Origin: a virus | IMG/VR virus record: IMGVR_UViG_3300032229_000042 | Coordinates: 1-42,884 of that record | Length of the DNA stretch: 42,884 bases | Strand: one strand, 5' to 3' | In this document: one piece after another, positions 1 through 42,884 of the stretch | Layout of the letters: every line of letters begins with the position of its first letter | Position numbering within the stretch: position 1 is the stretch's first letter | The notes under the pieces: model-generated | The model's input: the letters and a program-made list of their open reading frames with translations, nothing else | The model's database searches: none | What the model was told of the DNA's origin: nothing | Program-made: the position numbers and the translations under genes

Positions 1-2877
1 ATTCTTTTCTTGGATGTATTCATAAAAAGCTTTAGCGGCTGGAACACTCTGTAATCTCTTCCATTCAGCAGTTTCCAAATCAGCTTTAGGATGTTTATTA
101 ATTAAATTATATTGGAACCAACCAGCACCTGTTTTATTAGAAATGTCATATTTTCTCTTCATTTGAGAAATCTCATCAGCTTCTGCTTCTAAATTCTCTA
201 CATCAGTTCCCACTCTACTAGACATCTTGTTCTCAATTCTTAATTGCTCTTCTGCAATCTTTTCTTCAAGAGCAGCTTTGTAAGCTTCAACATCTATATT
301 ATCTCTAATCCAATCTACATCCTTCTCATTAATTTTTTGTTTTAATGTACTGAAGAATTTAGGATCGTATTGATCAATAAGTTCATTACTATCTTTTTTC
401 TTTAATATATCAAAGTAGTTTTTACCTGATAAGTTTTGACTTTTAGCCCATACATCAAAGTCTTTCTTAAGTCCTCCTAGTTTTCTTGTCTCATCAAGAG
501 TATCAAATCCAGCATAAGCAAAAGCCTTATTAGCTTTTCTATACAATGTTTGAATAGCTGCAGTTTGGAATATACGAGTGGAACCAAACAATTTACCTAT
601 ACCTTTAATAATTTTCTCAGGAGAAATTAAGTTCTTAATGTCTACACTAGCAGCAGTTACTTTTTCATTAAACTCATCAGATAAATTTCTTAATTGTGAC
701 TGTAGCTTTCTAGCATCCTTTGCAGTGCGTGTTAACTCTGCTTCAAGCTTTTTATCTTCCTCAGATAAATCTCCACTAAACAAGAAATCAAGTTCTGTAT
801 CTAAGTTTGTATATATAGTGATAGTTTCTTCAGCATTGTTAATCTCTCCAATCAATTCAGTTATCTCTGCTTCTGAGAAAGACTTAGGATCTTTTCCTTT
901 AAACTTATCGTTATACTTATTTATTAAATTAGACAATTGTCTATTTAACACCTTAGCTTGAGTTAACAAAGGAGCAATGTTACCTCTCATTTGTAACTGT
1001 CTAATACTTGTAAATAGAATATCTAATTGTTCATTCTTGTTAAGTTTTTCAGAAGGAGTTACACCTTTTTCAGAAAGTCTTTTATATTCAGCGTTAAGTT
1101 TAAATAATAGATCATCAATTTCTCTATTTCCTGTAGTTTCTGTTTCTAAACCTAATGGAATTAAATAATCCTGCTTAATGTTCTCAGCATACACATCCCC
1201 TATTTCAATACCTTTAATTTTAGGAATCTCCTTAGTTGTAAGATTCATTGGTGTGTATTCAGCCCTAATAGGAATCATTCTTGTTTGATCAAAGTCTTTT
1301 AGATTAACCCCATAGTTGTTCTGAACAATAAGCTTATATTGATTCATTTGGTTTCTCCAAGAATTAATATAATACCAAGGCAATTTACCCTTGTTTCTTT
1401 TTATATCAACATCGATAAACTTCCAGTCAAGGATGCTCACCTTTCCATCAGGAGTGATTGCTAAGAAATCTATCGTACCAGCCACACCTCTTTTAGCATC
1501 ATACACTTTCACCTCAGACATAAACTTGGTCCCTTTAGGAAATGTATTCAATCTCTGTTTTAAGTTATCTCTAAGAAGCTCATAGTAGTCCCTATTGTTA
1601 GGATCTAATTGAGATACATATCCTGAATCATCTAATGGATCATCTCTTAACTCACCATCTTTGTTTACAAATAGTTTAAATGCCTCTTCAATATCAGTAT
1701 GACCTTTTGTACCATTAGCTGCTTTCTCATCATCTACCAATTTTTTATATTCAGATTTAGTAAGTTCACCTGCATCTAACAAATCTTTATTCCAACCTTT
1801 AATAATCTCAGTAACTCTAAAAGGTACCTTCTTCCCATCTATATAATAACCATCATCTTTTTTCTGTATCTTGTTCTGAATTTCTACAAGTTTATCGTAT
1901 ATCTGTTGTTGAGAAGTTTTCTGTAAGTAAACATCTCCTTCCTCAGCTCTAATATCTTCAGCTGTACCAATTGCTTCTCCAGACATCACCTTAATAGCAG
2001 CTGTATCAAAACCTGCTTTAACAAACAAGTTCTTAATAGCATTAATAATCTTCTCCCACCAGCTCTCCACCTTAGCTAAGTTCTCAGGATTCTCCAATGT
2101 GCCCTCAGCTTTATTAATAATAGTTTCAGATAGCACCTTAGCAATAGCCTCTTTCTTTAACTTGATGATATCAGGTTTACCTTCTTTGGTTTGATAGTTC
2201 TTATCATTACCGTAGGTCTTAAACACCTCATTAAGGATAGCATAGTTATTAATCTCCTTTAACAGTTGATTAAATAACTTAGGATCATTCTGTTGTAGGA
2301 TTTCTACAGCAAAGTGCATAGCTTCCTCAGGAAGTGCTACAGCTTCTTTACCTTCTACAACCTGTACAAGCTTCTGCATAATGTTAGCAACACCATTAGC
2401 ATCTTGTGTTACACCATTAACATTAATAGACTTAAGTGTCTGAATATCAACACCTATTCTCTTTAAGAAATCTTTAACAATAGCTATACTAGCAGGAGAT
2501 GCAGTAGATGCAGGAATCCCTTCCATTTGAAAGAACTCACCTCTATCTTCTTCTGTATATCCACCTCTTTCTTTCTCAGCTTCTGTTAATGCACCAGCTT
2601 CTTCTTCTAATGCTTTCTTATAGTCATCAAAGTATTGTTGAGTCAAGTTCTCTGATGGACTAATATAGTAATGGTTTCTACTAGTAAAACTAGGAGTGAT
2701 TACATCTTCTTTAAACTGTTCATTAACTTTTCTAGCAGATTCAGCAGCTTTAGGAGCATCAGTTATTTCAAGCATGTCTCTTTGATCAAGCGATTGCTTA
2801 AAACCTTCATAGCCTAAAGCTTTTTCTCTAGCTTCATCAATGATGTCATATTTAATATCTAATAAACATTTGCCCAT
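1..2877 (-). CDS. Large internal/transcription-block protein with RecB/Cas4-like PD-(D/E)XK nuclease domain (3' partial)
   Basis: The reading frame stays open from the ATG at 2877 to the left edge (959 codons, no stop seen), so the C-terminus is missing. Residues about 450-520 carry a RecB/Cas4-type nuclease core: E455, D470 in GTID, D484-W-K486, and a QxxxY motif at Q510-Y514. A second patch, LPEEAMHF with E184, E185 and H188, resembles a segment I remember from giant crAss-like proteins and may be a degenerate metallopeptidase-like fold. The rest is charged and helical with repeated coiled-coil stretches. The start overlaps the stop of the polymerase giant as TAATG, so the two are probably translationally coupled and made together. 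A role in processing host or phage DNA early after injection is inferred. Nuclease fold: fairly sure. Overall function: unknown. Confidence 0.8.
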   Translation of the reverse strand, partial: MGKCLLDIKYDIIDEAREKALGYEGFKQSLDQRDMLEITDAPKAAESARKVNEQFKEDVITPSFTSRNHYYISPSENLTQQYFDDYKKALEEEAGALTEAEKERGGYTEEDRGEFFQMEGIPASTASPASIAIVKDFLKRIGVDIQTLKSINVNGVTQDANGVANIMQKLVQVVEGKEAVALPEEAMHFAVEILQQNDPKLFNQLLKEINNYAILNEVFKTYGNDKNYQTKEGKPDIIKLKKEAIAKVLSETIINKAEGTLENPENLAKVESWWEKIINAIKNLFVKAGFDTAAIKVMSGEAIGTAEDIRAEEGDVYLQKTSQQQIYDKLVEIQNKIQKKDDGYYIDGKKVPFRVTEIIKGWNKDLLDAGELTKSEYKKLVDDEKAANGTKGHTDIEEAFKLFVNKDGELRDDPLDDSGYVSQLDPNNRDYYELLRDNLKQRLNTFPKGTKFMSEVKVYDAKRGVAGTIDFLAITPDGKVSILDWKFIDVDIKRNKGKLPWYYINSWRNQMNQYKLIVQNNYGVNLKDFDQTRMIPIRAEYTPMNLTTKEIPKIKGIEIGDVYAENIKQDYLIPLGLETETTGNREIDDLLFKLNAEYKRLSEKGVTPSEKLNKNEQLDILFTSIRQLQMRGNIAPLLTQAKVLNRQLSNLINKYNDKFKGKDPKSFSEAEITELIGEINNAEETITIYTNLDTELDFLFSGDLSEEDKKLEAELTRTAKDARKLQSQLRNLSDEFNEKVTAASVDIKNLISPEKIIKGIGKLFGSTRIFQTAAIQTLYRKANKAFAYAGFDTLDETRKLGGLKKDFDVWAKSQNLSGKNYFDILKKKDSNELIDQYDPKFFSTLKQKINEKDVDWIRDNIDVEAYKAALEEKIAEEQLRIENKMSSRVGTDVENLEAEADEISQMKRKYDISNKTGAGWFQYNLINKHPKADLETAEWKRLQSVPAAKAFYEYIQEKN

Positions 2878-5800
2878 TATCCACAGTTATTTTGGTTATT
2901 GTCTTTAATTGGAGGTAATCCTTCTGGTTTAATCTCTTTAGCTTGATCTTGTAAAGGTACAACTTCTTCTTTTACTTGATTGAAATAATTAATAATATTT
3001 TGACTAGGAATTTCATTCTCTATCTTCACTGTACCATTATTAAACACAGACTTTCTAGTATCATTGTACATCTCTGTAGCATACTGACCATCTCCCCAAA
3101 GGTTGATAGCTTTGTAGTACACCTTAGAACCTATAGCTAATTCTGTTCCATCTTCGTATTTAACTTTCTGGAAGCCCATTACATCATTCAAAGATGTATC
3201 ACCTTCAGCCTTTCTCTTACCATAGTCAGCTCTTGTTACAGGCTTATTGTCAATAATGTCAATCTTCTGAGTACCATTATTTACTACTCTAGGGATTAAA
3301 ATGTAGTCAGAAGCCACATCCTTAAAGTTATCAAATCTGTCAAGCACTAATATATTTTTAACTCCTGCTTCAGATAAACCTTCTAATGTAGGGAATTGTT
3401 CAAACTGAACATCTACAATAAGCTCTCCTCTATCATTAAATCCTTCATTGTATAAGCTTGGGACAACATTAGTTAATTTCTTAAATATGTTTTCATCTTT
3501 CCAGTTATTTCTTTCAAATGCACCAAACTTGCTGAAGTTATCTAAGTTTAAATCAGAAGCTGCTGAGTTAACAGCATTTACCACTCTACTAGAATAATCC
3601 TCAATAGGGATGATATTCTTAATAGATATAGCTGATTGGTATGTTCCTTGAAGAATAGCCAAATCTACTATTCTATTATATAAAGCATTTGTAGCTGGAT
3701 TATCTCTAAGCTCTCTCATCATGTCAGTGTACAAGTTCTCATCGTACGCATCTTTAATATTAGCTTTTAATTTAATACTCTTGGCACCACCCACTCTATC
3801 AGAAGCAGCTTGAGTTAATTGCTGTAAGATTCCCATATCTGGATTTTCCTTTCTAGCTTTAGCTAACTCTGTAACTACAGCAGTGTATGGGTCAGTTAAC
3901 ATTTCTTTCATTCTGCTGTTTAAGTCAGTCTTAGTCTGGAAGATGTAGTCAATAAATGATGCCTTCACCTTAGTAGCAATTGTATCAAACTTATCTGCAG
4001 CTAAATACTCATTTGCCATATATGGAGCTAACACCTTACCAGTGATAACTGAATACTGAAGCTGATCAAATTTTAATATTTCACCTAGAGAATTAATAGA
4101 CTTTTCAAGCAATGTTGCTTTTTCACCTATAAATGATTTATCTAATATGTCTCCTGCAGATGTAAATATGTTTGACTCCTCAGCTGTTTCTGTTCTCATT
4201 CTCTTCTTACTCATAGACTCAGCACTATTAAACTTAGTAGTATCATAGTTTGTAGCTTGTGTAAGTTTAAATAAGTTTTGACCCATCTTATGGTATTTCA
4301 AGAACTCAGCTAATATTCTTTGTTGTTCAGCATTATTAATAGCCTTACCTGCATAGTAGTTCTCAATGTTAGGAATCAAGTTCTTCATCTCAATCTTAGT
4401 AGCAGCTACTAACTTTCTGTCAACTGGGAACTTCTTACGAACAACATCTAAGTTCTTCTTGCTGTATACAGACTTAGAATCAATGCTATCTAAGTAGTTT
4501 AAGTATTCTTTAATGATAGGCTGGTTCAAGAACAATGCTGTAGTTTTTACAGGAGTTCCTATTCTTGTTAAGAACATTGCTGTACTAACAACATTATTAC
4601 TACCTAATATCTTAAGAATGTATGGGTTCTTAGCCACATCCACAAATGCTGTAATAAATCCAGATAAGTTATCAGAGATGTATTTACCTGCTTTATCCAT
4701 AACACCAGACAAAGATACTACCTCTCTACCATTGATAGTCACCTTGTTATGAGGAAGAACTATTTGACCATTGCCTAATATCTTTCTTTCATAATCATTT
4801 AATGCAGCAATCTTAACAGGATCAAGATACACTTCCCCTTTCTGAGCTAATGAATGGTTTGTGATGTTTACAGCACCAATACCTACCCATCTCTTAGCAA
4901 TAACAAATGCATGTCTTAATGAAGTCATGAAGTTACCATCAAGAAGTCTATTCTTAATTTTAGTTTCATCTACTCCTCTAAGCTTATCTAATTGATTAGC
5001 AACATCTTCTAATCCAGCATCAGAGATAGGAGTAACCAATCTATCATAGTTCTCAGGAAGAGTTAACATTTCCTCAAGACTCTCATAGTATTCATTCTCA
5101 ATAGATTGTTTATATAACTTATCTGCTAATGTACCATAATCATCTTCTGTAGCTGCTACAGTTCTTTCGTTAATATCAAAGATGCTTTCTAAATCTTCTT
5201 TAAGAATGAACTTCTTAATAGCTTCTTTAGCTTGTTCACCATATCCAAAGAATGGAACTTGCTTCAATTGACCTTTAGCAGTTATGTATGTATTCTTTAA
5301 ATACATGTTAAGCTTATCTATATCAAAGTCAGATCCTGCTATCTCTGTGATTTCAGAAGGTAATACAACTGTCTTACCCATAGATTGTGGTAAGAAACCT
5401 TTAATCTTAAATGTTAATGAAGAACTTGCAGCCTGATTAGGAATACGAAAACCAATACCTCTAAGAATTGATTGATTTTCAGGCTTGTTTAAATATTCTA
5501 ATAATTCTTCATCTGACTTAAATCCAGCTTTCTTAAACTGGTCTTTGAACCAATGAGGAACTAATATCTCCATGTAAGGATTCTCTTTAGTGTAAGACTT
5601 AAGAGTACCATCTGTAAATACCTTCTTACCATTGATTTCTGTAACACCTCTTTTCTCTCCAGACTTCTCCCACATAGTTACAGGAACCTGTACTGCAGGG
5701 AAACCGTTCACCTTTGGAGAACCAATAGCCTTATCCACCATAGAGTAAAGAATACTTCTAATTTGTAGATATGCAGGAGATGATTCAAATGGAATTGGAA

Positions 5801-8800
5801 ACTCTCCATTCTCATCAATTCTGATTGTATCTCTAATGTTATCAGCTAACTCTCTTCTTGCCATCTCATACTCAAGAGCTTGAGACACACTTACAGGATC
5901 AACTAAATTATATCCATCACCAAGATCTTCAAGACCTAATTTGTTTAATAATTGGTTATATCCTTCTAAGAATAAGTTCTTTAATGCATTAGTGTTACGA
6001 GTATATGCTTTACCAGCAGCTTCACTCTTTGGAACACCGTTTTCAAATAAATCCAAACTAGATGTCTTAGTCATTTGAGAACCAAGAGTTTGTCCTTTAG
6101 CTCCTGTATCACTATTCTCCACTTGAATACCATAAGTCTTCCAAGCTACAGGAATGATATTGTCAAATGGTGCTGTATTAACAGATCCATCTTCAGTATA
6201 TAAATTATATAACTTCTCAGCACCCACCTTTCTACCAGACTCAAATACAGCATAATCAATTCCTTCTTTCCACATTTTAATGTAAAGATCTCCTAAGTTA
6301 GTTCCTTCAATAGCTTTATAGTATAAAGGCATTTGAGAAAACTTATCTAACACTAAGTCAAACTGATTTCTACCATATTTATTACCAGATACAATAGGCT
6401 TTAATTCTTCTGTAACATATTCAGGTTCAGGAGTTTTAAGTAATGCAACATCCTGCTTTTGAAGAGCTTTATTTGTATAAGTATACAATCCTTTATTAGC
6501 AAATGCATCTCTTGTGTAAGCCATTTGCCATTGATGCCAAACTTCAGCAGGACTGTTTAAATCCCATTGACCATTTCTAAGTTTAACATCTCTATATGCA
6601 CCATCCATTATCCAAGAACCAGCATCTGCTTCATTTATCTTACCTCTAACTGTTACATCTCTAAGAGTTACAGTGTTTAAATAAGGTCTAAATTGGTGAT
6701 ATCCTGGATCAGTAGAATTGATAGTTATTCCATTAGCTTTATTGTATTCTACATTATGGAATGAGTTAAACTCAGGGCTATCAAACGTTGTTGCTCTACC
6801 AGATAAGAAAGATTTGATACGCTTAGTCTCATCTAATATACCATCCTTAATCTTAAATTGGTACGGATCACCAAATAAAATCTTGTGCATTTCTATGTTA
6901 TTAATAACATAGTTTATTCTAGCAAATGTTAAAATATCGTTAACATCATCTTGTGTTAATGCATTCTTATTTAATGTTTCAGCTACAGTAAACTTGCCAT
7001 CTAAGTCTTCATATTTGAATGTACCATTAGAATTTCTAACAATTTTATTGTTGTACATTAATATTTTCTTAGTATCAGCTATGTTACTTTCAATAAATGC
7101 TTTCACATCAGCAGCTATGTTAGCAGAATTCTCTTTAACAAACTCATCTATTTCTTCTTGTGTAGCACCATTGATAACCAAGTTGTTAGCATTAGATAAT
7201 GTATTTGTTACAACTGTTTTACCTTCAGCATTCTTATAACTGTTTCTTAAAATATCTTTAAAGAAACGTAACTCTTTAGCTCTAGGAGCTGTATTTAATA
7301 AATAGCTTCTATCACTTTGAGCCAATGCTATATCATCCTTTAAATATCCTTTAAATATAGTAGCCACTTTATCCCAAGCTAATCCACCACTCACCTCAGC
7401 AAACTTAATAATATTACCCAAGTTAATCATCCATTCTGTAGATGAATCTGCTGGGATTATTATATAGTATTTACCATTAAGATTCTGGTTGATTTCTTGA
7501 GTAAATCTCTTACCAAGAGTTAATCCTGTAGTGCTTGTATCTACATTATTATTTTGGTCTTTTGTACCATCAATGTAAGATATTACTAATAATTTAATTC
7601 TCTTACCTGCAGCATTGTAAAACAATCCTCCCTTCTTAAGGAATTGAGAATGTGTAGAGAATACATCATTTAATTCTGTTCTGGTTTGTTTCAACTCTTC
7701 AACTGTATCAGCCTCATTAACCTCATTTGCAAACAATGAAGCAGCGTTGTTTTGATCATAAGCTTGTCTCTTCTCACCTTCAACATTAGGGAATGTACTA
7801 TCTTGAATAGGGTTTTCCACCTTAACATATAATTCAGCTAATGTGTCTAATGGACCATTGATACCCAATGTCTCACCAGTCACTGTAGCTATCTCTTTTG
7901 TCTTTCCAAAATATTTATGAATAGAACCTACAGCTTCAACAAACTCATCTCTTTGCTCAGGTTTCAACTTTAAATAAGTATCTAATGTATATGTTATACC
8001 AATCTTGTTTAAGAAGTCCACCATCTTTTGTGGTGTACTAATATCTACACCTTCTGTAGACATCACTTTATATCTTCCTTGTTCTTTATTTAATCTAACA
8101 AGAGAATCAGGATTTCCAGATAAATCTTTAAGATTGTTTACCCACTCTTCTTTAGTTTGTTTAGTTACAGTGAATTGATTAGCAGGAGCTGTATATACAT
8201 CTTCACCACTAATATATTGTACTAATGCTTGAGGGTTTTGTTTTGTAAATGTCTGATAGAATTGTACAAACAATCTCCAATCATGTGGTTCAAACTTGCT
8301 AAAGTCTATCTCCATAGTAGATCTATTACCCTTAAGACGATTGAACAATCTAACATAGTTAGAGTCATACTTAGCTAAGTCTGTTAACTTGTCTACCATC
8401 TTGCTCACTTTAGTAGTGTTAGCTAACTTATCTATCACTGTAGCAAATGCTCTACTAAAATTTAAAAGTTTCTTGAAACCTTTTGTAGCACCATCAGTAA
8501 GAGCTGATTTAGGTAAAGATAATGTAGAACTATTAACTTGGTTTGTAGAAACTGTTTCTACTAATGTACCTACTAGTAATTTAACAGGATATGGAGAATT
8601 CTTCTTCCACTCTGTAGTAAATGCTTCAGCAGCATACATTCTATTGGTTACATTTTCTCCATTGATATCCAATAAGTTATTCTCATCAAACTCAATTTTA
8701 AATGTACGTAAGAACTCTTTTGTCTTAGTTACAAGATCAGCCCAAGTCTTATCTCCAACCACCTTATCTTCTTCTGCATATTGAGCTTTAATAGAATTAA

Positions 8801-11800
8801 ATATCTCAGGAGAACTTAAGTTAGAAATTTCATATAGTGATCTATTTGTACCAAATACCTTTTCAAAGAATCTAGCAGTCATGTCTTGTACAACCTCATT
8901 AGTTTGTTGTTGAGTTAAGCCTTCAGCTGCTTTATATTCAGGAGCTGCAGATTTAACAGCTTCAGACAATTTAGCATCCTTATATTTACCTGTATCAATA
9001 GCTTTAAACAACTCTTCTTTTCTAGAAGGCTTGTTTACAAACGATTTAACAAAGTCAATAATATCTCTAAAGAACTTTAATATTCTTTCACCAATGTTTC
9101 TAGCTGGTAGCTTACCAAGTCTAAAGTCAGCAAAGTCATCAGCTATTCTTTCCTTAGCTTGTTGATTTGTAGCCTCTTCATAGAATAACATCTTACCAGA
9201 CTCTCTATCTTTAAACTTACCAGGCTTAGCTTTAAACTCATCAAGGATAGCTTGTTGCTCTTCTTGAGATAAGAAGCCTTTCCATATACCCTCAAATATC
9301 TCATGATATTCTGTACCTCTCTGACCACCTTTGTAGAACTTAGCTACACCATTCTCAAACACACCCCAAGCCTTTTGACCATCATAGGTAGTAATGATAC
9401 GATTTAATATCTCAAAAGGAATATTAGGAACATTCTTAGCATGCCATTCTTTGAACAATTCAATCTCAGCATCTGTCATTCCTTCAGTCTTCTCTTGACC
9501 TAACATTCTATATTCAGAATCTTTAGGAGCTTTAGAGTTGCTTAAGTCTGTTTTAGTTTCACCACCTTCTAAAGCAGCTAGTTCTGATCTAACTTCCATT
9601 AGTAATTTAGAAAATCTACCATTATCTTGTTCTACTCCTGCTTTATTTTTATGAGTAAGTTCAGTATTGCCAGTAGCTAATAAAGCTTTAAGAGCTTCAG
9701 GATTTTGTTCAAAAGAAGCTTTTATTAACTCTTTCATAATTCCAGGAGATTCTTTATCCCAAATATTTTTCTCAAAAGTTACACCAATATCTTTACGACC
9801 TAAAGCTTTTGCTTCTGAAGCAGATTTTGCTCTAAGTATAGTTTCTGAATGGTTGTTTACTTTAGCTTTAAAATATTGAGAAGTTTTATCATCCTTACCA
9901 CTAACATCATAATACTCTCTTTTTGCGTATTGAAATGCTTGCTCTACTGAATTAAACTTTTGCCCATTAAAAGTAAAAGGCCTATTAGCAAAGTTACTTA
10001 ACTCAGTATTATCTCCTGTACCTGCATAAATATTAATTTTACCAGATTCTGTTGTAACAGGTTGATTTTCAGCTGGTTGTGATGTTGTACCACCTTCTAA
10101 AGCAGCTAGTTCTGCATTATATTTAGCATTGATTTTATCTCTTACTCCTAATTTTTCTTCTACTTCTTTTAAATAATCTTCTGCTTCTTGTTTAGTAGCA
10201 AAGCCTCCTTGTGATAAAACTTCATTGTATAACATTCCTCCATTATCTCCAACAGCTTTATTAAACTTAGCTACATTAACTTTCCACAAAGGTGTTTTAG
10301 CTCCACTAGGTGTATCAGGATCTACATTTACACTAGCTTCATGAATATCTGATTTATGTAATAAATCTAATGTTTCTAATTCTTCTTGTCTTCTCTTTTC
10401 TATATCAGCTTTCTTATCTACAGATTCTGTGGAAGTGGTAACAGTACCAACCACCTTACCACTAGCAAGATCTGTTTGTGTAACTGTAGCAGCTGTAGAT
10501 ACAGGAGCAGCTTGTGCTTCTTTCTGAATCTCAGCAGCAATTCTAAGCTTAAGATAGTCTTTAACTATACCAAGGTCATCTTTACTAGCATCAAAACTAT
10601 CATTAGCTTTTAATGCCTCAACGATTGTACCAACCTTAGCACTATCACTAGCTATATCTGTAACTGTTTGATTATCATTGATTTTAACAAATGTATTACC
10701 ATTTGCATCTTGTGTAGCTGTGAACAATACAGGACCGCTAGATAGGTCAAATATATTCTCTGTAGTACCATCTAACTTATATCCACCAATAACATCAGTT
10801 GCTTCTTGTGTTTGAGCAACAGGTTTAACTACTACCTCAGGAAGTTCCATTCCTTCTAGGATAGCATATCTTTGTTTGAAGTTGTAAGGAACAGCATCTG
10901 TAATCTTTGCTACGTTTGTAGACAAAGGAGTTTCACTAATAGATCTAGAAGACCCATCAGGAAACTTATCTGCCAATAAATATGTTTGATAATTATCCCA
11001 CTCACTGATAACTAAATTGCCATCAGGACCAATATGTGGTTCTAAGAATTTATCGTGGAATTTTTTAGTAAGTGTATCTCTATTGATGTTTTGATACACT
11101 GTTTTTAATTGATCAACTATTTGATCTTCTGCTTCAGCAATCTTAGTTAGGTCATACTTTTCTTTACCTAACTCAAGATTCATCGTGTTAGTGTTAATAA
11201 AGATTTGATTAGCACCACTAGCTCCCTTACTCTTCCAATACAATACATTCTGCAAATATGTAGAATATAACCTATTGATTTTGATTGGTTTACCAGCAGC
11301 TAATTGATTATTAACTTCTTCAGAGATTTTCTTTAAAACTTCAAATACACCTTTAGCTTCTTTAGCTGTAAAGGTTCTACCTCTTACACCTTGTAGTGTA
11401 TCGTTATATTGAATGTAAGGATGTCCAATTTGAACTTTAACTTGCTTTCCTTTATGGAATATAAATCCGCTGCTAGATACTTGAATCAATCCTTCTTGTG
11501 TAGATATTACAGCTTTAGGGATTAATGCATCACTAATATTGTTTCTTTCATTTTGAACAGTAACAGGAATACCATTAGACACTGTGAAATTGTACACCTT
11601 ATATCCAGGTGCAGCAAATAACTCAGCTCTCTTAACTCTCCATCCAGCAGCTTTAGCTTCAGCTAATGCTTTTTGCTCAGCTCTATATCTAGGAGATTTA
11701 TCAGCATATCTTAAACTTGTAGTACGCATAGCGTTAAATACTACCTTGCTCATATCCATCTTCTCACCCACTTTAGCAACACGCTTACCTTCTTTATCTA

Positions 11801-14800
11801 CAAAGTAAACATTATCACCATCTTGTTCTACATATACAGCAGCTACAAATCCAAGATCTACATTTGTAAGATTCTCAATCTCAGCTTTAGGTTTACTAAA
11901 TTGTATTTCACTTAATCCTGTTAATCCAAGAGCGTCTTCTTGGTTAGGAGTAACTAGAATAGCTTTGATTCTAGCTTTGTTAGCAAATCCACCAACATTA
12001 TTTAAGAACTCAATAGCACGTGCCTGATGAGGTTTAGGTACAAAGTTATCTCCTTCATATTCAGATATAGTAGTTTCAAATAGTATATTGGCATCTATTA
12101 ATTTACCTTCATCTAAATTTACAACAACAGATGAATCAACTGTAGCAACATCACCAGAGTTAAGTTCAATCTCAGCTTGTTCTTTGTTTATATCATCAGA
12201 AAACTTCTGTAACTTCTCTTGTTCAGTTTGAACCTTTTCATATCCAGTTAACTTATCAGTACTAATATTTTGAATATCTCCATTGATATCTTCCACCTTA
12301 ATAGTACCATCAGGATTTACAGCAAGTATCTTAACTCTACGGAAATCTGATAAGTCATCATTAATATCAGTAGCTGCGTTATTTGCAGCTGTTTCTGTTT
12401 TATAGAATGCAACTTCCCCACTAGGAGCAGTCACTTGATATCTGTCCTCATCAATTTTATCTACTTTAGCCTTATCAAGACTAATGTTTACATATTCTCT
12501 TCCTTGTTGTACATCTTCTCTTTGACCCCCCTTATTAACAAAACTATAAAGTCGTTCAGCCTTTGGTTGTTCTACACCCTTTTCTTCTTTTTCTTGCTTC
12601 TTCTCATCAGCTTTTTCATCTTCTTCAACTTGATCAGCAAGATCATTAGCTACTTCATCAGCTTGATCAAAGTACTTTTGGAAACCTTCTTTGGTATTTA
12701 ATTCATCAAAAGCGTTAGATGCATCTCTTCTTCTTCTGTTTAAATTATTAATATCAACACCATATTGTATTAACTTATCAGCACTACCAACAGGAACTAA
12801 ATCATCTTTAGTTGCATCCTGACCATTTAATTCAAAGTTCAACAATGCCTCAAATATCTTATCGTTCTTATTATCTACTAATAAAGAATTAATTCTTTCA
12901 GAGTTTGTACGTAAGGCTTTAACTTGATCTTTAATTAATCTTCTATCAGCAGGAGTAGTGTACTCAGTAATTGTTTTGTTTAAGTTACTAGCTTTTTGCT
13001 CATAAAAATCACGTAGTTCTTCTAATCTTTTATCACTAGTAAGTTGACTAAGTGTATTATTACTAATTAAAGGATTAATTTCATTTACAGAATTTTGAAT
13101 TGCATTCAGTCTATTAGCTACATTTTTAGTTGTAACAGCATAATAAGTTAGATCGTTTTTATAATTTTCAAACTTATTGTAGTTATCTGCCTCAAATATT
13201 GAATTTAACTCCTCTTCACTAGGATTGCTTATATCTTTAACTTTAGGGTTATTCTTAAACGGATTAACTAAGTTGTTGCTAATCATATCCGCTGTAGACT
13301 TAATCTCATTTGCTTTAGCAATTAAGTTATTTACATATTCACCTACAGTTGTTTTATTTGTAGAGTTCCAATCTAATTGGAATAATCTTTCAAAATCTTC
13401 TTTCTTAAGATCTTTAAGCATTTTCAATTGCTCAATTGTTACATCATGCATTCCACCAGGAATACGTGATTGTACAAAGTTGAAGAATTGATCATCTTGT
13501 AAGTTCTTAAATTTAAATACATCACCAGACCTATTTGCTTCTTCCATTTCTTTAGCAATAGCAGCTGATGTTAATGTACTGTCGTACATTTGTTTCAATG
13601 TATTAGTAAGTCCTACATTGTTAACAATATTAATAGCATTAGCTAATCTAGCATTTGCACCTTTTCCTTTATAATTATCATACAAACGTTGACCACTACC
13701 TACAACTAATCCTGTAAGAGCACCAATCAACATATTCTCAATACCCTCTTGACTACCAAACTGTTGGTTCATACCATACACAGTAGACTTGATAACCTCA
13801 TTTAACTCATCTCTACCTTCTTTATAGTTACGATTTTTATACTTTCTTGTATAGTAATCATATGTTCCTTTTTCTGCAGCAAACTGTCCACCTTCTTCAA
13901 ATACACCTTCTGAAAACATTGTAGAAACAGTTGGTCTAATATTATCCCAAACTCTTCCAGCAAATGTACTTGCAACTTTCTTTTCAAATACATCAAGACT
14001 ACCTTCTTGTAATCCTATTCTACCTGCTCCTTCTATACCTTGTTGTAAACCACCAGCAACAGGACCAGCACCTCCAGCAATCATTGATTTATAAAGGTTA
14101 CCAAACATCAATGTATTAGATGCTGTCAAGAGAGCCATGTTTATACCAAATCTAGTATTCATACCAGCTCTAGCATAATTCTCTATTTCTTGCATTGCTT
14201 TAGCATCTGGCTCTTCGTTAAAGTTTTCAAACTTATATTGATTGATCAACTCATCTTTAATCTTTCTATAGCCCTCTCTAGCCTCAACAGCTGCTTCTGT
14301 TAAAGAAGAACCGTATATAGCCATACCATATCTAAACCCATTACTCACTCTAGCTGCTGCAGCTAATTGAGCTGCTTTATTCATATTAAGAATAAACTTC
14401 TCACTCTTATTTAAGTCTGTTGCTAAATTTTCAAGTCTAGTTAATTGTGAAAGGTTTTTTGCACCAAGCACTCTACCCACTGCACTTTCAGCACTAAATA
14501 GCTTATTTAAATATAAACTAGCTTTACCAACTTGAGCAGCCACTAATGGAATTTCTCCAATACCTTCTGTCACAAGACCTATAGCAACATCTTGTGCAGC
14601 AGCACCAAGAACACTACCTGCCATGAAACCTAAGTTAGGTATAAATTTTTCACCCCAGAAGTAAGAACTTCCTTTAGTGAAAGGAATAGCAGACATGTAT
14701 GGATGAGCTTTAGCATATGCACTTTGATAAGTAGGCATCCACTTATCTAAGTTATTCATCCAACCATCAATAACTCCTTCATATCCATCAGGATCTCCTG

Positions 14801-15248
14801 ATAGTTTACTTATATCACGATTCTTAATTGCAGAAATTGTATTAGGAATGTTTGTTAAGCTTTGAGCAAATGTACCAGCAGTTTTACCAACACCTTTAAT
14901 TACACCTCTTGCAAGGTTACCATACCAAGATTGTGTTTGTGCATTAATGTCTTCTAGGTCACCAAGATCTCTACCATATACAGGATAGCGTTGGTTAGCA
15001 AGAAGTTCACTTTGTGGAATATATCCAAAAGTTTGACCAAATCCCCCAGGACCAGGCATTTGACCCAATTGTTCTAATTCTGCAATACTATAACCTCTGC
15101 GGCTTACAGGAATATTCATAGGACCACCACCCTCACGTATGTCTAGAGGTAATGTTTCAGGAGATCCTATAGGCACAACAGGACTCCCTAAATTAGGATC
15201 CATTGATAAACGTTCATCATTCATTAGTTCGTCTGTTAAACTCGCCAT
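2877..15248 (-). CDS. Giant multidomain virion RNA polymerase protein of crAss-like phage, with NADAR domain
   Basis: 4123 residues. The polymerase signature is GSDFDIDKLNMYLKN, with D3307, D3309 and D3311 in place of the usual DxDGD of multisubunit RNA polymerases. About 45 residues upstream, FRIPNQ occupies the place of the RxPT element of beta-prime. DFDID is the catalytic loop of the virion RNA polymerase gp66 of Cellulophaga phage phi14:2. Other parts in order: small-residue hydrophobic segments at about 205-240 and again within 360-520, suited to membrane passage; an acidic/Lys linker near 880; a NADAR domain at 1738-1890; a peptidase-like patch TEYHEIFEG with H1982 and E1983; then polymerase sequence to the end. 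At roughly twice the length of phi14:2 gp66 it looks like a fusion. It starts one nucleotide after the stop of the 886-residue gene. Expected to be packaged and injected to transcribe early phage genes; this is inferred from the family. Confidence 0.85.
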   Translation of the reverse strand: MASLTDELMNDERLSMDPNLGSPVVPIGSPETLPLDIREGGGPMNIPVSRRGYSIAELEQLGQMPGPGGFGQTFGYIPQSELLANQRYPVYGRDLGDLEDINAQTQSWYGNLARGVIKGVGKTAGTFAQSLTNIPNTISAIKNRDISKLSGDPDGYEGVIDGWMNNLDKWMPTYQSAYAKAHPYMSAIPFTKGSSYFWGEKFIPNLGFMAGSVLGAAAQDVAIGLVTEGIGEIPLVAAQVGKASLYLNKLFSAESAVGRVLGAKNLSQLTRLENLATDLNKSEKFILNMNKAAQLAAAARVSNGFRYGMAIYGSSLTEAAVEAREGYRKIKDELINQYKFENFNEEPDAKAMQEIENYARAGMNTRFGINMALLTASNTLMFGNLYKSMIAGGAGPVAGGLQQGIEGAGRIGLQEGSLDVFEKKVASTFAGRVWDNIRPTVSTMFSEGVFEEGGQFAAEKGTYDYYTRKYKNRNYKEGRDELNEVIKSTVYGMNQQFGSQEGIENMLIGALTGLVVGSGQRLYDNYKGKGANARLANAINIVNNVGLTNTLKQMYDSTLTSAAIAKEMEEANRSGDVFKFKNLQDDQFFNFVQSRIPGGMHDVTIEQLKMLKDLKKEDFERLFQLDWNSTNKTTVGEYVNNLIAKANEIKSTADMISNNLVNPFKNNPKVKDISNPSEEELNSIFEADNYNKFENYKNDLTYYAVTTKNVANRLNAIQNSVNEINPLISNNTLSQLTSDKRLEELRDFYEQKASNLNKTITEYTTPADRRLIKDQVKALRTNSERINSLLVDNKNDKIFEALLNFELNGQDATKDDLVPVGSADKLIQYGVDINNLNRRRRDASNAFDELNTKEGFQKYFDQADEVANDLADQVEEDEKADEKKQEKEEKGVEQPKAERLYSFVNKGGQREDVQQGREYVNISLDKAKVDKIDEDRYQVTAPSGEVAFYKTETAANNAATDINDDLSDFRRVKILAVNPDGTIKVEDINGDIQNISTDKLTGYEKVQTEQEKLQKFSDDINKEQAEIELNSGDVATVDSSVVVNLDEGKLIDANILFETTISEYEGDNFVPKPHQARAIEFLNNVGGFANKARIKAILVTPNQEDALGLTGLSEIQFSKPKAEIENLTNVDLGFVAAVYVEQDGDNVYFVDKEGKRVAKVGEKMDMSKVVFNAMRTTSLRYADKSPRYRAEQKALAEAKAAGWRVKRAELFAAPGYKVYNFTVSNGIPVTVQNERNNISDALIPKAVISTQEGLIQVSSSGFIFHKGKQVKVQIGHPYIQYNDTLQGVRGRTFTAKEAKGVFEVLKKISEEVNNQLAAGKPIKINRLYSTYLQNVLYWKSKGASGANQIFINTNTMNLELGKEKYDLTKIAEAEDQIVDQLKTVYQNINRDTLTKKFHDKFLEPHIGPDGNLVISEWDNYQTYLLADKFPDGSSRSISETPLSTNVAKITDAVPYNFKQRYAILEGMELPEVVVKPVAQTQEATDVIGGYKLDGTTENIFDLSSGPVLFTATQDANGNTFVKINDNQTVTDIASDSAKVGTIVEALKANDSFDASKDDLGIVKDYLKLRIAAEIQKEAQAAPVSTAATVTQTDLASGKVVGTVTTSTESVDKKADIEKRRQEELETLDLLHKSDIHEASVNVDPDTPSGAKTPLWKVNVAKFNKAVGDNGGMLYNEVLSQGGFATKQEAEDYLKEVEEKLGVRDKINAKYNAELAALEGGTTSQPAENQPVTTESGKINIYAGTGDNTELSNFANRPFTFNGQKFNSVEQAFQYAKREYYDVSGKDDKTSQYFKAKVNNHSETILRAKSASEAKALGRKDIGVTFEKNIWDKESPGIMKELIKASFEQNPEALKALLATGNTELTHKNKAGVEQDNGRFSKLLMEVRSELAALEGGETKTDLSNSKAPKDSEYRMLGQEKTEGMTDAEIELFKEWHAKNVPNIPFEILNRIITTYDGQKAWGVFENGVAKFYKGGQRGTEYHEIFEGIWKGFLSQEEQQAILDEFKAKPGKFKDRESGKMLFYEEATNQQAKERIADDFADFRLGKLPARNIGERILKFFRDIIDFVKSFVNKPSRKEELFKAIDTGKYKDAKLSEAVKSAAPEYKAAEGLTQQQTNEVVQDMTARFFEKVFGTNRSLYEISNLSSPEIFNSIKAQYAEEDKVVGDKTWADLVTKTKEFLRTFKIEFDENNLLDINGENVTNRMYAAEAFTTEWKKNSPYPVKLLVGTLVETVSTNQVNSSTLSLPKSALTDGATKGFKKLLNFSRAFATVIDKLANTTKVSKMVDKLTDLAKYDSNYVRLFNRLKGNRSTMEIDFSKFEPHDWRLFVQFYQTFTKQNPQALVQYISGEDVYTAPANQFTVTKQTKEEWVNNLKDLSGNPDSLVRLNKEQGRYKVMSTEGVDISTPQKMVDFLNKIGITYTLDTYLKLKPEQRDEFVEAVGSIHKYFGKTKEIATVTGETLGINGPLDTLAELYVKVENPIQDSTFPNVEGEKRQAYDQNNAASLFANEVNEADTVEELKQTRTELNDVFSTHSQFLKKGGLFYNAAGKRIKLLVISYIDGTKDQNNNVDTSTTGLTLGKRFTQEINQNLNGKYYIIIPADSSTEWMINLGNIIKFAEVSGGLAWDKVATIFKGYLKDDIALAQSDRSYLLNTAPRAKELRFFKDILRNSYKNAEGKTVVTNTLSNANNLVINGATQEEIDEFVKENSANIAADVKAFIESNIADTKKILMYNNKIVRNSNGTFKYEDLDGKFTVAETLNKNALTQDDVNDILTFARINYVINNIEMHKILFGDPYQFKIKDGILDETKRIKSFLSGRATTFDSPEFNSFHNVEYNKANGITINSTDPGYHQFRPYLNTVTLRDVTVRGKINEADAGSWIMDGAYRDVKLRNGQWDLNSPAEVWHQWQMAYTRDAFANKGLYTYTNKALQKQDVALLKTPEPEYVTEELKPIVSGNKYGRNQFDLVLDKFSQMPLYYKAIEGTNLGDLYIKMWKEGIDYAVFESGRKVGAEKLYNLYTEDGSVNTAPFDNIIPVAWKTYGIQVENSDTGAKGQTLGSQMTKTSSLDLFENGVPKSEAAGKAYTRNTNALKNLFLEGYNQLLNKLGLEDLGDGYNLVDPVSVSQALEYEMARRELADNIRDTIRIDENGEFPIPFESSPAYLQIRSILYSMVDKAIGSPKVNGFPAVQVPVTMWEKSGEKRGVTEINGKKVFTDGTLKSYTKENPYMEILVPHWFKDQFKKAGFKSDEELLEYLNKPENQSILRGIGFRIPNQAASSSLTFKIKGFLPQSMGKTVVLPSEITEIAGSDFDIDKLNMYLKNTYITAKGQLKQVPFFGYGEQAKEAIKKFILKEDLESIFDINERTVAATEDDYGTLADKLYKQSIENEYYESLEEMLTLPENYDRLVTPISDAGLEDVANQLDKLRGVDETKIKNRLLDGNFMTSLRHAFVIAKRWVGIGAVNITNHSLAQKGEVYLDPVKIAALNDYERKILGNGQIVLPHNKVTINGREVVSLSGVMDKAGKYISDNLSGFITAFVDVAKNPYILKILGSNNVVSTAMFLTRIGTPVKTTALFLNQPIIKEYLNYLDSIDSKSVYSKKNLDVVRKKFPVDRKLVAATKIEMKNLIPNIENYYAGKAINNAEQQRILAEFLKYHKMGQNLFKLTQATNYDTTKFNSAESMSKKRMRTETAEESNIFTSAGDILDKSFIGEKATLLEKSINSLGEILKFDQLQYSVITGKVLAPYMANEYLAADKFDTIATKVKASFIDYIFQTKTDLNSRMKEMLTDPYTAVVTELAKARKENPDMGILQQLTQAASDRVGGAKSIKLKANIKDAYDENLYTDMMRELRDNPATNALYNRIVDLAILQGTYQSAISIKNIIPIEDYSSRVVNAVNSAASDLNLDNFSKFGAFERNNWKDENIFKKLTNVVPSLYNEGFNDRGELIVDVQFEQFPTLEGLSEAGVKNILVLDRFDNFKDVASDYILIPRVVNNGTQKIDIIDNKPVTRADYGKRKAEGDTSLNDVMGFQKVKYEDGTELAIGSKVYYKAINLWGDGQYATEMYNDTRKSVFNNGTVKIENEIPSQNIINYFNQVKEEVVPLQDQAKEIKPEGLPPIKDNNQNNCG
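9561..9586. repeat. 26-bp direct repeat, left copy, flanking the NADAR domain
   Basis: This copy (accaccttct ... gttctg on the plus strand) is identical over 26 bases to 10089-10114. On the coding strand it encodes ELAALEGG at residues 1889-1896, just after the NADAR domain. The two copies start 528 bp apart, exactly 176 codons. Confidence 0.9.
9579..10037 (-). other. NADAR (YbiA-like, DUF1768) domain inside the polymerase giant
   Basis: Residues 1738-1890 of the giant protein match the NADAR pattern: ELSNFANRPFTFNGQKFNSV followed by EQAFQYAK with the conserved E1769, then ALGRKD at 1816-1820, W1830 in NIWDK, and a C-terminal LLATGNTELTH ... NGRFSKLLMEVR block. NADAR proteins are N-glycosidases acting on ADP-ribose-containing or riboflavin-pathway intermediates, and some members remove ADP-ribose from guanine in DNA, reversing DarT2-type modification. 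The domain looks complete, with the key Glu kept. Its edges coincide with a perfect 26-bp direct repeat, so it may be a mobile domain cassette. A counter-defence role is inference. Confidence 0.85.
10089..10114. repeat. 26-bp direct repeat, right copy, flanking the NADAR domain
   Basis: Identical over 26 bases to 9561-9586. It encodes ELAALEGG at residues 1713-1720, shortly before the NADAR domain. Recombination between the copies would delete the domain and keep the frame. Confidence 0.9.
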
Positions 15249-15249
15249 A

Positions 15250-17910
15250 CTATTTCCAGGTTTTTATTGCTTCATTATAGGTATCGTCAGATATTGCAGT
15301 TAGTACATTTACCACACCACCTTCTTGAATATATCTATTACCAATTCTTTTACCTTTCCAAACGTTTTTACTTGGGTCAAAAGCATACATGATAACACTA
15401 TATCCATCAGTTTTTAATTGTCCATCATTGTCGTTATCTCCTTCAACATCAACTCTAACAAATTGAGCATTTTTTGAATTCTTTAAACCAGGTAGATCAA
15501 ACCCTGTTATTCTTGCTGTTACAGCATGACTATTATCCACTTGAGGAGATCTTGCACTTATTGTATTTGTAGTGAAATTAGGAGAAGTTGAAATTATATC
15601 TTTATATCTACTAAATGAACTAGTTTCTAATATTTGAGGAAATAAAGGTCTTGAGTCTGGTCCCATAGAAATAGCAACGTGATCTTTTCCAGTAGGATTA
15701 ATAACAACCATTTGTGTAGTACCGTCTTTAGATTTCTCTAATCCAAATCTTGTTTTAGCACCATCTGCACCTGTCATCCATCCTAAAGCTGTCTGTGCTT
15801 TATTTCCACCAGAAGTTAATTCATTTTTAGCTGCAATAGTAAGAAACTTAGTAATAGCATCATTAGTAGCTGCATCTGCTGGATTGAGACCTTCAAACTG
15901 AACAAGAGACTTTGGATTATGTTTAGCTAAATAATTGCTTGTAAATTCCGCTATCTTTGGAGCTATACTAGCTGTAACTTTTCTAGCTTCATCAATAGCA
16001 CTTACCAATTTCTTTTGTTCAGGAGTTTGAGAAAACTTAAATTTTCCAAGATTAGCTTCTAACAATGGTAAATATTTACCTCCTTTATAATTTTTAAAAT
16101 GAGCAATTGCAGCATCTGTGCGATATCCATAACCTGCACCAGGACCTACAATGTTTGTTTTAAACTTGTCCATCTCAATGGTTGCATCTGCAATATCAAA
16201 ACCTGAATAGTTACCTACTCCTTTTACTTTAGTTGCTAGTTCTTTATTTTTAAATTCCTCAGTTTTTTGTTGAGCTGTAGTTACTAAATTAGCTTGTGTA
16301 GTATATTCATCAACTGCTATTCTATGTTGCTCTAGATATTTTATTTCATCAGGGCTGTAATTTTTTCTAGGATTTATTTCATACTCTTTTATCAATTTAG
16401 CAAATGCTGCTTGTCTTTGTTTAGCGTTCAATTTAGGAAATAATCTATCTGCAAAAGTATTATCTAATGCTGTGATTGCATTTGCTTTATCTACAAGAAC
16501 TTTTGTTTGACTTTCTAAAGTTGGAGGATCTCCACCTGTAGGAAGTTGACCAGGTACTACTACCGTTCCAGGTTTTTTATTTTTTTCTTCTTCTTTTTTA
16601 TAATTTATCCAAAATGATTCTTGGTCCCAAGCAAGTCTTTGTTTAGCAAGATCAATATTAGCCCAACCTCTAGCACTAGCATCAGCAAATTCTCTATTAG
16701 CAAGATTGAATTTTTGTCTCTCCATAAACATTTGAGCGTATGGATTAGATGAAATTTCTTGTTTATAGCTTTTGTAAGCTAAGTCATTAGCCATGTTCAT
16801 CAAATGTTTTTGAGTGTACATGTCTGCTTTATATTTCTCTAATGTTGCAGGATCTTTAAGTGCTTCTAATGTAGCATTTAAATCTTTATCTAGCTGTCCA
16901 GATTTCTCTTGTTCTTGAAGATCTGCCAATCTAGCTTTAAGTGCACCTTGTTGTACAGCAGTTAAATTTGAATTTGTTAAAGCTACAGATAAGTTTACTA
17001 TCTCTTGAGATAGGAAATCTTTTTTATTATTATAGATATTAATAACATCTTTGGTAAATGCTTCAGGTTTAATACCTTTATATTTATACCGAGCATCAAT
17101 TCTTAATTGTTGAGCATCTCTACTATCTAAGCTATCCAAGAAGTTATTATATAATTTTTCAGCAGATGTACCTTTTGTTGACATCTTAAGCATAGCATCA
17201 TCTACTTGTCTCTCTCCTTTAGAAGGATCTGTAGAAACAGTTTGACGAGTTACAGGCTTTCCATCTTTACCTTTTATTACATTACCCTTAGGATCTTTAA
17301 CCACCTCTGTTCCAAAGTATAATGTATTACCTTTATCATCTCTTTTCCAAGGATTATCTGCAACATATTCATCAGGATGCTCCATTATAAGTTTAGCTTT
17401 ATCTAAAAGCTTTTTATCCACATCCCAATATTCTATATATTTACCAGAAAAAGGAGAGGTAAGACTCTTGTCATTTAACCATGTAGTTTTTTGTTCATTC
17501 CAATAATCATCATTACTAGGACTAGATTTACCTTCTTTAGCAGCCAGCTCTCTATCAGCATCTCCTTTTCTAACTACCTGGGTAGAATAAATAGCAGTTT
17601 GAACAATAGGATCTTTAACTATTTGATTAGCCATACCCCCTACAGAGTTAACTAATTGTTGATTAGAAAAGTCTCCAGCAGCCACAGTTCTCAATTTTCC
17701 ACCTAATTCATTAAGTTTAGATTGTAAGTATTGCTTGTGTTCATTCTTGTAAACATCCATCCCAGCTATATTATCCATATAGCTTTGAATCTTTTGCACA
17801 CCTTGGTCATACTGTTGTTGCTTGTACATGCCCACTTGGACCATAGCATCAACAGGTAACTGCTGTACGTAAGGATTAAATTGTGATATCTGATCGGTAA
17901 ATGAAGCCAT
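15250..17910 (-). CDS. crAss-like internal (cargo-type) virion protein, 886 aa
   Basis: The N-terminus (FNPYVQQLPVDAMVQVGMYK, then QQYDQGVQKIQSYMDNIAGM and YLQSKLNELGG) follows a pattern I associate with a conserved crAss-like protein encoded just ahead of the polymerase giant and thought to be carried inside the capsid. No signal peptide or membrane segment is evident. The middle is strongly helical and charged, ending near residues 430-450 in a Lys/Glu-rich stretch and a Pro/Gly linker. The gene stops with TAG one nucleotide before the start of the polymerase giant, and a candidate promoter sits in the 86 nt upstream. Co-packaging with the polymerase is inferred from synteny. No enzymatic motif was seen. 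Confidence 0.65.
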   Translation of the reverse strand: MASFTDQISQFNPYVQQLPVDAMVQVGMYKQQQYDQGVQKIQSYMDNIAGMDVYKNEHKQYLQSKLNELGGKLRTVAAGDFSNQQLVNSVGGMANQIVKDPIVQTAIYSTQVVRKGDADRELAAKEGKSSPSNDDYWNEQKTTWLNDKSLTSPFSGKYIEYWDVDKKLLDKAKLIMEHPDEYVADNPWKRDDKGNTLYFGTEVVKDPKGNVIKGKDGKPVTRQTVSTDPSKGERQVDDAMLKMSTKGTSAEKLYNNFLDSLDSRDAQQLRIDARYKYKGIKPEAFTKDVINIYNNKKDFLSQEIVNLSVALTNSNLTAVQQGALKARLADLQEQEKSGQLDKDLNATLEALKDPATLEKYKADMYTQKHLMNMANDLAYKSYKQEISSNPYAQMFMERQKFNLANREFADASARGWANIDLAKQRLAWDQESFWINYKKEEEKNKKPGTVVVPGQLPTGGDPPTLESQTKVLVDKANAITALDNTFADRLFPKLNAKQRQAAFAKLIKEYEINPRKNYSPDEIKYLEQHRIAVDEYTTQANLVTTAQQKTEEFKNKELATKVKGVGNYSGFDIADATIEMDKFKTNIVGPGAGYGYRTDAAIAHFKNYKGGKYLPLLEANLGKFKFSQTPEQKKLVSAIDEARKVTASIAPKIAEFTSNYLAKHNPKSLVQFEGLNPADAATNDAITKFLTIAAKNELTSGGNKAQTALGWMTGADGAKTRFGLEKSKDGTTQMVVINPTGKDHVAISMGPDSRPLFPQILETSSFSRYKDIISTSPNFTTNTISARSPQVDNSHAVTARITGFDLPGLKNSKNAQFVRVDVEGDNDNDGQLKTDGYSVIMYAFDPSKNVWKGKRIGNRYIQEGGVVNVLTAISDDTYNEAIKTWK

Positions 17911-17924
17911 AATATAAGAATTAG

Positions 17925-17956
17925 CAAATGTAAATTAAAATATTAGAAATACCAAG
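17925..17956 (-). promoter_or_regulatory. Candidate Bacteroidota-type promoter upstream of the 886-aa gene
   Basis: Read on the minus strand, TACATTTG (17932-17925) matches the Bacteroidota -7 consensus TAnnTTTG. CTTG (17956-17953) lies 20 nt upstream and matches the -33 TTTG at three of four bases. The expected transcript start is only about 10 nt before the ATG at 17910. The gap also holds an imperfect inverted repeat (TACCAA at 17951 against TTGGTA at 17979-17984) that could end incoming transcripts. AT-rich DNA produces such matches by chance, so support is modest. Confidence 0.35.
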
Positions 17957-17996
17957 AACAATAATGAATTTTGTTAATTTGGTATAACTAGTTTGA

Positions 17997-20900
17997 TTAT
18001 AGGTTTTTAATAGCTTTAACAATATCTCCGTTTCTCTTTTTAGTAGACTTAGGTGCTTTAGTAGGTTGAATCACCTTGTATGCCATAATGTTTCCTTTAT
18101 TATCATATACAGGAACTGTTCCATCCTTAAGAAGGTTGTCTGTTAAATCAGGATCTGTTGGAGATACAGTAGGAGTATACCATTGATAAGGATTATTAAT
18201 GCTATAAGCTCTTCCTTGAGGATCATATCTATAGTTATACATATTCTCCATAACACCTAATGTTCTGTTTTCCAACTTGTTTTTAGCAATCTTGTCAGCA
18301 ATAGAATTAAGAGCAGCAGCTGCTTCAGCCTTAGTTTTAGACTGAGCTGTTTCTTGTCTAACGTATTGAGTATCAAGGATTCCTAAGTTTTGTAACTGAG
18401 CTTGGTTAAGAGCCTGTCTGTTAGCTTGGTAAACTGCAGCTCTATTCATTTGGTTCATTCTAAATTGCTCTCCTAAAACTTTATTCTTAAGATCAGCCAC
18501 CTGAGCCAATATGACAGATTGAGCAGAAGGATCTTCCCCACTAGCTAAAATGGCAGCTCTACCTTGAGCATCAATAGCATTTAATTGGTCTTGTAGAGAT
18601 ATGTCATATGGTTGATCTAATAGAGGCTGGTATGTTTGAGCCTGTACTGGTTGCAATTGGTTATTACCTAATGCATACATTTCACCCATTAATTGATCAG
18701 GATCAAGAGGCATTTGGTTTGTAGGTCTAAAGAAAGGATACATACTTAATGCTGTATCTGCAAGATTTTCCCAATCAGTACTTTCTTCACTCTTAGTAGG
18801 TGTTAATGCTTCTAAGTTAGCTATATTTTTATTTGCTTCAGCTATATCAATTTTTGCTGGAATAGCTGGAATTCTAGGACGTTCTGCTTTTGCAATATCT
18901 ATATAATTTGGAGAATAAGGAGTGTTTGTTCTTTGTTTTAGTGCACTAAAGTTAGGCAATCTTAAACCTGTAAAAGGAGCAGCTGGAGCATTTACAGCAT
19001 CTGAGAATGGAGGAACTCCACCTGTGATAGGAGCAGGATAATTAGGAAGAGAAGGAAAATCGTAAGGTATTTTTATTTTTGCCCCTAATTCAGGAACAGT
19101 ATATCCAGGAGTGTTTACAGCACTTAATAAAGGTATACCTTTTCCAGATTGAGCTTTCTTTATTTTCTTACCATCTCTACCAATAGCAGGGTCTTTGATA
19201 GCTCTTAACTTACCTTTAGCCAAACCATCACTCTCTACACCAAATTCCTCTGCTGTATCAAGAATAGCATTCTGTACCATAGCTGCTTTTTGTTTCTTAT
19301 CAGCTATATCCTTTAATTTAAGATTTGCTCCCATAATCATTGCTTTGCCAGCATTTAGAGATAGTTGGTCAAATGGATCATTAGGATTTGCATTGTTCAC
19401 TAACTCTGTAGCTTTTTCAATAGTTTTGTTTTGTTTAACTTCTTGCTTACTTAAGTCAGCAACATAGTGTTTAAACTTCTTACCCTTAGCTTTCTTATCA
19501 CCAATTTCTTTTACACCATAAGAAGGGATTATCATATTACCAGCAACATTTAAAACTTTCTCTCCTGTTGATGGATCTATTAATTCCATAGCTGGTTCAC
19601 CTCTTTCCACTTCAACATCAGCAGCTGGTTCATTAGCACCATTTTGAGCATGTTCTGCCATTCCACCACTACCGTATTTAACACCAATACCACTTCTTCC
19701 ATTACCATCTGTTTCATCATGAGACTGACCTCTAAACATTACAGTTTCTCCTGTACCTGGTAAATAAGGATTGTAAGACATTGGTTCAGCTTTACCACCC
19801 CATGTAGTTTGTAAATCACCACCCATAGCAAAACTTGGTCTTTCTGTAGACAAAGCTCTTGCACTAGGAGGAGTGTAATAATCATCTCCAACTGTACCAC
19901 CAGCTCTTAACATATCAGCATCATGTGGAGGTTTTAACAAATCTTTCATACTATGTTCACCAAACTTGGTAATCACTTGAGGTTGCCAGCTATTGCTCAC
20001 CCATGCATGTTCATCATCTACATATCCACCATCTTTCATAAATGCTGAATTCTGTGATTGTAAAGCTCTTGCTCCTTGTGCCCATGCAGCTCTTTCTGTA
20101 TTTTGTCTACCAATATCTTGATAGTGTTGTAATTCTCTAGCATCCTTTACACCACCTAATAAGTTACCAGCTACACCACCTAAGAATCCACCCACCTTAC
20201 TACCTAATGGTCCAAATATACTTCCAACAGCAGAACCTATACCTTTACCAATAGAAGCTTGACCAGAGCTTTGGAAGTATTCTCCAAACTCTGCTGTAGG
20301 AATATTACCACCACGAGCATATTGTTTAAGATTACTTTCATTCAAAGGCTCATACCCAAGACCAACGTATATATCTTCAGGAGCATATGTATTTTGAATC
20401 TCTGTAGGATTACCACTAATCATTGCACCATCTTCAGCAGATAAGTAATTTGTACCTGTTCCTTGAGGATCTCCTGCTTGTCCAGGTTGTACTAAACTAT
20501 CTTCAGGTCTAATGTATCTACGTTTTTGTACTTCAGGTTGAGATTCAGCAGCTTGAGCTGTTACACCACTAATTTGTGCAAATTGATTAGCTTTTGTAAT
20601 ATTAGCCTTTTGCTCATTAAGTTGTCCAACTCCTTGTAATATCTGAGGAGCAGCATTTAATAAACCAACACCTGCAGCTTTACCAATAGTTCCTAAATTA
20701 CCTGAATCACCAAGAGTTTTTAATCCAGCTTTAAATCCAATTCCTTTTCCAGTTTTTGGATTTTTAAATAAATTAGCACTAGCATCTAACATACCTTGAC
20801 CAGTTCCTTTCTTACTAAATGCATCCACTAGTCCAGTACCAACACCACCTTTTGGTTCAAATGCTTTTCCTAACATTTGTCCAACACCAAAAGCATCTAG

Positions 20901-21338
20901 ACCGCTTCGTCCTTTCTTTAACTTGCGTCCACCACTTTTTAATTCTTTAACAATTCCAGGAAGCTCTGCTAATATTCCAGGATCACTTCCACGTTGAGGA
21001 GCTGCTTGTGGATTAACTTTAGCTACAGCTTCTTGCCTTATTTGATCTTCTCTACTAATCCCAGAGTTAATAGCATTCATGTTAGCTAATATATCATTAA
21101 ACTGTATAGGACTAAAAGACTTATCTGGTTGCCCACCTACATATGCACCAACTTGTGCTATAGGAGGATTACCAAAATCAGTTAGTTGGTGCAACTGGTC
21201 ATTTACCATTTTAGCTCCCATAGCAGCTTTTTTAAATGCTTTACCATGAGCTTTCATAAACGCTTCTTCTGTAGGATATTTCTTATAGAATTCCTTTTCA
21301 GACTTTACTTTAGCGATCTTTAAGATTTGATCTTTCAT
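17997..21338 (-). CDS. crAss-like internal/ejection-type virion protein with Gly-rich hydrophobic segment, 1113 aa
   Basis: The N-terminus (MKDQILKIAKVKSEKEFYKK, then an Ala/Gly/Lys-rich helix) resembles the start of a conserved crAss-like protein, from memory. Residues about 361-397 form a Gly/Ala hydrophobic stretch (IGSAVGSIFGPLGSKVGGFL) that could insert in a membrane or line a channel. Around 535-630 lies a segment with SHDETDGNG, VEVERGEPAMELIDPSTGEK and SYGVKEIG, a pattern recurrent in phage internal proteins. The C-terminal third (about 890-1010) is Gln/Asn/Ala-rich and helical. Short AQxG elements (HAQNGANEP, KKAQSGKGIP) fall between domains, as in the 1633-aa neighbour. It starts 18 nt after that gene's stop. 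Function is unknown; participation in DNA or protein ejection is inferred. Confidence 0.6.
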   Translation of the reverse strand: MKDQILKIAKVKSEKEFYKKYPTEEAFMKAHGKAFKKAAMGAKMVNDQLHQLTDFGNPPIAQVGAYVGGQPDKSFSPIQFNDILANMNAINSGISREDQIRQEAVAKVNPQAAPQRGSDPGILAELPGIVKELKSGGRKLKKGRSGLDAFGVGQMLGKAFEPKGGVGTGLVDAFSKKGTGQGMLDASANLFKNPKTGKGIGFKAGLKTLGDSGNLGTIGKAAGVGLLNAAPQILQGVGQLNEQKANITKANQFAQISGVTAQAAESQPEVQKRRYIRPEDSLVQPGQAGDPQGTGTNYLSAEDGAMISGNPTEIQNTYAPEDIYVGLGYEPLNESNLKQYARGGNIPTAEFGEYFQSSGQASIGKGIGSAVGSIFGPLGSKVGGFLGGVAGNLLGGVKDARELQHYQDIGRQNTERAAWAQGARALQSQNSAFMKDGGYVDDEHAWVSNSWQPQVITKFGEHSMKDLLKPPHDADMLRAGGTVGDDYYTPPSARALSTERPSFAMGGDLQTTWGGKAEPMSYNPYLPGTGETVMFRGQSHDETDGNGRSGIGVKYGSGGMAEHAQNGANEPAADVEVERGEPAMELIDPSTGEKVLNVAGNMIIPSYGVKEIGDKKAKGKKFKHYVADLSKQEVKQNKTIEKATELVNNANPNDPFDQLSLNAGKAMIMGANLKLKDIADKKQKAAMVQNAILDTAEEFGVESDGLAKGKLRAIKDPAIGRDGKKIKKAQSGKGIPLLSAVNTPGYTVPELGAKIKIPYDFPSLPNYPAPITGGVPPFSDAVNAPAAPFTGLRLPNFSALKQRTNTPYSPNYIDIAKAERPRIPAIPAKIDIAEANKNIANLEALTPTKSEESTDWENLADTALSMYPFFRPTNQMPLDPDQLMGEMYALGNNQLQPVQAQTYQPLLDQPYDISLQDQLNAIDAQGRAAILASGEDPSAQSVILAQVADLKNKVLGEQFRMNQMNRAAVYQANRQALNQAQLQNLGILDTQYVRQETAQSKTKAEAAAALNSIADKIAKNKLENRTLGVMENMYNYRYDPQGRAYSINNPYQWYTPTVSPTDPDLTDNLLKDGTVPVYDNKGNIMAYKVIQPTKAPKSTKKRNGDIVKAIKNL

Positions 21339-21356
21339 ATTGAACTTTTGTATGAT

Positions 21357-24300
21357 TTATTTATATTTGTTTAACCAGCCACCGTTTTTCTTTTCTTCCT
21401 TAGAATCAATTATCTTTTTTAATGCTCCAACCCCTATAGCAGGAATAAGAGCTTTGTATATGTTTGGATTATTCATATCAAACATACCACTGTTACCTCT
21501 CAATGATTTAGCAAATTTACCAGGTTGTTGATTGTGAATTAACACATTACCGATAGATCCATCATCTACATTTTGAATCACAGCTCTATCTAATCCTGCT
21601 TTTTCTATATATTCAGCAATATTATCTGTATCAAAAACTCCTTTTGTAGGTCTGTTGTGTGGAATAATTCCTTCCTCTGTTAATTTTTTGTATACAGCAG
21701 GATCTGACAATAAAGAAAAGTCCTGTCCTGCAGCATTAAAATTTAATACATTTTTAGTTTTTGGAATAGCCAACTGATGCAATCCTGCTGTTTCTGTAGC
21801 AGCCACTCCTCCAGAAAGTTGTGGATAGTCTTTTAAAAACTGTTCTACAGTATAACCAGGTTTAAAATTTTTAGCTATATAATTTTCTAAATTTTGTTGA
21901 GCAGTTGGTTCAAATGGAGTAAAGTATTCAGCTTTTGGACCTTTTGGTGTATAAAATCTAGCAAGGTCTTCATTTGCTGTAAATATAGACTTACCAAAGA
22001 AAGGACTGTTTTCTGGTCTTAATGCTGGGTAATGTTCAGCATCTCCTCTATATGTAATATCAACTCCTTCAGGAAATGCTTTTTTAAAATTCTTACTTTG
22101 CATTTGTACAAACTGTTCAGGAGTTCCTAACTTACCATCTGGTAAAGTGAAAGGAGTACCATCAGCATTCTTCATCCATGTGCCTGATTGTTTAGCATTT
22201 TGTTCTATAGCAGCATACTCTCTCATCAACTCTTGATTCTTAGGAATTTCACTATTCCATGCTCCCCAATTTATTTCACTATTCAAATATGGTTCCATTC
22301 CTTTTGGTGGAGGAGGGGTGTATCCTGGATGTTGAATACTCCTCATATTTTTATTGTGTTTTATTATTTCTGCTTTTGTTAGTTTTTTACTACTACTTAT
22401 TATATTTCCATTTACATCATATTGTAAAGTTTGACCAGTAACTGGATTATATAAATATCTTGATCCAGACTCTTCTATTGGAGCTGCATTAATTATTTCA
22501 CCCATGTCATCGATAACAGGTGTTTCTTTAGAAATATTAGCAGCATTGTTTAATTTGTTAAGATATTTTGCTCCTTTCATAACTTCTGCTGCAAATGGTA
22601 ACACATCAAGAGTTGTTAACCCTGTGTTTAAAAGTGCAGTTCCTACACTTCCAAAACTAGGATCATTAACAGCAGTTTTCCAATCTTCTGCTACACCAGG
22701 AACGTGTTTAAGTCCTTGATATGCAAATCCAGCATTAAGAATATTAGCACCTGTAAGTCCTGGTACACCTGCAATAGGAGTAGCTAAAGCAGCAGCAGTA
22801 GATCCTAAACCTAAAGCACTACTTATAGCTGGAGCAGCTGTTATTCCACCAGCAATAGCATAAGGTTTCCAATCAGCAAAAGCACTATTACGTAAACTTT
22901 TAATACGTCTATTATTATACCAGCTATCCTCTTCATCTTTTCTAGCTTGTTCTGCTGCTGTCATTGCTTCTATTTCCCCAGGTTTAGGGTTCCATTGAGA
23001 TAGAGTTTCTCTATTGTTCTGTTCATACTGAGCAGGATTAAACTTTCCCCACATTGATGGTTTACTAGAAGTAACAGTAACTGTAGGTAATGTCATTCCT
23101 TCTGGAATATTTTCACCATCTTGAGCTTTAGGAGTGTACTTATCTAGCCATCCACCATTCTTCATCATTGGGAACTCTGTAACCTTCTTACCCTTAAACT
23201 TATAGTTTTCACCAGGTTGCATAAGCTTTGTATCACCTGTATCAGATATACCAAGTACAGGATAATCTACACCTTCCATAGTGATATCATTAGAGTTAAT
23301 CTCTGTTATCTCACCTGGGTGTGCCCATTGTCCCATATCATCCTTTATCACAGAACCATTCTTACTTATATTCTTAGGAGTGAAGTCTAATCCTTGTTGA
23401 TAGAATCTCATCTCCTTACCATTTTGAGCTTGAGTTAGAGGAGCTGCATTGTTAAGTTGAGCCACCTCATTGTTCATCTTGATAATGTCCTCATCTTTAA
23501 ACTTGAGCTTCATTCTTTGGAATACAGGCTCATTTGAAATCTTTGGATTCTTTAAAGCTTTCTGAAACATCTCAGGAGTTAACTCTTGTCCAAACTCTGT
23601 AGTTATACCATTATCAAGTAGAAGCTGTCTCATTCCAGTTAAATCTCCATAAGTCTCACCAGCTGCAGTTCTTGCTGAAGCTTTGCTTCCTTGTGGTGCA
23701 TAATGTTCTTCTTGAATAGCTTTTTGATAAATCTCATTTGGAGCAGTAACTCTACCACTTAAAGGTCTATTTATTTTCTCTAATTCACTTTCAGTAAATT
23801 TTTCAAATGGTTGAAATAAACCACCTATAGCAATAGCAGCTTTAGAAAGCAAGTTTTTCTTTCCATAACTAGCATTAGTGATTGGAATTATTCCATGTGC
23901 AACTTCGTGAGCTATTGATGGATTATCAACAAAATCATTAGCACCAAGATTAACACGATTCTGAAGAAGATTATAATATGTACCTTGATCTCCAGTTTTA
24001 GGGTTAAGTTTAACACTTAACAAGTTATCAAGTCTTTGTTTTTGTACATCTTTAGCAACTTCTTGATCAGGTATACTTTTAGAAAGTCTCTCCATATACA
24101 AAGGAGAGTTCATGTATCTTGCCATATTTTGCTTTATGCCTTCAAAGTTCTTTGGATCAAAGTTAACAAAGTTACTTTCTTTAACATAACCAAATGCTGG
24201 ATCACTAGTATCAAAATTTAATAACACACTATTATCTACAACTTGTTTACCATCCTGAGCACTAGCTTTAGTCTTCTTAGCATATTTACCATTACTAGGA

Positions 24301-26258
24301 GCAGCTCCAGCTGTACGTGCGTACGTGAATCCTACAGCACCTGGAATAGATCCACCCATAGCAATCTTTTTATTAGGAAGTTGACTTTTTTTATTTTCTT
24401 TTAATAAATCAAAATAAGATTTTGCTGCTTCTTCTGGATAATTCAAACCATAATCTTTTTGATCATCACCAGTAGAATAGAATGCTGGAGTATCAGAGTT
24501 TATTACAGTACTTGGTTTATAATAATTTTCTATTTTAGATTTTGCTTCAGTTTTCCAGTTCTTTATTTGTTCATTAGTTTCTTTTCTAGAAAGCTTTTTT
24601 ATATTTCTTAAGTAGTCTTTTGCCACTTCTTCTACCTTAGCTTCATCCCATGGGTTTTTACGATATTCTTTATTGCCCTGAGTTTCTTCCCATTGCATAT
24701 TTTCCCATGCTGCAAAGAATGGATTATTATTAGTGAATGTAGTTAAACCACCAGTACCAGGTGGATAAACTCCCTCTCTCATATAGCTTTGAAAATATGG
24801 TCCACTCACTCTTGGATCTATTTCCTTTCTTACAAAACGTTTAGCTTGTCTAAATGACTTACCTCTAGATTGTTCTGGATGTTGGTACATCTGATACTTA
24901 AACATATCAGCTAATACATTCCTTCTCTCTGCTTCCATCGAATTATCAGCAGATTCAAGTTTACCATAACCTTTTCCAAATGCTGGATCTGTAATAAATC
25001 TGTCTATATTCCAATGTCTATCTCCTTCATATGGTACAGCTGTTTCATCCATAGTATTGTCTGCTGTATGTCTATAGTTATAAAGAAAATCTATATCATT
25101 TGGATTATCTACAGCTTCAGTGTTTAACCTAATCTGTCTATTAGATTTATACGGTGTTACTGTCTTCTTTAAAGAATATTTATGTCCTCCTTCATAATCT
25201 TGAGGATCGTGAAGTAGTACATTATCTTTACGTTTTTTACTTGCTTTTACAGTTACTTCAGAAAGAGTGTCACCATTTTGAAGTTTTTTATTCATACCAT
25301 GCTTTCTGTAAATGTTATCTTTACCTATATATCCATCAGTAAGCATATTGTGATCAGATAAATATTTAATAACTTTATCTTTTTGATCTTTATTAATGAA
25401 TGGAGTAGATCCTATAGCAGCACCTACCATATTATTAAACTGATCTTCTGCTCCTTCTCTTACAGTATAATACCAACTGTAAGGACGTTTTGCTGAACCT
25501 CTATTAGGCTTAATTAATTCATGACCAAGCCCTGCAGCACTAGCTCCTATAAATCCAGCTAATTGAGATATACCAGGAATATTATATAATTTATTTTGAA
25601 TAGCTTCAGATGTAAATCTACCAGCCATTGAATGTCTAATATTATCTCTTTGTTTTTCTCCTGGTTTTGCATATCTATCTGTAGCTTGTTCAGCTTTCTG
25701 CATAGGATGACCTAACCAACGTTCCATTTGGTCTTCAATATTCTTTTTCTTTTTCTTTCCACCATTTTGCATTTCATCCCACCACTTATAAGGAGAAGGA
25801 ATGTTTTTTCCTTTTTCTACATATTTATGTCTCATCTCACCAAACTTCTCAGCTTCTTGCCATGTTTTAAATGGACCACCAAGATGTTCACCTGTCTTCT
25901 TAAATTCAGCAACAGGATCTTTTAATGGTTTACCATACTTAAATGTTGGAATTAAATAAGCTGGTTCTCCTTTTTCTCCACCTATAGACATAGCTAATTC
26001 AGTGCTAGGAGTATTATATGGTATTACATATCCTTCTGGTAACTTGGAACTAGTAGGTTGTAAGAACCCACCATCCTGAAACTGTCCACCCCATGCAGGA
26101 GAATAGTTTCTACCCTTGGTGTTATTACCCATACCCACAAAATCAGGACCTACAGATGCTTGCACATTGTTAGGGTTAGGTTTTTTACCATAGTTATCCT
26201 TAGTCTTCTTTTTTAAGACTAAACCCCCTTGTTCATATTTGTCTAACCACTTAGCCAT
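21357..26258 (-). CDS. Polyvalent-type internal virion protein: gluzincin-like peptidase plus ART-PolyVal-like domain, 1633 aa
   Basis: Parts in order: an N-terminal WLDKYEQGG element and a GRNYSPAWGGQFQDGG module; a short AYLIPTFKYGK ... TGEHLGGPFKTWQEAEKFG module near 110-160; a metallopeptidase core HEVAHG (H784, E785, H788) with GETYGDL about 80 residues later, where E868-x-x-x-D872 fits the third ligand of gluzincins; a segment AHPGEITEINSNDITMEGVD; a hydrophobic Gly/Ala stretch; and a C-terminal ADP-ribosyltransferase-like domain with TYRGD (R1404), FFGKSIFTANEDLARFY, LDRAVIQNVDD and the closing NSGMFDMNNPNIY (1589-1601). That last block matches the end of ART-PolyVal domains. WLDKY/WLNKY recurs at 5, 1037 and 1628. 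The gene overlaps its upstream neighbour as TAATG. Host modification after injection is inferred; the exact ART catalytic triad cannot be fixed by eye. Confidence 0.75.
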   Translation of the reverse strand: MAKWLDKYEQGGLVLKKKTKDNYGKKPNPNNVQASVGPDFVGMGNNTKGRNYSPAWGGQFQDGGFLQPTSSKLPEGYVIPYNTPSTELAMSIGGEKGEPAYLIPTFKYGKPLKDPVAEFKKTGEHLGGPFKTWQEAEKFGEMRHKYVEKGKNIPSPYKWWDEMQNGGKKKKKNIEDQMERWLGHPMQKAEQATDRYAKPGEKQRDNIRHSMAGRFTSEAIQNKLYNIPGISQLAGFIGASAAGLGHELIKPNRGSAKRPYSWYYTVREGAEDQFNNMVGAAIGSTPFINKDQKDKVIKYLSDHNMLTDGYIGKDNIYRKHGMNKKLQNGDTLSEVTVKASKKRKDNVLLHDPQDYEGGHKYSLKKTVTPYKSNRQIRLNTEAVDNPNDIDFLYNYRHTADNTMDETAVPYEGDRHWNIDRFITDPAFGKGYGKLESADNSMEAERRNVLADMFKYQMYQHPEQSRGKSFRQAKRFVRKEIDPRVSGPYFQSYMREGVYPPGTGGLTTFTNNNPFFAAWENMQWEETQGNKEYRKNPWDEAKVEEVAKDYLRNIKKLSRKETNEQIKNWKTEAKSKIENYYKPSTVINSDTPAFYSTGDDQKDYGLNYPEEAAKSYFDLLKENKKSQLPNKKIAMGGSIPGAVGFTYARTAGAAPSNGKYAKKTKASAQDGKQVVDNSVLLNFDTSDPAFGYVKESNFVNFDPKNFEGIKQNMARYMNSPLYMERLSKSIPDQEVAKDVQKQRLDNLLSVKLNPKTGDQGTYYNLLQNRVNLGANDFVDNPSIAHEVAHGIIPITNASYGKKNLLSKAAIAIGGLFQPFEKFTESELEKINRPLSGRVTAPNEIYQKAIQEEHYAPQGSKASARTAAGETYGDLTGMRQLLLDNGITTEFGQELTPEMFQKALKNPKISNEPVFQRMKLKFKDEDIIKMNNEVAQLNNAAPLTQAQNGKEMRFYQQGLDFTPKNISKNGSVIKDDMGQWAHPGEITEINSNDITMEGVDYPVLGISDTGDTKLMQPGENYKFKGKKVTEFPMMKNGGWLDKYTPKAQDGENIPEGMTLPTVTVTSSKPSMWGKFNPAQYEQNNRETLSQWNPKPGEIEAMTAAEQARKDEEDSWYNNRRIKSLRNSAFADWKPYAIAGGITAAPAISSALGLGSTAAALATPIAGVPGLTGANILNAGFAYQGLKHVPGVAEDWKTAVNDPSFGSVGTALLNTGLTTLDVLPFAAEVMKGAKYLNKLNNAANISKETPVIDDMGEIINAAPIEESGSRYLYNPVTGQTLQYDVNGNIISSSKKLTKAEIIKHNKNMRSIQHPGYTPPPPKGMEPYLNSEINWGAWNSEIPKNQELMREYAAIEQNAKQSGTWMKNADGTPFTLPDGKLGTPEQFVQMQSKNFKKAFPEGVDITYRGDAEHYPALRPENSPFFGKSIFTANEDLARFYTPKGPKAEYFTPFEPTAQQNLENYIAKNFKPGYTVEQFLKDYPQLSGGVAATETAGLHQLAIPKTKNVLNFNAAGQDFSLLSDPAVYKKLTEEGIIPHNRPTKGVFDTDNIAEYIEKAGLDRAVIQNVDDGSIGNVLIHNQQPGKFAKSLRGNSGMFDMNNPNIYKALIPAIGVGALKKIIDSKEEKKNGGWLNKYK

Positions 26259-27121
26259 TACTTATAAGATATTTGAGCAGGTGTAACAATAAATCCACTA
26301 ATTAGATGCAAATCAGATCTGTCATCTAGTATATGTCTAACCTTTAAGAACTTAGCTCTTAGAGGTTCTTTCTTATATGATCTTTTTCCATAATCCATAT
26401 TAGCTTGATTTAGAACCTTGTCTATAGATAATGACTCACAAGTAGTATTAAACAAAGGTAAGGTTTTATCTTTAACTAATCCCCAGAAAGTATTATATTG
26501 ATAGAAATTATCTGACTTGCTATAAGTGATAGTTTTACTATCAATATTATATATTGGGTATGTTAGATATTGTTGCAAGTTACGTAAAGGTTTTGGAACT
26601 AACAATAGCAATCCAGAAGTTTGTTGACCATTATATAAAATAGCCTTATTGAAATAACCATTCACTTCTACAGTAGCATTATCATTATCAAACCCAGTTG
26701 TGCTAGGAAGATAGGTAACTGCTCTGGTGTAATCCTTAACATTCTGAAGGATTTCGTCATATGACTGATAGGCAAATGGGTATTCTATTACATAAGGCTC
26801 TATATTATCATAATATTTATTATAACTAGTTGAGTCTTTTAGATGTGTCCACATGCTACCTGTATCCACAGGTGTATAAGTTACCATAGCTATCTCTGAT
26901 TTGATAGCTTCTACTATAGGTATTTCTATTTCTGTATGACATCTTCCAGTGGATCGCAATACAACCATGGTGGAACTATTGTCTACATTTAATGAATATC
27001 CAGCAATAAGTTCTTCCTTAGTTACACCTGTAACCAATGTTTCACCGTATTGATCAATAATATCAAATGGACCTGTTCTAGTTCCAGCTTTTGTTAATTT
27101 TATAAGTATTGCTTTAGCCAT
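26258..27121 (-). CDS. Tail-associated protein with GPFDI module, following the muzzle gene, 287 aa
   Basis: Residues 1-65 (ILIKLTKAGTRTGPFDI, VTGVTKEELIAGYSL, LRSTGRC) are clearly related to the first 70 residues of the 219-aa protein encoded at 36507-37166. The remainder, without a Thr linker, contains FNKAILYNGQQTSGLLLLVP and ends with RAKFLKVRHILDDRSDLHL, resembling C-terminal parts of crAss-like tail (muzzle/stabilisation) proteins as I remember them. The gene begins 12 nt after the muzzle-like gene stops and ends in a TAATG overlap with the 1633-aa gene. A structural role at the tail tip, with the first module as a docking unit, is inferred. Confidence 0.6.
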   Translation of the reverse strand: MAKAILIKLTKAGTRTGPFDIIDQYGETLVTGVTKEELIAGYSLNVDNSSTMVVLRSTGRCHTEIEIPIVEAIKSEIAMVTYTPVDTGSMWTHLKDSTSYNKYYDNIEPYVIEYPFAYQSYDEILQNVKDYTRAVTYLPSTTGFDNDNATVEVNGYFNKAILYNGQQTSGLLLLVPKPLRNLQQYLTYPIYNIDSKTITYSKSDNFYQYNTFWGLVKDKTLPLFNTTCESLSIDKVLNQANMDYGKRSYKKEPLRAKFLKVRHILDDRSDLHLISGFIVTPAQISYK

Positions 27122-27133
27122 TTATTTTATATT

Positions 27134-30100
27134 TTATGAAACGCACGAAGGATCAAAACAAGAAGTTACATTAACTAATACATCTAAATCAACACCTAAA
27201 GGTAATGTTCCACTACCTACTTGTGAAACAATTGAATAACAATCAGCAGGACCAGCTACAACTACACCACTTAGACTGCTGTAAATACTATAACCATTTG
27301 CAGTTTCTGAAGTGGTACATGATTGTAATTCATAATAATAATAGTCTGTTATAACAGTAGTAGTTGTTGTGGTTGTACTGGTAGAGGTAGATGTTGATGT
27401 TGTAGTGGTAGTTGTTGGAGGTGCTGCACAAGCATCTACACATGTATCATAAGGTGTACTGCCAACTGGAAATCCTACAACTGGAGTGTAAGGAAGTTCA
27501 GAATATGCACTAAATATTTTATTATTTACGCTATCTACATAGAATTTACCTAATATTGGAGTGTATCCTGTTGGGAAATTAATAAGCCACAAGTTTCCAC
27601 TTGTACAGCTTTCTAAATCGCAGAACCATTCAATACCATTATAGCTAACTAAAGTAGTTGTGGTTGTTGTTGTTGTAGTAGTTGGATTACATGCAGTTGT
27701 TACACTCTTAGCTTTTAAAGTTCCCACTGAATCCTTCATTACAATCCAGAACGTACCATCTTCTGTACCAGCACCATAAGAAATTGAAGAAGCTGCAACC
27801 CAGCTAGTATTAGCTAGTGCTGCTGATTCTAAATAGAAGAAAGTGGTTCCAAATTCATAAGGACCTGTTCCACCAGTTGGAGCAGTTCCTCCAATAGTTA
27901 TATTACCATCACCACAAAAATACTCTATAGTAAAATCAAGTGGAGTTGTAGTGGTTGTTGTGGTAGTAGTGGTAGTTGGTTCACAATCAGGACAAGTACC
28001 AGATATTAAACAAGTTGTATTACAATTATATTCTCCCAATAATCCACCTATTGGACTATTAACCGTAATCACAGAACCAGCTTGAATACAATGGTTAAAT
28101 TTACCTCCAGGTAATATGTTTGGAGATATAGTACTTCCATCACAATTCGTTACAGTATAATTAATAGTTACCACATCTTCGTTCACTACAGTCCAACATT
28201 CACAAGGTAAAGTTGTAGTAGTGGTGGTAGTTGTAGTCATGTTTTCTGCTGTACCTTCTGCAGCACAAGGATCTACATATATCACCGTTCCATTATAATC
28301 ACATGGTCCAGGAACATAAACTGCTGTACCACTTAAGTTACAATTTTGTATTGTTGTTGTTGTACTAGTAGTACTGGTTGTAGTGGTAGTAATTTCATGG
28401 AAAGCAACAGCTTCTAAGTCACAACCTTCATTCAATCCAGAATAGAAGAAGTTGTTCTCAGCTATATAGAAGTTAGGAATGTAGCTATGGAAGCTCACCC
28501 AACTCTTAGTATTCACATTGAATGATAAAGTCCAAGACTTATTACAGAAGTATTTAATATCTGAAAGATCTACATAAGTTATTGTTACCGTTTCTAATGG
28601 TTCTGTTCCTATGATGTTCTCTATATAATATCTGTTAGTAGAGGCTTCATATTTAATAACATCTATATATTCAGGTTGAGGAATGTAGTCTAACTTACTG
28701 ATAATCACTCTATCATACTTACTATCATACACACCATGTAAACCTATACCATTGAAATGGTTATCTGTATCAGCATTAGGATAGTAGTTAAGAATCTCAA
28801 ACGCTAAGTGGTCTGTCATGAATCTGTTTACACCAGATCCAAATGAAGATATATCTATAGCTTGATTTCCAGTAACTAAGAATATCTGTCCTCTCTTAGC
28901 ATCCACTGTTATTTGTCCTTGAGGAATCTTTAATAAGAATTTATTCTGACTTCCTGCATATCCAAGATCTGTTTCAGCAAAATCTATTGGAGGAGAAGAT
29001 CTAAATAATGAAGGATTACCCAAGTAAGCTGCTTGAGGATTGCTTGTATTGATTGTTAATAATGTATTGTATAACAATGACTTATTCTCAAATCTAGCTA
29101 ATACAGCTTTATTCTGAATACCATCTAATGAAGTTAGGTTACCAAAATTCTGAGGGAAATCAAAGAATGATATAGGAGTATAGGTTAACCAACTGTTAAC
29201 TCTTGTACTAGGATTAGATGATTGTTGCTCAGAATAGATAGCTCTAAATGGATAGTTTGTATAACATAAATCAGGTCTCCAATCTACAGGTAAGTGAGAG
29301 ATTACATTCTCTGTATTCTGTTTAGAATAAGTTACATTATAAGTATACGTATTATCAAGAGCAATGGGAACAAAGGTTTGTTGTAACCAGTTGTCAGGAA
29401 TACCTGAGCTCACGTGTGGGTAGAAGTCACCTTCTAAGTTATTGAATGCTTGACGTAAGTCTACATTGATAGAACTCTCCACATAGAAGTAAGGAATACC
29501 ATAAGCAAATAAGTACATTTTACCATCATAAGAATAAGTGGTAGGACTTGGAGTTGTACTTCCTGAAGGATTTATAGTACTTGTAAGAGTAGTGGTGGAT
29601 GTATTTGTTACATATGTAGAATCGTTAGGACAATCAAAATAGTGAGCTTTCTCAGATATGATATTCTTTAAAGTTCTAGCATTACCTCCTGTACCCACAT
29701 TAAAGTTACTTAATATAGATCTAGCTGAATACCAGTATTGTGGGTATGCTACGTTTCCTATTTCATCATAGAATATATCACTATCATCAGGGGCTCCCAC
29801 TCTATTATCAATGAAGAAAGGAAGCTTTGTTTTAAATGCAAATCTACCAATGAATGTATCTCCACCAAACGCAACATCTGGTTGAGATGATGATAAAGTA
29901 TCAAAATTTATTTGATATCCTGTATCAATAGTTTGATAAGAATACATTTGTCCCCATTGGTTAGGGAATATGTTTTTAATAGATCCATAATAGGAAACTA
30001 CACTGATATCTTCTTGTGTCTCTGGAGCTCCACAGTTATCTCTTTCAGATAATGTAAATCTTGAGTCATCAGTAATTATACTTTGTCCAGCAACAACCAA

Positions 30101-32890
30101 TGATGGAGTTTCTTCAGCAAAAGGTAATTCAATTGAATTAACTGATGTTCTTAAATAAACAGAAGATTCTCTTTGGAAATTATTAATATTATATATATCT
30201 CCTACTGATTGTACACCAGGAATAAGATATTGAGCAATATCAAGTTCTCTTTGCTTAACTCCTACAATACCGTATATACCAACTTGTTCATTTAAAATGT
30301 CTGCATTATAATCATATTGAGCCACAGAGTTAAATGAGTATGCAAAGTTTTGTCTACTTATACCATTAATGTAGATCTGTAGATAAGCTTGGTAACAAGT
30401 AAACATTGCTGTTGCATCAAGCGTACCTGTAAGGTTAGCAATATTATAACTTGAGTTTAATGCATCTACCTGAGCTTGTTTACTAATAAGTTTGTATAAT
30501 GCATGGTTTTTAACTTGTACAAAATGAGCTCTACCAGCACCATAAAATGCACTTTCTAATTTAAGAACATTACCTAATATAGGTTGTCCAAAAGAAGTTT
30601 CTGGTGAATTAAACACCATTCTAGATTTAGAACTATCAATTAATCCAACTAAATTGTCTGGATAAGCATCCACATTCTTATTATTAGTATTTTCTAATAT
30701 TGAATATAATTGAGAGCCTGAAACACGTTGAGGTATTGATATAGAATTTATTGTAACAGGAGATCCAAGAATTACAGTTTCAGTTTTAAGTTCAGATAGA
30801 TCATTTAAATAACTAAAGGTTGTAAAAGTTTGTGCTCCAGCATATACAGTTAATGTGTAAGAATAAAGTGTTACATTCGTAAATGTAGCTGCACCACTAA
30901 TTACTATAGGAACAGTCAATGAGTATACTGGAGTGGTCATATCTATAGTCACTGGCTCATTAGTATAGCAGTCTGTAATCTGCATTGTACCAGGAATAGT
31001 TACATTAACTCGATATGTTTGACATTGAGAATTATATGCATTATTTCTTTGAAGTAAGAATGGATCTTTCTTAATATCGTTATATGGATAGTTAGGATAA
31101 TAATAGTAAGTAGGGTTTACACTGTAAGGATTATCTCTTGTGTATTGACCTACGTTTCTAATAATACCCTTAGCAACAATAGATTGATTTGTACCTCTGT
31201 TTCCTCTAACAATCTTGTATGCAGCTATTTCAGATTTTTGCTCAGCTGGTAAATCAGAAGTGTTAATTAATGAAATAATCTGCTGTGTATCAACTTTAAC
31301 ACCAATAGGATAAATGGCATTAGCTTTTTGCATTATTGGAATAATACGATTTCCAACATATGTGATTTCTGGGTTCTCAAAAATAGGACTTACAAGAACG
31401 TCTGGAAACTTATGGTGTCTAATCTTTTGACCAGCTAAATCTCCCCAAACCTCTGTATTACAAGGATAGTCTTCTGTAGATTCCCAATATGCAAACTGAC
31501 CATATTTGTGTGGTGTAGCATTACCAATATTAGGTCCTAAAGCATCTCCAATTACTGATGCTGTATTGTATATCTTCCAATAAGGAGCTGATGTTCCTTC
31601 TCCAATATAGTCAGCATTGTCAGCTTTATTAATTACAACTAAGTCATTAAAGTTAGCAACCCTACCAGGAATATGGAAACCATCTGTTTGTTTACCATTT
31701 TTAAGGATGAATACAATTTCAAATGCATACACCTCATCACGCAGGTACCCACGCAAGTTAGCAGCATTCACTGAATCTGCATAGGTTTCTCCAGCAGGCA
31801 TTTTATATGTTTCCCAGAAAAGGTCAATTTGATTAGCAATCTTCTGATAGTTAGTTCTATCTATAGAAGTTAGGTTATCCCATACTAATACATCTTGTAC
31901 AGTGGTTAAATCTTCAGCAACCTCATAATAAGGATTCTTAAAAAGAATATCTGCAGTTGATAAAGATATCTCTGTTTTAAATTGTCCTGAGTAAGTTATT
32001 TGGTTCGTTGTTCCATCAATGAAATATGTACCCACTAAATTTACAGTGGAAGCACCATTGATAGTTTTAATTACAGCTACGTTATAATATTCAAAATAGC
32101 CTGTTATATCTATATTGCTAATATCTATAACAATAGATTTCCCTACAGCATAATCAAAATTAGCTGTGGTAAGTTGAGGATTAGCAATAGGAACAGGGTT
32201 AGTAACAGAATAGTAAGACGTATAAGCATCACCCACTGCACTAGAATATTGAATAGCAAACTGGTATGTACCAGCCGTTAAATCTCCTACATTAATAACA
32301 CTATTGATTTTTAATTCTGGTATAGTGAAATTAGGCTGTACCTTTATCTTATTACAATCAATTAAATCAAAAATTTCTTCATCGCAAATAACATCATTTG
32401 TAAATAGAGTAAGAAAGGGAGGATTCTCTAAATCTATAAATCTTCTAGGATTAAATCCATCAGTCCAATACACCTCAGTTGTACAGTTACTAATCTTGTG
32501 TACAGCCTTATGAATAGGATGTTCCACTTTAAAGTTAAGGCAAAAGCCATTGATCCACTTACGGTATACGCAATCATTATTATCCATATATCCTATTTCA
32601 GAACCTCCTGTCAAAGGATTAGCTAAAAAGAATATGTGTTTATTTTTTTCTTGAATGAAGTGTTCACCAATAAGTTGATATCCATCAGGAAAGTTTAGGC
32701 AAAGTTTGTTCCCTTGCTCATTCTGATAGTTAACAGAACTAGCATCAAAGTTTTCTAAATTGGCATTTAAGGCATAAGTTAACTTACCTTTATCAATCTG
32801 ATTAACAGTTAAGTCCATGTTTAAACCAACCCTACCAAGATTGAATTCTTGCCTTACATTTCCCTGTTGTCCTTGTTGTTCTTCAGCCAT
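27134..32890 (-). CDS. Muzzle-like tail protein with C-terminal poly-Thr/Cys-rich module array, 1918 aa
   Basis: Residues about 1-1498 form a beta-rich protein beginning with an NLGRVGLNMDLTVNQIDKG segment and CVYRKWINGF, as expected for the crAss-like muzzle (tail stabilisation) protein that closes the tail tube. Position also fits: it directly follows a ring-type gene. From about 1499 to 1918 the style changes to five small Cys-rich modules separated by runs of Thr (with Ser) at roughly 1500-1513, 1550-1558, 1638-1648, 1734-1745 and 1826-1846. The last module starts DYYYYELQSC and ends FDPSCVS. Such modules would hang at the tail tip and could bind host surface molecules. Main body: fairly sure by synteny. 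Receptor binding by the modules is inference. Confidence 0.7.
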   Translation of the reverse strand: MAEEQQGQQGNVRQEFNLGRVGLNMDLTVNQIDKGKLTYALNANLENFDASSVNYQNEQGNKLCLNFPDGYQLIGEHFIQEKNKHIFFLANPLTGGSEIGYMDNNDCVYRKWINGFCLNFKVEHPIHKAVHKISNCTTEVYWTDGFNPRRFIDLENPPFLTLFTNDVICDEEIFDLIDCNKIKVQPNFTIPELKINSVINVGDLTAGTYQFAIQYSSAVGDAYTSYYSVTNPVPIANPQLTTANFDYAVGKSIVIDISNIDITGYFEYYNVAVIKTINGASTVNLVGTYFIDGTTNQITYSGQFKTEISLSTADILFKNPYYEVAEDLTTVQDVLVWDNLTSIDRTNYQKIANQIDLFWETYKMPAGETYADSVNAANLRGYLRDEVYAFEIVFILKNGKQTDGFHIPGRVANFNDLVVINKADNADYIGEGTSAPYWKIYNTASVIGDALGPNIGNATPHKYGQFAYWESTEDYPCNTEVWGDLAGQKIRHHKFPDVLVSPIFENPEITYVGNRIIPIMQKANAIYPIGVKVDTQQIISLINTSDLPAEQKSEIAAYKIVRGNRGTNQSIVAKGIIRNVGQYTRDNPYSVNPTYYYYPNYPYNDIKKDPFLLQRNNAYNSQCQTYRVNVTIPGTMQITDCYTNEPVTIDMTTPVYSLTVPIVISGAATFTNVTLYSYTLTVYAGAQTFTTFSYLNDLSELKTETVILGSPVTINSISIPQRVSGSQLYSILENTNNKNVDAYPDNLVGLIDSSKSRMVFNSPETSFGQPILGNVLKLESAFYGAGRAHFVQVKNHALYKLISKQAQVDALNSSYNIANLTGTLDATAMFTCYQAYLQIYINGISRQNFAYSFNSVAQYDYNADILNEQVGIYGIVGVKQRELDIAQYLIPGVQSVGDIYNINNFQRESSVYLRTSVNSIELPFAEETPSLVVAGQSIITDDSRFTLSERDNCGAPETQEDISVVSYYGSIKNIFPNQWGQMYSYQTIDTGYQINFDTLSSSQPDVAFGGDTFIGRFAFKTKLPFFIDNRVGAPDDSDIFYDEIGNVAYPQYWYSARSILSNFNVGTGGNARTLKNIISEKAHYFDCPNDSTYVTNTSTTTLTSTINPSGSTTPSPTTYSYDGKMYLFAYGIPYFYVESSINVDLRQAFNNLEGDFYPHVSSGIPDNWLQQTFVPIALDNTYTYNVTYSKQNTENVISHLPVDWRPDLCYTNYPFRAIYSEQQSSNPSTRVNSWLTYTPISFFDFPQNFGNLTSLDGIQNKAVLARFENKSLLYNTLLTINTSNPQAAYLGNPSLFRSSPPIDFAETDLGYAGSQNKFLLKIPQGQITVDAKRGQIFLVTGNQAIDISSFGSGVNRFMTDHLAFEILNYYPNADTDNHFNGIGLHGVYDSKYDRVIISKLDYIPQPEYIDVIKYEASTNRYYIENIIGTEPLETVTITYVDLSDIKYFCNKSWTLSFNVNTKSWVSFHSYIPNFYIAENNFFYSGLNEGCDLEAVAFHEITTTTTSTTSTTTTIQNCNLSGTAVYVPGPCDYNGTVIYVDPCAAEGTAENMTTTTTTTTTLPCECWTVVNEDVVTINYTVTNCDGSTISPNILPGGKFNHCIQAGSVITVNSPIGGLLGEYNCNTTCLISGTCPDCEPTTTTTTTTTTTPLDFTIEYFCGDGNITIGGTAPTGGTGPYEFGTTFFYLESAALANTSWVAASSISYGAGTEDGTFWIVMKDSVGTLKAKSVTTACNPTTTTTTTTTTLVSYNGIEWFCDLESCTSGNLWLINFPTGYTPILGKFYVDSVNNKIFSAYSELPYTPVVGFPVGSTPYDTCVDACAAPPTTTTTTSTSTSTSTTTTTTTVITDYYYYELQSCTTSETANGYSIYSSLSGVVVAGPADCYSIVSQVGSGTLPLGVDLDVLVNVTSCFDPSCVS
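27351..28390 (-). repeat. Five poly-Thr coding tracts linking Cys-rich modules in the muzzle-like gene
   Basis: On the minus strand, runs of ACN codons occur at about 28390-28352, 28240-28212, 27978-27945, 27690-27655 and 27412-27352. The codons mix ACA, ACC and ACT with occasional AGT/AGC, so the DNA is not a simple microsatellite although the protein is almost pure Thr. Similar tracts recur in three other genes, near 36880-36945, 38527-38577 and 39622-39690. Confidence 0.85.
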
Positions 32891-32899
32891 AATTATTTA

Positions 32900-33877
32900 T
32901 TAATTTCTTCCCCAACCGTAAGCATTATAAGATCTATTAGGTAACTCATACATATTGAATCTATTAAGATCATTCTTGATTCTTCTTTGCTTAGTCCAAG
33001 GATCTTGTTTCTTGATTTCAATATCTGCCATGATAAAGGCTTCATCAGATAGCTGTTTATAATAAGCAAGTTTTGATTGTATCTGTTGAAACGTTTCATC
33101 AGTTAACTGATTAGATAACATCTCAAACACCTTATATTTAATAAAGTGTTCTACATACTCTCTAATACGATAGTTATCAGGAATCATTTGATTTCCAATA
33201 GTATCATATTCTGTAGCATAGAATATCAAATGAACTGTACCATTTCTAAAGTTGGTAACAAATTTGTTATCTCTAATATCAAATGAATCATAACTAGCTG
33301 AGCCAGGAGTGAATTCATGAATTGGAGGTGGTGGAGTGTAGAACTCCCAAGCATCGGTATATTCTACATCACAGTTCTTCCTTACAGAGATGTTACCTGG
33401 TTTAAGCAAGTATTCATTTCTGTAGGCTCTAGCTACTGACTGATTAGTTTTATATACAGCTTGTATGATTTCAGGCATACACTGTCCTGAGCAATTATTA
33501 TCATTACATACAGGATTAACACAAGGGCCTGTTCCTGTAGTGATAGGGCTCACTTGTATTGTTGTTTGACTAGCTGCCTGAGAATAAAAAGAATTAGCTG
33601 TTTGAATAGGATAGTTAGATGGTATCTCTGTACACATCCAAGCCTCTCTTACAGCATAGAAATTATCTGGAAGTCTAGCTTCAAAATCATTTATATGCAA
33701 AATCTCTTCAGAGATGACATACGTTGCTCTACCTAACTTCTTTAAACACTTGTCTAAATAAGTAGGGAACAATAGATCATCTACTGCACCTGTATCAAAA
33801 TAACTTTTTAACTCTTCCTTAACAGTTGAATAAACTGGTTGAGGAGAAACAAAGTTGTACTTGTAATAATATGACAT
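32900..33877 (-). CDS. crAss-like tail ring/tubular protein (ring protein 1-like), 325 aa
   Basis: The N-terminus (MSYYYKYNFVSPQPVYSTVK, then ELKSYFDTGAVDDLLFPTYL) matches my memory of the conserved crAss-like protein encoded directly upstream of the muzzle gene, which forms a ring in the tail barrel. A Cys cluster (PVCNDNNCSGQC) lies near residues 120-133. The C-terminal part is helical and charged (DIEIKKQDPWTKQRRIKNDL) and ends in an aromatic/Gly tail. No enzymatic motif is seen. It sits 9 nt upstream of the muzzle-like gene and 6 nt downstream of the 158-aa gene. Assignment as the tail-proximal ring protein rests on sequence memory plus synteny. Confidence 0.65.
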   Translation of the reverse strand: MSYYYKYNFVSPQPVYSTVKEELKSYFDTGAVDDLLFPTYLDKCLKKLGRATYVISEEILHINDFEARLPDNFYAVREAWMCTEIPSNYPIQTANSFYSQAASQTTIQVSPITTGTGPCVNPVCNDNNCSGQCMPEIIQAVYKTNQSVARAYRNEYLLKPGNISVRKNCDVEYTDAWEFYTPPPPIHEFTPGSASYDSFDIRDNKFVTNFRNGTVHLIFYATEYDTIGNQMIPDNYRIREYVEHFIKYKVFEMLSNQLTDETFQQIQSKLAYYKQLSDEAFIMADIEIKKQDPWTKQRRIKNDLNRFNMYELPNRSYNAYGWGRN

Positions 33878-33883
33878 TTCTTT

Positions 33884-34360
33884 TTAATTTTTCCATTCCC
33901 TGTAAAGGTGCTGGTATTTATCATTAGTCTTTATGTAGTGTGAAAGTAACCTAGATGTTACACGTGAGGGTTTAAAGTACCAGAGATTTATATTTCTCAA
34001 TCTAGCAGACTCTTTAAACCACATCCATCCAAAGAAGTAGCCTTCTGTATGGTAATTAAAGTTGTATATAATCTTACCTTTCTCTTTAGACTTTTTCCAG
34101 TCTACTGGTAAGTTAACATACTCTTTACCGTTAATATCTTTTAGTTTCTTTCTTTTCTTCTTGTTAATTGAAAACTCTCCAAATCCAAAAGGCAATCTAG
34201 CTTTCTCTCCAGTTTCTAAAATATAGTTTTTGAAAGACTCATTATATTGATATATAATGTTTCTCCATTCATCAAATGAAAGTTTGATCGTAGGATTCTT
34301 CTTGCAGAAGTTATTGTAGTTTTCTTTACTGGAGCTTCTCCAGTCTATTTTTGTTCGCAT
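33884..34360 (-). CDS. Conserved crAss-like structural-block protein, 158 aa
   Basis: A basic protein with many aromatic residues. Recognisable conserved stretches are FDEWRNIIYQYNESFKNYIL, ARLPFGFGEFSINKKKRK, VNLPVDWKKSKEKGK and YFKPSRVTSRLLSHYIKT. I associate this pattern with a small conserved crAss-like protein encoded beside the ring genes; its role is unknown to me. Its basic surface would suit contact with DNA or an acidic tail component. It starts two nucleotides after the upstream gene's stop codon and is followed closely by the ring gene, so it is very likely co-expressed with tail proteins. Confidence 0.6.
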   Translation of the reverse strand: MRTKIDWRSSSKENYNNFCKKNPTIKLSFDEWRNIIYQYNESFKNYILETGEKARLPFGFGEFSINKKKRKKLKDINGKEYVNLPVDWKKSKEKGKIIYNFNYHTEGYFFGWMWFKESARLRNINLWYFKPSRVTSRLLSHYIKTNDKYQHLYREWKN

Positions 34361-34361
34361 A

Positions 34362-35081
34362 TTACACTTTACTTACTTGATCATCTTTAGCGTCTGCTGT
34401 CTTATCATCATTAATTCTAAAGTATGTCTGTAGTAACTTTTGTGTCGTTAGTGTTAGCACCTGCTGTTCTAAATAACCAGGACAAGCATATTCTTTATCT
34501 AATGGGTTTTTGCAATAGTCTTCATTAACAACTACTGGTACTGGTCCACATCCACATTCTGGATACATTAAATCATTTGGCACATCTTCTTCAAAGAAAG
34601 CAGAAATTCTCACTGCTTTTAACATTGGATTGCTTACATATAAATAGTCATTAGCTATCCAATAGTAAGTCTCATTTTTAATAATAGGAAGCTGTAATAA
34701 ATTTAAGTATCTGTTAATTGTAACTTCTTTAAATTTAGTTCCCTGTCCACCCATTGCATTAATAGACCAAACACCTTGAATAAGGTATTGGTAGTTTCCC
34801 TCAGAAATACGAGGAATCTTAAACTTAGTTCTTGCCACTTGACAAGGATCTGTATATCCACAGCATTCAGAGATAGGAACTTCAATAAGCTCTAAGCAAG
34901 GAATGGTAGTGAATACAGTGTCAGTAGCCCAAAGCTTTCTGAGGTTTGCCTCACGTTTTACTAATAATTGTGTGTTGTTTCTGATCTCAGACGCTATCAC
35001 TCTGTCTGTAATAAGATTATCCGAAGATATGAGTTTAGTCATACTACGGATATCTGAGACCATTTTTCTTAATGTTGCCAT
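34362..35081 (-). CDS. crAss-like ring/adaptor-type structural protein, 239 aa
   Basis: The start MATLRKMVSDIRSMTKLISS, then NLITDRVIASEIRNN, resembles a conserved crAss-like protein of the tail ring group. The protein contains two Cys pairs (SECCGYTDPC near 72-81 and PECGCGP near 175) and a C-terminal helix with acidic and Lys residues. The ATG overlaps the stop codon of the metallophosphoesterase gene as TAATG, suggesting coupled translation. No catalytic motif is visible. Assembly into the head-tail connector or tail barrel is inferred from its neighbours. Confidence 0.6.
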   Translation of the reverse strand: MATLRKMVSDIRSMTKLISSDNLITDRVIASEIRNNTQLLVKREANLRKLWATDTVFTTIPCLELIEVPISECCGYTDPCQVARTKFKIPRISEGNYQYLIQGVWSINAMGGQGTKFKEVTINRYLNLLQLPIIKNETYYWIANDYLYVSNPMLKAVRISAFFEEDVPNDLMYPECGCGPVPVVVNEDYCKNPLDKEYACPGYLEQQVLTLTTQKLLQTYFRINDDKTADAKDDQVSKV

Positions 35082-36331
35082 TATAAATACTGTTTGAATA
35101 TATTTGTCATTCCTGAGCCTTGCTCTATTAAGAATCCAGTCACTTCAGCTTTAGACATTACGTGACCATTCTTATCATCCCAAAGACTCTTAGCATTCGA
35201 GAATGCTGGAATTTGGTAAAATTTAATACCATTAAAGTCATGACTCACTTCATGGTGTTTATCCCCTGTGAATATATAGAAGTTGCTATGAAAAGACCAA
35301 CCATCTTTAAATTCCATTGGGAACAACGCTGCTAACTTAGCAGGCTTAATAGCATCTCCGTGATTAAACATTAATGCTGAAGTTCCATAACTTATGTATT
35401 TTCTATACTTAGGAGAGCAATCAAATTGTAATCTATCAATGTTTCTGAAGTAAGCTTGTAACCAAGTGATCATATGCCATCCAGCAAACTCATCATGATT
35501 ACCAGCTACATACACCACATTTACATTCTCTGCATGCTGCAATAACATTGTAATTACTAATATCTCATGCTCACAGATAAACTTAAATGAATCATGATAT
35601 GTGTGAGTGTTTGTCTGAGGAGTGCCCTTGGTAGTCATACCAGAGTATTCACTGTTAAACTCATCAGAACCAATGATATAGGTGATATGCTCTAAATTGT
35701 TGGAAAGCTTTGCTTGGTTAACAATAGTTTCCACCTTGTAGATAATATTACCCAATCTAAAAGAAATATCATTATTACCATCTATGTCATATTTGTTTAA
35801 ATGAGAGTCTTGTTTGTTGATAACTAACATTGCGTTATCCTTACCACTCACAAACGTAGGACTCATAATGTCTTGACTTACAGGCTCATATGAACTTAAA
35901 AAGTCTACAAAGCTATCTTGAAACACTTGCTCTGAAGACTTCTTACCTAACCAAGCTTTTACTTGCCAGTGAGGTTGTTCTGCATTTCCCCAGAAGTTCT
36001 GCACATATTTAGTTATCTCCCATTTATCTGTATCTATCTTACATTTCTCAATAAGATCCTCTAAACTCTTAACTTCCTCAGATAAGTTAGCTACTACCTC
36101 TCCTGTACCCTTAACTATATCTTCTGTAAATCTAACTATCGTATCTTCCAAATCTGCTATGTAATTCCCTAGTTCTGCCTCAATTTCTGTTACTTCCCTC
36201 TTTCTGATATCTGCAAGAAGTTCATCAACTTCTGCTTCTGTAATTCCTAGCTTTTCAGCATAATATTTCTTTGATTTCTTCCAGTGTAGCATTTGTTGAA
36301 GTTGATCCAACAGACTTTGGTTTCCAGACAT
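35081..36331 (-). CDS. Calcineurin-like metallophosphoesterase with N-terminal helix-turn-helix, 416 aa
   Basis: Metal-binding motifs of the Metallophos superfamily appear in order: D175-S-H177, a GSDEFNSE segment, G277-N-H-D-E281, H324-G-D in MFNHGD, and GDKHH with H359 and H360. The family hydrolyses phosphoesters in nucleotides, nucleic acids or phosphoproteins with two metal ions. Residues 16-45 (KKSKKYYAEKLGITEAEVDE) read as a helix-turn-helix, followed by a coiled-coil stretch. I chose the ATG at 36331 (MSGNQSLLDQ) rather than 36388 because the upstream extension is hydrophobic and unlike the rest, and overlaps a candidate promoter. The gene follows a double terminator and lies inside a tail-gene block, so it may be a later insertion. 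Substrate unknown. Confidence 0.8.
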   Translation of the reverse strand: MSGNQSLLDQLQQMLHWKKSKKYYAEKLGITEAEVDELLADIRKREVTEIEAELGNYIADLEDTIVRFTEDIVKGTGEVVANLSEEVKSLEDLIEKCKIDTDKWEITKYVQNFWGNAEQPHWQVKAWLGKKSSEQVFQDSFVDFLSSYEPVSQDIMSPTFVSGKDNAMLVINKQDSHLNKYDIDGNNDISFRLGNIIYKVETIVNQAKLSNNLEHITYIIGSDEFNSEYSGMTTKGTPQTNTHTYHDSFKFICEHEILVITMLLQHAENVNVVYVAGNHDEFAGWHMITWLQAYFRNIDRLQFDCSPKYRKYISYGTSALMFNHGDAIKPAKLAALFPMEFKDGWSFHSNFYIFTGDKHHEVSHDFNGIKFYQIPAFSNAKSLWDDKNGHVMSKAEVTGFLIEQGSGMTNIFKQYL

Positions 36332-36385
36332 ATAGTTAAGTTTGGTTAAAATTACTGTAAAGGTAAGAACTATTTTTGATATTCC

Positions 36386-36417
36386 CAAAAATATATTAAT
36401 TAATTTAATTAATGAAA
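36386..36417 (-). promoter_or_regulatory. Candidate Bacteroidota-type promoter upstream of the metallophosphoesterase gene
   Basis: On the minus strand TATTTTTG (36393-36386) matches TAnnTTTG, and TTTC (36417-36414) lies 20 nt upstream, matching the -33 TTTG at three of four bases. It sits in a very AT-rich 115-nt gap directly after a double hairpin, the place where a new transcription unit would need a start. The predicted leader is about 48 nt. Confidence 0.4.
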
Positions 36418-36448
36418 ATAATCAATTTGATTATAATTTAAACAAAAA

Positions 36449-36497
36449 CCCCCAGCCTAGAAAGGCCAGGGGATGCCCTGTAAACCAACAAACAGGG
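36449..36497 (-). terminator. Double-hairpin intrinsic terminator after the 219-aa fibre gene
   Basis: Nine nucleotides after the stop codon at 36507 the transcript can form a first hairpin (CCCTGT 36492-36497 paired with ACAGGG 36476-36481), then a second GC-rich one (CCCCTGGCC / GGCTGGGG, 36472-36449, with a two-base internal mismatch) followed at once by TTTTTGTTT. The second has the classical form of a Rho-independent terminator for minus-strand transcripts. Confidence 0.75.
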
Positions 36498-36506
36498 TTT
36501 TTAAGA

Positions 36507-37166
36507 TTATATACAGTTAGATACAATATACACTATGTAATTTTGACCACCTATTATAACGATATCTCCATTATTGAATGATCCTGCAGGTACACCGTTA
36601 ACTGTTAAAGCAACAGGTGAATTTACACGAGAAGTCAAGCTTGTAGACCATGTGCCTGAGATAAACGAAGGTGTGCTAGAGTTTGCAGATTGTCCAACAG
36701 ATAATCCAAGAATACCTCCAGATAATGCAGCTCCTGCTACAGCACTTGTTGTACAAGTGTTAGTAGGATAACCGTCTGCACTAATAGAACCAACTGTAAC
36801 TGTCTGCGATGGAGCCATGCTAGCCACAATTGTGAAGGATGATGAAAACACATTATAAGCTATGGTCAACGTCCTTAATACAGTTGTAGTGGTTGTAGTA
36901 GTTGATGTGGATGTAGATGATGTAGAAGTAGTAGTTGTTGTTGGAGCACCAGATATGTTTAAATATAAAGATCTATCACACACTCCTGTAGATCTAACTA
37001 ATATTTGTGTAGCATTGTCAGGTACAGATGTAAGATAGTATCCAGCCACTAACGCAGCTCTAGATACACCAGTTACTATAGGTGTTGTAAATCCGTCTGA
37101 ATTTGAGTAAATATCAAAAGGACCTACATCAATCCCAGCTAAGGTTAAGGTTATTAATACTGTCAT
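36507..37166 (-). CDS. Fibre-like protein: GPFDI module, poly-Thr linker, beta-rich C-terminal module, 219 aa
   Basis: Residues 1-70 (VLITLTLAGIDVGPFDIYSN, VTGVSRAALVAGYYL, LVRSTGVCDRS) are related to the N-terminus of the 287-aa protein. A run of Thr and Ser follows (about 75-97), then a Ser/Thr/Gly-rich beta-type module ending GQNYIVYIVSNCI. No enzyme motif is present. The arrangement of a small conserved head, flexible linker and variable tip is typical of a virion-surface or fibre component. It is the last gene before the double terminator. Virion attachment through the first module is inferred. Confidence 0.65.
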   Translation of the reverse strand: MTVLITLTLAGIDVGPFDIYSNSDGFTTPIVTGVSRAALVAGYYLTSVPDNATQILVRSTGVCDRSLYLNISGAPTTTTTSTSSTSTSTTTTTTTVLRTLTIAYNVFSSSFTIVASMAPSQTVTVGSISADGYPTNTCTTSAVAGAALSGGILGLSVGQSANSSTPSFISGTWSTSLTSRVNSPVALTVNGVPAGSFNNGDIVIIGGQNYIVYIVSNCI

Positions 37167-37178
37167 TTAATTTTGGTT

Positions 37179-37421
37179 TTAACATTGATTTATAATAGCA
37201 CATAATTGTGCCTTTAACGTAGGATCAGCTGCAATAGCTTCTAATATAGATTCAGCATTTAGTTTGTTGTCAATCTTTTCAAGAGCGACAGTTAAGCTAT
37301 TGTTTGTGTTAATTCCTGAGTTAGGAAGATTTGGTCCAACGTAAAAGATGGTGTTTGAGTTAGTGACACCAGGGGGATGATAATAAGCATCCCAACATTG
37401 CATTCCAGGTAAACAAGACAT
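37179..37421 (-). CDS. Small Cys-containing fibre-associated protein, 80 aa
   Basis: The sequence begins MSCLPGMQCWDAYYHPPGV and includes IFYVGPNLPNSGINTNNSLT followed by VALEKIDNKLN, which lines up with YTGPDSLALEIQTGDSLAIV and EERLIDYL in the neighbouring 381-aa collar protein. Cys residues at both ends suggest packing or cross-linking. It lies 19 nt after the collar gene and 12 nt before the 219-aa gene. It is probably a fibre or baseplate accessory; no closer assignment is possible from the sequence. Confidence 0.55.
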   Translation of the reverse strand: MSCLPGMQCWDAYYHPPGVTNSNTIFYVGPNLPNSGINTNNSLTVALEKIDNKLNAESILEAIAADPTLKAQLCAIINQC

Positions 37422-37440
37422 TTATTGTTGATTTAAAATA

Positions 37441-38586
37441 TTAAGGAATATACATGATGTAATAAGCAGCAAGTACAGGTTGGATATTAGGATGTCCTTG
37501 TCCATTACCAGTAGTAGCATTAGTCACATTTGTTGTTACAGATATACCTGTTACAGCACTTGCTGTAGTAAGTGTTGCTGGTTGACCTATTCTACCAGAA
37601 TTTCCATCCCCACCGTTGAACACACCTCCTTCAAAAGCATGACTGTGTCCTGGATCATTTACAGTGGATAATGCTGTAGCAGTGTGTGTATGACTAGGAA
37701 GTTGAGGAATAGTTAATCCTACTAAGTTTGTACCAGTGGTGTCTCCTAGAGAATAATTAGGGTTACCTGTAAACGCAGGATCTACATTAAAGTTCAATGC
37801 TCCACCAGGAACACCTTGAATAGCTCCTACACCCACTCTTCCTCTCTTATCAGGAGTGCCATTAGCACCATTACATAAATACACTTTATCCCATCCTAAG
37901 CTCTGTATACCAGCTCCTGTACCATCAAAGTTAGTCAATGGACCATAGTATTCTACAACTGTATAAGGAACCATTTTGGTGTACTGTTGTGTACTACCGC
38001 CTGATTGTTCATCCAAATAAGCTTGAATAAGACCATTTAACTCATCAAGACTAACATAGTTATCTTGTACATTTAATGTTAAACTGGTTAAGTTAGCTGA
38101 TGTTTGACAAAGTCTATTGATTGTAGCTTGTAAAATTGCAACAGTCCCAGAATTAGGTAAAACTCCTACAAGACAGTTTACATTATATGTTCCTTGTAAT
38201 TTAGCTAATTCAAATTGAAGAGTGCTCACCTCATCCTGTACATAGCAAATACTTCTTGTAAGAGCAGTTAGGTACTCAGGAACAGTGTATATACAATCTG
38301 GTGTTACTGGTAAAAATAGTTCAACAACTGGACAAATAATCCCTGGATTGATAGCAACATTGATTCCTGTACCATCTAAACATGAGGTTAAGTAATCTAT
38401 TAATCTTTCTTCAACAATAGCTAATGAATCTCCTGTCTGAATTTCTAAAGCTAATGAATCTGGACCTGTATATCTAACACATTGGTCAGATACCGTCTCA
38501 ACACATCCGTTATAACAAGCATCACAAGATCTTGTTGTTGTAACGTTAGAAGTTGTACTTGTAGTAGTAGTGGTATCTCCTGCCAT
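37441..38586 (-). CDS. Tail-collar domain fibre protein, 381 aa
   Basis: The C-terminal half follows the phage tail collar (T4 gp12-type) plan: LGWDKVYLCNGANGTPDKRG, VGVGA, LPSHTHT, GHSHAFEGG, and the end HPNIQPVLAAYYIMYIP. Such domains trimerise and often carry the host-binding tip, with the HTH/HSH histidines in position to bind metal in related fibres. The N-terminus is odd: it opens directly with a Thr-rich run (GDTTTTTSTTSNVTTT) and a Cys cluster (CDACYNGC), as if an N-terminal anchoring module were missing. A segment near 40-70 (YTGPDSLALEIQTGDSLAIV) resembles the next gene product. A helical coiled-coil region precedes the collar. Host-receptor binding is inferred from the family. Confidence 0.8.
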   Translation of the reverse strand: MAGDTTTTTSTTSNVTTTRSCDACYNGCVETVSDQCVRYTGPDSLALEIQTGDSLAIVEERLIDYLTSCLDGTGINVAINPGIICPVVELFLPVTPDCIYTVPEYLTALTRSICYVQDEVSTLQFELAKLQGTYNVNCLVGVLPNSGTVAILQATINRLCQTSANLTSLTLNVQDNYVSLDELNGLIQAYLDEQSGGSTQQYTKMVPYTVVEYYGPLTNFDGTGAGIQSLGWDKVYLCNGANGTPDKRGRVGVGAIQGVPGGALNFNVDPAFTGNPNYSLGDTTGTNLVGLTIPQLPSHTHTATALSTVNDPGHSHAFEGGVFNGGDGNSGRIGQPATLTTASAVTGISVTTNVTNATTGNGQGHPNIQPVLAAYYIMYIP

Positions 38587-38594
38587 TTTATAAT

Positions 38595-38861
38595 TTATTT
38601 ATGAATTAACAACTTCACTCTGCTAGCAATCATAGGTATTGTAAATGGTTCACAATAGCTTGGATTACATGCTTTGTATGTTAATATTTGTTTGTAATTT
38701 ATTAAGTCACCTACCACTTGTCCTGGTATATAATAGTTCGCTGAGAATACAATATTATTATACTGGATAACTGCCCAGTAGGTTAATCTATTATCTATAT
38801 CAGTTAGTAATGCAGGTATACTAGCACACTCGATACAATTCGTTAATCTTGGATATAACAT
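38595..38861 (-). CDS. Small structural-block protein of unknown function, 88 aa
   Basis: Starts MLYPRLTNCIECASIPALLT and contains a CxxC pair (CIEC) plus Cys in YKACNPSYCEP. It is hydrophobic in the middle without a clear membrane helix. It begins inside the 3' end of the Cys-rich 50-aa gene (41-nt overlap in another frame) and ends 8 nt before the collar protein gene. The tight packing and minus-strand frame support it being real. I do not recognise a function; a small head or fibre accessory is plausible from position. Confidence 0.5.
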   Translation of the reverse strand: MLYPRLTNCIECASIPALLTDIDNRLTYWAVIQYNNIVFSANYYIPGQVVGDLINYKQILTYKACNPSYCEPFTIPMIASRVKLLIHK

Positions 38862-38973
38862 TTTTAATTCTTTGAGTTGCTTGTTTTAACTTGTTATTAC
38901 AAGCTGAACATAAGCCATTAATTAATTGACATCCGCAGCCCACTCTTAGGCCACATTCTCTACAGTTTGCCAT
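38821..38973 (-). CDS. Cys-rich zinc-ribbon-like mini-protein, 50 aa
   Basis: A short frame translates to MANCRECGLRVGCGCQLING then LCSACNNKLKQATQRIKNVI and ends SKINELYRVC with TAG. CREC, CGC and CSAC supply a likely zinc site in the first 25 residues, followed by a basic helix. The ATG lies one nucleotide after the TAG of the 185-aa gene, which is the spacing used elsewhere in this genome. Its last 41 nt overlap the start of the 88-aa gene. Without it there would be an unusual gap of about 110 nt. Function unknown; nucleic-acid or protein binding is a guess from the fold type. Confidence 0.6.
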   Translation of the reverse strand: MANCRECGLRVGCGCQLINGLCSACNNKLKQATQRIKNVISKINELYRVC

Positions 38974-38974
38974 A

Positions 38975-39532
38975 CTAATGAAAATTATTTATGTAGTTGT
39001 TACCAGAACAACCACAGTTGTTGGTTAAGAAATAATCTAATTGTCTGTCTGCCTGAGTGTATAATGTGTTAGCTGTGTCTATAGCACAGTTATTAGCTGC
39101 TGCAATAGATCCTTGAATCATGAAATTAATACTACTTAATACCACCTTGGATTGTGTTCTAATAGCTGAATCACATTCCATCATATCTAACTTCATAAAT
39201 GCACTATCAAATTTCTCTTGTATTTTAGCAGTACGCATTATGTTCTTTTCTACATAATTTGTTAATGCTGGGGCCACTGTATATTTTAAAAAATACACAC
39301 CGTCTGGAAGAGGTTGATACACTCCAACTGGACTAAGTCCTAGTGTTGCAGAGTTATATACATTAAAATCGTTAGGGGTGAAAGGAATAAGAACAGGATC
39401 TACAAAACCAGGAATAGTAATAGACATAGTGGGTGATGTTACATTTGGTGGATCTGTATCATAAACTGATGTATCAGCCACACCTAATGTATTAACATCG
39501 AATGTATTAATTACTAAAAAATCTAAAGTCAT
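38975..39532 (-). CDS. Conserved structural-block protein, 185 aa
   Basis: The N-terminal half is beta-rich with many Pro, Thr and Val residues (MTLDFLVINTFDVNTLGVAD, TSPTMSITIPGF) and contains LPDGVYFLKYTVAP. The C-terminal half is helical (TAKIQEKFDSAFMKLDMMEC) and ends in a Cys/Asn-rich tail (NNCGCSGNNYINNFH). The plan of a small beta domain plus helical assembly region suits a phage head-fibre or tail accessory protein, and I recall similar proteins in crAss-like genomes. It follows a hairpin terminator/attenuator, so it is probably expressed less than the gene upstream. Confidence 0.55.
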   Translation of the reverse strand: MTLDFLVINTFDVNTLGVADTSVYDTDPPNVTSPTMSITIPGFVDPVLIPFTPNDFNVYNSATLGLSPVGVYQPLPDGVYFLKYTVAPALTNYVEKNIMRTAKIQEKFDSAFMKLDMMECDSAIRTQSKVVLSSINFMIQGSIAAANNCAIDTANTLYTQADRQLDYFLTNNCGCSGNNYINNFH

Positions 39533-39549
39533 GGTTATTTAAAATAATA

Positions 39550-39590
39550 ATGCCAGAGGATTTGAGAAATATCCTCTCACCCTCTGGCAT
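39550..39590 (-). terminator. Hairpin terminator or attenuator after the 379-aa structural gene
   Basis: ATGCCAGAGG (39550-39559) pairs perfectly over 10 bases with CCTCTGGCAT (39581-39590), and the loop itself can form GAGGAT/ATCCTC. On the minus strand the stem is followed by TATTATTTTAAAT. It lies about 30 nt after the stop codon at 39619 and before the 185-aa gene. Confidence 0.65.
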
Positions 39591-39618
39591 AGGTTATATG
39601 ATAACTACCTTCTTTCTA

Positions 39619-40758
39619 TTAAGGAATCAAAGTAGTTGTTGTTGAAGTACTAGGCCAAACAGTAGTTGTAGTACTAGTTGTGCTTGTGATAGGACCGCTA
39701 TCATCAGTTACAAGACCTAACGCTGGCTCTAAGATATCCAAGAAATCTTGAGTATCTGCTTGAGGGATAGCTAAAATAACTGTAGAATCTTCTTTGATGT
39801 AGTCACCCCAAACATACGCTGAATTGTCATACTCGTTAAACTTGATGTACAAAGTATCGTAGGTAGTACCATCAGATACCCAGCTTTCAAAGTTTTCGTT
39901 GTATCCAACCATTCTGTACAAGTGCTTCAAGTAACCAGCTTGGTAGCTATAGAAGTTCTTCTCTAATTGTTGAATCTCTGCAGATGTACCTGATACATAA
40001 GAACTACGTTGAGTAATTACTACATCAGCAACATTGTTACAAGGATCAGCAACGATAAAGTCAGCAGTTGTAGCTGGACCAGAGAAAATGAATGTACGGA
40101 ACCACATACGGTCATATTCCCAAGGGAATGCAGCCACATCACATGGTTGACCATACTTAGTTAAAGGCTTACCGCTGATAACTAACTTAGCATTCTGATC
40201 GTTACCAATTCTTTGGAACTGATAGAAAGTGCTGAAAGAAATGTTGTCAGGGTTGTTACCTGGAGCTTTTGCTTCTAACTTTAAGATTAACTCATCGATT
40301 AAAGCAGGAACATTAACGTCAGTACAAGGGTCTTCACCACATTCTAAACATGGAGCATTCACAGTTACACTACGAGTGAAACCATTGAAATACAATGTGT
40401 CAATGTAGCTAGAGTGAGCACGTAAAGTTAAAGTGATAACTTCTCCTGGTTTTACAGTGAAATTACTAACTTGAGTTACTTGGTTAGCAGCAACAGGGTT
40501 TCCTGTAACTTTGTACCATTCAGTAACTTTGCTTCTAGTGATTTTGTCAGAACGCTTTGTACCTTGTAAGTACGTATTTGTTCTACCTTGTGCAACGTAG
40601 AAATAAGGAGCAGCAGCGATATTACCTGCATTTGCTACAGCGTAAGTGTTCAAATAGATACCTACTTGACCAGCTGTTAAATTCTGTGTTGATCCAGAGC
40701 TAGGGATTGTATTTCCTACTGGTACAACAAAGAGGGTGGTTAATGAAAAATCCGCCAT
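39619..40758 (-). CDS. Probable abundant crAss-like virion structural protein with Thr-rich C-terminal tail, 379 aa
   Basis: Beta-rich with an early hydrophobic strand (FSLTTLFVVPVGN), a Cys cluster (CLECGEDPC near 136-144), a central FPWEYDRMWFRTFIFSG stretch and a helical ENFYSYQAGYLKHLYRMVG segment. The C-terminus is an abrupt Thr/Ser run (TSTTSTTTTVW, STSTTTTLIP) with nothing beyond it. Codon choice looks less AT-biased than in its neighbours, as in the capsid segment, and a strong hairpin follows, both consistent with high expression. The gene stands in the head/connector part of the structural block. I judge it a capsid-decorating or connector component but cannot name it; tail-tube proteins are the alternative. 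Confidence 0.6.
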   Translation of the reverse strand: MADFSLTTLFVVPVGNTIPSSGSTQNLTAGQVGIYLNTYAVANAGNIAAAPYFYVAQGRTNTYLQGTKRSDKITRSKVTEWYKVTGNPVAANQVTQVSNFTVKPGEVITLTLRAHSSYIDTLYFNGFTRSVTVNAPCLECGEDPCTDVNVPALIDELILKLEAKAPGNNPDNISFSTFYQFQRIGNDQNAKLVISGKPLTKYGQPCDVAAFPWEYDRMWFRTFIFSGPATTADFIVADPCNNVADVVITQRSSYVSGTSAEIQQLEKNFYSYQAGYLKHLYRMVGYNENFESWVSDGTTYDTLYIKFNEYDNSAYVWGDYIKEDSTVILAIPQADTQDFLDILEPALGLVTDDSGPITSTTSTTTTVWPSTSTTTTLIP

Positions 40759-40785
40759 TTTGTTTTATATTTAAATTATGAAAAA

Positions 40786-41517
40786 TTACTCGTTTGTTCG
40801 TATTCTAAACTCTGCAGATTGTACAGCAGACATATTCTCTGTATACATTGCTAAGTTCTCTACTGTTAAGTCTACCAACTCATCTTCTAGATATAAGGCA
40901 AGTTCACAGTTTGAATCAGTAGAATTAGTACCATCAAAATGAACATATCCAGTTTTATCGATCTGTTGAGGATATCTTAGATAGGATAGATATAATGTCT
41001 TTGGAGTGAATGTTCCATCAGAGTAAACCATTATCTGGTTTGTATTGATGTTACTGAATGTCTCCTGATATTCAAATGATGGTCTATAATGAGTGTTGTT
41101 AATTAATACAGGAACATCTCCATGCTTTACTAACTCTTTATTAATCCATATTGTTCTATCTGTACATCTACCTTTATCTGCCAGAACATACGCATCTATA
41201 TAGAACATGTATGCTGGTGTGATTCCTACTAAATCAGCAGTGTATTGATTTAGTTGAAAATTACTCAGAGTCAACGGTAAAGGATGATCTTCATAACCTT
41301 CAATCAATTTCTGAAGATCTTCATAACGCTTTCTAAACGCATCCAGACCAAGAGTGGTTGGGGTGCTTGGACCATCTAGCTTTTGTTTAATAAGCTTAAT
41401 TTGGGCCTCATTCAGAGCTAAAATCTTATCTTCTAATTGAATCTGCTGATGCTCGTTAGTTGATAGTTTATTTAGTTTCTGATCAATCTTATATAATAAA
41501 CTATCTACTGGGATCAT
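40786..41517 (-). CDS. crAss-like ring/connector-type structural protein, 243 aa
   Basis: The N-terminus (MIPVDSLLYKIDQKLNKLST, then LEDKILALNEAQIKLIKQKL) is a long helical coiled-coil matching a conserved crAss-like protein encoded shortly after the capsid gene. The middle contains YMFYIDAYVLADKGRC and aromatic beta-rich sequence, and the C-terminus returns to acidic helix (LEDELVDLTVENLAMYTENM). The ATG overlaps the stop of the 347-aa reading frame as ATGA, so translation is probably coupled. No catalytic residues stand out. A head-tail ring or adaptor role is inferred from family memory and position. Confidence 0.6.
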   Translation of the reverse strand: MIPVDSLLYKIDQKLNKLSTNEHQQIQLEDKILALNEAQIKLIKQKLDGPSTPTTLGLDAFRKRYEDLQKLIEGYEDHPLPLTLSNFQLNQYTADLVGITPAYMFYIDAYVLADKGRCTDRTIWINKELVKHGDVPVLINNTHYRPSFEYQETFSNINTNQIMVYSDGTFTPKTLYLSYLRYPQQIDKTGYVHFDGTNSTDSNCELALYLEDELVDLTVENLAMYTENMSAVQSAEFRIRTNE

Positions 41518-42482
41518 ATCGATGCTAATTTTTTACTTTTCAACTTACCTTCTAATGTCAATAACTCATCTTGGTTATCTTCATCTGCTAAGAACTTAAC
41601 TAAATCATCTTCATCCTTAGCTATTTCAAATTCACCTTCATAAACTTTACCATTAGGTTTCAATCTATAAACTGAATGTGTAATTGCTTGTTTTACTAAA
41701 TCTTTAATATGGAGCAAGTTTTCCTTCATGTCTGCATATCTGTTAAACACCTCTACAGGGTTTAATCCAGCATATTTGCCATTCTTGAATTCTGTTTGTT
41801 TTAATAGGTTGTCCACTTGATTGTAAACTGATTCTTCTTTAGTATCTTCTGATACAGGAAGTCCTAACAATCTTGCCACTTTACGCTTCTTCTCAATAGA
41901 CATTTGATCAAACTTGATAATAGCCTTGTTAATCAATTGTTTCTTCTTGAACAACACTGCATTCTCAATTTCATCATCTGCTACATAGAATTGGATATCT
42001 GCTGGATATTCACCACGCTCCCAAGCTTGATAGCTAGAAGCAATTGTTGGATGAACTCTTAACCAAGCAAAAGCTAATTCTTGAGATGGATTACTAAAAT
42101 CAAAGTAGTTATCACCATCCATTAACTTAACCGCTTGCACATGCAATGAATCATCTGCAGAAGTTGATAAGCCATAGTTCCAGAAACTAGAACGAGGACC
42201 TAAATCAATGTCACCTAATTGAGCTTCAAGTTTCTTACGTAACTCAGTAACTCTTTCGATTTCCATTTCTCTTTCTAAACTATCAGCAATTCTTCTGATG
42301 TAAGCAGCGTTAGCATCTAAGCCTGTTCTGTACTGTCCATCAAGTTCTTTGTAAGGATACTTAAATACACCTGTACCAGGGATTCTTGTCATACCTTTTA
42401 ATGCAAGTCCACCTTGCATAGTTTGCAACTGAGAGTTGTTGTAGTCTTTCTTTAAAGTAGATATTTTACCTATCTTGCCCAT
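41514..42482 (-). CDS. Conserved crAss-like head protein encoded after the capsid gene, 322 aa
   Basis: I place the start at the ATG at 42482 (MGKIGKISTLKKDYNNSQLQ) because this matches the N-terminus I remember for the conserved protein following the major capsid gene in crAss-like phages. The upstream in-frame ATG at 42557 would read into a stretch of inverted repeats. Conserved pieces include GTGVFKYPYKELDGQYRTGL, LGPRSSFWNYG, VHPTIASSYQAWERGEYPAD and IIKFDQMSIEKKRKVARLLG. The sequence is highly charged and helical in the C-terminal half. It ends in an ATGA overlap with the next gene. A capsid assembly or inner-head function is inferred; no enzyme motif is visible. Confidence 0.7.
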   Translation of the reverse strand: MGKIGKISTLKKDYNNSQLQTMQGGLALKGMTRIPGTGVFKYPYKELDGQYRTGLDANAAYIRRIADSLEREMEIERVTELRKKLEAQLGDIDLGPRSSFWNYGLSTSADDSLHVQAVKLMDGDNYFDFSNPSQELAFAWLRVHPTIASSYQAWERGEYPADIQFYVADDEIENAVLFKKKQLINKAIIKFDQMSIEKKRKVARLLGLPVSEDTKEESVYNQVDNLLKQTEFKNGKYAGLNPVEVFNRYADMKENLLHIKDLVKQAITHSVYRLKPNGKVYEGEFEIAKDEDDLVKFLADEDNQDELLTLEGKLKSKKLASI

Positions 42483-42670
42483 ATGTAGTTGTTTTATTTG
42501 GTTTATTTGCAGATGGTTCCCATCGAAGGGAATGCAATTGGGAATTCCCCAACCCATCCATCTGTAGTTTAGAAGATTCCCCCTCTTTGAGGAGGGGGGA
42601 ATATCTTCTTATTTTTTTGCGAAACACCAGTGGTGTCAGTCTTAGGATACTATCCTGAGAGGGGCATTTA
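42483..42670 (-). other. Gene-free, inverted-repeat-rich region after the capsid gene
   Basis: No convincing gene lies here. On the plus strand it holds GATGG/CCATC (42512-42524 area), the palindrome GGGAATTCCC (42540-42549), a long GC-rich stem (TTCCCCCTC against GAGGGGGGAA, 42577-42602, extendable by AGAAGAT/ATCTTCT), the near-perfect palindrome ACACCAGTGGTGT (about 42625-42637) and AGGATACTATCCT (42645-42657). The long stem is the strongest; for minus-strand transcripts no U-run follows directly, so simple termination is not clear. It may limit read-through, protect the 3' end of the capsid mRNA or be processed. Confidence 0.6.
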
Positions 42671-42884
42671 TTAGAATTGAGGAATTTCTTCAATCAATAC
42701 TGTACGAGATAAATCCTCGATAAATACATCACAACGATCTTTCATCCAGATTTCATATCCAGGGAATTTGTTCGCAGAACTCATACCTTGAGACTTAGCA
42801 AAACCTAAGTGGTGACGAGTACCATCGATATAACCCCAAGTCATAGAAGGTGCACCCTTCATACGTACTTCACGGATATTGTTA
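42671..42884 (-). CDS. crAss-like major capsid protein, C-terminal fragment (5' end beyond window)
   Basis: The frame runs in from the right edge as NNIREVRMKGAPSMTWGYID and continues GTRHHLGFAKSQGMSSANKF, PGYEIWMKDRCDVFIEDLSR, ending TVLIEEIPQF and TAA. This agrees with the C-terminus I know for the crAss-like major capsid protein (HK97 fold). Only about 70 residues are present, so fold motifs cannot be checked. Its placement before the 322-aa head protein and the ring proteins fits the usual crAss-like order. The internal ATG at 42862 is not the real start, because the open frame continues upstream of it to the edge. Confidence 0.75.
   Translation of the reverse strand, partial: NNIREVRMKGAPSMTWGYIDGTRHHLGFAKSQGMSSANKFPGYEIWMKDRCDVFIEDLSRTVLIEEIPQF

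What the first reader, a model, noticed from the sequence alone, without database searches (positions are those of the whole stretch)
9561..10114. NADAR domain bounded by a perfect in-frame 26-bp direct repeat inside a virion RNA polymerase giant
Seen directly: 26 identical bases at 9561-9586 and 10089-10114, start to start 528 bp = 176 codons, both encoding ELAALEGG, with the NADAR domain (residues 1738-1890) between them. Inference: the domain was added, or can be lost, as an in-frame cassette, making the polymerase giant a platform for swapping accessory enzymes. Third-codon drift would be expected to erase such identity, so the duplication may be recent or maintained.
Basis: partly seen in the sequence, partly recalled or inferred. 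Interest (0 to 1): 0.85.

Follow-up and report, generated by a model that had tools for sequence, protein, structure and literature searches.

The report
Swappable domain cassettes in phage polymerase
The 26-base repeat is the shared end piece of protein cassettes that uncultured crAss-like phages appear to trade within the giant RNA polymerase that such phages are thought to inject into their hosts; the NADAR enzyme here is one such passenger.

Summary
The repeat is real (26 bp, 9561-9586 and 10089-10114, in frame) and beyond chance. The 4123-aa gene is a crAss-like virion RNA polymerase giant, and a NADAR domain lies between the copies.

The repeat is not a private duplication. It is the 3' part of the C-terminal end piece of a cassette family found in other uncultured crAss-like phages: N-cap KADIERRRQEEL, variable core (about 30-290 aa), C-cap INAKYDAELAALE. 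I found 55 distinct capped modules in 45 core clusters. Wherever the host ORF could be mapped it is this giant, mostly in one slot upstream of the polymerase core. The same cores (78-91% aa) recur between unrelated flanks. Caps share 82% of codons between phages whose neighbouring domain shares 58% (random 53%).

NADAR recurs in this giant, usually C-terminal.

Best reading: a hot spot where accessory domains are exchanged in frame by recombination at shared caps. Modular exchange is well supported by sequence; the recombination mechanism, virion packaging and functions of most cores are inferred.

The parts
2877..15248 (-). 4123-aa giant: crAss-like virion RNA polymerase with accessory domains
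   Evidence: PDB 6vr4; SDFDID at residue 3306
9537..10550 (-). variable slot between conserved blocks D (ends about residue 1560) and E (starts about residue 1925); 65 to 711 aa between blocks in 43 non-redundant relatives
10377..10412 (-). N-cap of cassette 1 (KADIEKRRQEEL), predicted helix
   Evidence: helix in model
10134..10376 (-). core of cassette 1 (SDIHEA core); 87% aa and 91% nt identical to a core in L031, whose flanks are 42% (aa) and about 40% (nt, background) identical
10095..10136 (-). full C-cap of cassette 1 (KINAKYNAELAALE), 41/42 to family consensus
10089..10114 (-). 26-bp repeat, copy 1 (3' part of full C-cap plus GGTGGT)
9585..10037 (-). NADAR domain; E1769, K1776 and phage-type H1866 at the catalytic positions
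   Evidence: catalytic positions from PMC11543638
9561..9586 (-). 26-bp repeat, copy 2 (half C-cap fused to NADAR C-terminal helix; 3' edge of the slot)
8799..9476 (-). conserved block E downstream of the slot (EYHEIFEGIW / ERIADDFADF)
5316..5333 (-). RNA polymerase catalytic-type DxDxD motif (SDFDID)

Best explanation
The repeat marks the C-terminal ends of two adjacent passengers in a hypervariable slot of a crAss-like virion RNA polymerase giant. The slot accepts protein cassettes made of an N-cap helix, an unrelated variable core and a C-cap helix. Cassettes move between phages as DNA units, most likely by homologous or annealing recombination at the shared 36-42 bp caps, which keeps the frame. 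Here a full cassette (SDIHEA core) is followed by NADAR, which ends in half a C-cap, so NADAR sits between two C-caps and could be gained or lost by recombination between them. NADAR would be carried in the virion with the polymerase and would remove ADP-ribose, blunting NAD/ADP-ribose-based host defence early in infection. Shown: cassettes, caps, one main slot, shared cores in unrelated flanks, relatives with and without NADAR. Inferred: the recombination route, virion delivery in this phage, NADAR activity and its benefit.
For: Caps conserved and bounded sharply at the DNA level. 69 modules, 55 distinct, 45 core clusters, 31 singletons; alike cores with no detectable flank similarity, e.g. 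L123/L135 90%, L109/L116 78%, L138/L167 91% (up flank), L127/L131 84% (up flank). DNA identity drops from 77-97% in cores (83-100% in caps) to about 40% (background) on both sides. Codon identity at aa-identical sites: caps 0.815, block E 0.580, random 0.533; caps higher in 446 of 463 phage pairs and independent of relatedness. In host ORFs with both flanking blocks detected the cassette lies between D and E. L138/L167: core 0/56 synonymous changes, caps 6/25, as expected for crossovers in caps. Single-cap relatives L035, L008 and cap-less L006. Tandem arrays in other phages. NADAR in 61 related loci: 41 C-terminal to the polymerase core, 6 upstream of it, L258 in the same slot. NADAR fold: PDB 2b3w and 8bau. 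Virion packaging of crAss001 RNAP giants: PMC10172136.
Against: Recombination itself was not observed; no recombinase was linked to the caps. Most phages carry one full C-cap at a time, so exchange needs co-infection. Some passengers at the slot lack caps (L010, L029) and most NADARs in these giants have no cap after them, so caps are not the only route. Some capped ORFs had no detectable polymerase block, so their identity as the same giant is not proven. All these loci are metagenome contigs.
Confidence: 0.8

Rival explanations
1. The caps are only a structural helix pair required by the protein; their likeness reflects selection on the peptide and shared codon usage, with ordinary vertical descent.
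For: Both caps are predicted helices and peptide identity is very high.
Against: Codon choice in caps is far more uniform than in the conserved neighbouring block of the same phages (0.815 against 0.580, random 0.533), includes minority codons (ATC, CTA, GCA), and the same cores sit in unrelated flanks.
Confidence: 0.08
2. The caps are recognised by a dedicated site-specific recombinase or other element machinery, making each cassette a true mobile element.
For: Sharp, DNA-level ends; always in frame; mainly one slot per genome.
Against: Caps diverge at synonymous sites as fast as cores, which a recognised DNA site should not do; no recombinase, inverted terminal repeat or target duplication was identified.
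Confidence: 0.1
3. The 26-bp repeat is a target duplication or a recent local duplication made when NADAR was inserted in this phage alone.
For: NADAR is flanked by the repeat and absent from the site in L006 and L008.
Against: The same 26-mer occurs singly in L035, its 21-nt core is exact in 55 loci (window included), and copy 1 is part of a full 42-nt cap of the upstream cassette.
Confidence: 0.1
4. Chimeric metagenome assembly at the 40-bp caps creates apparent swaps.
For: All loci are uncultured assemblies and caps are near-identical short repeats.
Against: The same core with the same two flanks recurs in several contigs from different IMG records (L109/L126/L168; L116/L160; L056/L095/L101; L103/L132; L105/L147); shared cores in different flanks are often diverged (81% nt), which chimeras would not be.
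Confidence: 0.04

Closest known systems
Crassvirales virion RNA polymerase (phi14:2 gp66, PDB 6vr4; crAss001 RNAP cargo proteins)
   Same: Homologous polymerase region, DxDxD motif, giant size, same type of gene
   Different: Carries a variable internal slot with capped accessory domains, not mentioned in the passages of the papers I read
Phage polyvalent proteins (Iyer et al. 2017, PMC5512222)
   Same: Very large phage protein combining several conflict-related domains, predicted to enter the host with the DNA
   Different: Here the modules have conserved, DNA-alike end pieces and move as defined cassettes; the paper's text contains neither NADAR nor crAss phages
Polymorphic toxins, CdiA/Rhs C-terminal cassettes
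   Same: Works alike: constant carrier protein, conserved boundary motif, many unrelated effector ends (own knowledge; PMC3482391 and PMC3150448 abstracts)
   Different: Cassettes are internal, capped on both sides, no immunity gene seen; passengers not shown to be toxins
NADAR domains (YbiA; DarT-NADAR antitoxins; phage NADARs)
   Same: Fold, Pfam family and catalytic positions including the phage-type histidine
   Different: Fused inside or at the end of a virion polymerase giant instead of standing alone
Domain mosaicism in phage proteins (PMC10684548)
   Same: In-frame sharing of protein fragments between unrelated phages
   Different: A specific cassette family with fixed caps and one main slot

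Membership tests
Crassvirales virion RNA polymerase | sequence homology to phi14:2 RNAP | tested here: met
   6vr4 E 1.9e-10; tblastn to phi14:2 and crAss001
Crassvirales virion RNA polymerase | DxDxD catalytic motif | tested here: met
   SDFDID at residue 3306
Crassvirales virion RNA polymerase | packaged in the virion and ejected | not testable with these tools
   RNAP cargo found in crAss001 virions by mass spectrometry (PMC10172136), not shown for this phage
NADAR | Pfam model above gathering score | tested here: met
   50.4 bits against 35.1
NADAR | fold | tested here: met
   model with pLDDT above 90 over most of the domain; Foldseek 2b3w E 3e-7, 8bau E 5e-6
NADAR | catalytic residues E88, K95, D171 of E. 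coli C7 NADAR (histidine in phage NADARs) | tested here: met
   E1769, K1776 (same +7 spacing) and H1866, invariant in five crAss-like NADARs
NADAR | ADP-ribose hydrolase activity | not testable with these tools
   needs purified protein
Polyvalent protein | several distinct conflict-type domains in one large phage protein | tested here: met
   polymerase, NADAR and further variable modules in one ORF
Polyvalent protein | delivery into the host with the DNA | not testable with these tools
   inferred from crAss001
Polymorphic toxin (CdiA/Rhs) | variable domain at the C-terminus | tested here: not met
   the capped cassettes are internal; in nearly all mapped ORFs they lie upstream of the polymerase core
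Polymorphic toxin (CdiA/Rhs) | cognate immunity gene | not tested
   no immunity gene was searched for
Intein | Hint splicing domain | tested here: not met
   no Hint or intein model in the Pfam scan of the giant
Site-specific mobile element or integron cassette | recombinase and recognised DNA site | tested here: inconclusive
   no constraint on cap synonymous sites beyond that of cores; recombinase genes not surveyed

The most novel reading that the evidence does not exclude
A family of mobile protein-coding cassettes, defined by shared end sequences, that moves between otherwise unrelated phages into one slot of the virion RNA polymerase giant and lets these phages change the accessory proteins they carry into the host, in the way an integron or polymorphic-toxin locus changes its cargo.
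Probability: 0.4. Interest if true: 0.92.

Novelty: new variant of a known kind. Interest (0 to 1): 0.8.

Why it matters
It would explain how crAss-like phages, a very abundant group of viruses, vary the proteins they deliver first without disturbing an essential polymerase. It gives a sequence tag (the caps) for finding many uncharacterised candidate anti-defence or takeover domains, which can be cut out and assayed one by one, and a natural set of domain boundaries for in-frame insertion into a large polymerase.

Tried and rejected
Chance repeat: rejected by shuffles. NADAR-specific duplication: rejected as sole explanation by the family-wide caps. Special DNA-level constraint on the caps: first suspected from codon uniformity, then not supported, since caps change at synonymous sites as cores do. 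Intein: no splicing domain. Caps in annotated phage records: the N-cap peptide gave only one weak, unrelated hit. Caps in cellular genomes: 2 hits in 84,980 species genomes, both MAG contigs that encode capped modules in large ORFs and look like phage contigs. Pfam for 20 passengers: no family above its cut-off; weak hints only (DnaJ-like E 0.018; Arm-DNA-bind_4 E 1.4e-4, just below cut-off). First structure prediction with three rows was poor (pLDDT 56); replaced by a 37-row alignment. Literature searches found no description of these caps or this slot, but only open-licence papers are held.

Full report
Observation. The repeat is exact and in frame as reported and is the longest exact direct repeat in the window; shuffles gave at most 22 bp for the window and 16 bp for the gene. 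The minus-strand ORF 2877-15248 encodes 4123 residues. Its residues 2800-3300 match the phi14:2 RNA polymerase structure 6vr4 (E 1.9e-10) and the RNA polymerases of phi14:2 and crAss001, and a DxDxD motif, SDFDID, lies at 3306. NADAR is above the Pfam cut-off. The window is a whole 42,884-base virus record, probably a genome fragment.

What the repeat is. Relatives were fetched with the polymerase region and with the region just downstream of NADAR. The stretch between two conserved blocks, here called D (about residues 1250-1560) and E (about 1925-2150), differs in almost every relative. In many of them it begins with KADIERRRQEEL and ends with INAKYDAELAALE. Degenerate DNA patterns for these two peptides, which leave third codon positions free, found 84 and 79 stretches in the viral collection. 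Modules with both caps have cores of about 30 to 290 aa. In host ORFs where both flanking blocks were detected, the cassette lies between D and E, upstream of the polymerase core; some ORFs are too short or too divergent to place. Of 40 records searched, one carried two exact full C-caps, 33 carried one and 6 none.

Cassettes move as DNA. Aligned over all loci, nucleotide conservation is confined to the caps and falls to background on both sides. Codons within caps are far more uniform than codon usage predicts, including minority codons (ATC for Ile 60% against 10% background, CTA for Leu 55% against 11%). As a control for relatedness, codon identity at amino-acid-identical sites was compared in 463 pairs of phages: block E 0.580, close to the random expectation of 0.533, but caps 0.815, with caps higher in 446 pairs and no dependence on the relatedness of the pair. 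So caps share much more recent ancestry than the genes that carry them. Cores are very diverse (55 distinct modules, 45 clusters, 31 singletons), yet alike cores occur in unrelated flanks. In such pairs DNA identity is 77-97% over cores, 83-100% over caps and about 40% outside, with edges at the caps. Synonymous change is equal in caps (42/217) and cores (162/770) of same-core pairs, so caps travel with cores and no extra constraint on their DNA is needed. One pair (L138/L167) has an unchanged core at 56 synonymous sites but 6 changes in 25 cap codons, which fits crossovers inside the caps. Repeated finding of the same core with the same flanks in contigs from different records speaks against assembly chimeras.

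The window's own array. Upstream is a complete cassette: N-cap 10377-10412, SDIHEA core, C-cap 10095-10136 (41/42 to consensus). Its core is 87% identical to that of L031, whose flanks are only about 42% identical. Then comes NADAR, whose terminal helix LLMEVRSEL runs into AALEGG. Other NADARs in these giants end LLMEVREELRGTQ or similar, so copy 2 is half a C-cap joined to NADAR's native end. The 3' edge GGTGGT followed by (V)K(T/P)D is shared with L008 and L035, each of which has one cap and no NADAR there. L006, 95% identical in block E, has neither. The window therefore carries two passengers in tandem, each ending in a C-cap; the 26-bp repeat is the common part of these caps. Tandem arrays with similar ends occur elsewhere (L056, L119, L133, L149, L163, L204). 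The order of events that placed NADAR between the caps cannot be fixed from these data; recombination between a capped NADAR and the resident C-cap is the simplest route.

NADAR as passenger. A search with five crAss-like NADARs, three of them from giant or large annotated ORFs of gut crAss phages, found 61 loci: in 41 NADAR is C-terminal to the polymerase core, in 6 upstream of it (L258 in the same D-E slot), 7 are in giants without a detected polymerase block and 7 in short or fragmentary frames. L031 has NADAR at its C-terminus. NADAR is thus a recurrent companion of this polymerase at shifting positions. The model of the segment (mean pLDDT 83) matches YbiA 2b3w and the ADP-ribose complex 8bau. 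E1769 and K1776 match E88 and K95 of E. coli C7 NADAR in kind and spacing, and H1866 is the histidine reported for phage NADARs at the third position (PMC11543638).

Mechanism. crAss001 carries its RNA polymerase proteins in the virion and is proposed to eject them partly unfolded (PMC10172136). By analogy the passengers here would arrive before any phage gene is read. NADARs reverse guanine ADP-ribosylation by DarT toxins (PMC11543638; PMC11125620 abstract) or may act on soluble ADP-ribose signals (PMC9503650). A pre-loaded NADAR would protect incoming DNA or erase a defence signal at once. This is inference. For most other cores no family is recognisable.

Relation to known systems. By membership this is a crAss-like virion RNA polymerase with a NADAR domain, and it fits the polyvalent-protein concept (PMC5512222). 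It works like a polymorphic-toxin carrier with a boundary motif, but is not one: cassettes are internal and capped on both sides, and no toxin or immunity gene is shown. No description of these caps or of this slot was found in the held literature.

Noticed in passing
8799-9476 (residues 1925-2150): Block E carries EYHEIFEGIW and ERIADDFADF, reminiscent of a zinc metallopeptidase motif; not confirmed by Pfam.
   Followed up: no
L159, L204, L031, L004, L030, L215 slot: A Pro/Thr/Ala-rich linker (AATVTQTTPYGTEAGPAVTTSTESVD or close variants) precedes many cassettes in different phages and may be a second shared recombination handle.
   Followed up: partly
L029 and L217: A 140-aa passenger without caps (TVFRILEQAFYEGNGKRYDVI...) is nearly identical in two giants with different surroundings; uncapped passengers also move.
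   Followed up: partly
L163, slot residues after the first C-cap: A J-domain-like passenger (weak DnaJ match, E 0.018, with HPD motif) ends in a C-cap-like KFDEELTALE, much as NADAR does in the window.
   Followed up: partly
L229 (cr130_1, 12932-17402): A gut crAss phage CDS of 17.4 kb, annotated as DprA-like, contains NADAR; L010 has a possible SLOG-like passenger in the slot. cr130_1 and cr131_1 NADAR frames hold in-frame stop codons, open under TAG=Q.
   Followed up: partly
1-2877: The ORF after the giant matches PHROG 298 (exonuclease, E 3.9e-10) and weakly a Cas9 WED model; it may be a nuclease.
   Followed up: no
27347-28416, 36884-36961, 38550-38589, 39633-39669: Thr-rich repeats (ACN codons on the minus strand) recur in several genes of the structural block.
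   Followed up: no

What the first reader, a model, noticed from the sequence alone, without database searches (positions are those of the whole stretch)
9579..22150. Paired ADP-ribose chemistry in the injected proteins: ART-like domain plus NADAR domain
The 1633-aa protein ends in an ART-PolyVal-like domain, and the 4123-aa protein, three genes downstream in the same direction, holds a NADAR domain. Known: polyvalent proteins carry ART domains thought to modify host targets on entry, and some NADAR proteins reverse guanine ADP-ribosylation made by DarT2-type enzymes. Inference: the phage may deliver both a writer and an eraser of ADP-ribose, either to modify host factors while protecting its own DNA or to counter DarTG/NAD-based defence. 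I do not know of a described crAss-like system of this kind.
Basis: partly seen in the sequence, partly recalled or inferred. Interest (0 to 1): 0.85.

Follow-up and report, generated by a model that had tools for sequence, protein, structure and literature searches.

The report
NADAR cassette inside an injected RNA polymerase
A crAss-like phage carries an enzyme domain that strips ADP-ribose as an exchangeable cassette inside the RNA polymerase it is thought to inject into its host, with a separate swappable ADP-ribosyltransferase-like domain in another virion-cargo protein, which suggests that these very common phages refit their injected proteins by swapping domains.

Summary
Residues 1735-1889 of the 4123-aa protein are a true NADAR (Pfam 4e-13; AlphaFold pLDDT 96; nearest structures YbiA and 8bau). 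E1769, K1776 and H1866 are invariant in 57 relatives. Residues 1395-1601 of the 1633-aa protein pass no Pfam ART model. They sit in an adaptor-bounded slot that relatives fill with a clear ART-PolyVal, and their model's nearest folds are ARTs, but the usual catalytic Glu position is Asn.

New here: the NADAR host protein is the crass virion RNA polymerase (vRNAP). NADAR is a cassette at the seam between its gp47-like half and its RNAP core, flanked by 26-bp direct repeats. One relative has a clean empty site; a sister has one repeat and no NADAR. The linker (21-nt core GCAGAACTAGCTGCTTTAGAA, AELAALE) is conserved at codon level and recurs in frame between unrelated modules in other crass giant proteins.

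The writer/eraser pairing is only partly supported. ART-slot phages carry NADAR no more often than background (2/32 versus 5/80), yet other crass vRNAP blocks hold ART-PolyVal and NADAR within 3 kb, sometimes in one polypeptide. NADARs act on guanine-ADPr (DarT1), not DarT2 products, and phage-type NADAR failed to rescue DarT1 in vivo, so the substrate is open.

The parts
2877..15248 (-). 4123-aa giant protein: crass virion RNA polymerase (gp47-like half, seam with cassettes, RNAP core)
13086..14159 (-). residues 364-721, similar to phicrAss001 'RNA-polymerase subunit' (tblastn 5e-7), a virion cargo protein; gp47 by position and size, inferred
9558..10403 (-). cassette array, residues 1616-1897, absent at a clean empty site in L374 (2 residues between the flanks)
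10089..10415 (-). module 1 with its linkers (KKADIEKRRQEELE ... KINAKYNAELAALEGG); 90.6% DNA identity to L124 while shared core segments are about 64-76%
10089..10115 (-). direct repeat copy 1, GCAGAACTAGCTGCTTTAGAAGGTGGT (AELAALEGG)
9561..9587 (-). direct repeat copy 2, one mismatch at its first base (SELAALEGG), on the other side of NADAR
9591..10046 (-). NADAR domain, about residues 1735-1886
9942..9944 (-). E1769, catalytic Glu (aligned to E. coli YbiA and T4 gp30.3)
9921..9923 (-). K1776, essential Lys position
9651..9653 (-). H1866, the His that marks phage (gp30.3-type) NADARs
4428..7091 (-). RNAP core similar to phi14:2 gp66 (6vr4), residues 2720-3607
5316..5330 (-). DFDID catalytic motif (residues 3307-3311)
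21357..26258 (-). 1633-aa putative cargo protein with swappable ART slot
21456..22076 (-). R-type ART-like domain, residues 1395-1601
22077..22280 (-). N-side adaptor of the ART slot (SEINWGAWN...GTPEQFVQMQSKNFKKAF)
21360..21509 (-). C-side adaptor/tail (KSLRGNSGMFDMNNPNIYK...GGWLNKYK)
17997..21338 (-). 1113-aa protein between muzzle and vRNAP genes; cargo role inferred from position only
15250..17910 (-). 886-aa protein directly upstream of vRNAP; cargo role inferred from position only
26258..32890 (-). virion structural genes (1918 and 287 aa), muzzle position

Best explanation
The phage fits interchangeable enzyme modules into proteins that enter the cell with its DNA. One module, a gp30.3-type NADAR, is spliced into the virion RNA polymerase at the seam between its gp47-like half and its catalytic core, between repeated AELAALEGG linkers. 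After injection with the polymerase it hydrolyses N-glycosidic ADP-ribose, most likely guanine-ADPr on the phage DNA that the polymerase must read, or a small ADPr signal, and so protects early transcription. The R-type ART-like domain of the 1633-aa protein is another swappable cargo module, probably for a host target, and is not its obligate partner. Shown: NADAR fold and invariant active site, fusion to vRNAP, empty and occupied sites, linker repeats, cassette transfer. Inferred: injection (by homology), catalysis, substrate, counter-defence role.
For: NADAR fold and residues. vRNAP identity and packaging or injection of homologues. Of 83 NADAR-clade loci, 70 hold the vRNAP core, mostly in the same ORF. 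NADAR sits at the seam here but at the C-terminal end of the collinear vRNAP in several relatives. Clean empty site in L374; sister L178 has no NADAR and one exact repeat. 26-bp flanking repeats. Linker DNA: 16 of 23 AELAALE contexts in protein-selected loci share all 21 nt, against 0.3% expected from codon usage; codon identity given the same residue 91% in the linker, 67% in the flank; 110 IMG/VR stretches hold the 21-mer and all 80 examined are in frame, mostly in giant ORFs. Module 1 is 90.6% identical in DNA to L124. The ART slot swaps H-type and R-type domains between adaptors.
Against: No virion proteomics for this phage. T4-type NADAR is active in vitro but did not rescue DarT1 in vivo. 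NADAR is sporadic (5 of 80). ART slot and NADAR are independent (2/32). Most modules beside the linker have no named function, so 'counter-defence' may be too narrow.
Confidence: 0.6

Rival explanations
1. Coupled writer and eraser: the injected ART modifies host machinery while the injected NADAR keeps phage nucleic acid clean, so the two are selected together.
For: Both present here and in G009. ART-PolyVal within 3 kb of NADAR in the vRNAP genes of 7 of 8 non-redundant NADAR+ART contigs, same ORF in L136, L162 and L123. 9/41 versus 1/50. T4 also has injected Alt and encodes gp30.3 nearby.
Against: ART-slot contigs carry NADAR at the background rate (2/32); 30 of 41 NADAR+ contigs show neither PF18760 nor the ART-slot model; NADARs cleave base-linked ADPr, not known protein adducts of phage ARTs; ART catalysis uncertain.
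Confidence: 0.2
2. The NADAR destroys small ADP-ribose signals or toxic intermediates of NAD-based host immunity rather than DNA adducts, as Iyer and colleagues (2022) propose for most phage NADARs.
For: PMC9503650 argues this for phage Macro and NADAR domains; phage NADAR does not rescue DarT1 in vivo.
Against: Fusion to a DNA-reading polymerase suggests a template-bound substrate; no such signal has been shown as a NADAR substrate in what I read.
Confidence: 0.3
3. The cassettes are mainly passengers or structural spacers carried by recombination at the linker, and NADAR is one of many with no selected role in infection.
For: The seam is hypervariable, often short or without known domains, and empty in close relatives.
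Against: E, K and H invariant in 57 sequences down to 37% identity to the window; NADAR recurs at different positions of the same chain.
Confidence: 0.1
4. The 1395-1601 domain is an inactive or non-ART fold, for example an NAD-binding relic or a NADase of RES type.
For: No Pfam hit; best PDB hits are RES/MbcT and ART at marginal E-values and low TM; Asn at the Glu position, variable in relatives; insert-only profile match to the H-type is weak (P about 0.005).
Against: Invariant R, G, F and D positions; BFVD hits to PolyVal ARTs at E near 1e-5; same slot as true ART-PolyVal.
Confidence: 0.35

Closest known systems
Virion RNAP of phage phi14:2 (gp66, 6vr4) and phicrAss001 RNAP cargo (gp47, gp49, gp50)
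   Same: Homologous RNAP core with DFDID motif; homologues are packaged and delivered with DNA
   Different: Here the gp47-like and core parts are one 4123-aa chain with a NADAR cassette at the seam; no NADAR described for them in the papers read
NADAR/YbiA superfamily, phage gp30.3 subtype (T4)
   Same: Fold; E, K and last-strand His conserved
   Different: gp30.3 is stand-alone; this one is a cassette in a polymerase thought to be injected
DarT1-associated NADAR antitoxin (DarTG1)
   Same: Fold and the E and K positions
   Different: Has Asp as third catalytic residue and a toxin partner in the operon; neither here
Polyvalent proteins with ART-PolyVal (Iyer, Aravind and colleagues)
   Same: Large virion-cargo proteins with exchangeable ART domains; virion ART, Macro, NADAR and Nudix already proposed in PMC9503650
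   Different: That text reports viral NADARs outside RNA viruses as typically stand-alone, stresses Myoviruses and does not mention crAss; vRNAP fusion and a DNA-conserved linker are not described there
Bacterial polymorphic toxins
   Same: Effector domains swapped by recombination with cassettes (PMC3482391 abstract)
   Different: No immunity gene sought or found; the carrier is a phage polymerase or cargo protein
Phage T4 Alt plus gp30.3
   Same: One phage with an injected ART and a NADAR encoded nearby
   Different: Separate genes; gp30.3 not known to me to be injected

Membership tests
NADAR superfamily | Significant match to the curated profile | tested here: met
   PF08719 50.4 bits over cut-off 35.1
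NADAR superfamily | YbiA fold | tested here: met
   AF2 pLDDT 96; Foldseek 2b3w 6e-8, 8bau 1e-6
NADAR superfamily | Catalytic Glu and Lys | tested here: met
   E1769 and K1776 invariant
Phage gp30.3-type NADAR | His in the last strand | tested here: met
   H1866 aligned with T4 gp30.3
DarT1-associated NADAR antitoxin | Asp as third catalytic residue | tested here: not met
   His in the phage-type motif; criteria from PMC11543638 and PMC11125620
DarT1-associated NADAR antitoxin | Rescue of DarT1 toxicity | not testable with these tools
   Bench assay; T4 NADAR failed it
Crass virion RNAP | Homology to gp66/6vr4 and DxDxD motif | tested here: met
   E 1.7e-21; DFDID
Crass virion RNAP | Packaged in virion and injected | not testable with these tools
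   Shown for homologues
ART-PolyVal (PF18760) | Profile match above cut-off | tested here: not met
   No hit for P0001
ART superfamily | ART fold | tested here: inconclusive
   Best hits are ART/RES in PDB (5e-3) and PolyVal ARTs in BFVD (1e-5), TM-scores low
ART superfamily | Catalytic triad with Glu | tested here: not met
   R1404 and Y1436 present; the Glu position is Asn and variable in relatives; invariant D1566 nearby

The most novel reading that the evidence does not exclude
Crass-like phages have a domain-exchange system in their injected giant RNA polymerase proteins: a linker conserved at the nucleotide level (GCAGAACTAGCTGCTTTAGAA, AELAALE) acts as a recombination seam through which NADAR and many unknown modules are inserted, lost and traded between phages, so that the polymerase itself carries a changing set of counter-defence enzymes.
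Probability: 0.45. Interest if true: 0.85.

Novelty: new variant of a known kind. Interest (0 to 1): 0.7.

Why it matters
Crass-like phages dominate many gut viromes, yet what their giant injected proteins do beyond transcription is largely unknown. A de-ADP-ribosylase with an intact active site, built into the polymerase that reads the incoming genome, would be a direct way to survive ADP-ribosylating defences before any phage gene is expressed. The linker gives a practical handle: its DNA sequence finds exchangeable modules in crass giant proteins and makes them testable one by one.

Tried and rejected
Pfam, PHROG and NCBIfam scans of the 1633-aa protein gave no ART hit, nor did phmmer against the PDB or tblastn against named phages. 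A scan with the ART-slot N-half alone found nothing. Insert-only profile comparison of R-type with H-type was too weak to decide. Macro, Nudix or other ADPr partners in the seam modules: Pfam found NADAR in one seam of 42 and otherwise only weak or unrelated hits; PD-(D/E)XK nucleases are the best named family in the linker set. I first thought NADAR position was fixed; it is not. I considered strict ART-NADAR linkage and dropped it for the ART slot. DNA-level conservation was tested for the ART adaptors and not found: 13 spellings in 19 copies of one adaptor peptide. A paper search for AdfN/DarTG found nothing held.
Full report
What was checked. The window is a 42.9-kb IMG/VR virus record. 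The late genes run on the minus strand: virion structural genes near the muzzle position, then the 1633-, 1113- and 886-aa proteins, then the 4123-aa protein. By position these match the cargo block of phicrAss001, where gp45, gp46, gp47, gp49 and gp50 were found in virions (PMC10172136). The 1633-, 1113- and 886-aa proteins have no sequence match that proves cargo status.

The NADAR. Pfam, PHROGs and NCBIfam agree on a NADAR near residues 1741-1889. AlphaFold on 57 relatives gives pLDDT 96.2 and pTM 0.90, and the only significant PDB matches are YbiA and the ADP-ribose-bound NADAR 8bau, with 8bat next. Aligned with E. coli YbiA and T4 gp30.3, the catalytic Glu is E1769, the essential Lys K1776, and the last-strand residue H1866, the signature of phage NADARs as described in PMC11125620. 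All three are invariant in 57 sequences.

Its carrier. The C-terminal half of the 4123-aa protein matches the phi14:2 virion RNA polymerase gp66 (6vr4, E 1.7e-21) and the 'putative RNA polymerase' of phicrAss001, with the DFDID motif at 3307. The N-terminal half matches a phicrAss001 'RNA-polymerase subunit'. NADAR lies between them. In 70 of 83 loci of this NADAR clade the vRNAP core is in the same locus, mostly in the same ORF. In L114, L124, L131, L139 and L148 the rest of the chain is collinear with the window, but NADAR sits at the C-terminal end.

A cassette. Of the 80 nearest vRNAP relatives only 5 carry NADAR near the vRNAP. In L374 the polymerase is 76-79% identical in DNA on both sides, and residues 1616-1897 are missing with two residues between the flanks: a clean empty site. 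In sister L178 the linker occurs once, exact, with a different module and no NADAR. In the window the NADAR is flanked by two copies of the linker, 26 bp identical. Module 1, upstream of NADAR, is 90.6% identical in DNA to L124 over 329 bp, while shared core segments are about 64-76%, so this cassette has moved with its linkers.

The linker. In loci chosen by protein similarity, 16 of 23 distinct AELAALE contexts use the identical 21 nt; codon usage predicts 0.3%. Given the same residue, codons agree with the window at 91% in the linker and 67% in the neighbouring flank (p 4e-10; related sequences, so the p-value is optimistic). An exact scan of IMG/VR found 110 stretches with the 21-mer; all 80 that I examined are in frame inside long ORFs, with unrelated neighbours on either side. 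Whether the DNA is kept by selection as a recombination site or is homogenised by frequent exchange cannot be told here. Domains beside the linker are mostly unknown; named ones include PD-(D/E)XK nucleases, and by eye an ART-like stretch in L280 and an ASCH-like one in L241.

The ART-like domain. A search with the adaptor-bounded alignment found 78 loci. Between the adaptors lie two kinds of insert: H-type, of which L007 and L012 pass PF18760, and R-type, as here. The R-type model (pLDDT 78.5) is closest to MbcT, AcrIF11 and ParT in the PDB and to PolyVal ARTs in BFVD, with modest scores. R1404 and D1566 are invariant; the usual Glu position is Asn here and varies in relatives. I call it ART-like, with catalysis unproven.

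Pairing. NADAR is in 2 of 32 long contigs that carry the ART slot, 23 of which show the crass vRNAP core. PF18760 is in 9 of 41 NADAR+ contigs and 1 of 50 NADAR- vRNAP relatives; two of those 50 turned out to hold a stand-alone NADAR elsewhere. Two more NADAR+ contigs carry the full R-type slot, G009 and G010. In 7 of 8 non-redundant cases the ART-PolyVal is within 3 kb of NADAR in the vRNAP genes, and Pfam finds both in one ORF in L136, L162 and L123, though the ART hit is below the curated cut-off in the last two. The NADAR+ and NADAR- sets were sampled differently, so the association is suggestive, not established.

Mechanism. Phage-type NADAR hydrolyses guanine-ADPr but not thymidine-ADPr, and did not protect cells from DarT1 (PMC11125620). 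The finding's mention of DarT2-type enzymes is therefore wrong. Fusion to a polymerase that reads the incoming genome favours a template-bound substrate, but the small-molecule reading of PMC9503650 remains open. The idea of virion-packaged ART and NADAR is already published there; what appears new is the vRNAP fusion and the cassette mechanism. The literature searched was the open-access library only, so novelty is judged against that and my own knowledge.

Noticed in passing
window 10089-10115 and 9561-9587 (-); L178:6077; L258-L337: The 21-nt linker core GCAGAACTAGCTGCTTTAGAA recurs in frame as AELAALE between unrelated modules of crass giant proteins; 110 IMG/VR stretches hold it.
   Followed up: partly
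L136, L162, L123: NADAR and ART-PolyVal in the same giant polypeptide; L123 also has superfamily 1 helicase domains between them.
   Followed up: partly
L370, L371 (contigs of L228 and L255): Stand-alone NADARs of about 180 aa in crass-like phages that lack the vRNAP NADAR.
   Followed up: no
window, 1633-aa protein, residues about 780-795, and L012 protein: HExxH-like motif (AHEVAHGII; AHEMFH in L012), possible metallopeptidase.
   Followed up: no
window, 1633-aa protein, both ends and near residue 1035: Repeated WLxKY motif at the N-terminus, inside, and at the C-terminus.
   Followed up: no
L007/L012 proteins: A second YRG-type stretch (MMYRGLGKEG...) upstream of the ART-PolyVal, perhaps a second ART-like domain.
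   Followed up: no
L014, L015, L017: The NADAR segment of cr131_1 has an in-frame stop under table 11, and the long-CDS NADARs of cr130_1 and cr272_1 break under it; all were read with TAG as Gln.
   Followed up: partly
window 27134-32890 (-): The 1918-aa structural protein has repeated poly-Thr linkers in its C-terminal part.
   Followed up: no
L280; L241; L213: By eye: ART-like, ASCH-like and NADAR-like modules near or at the seam in other vRNAP-block proteins.
   Followed up: no
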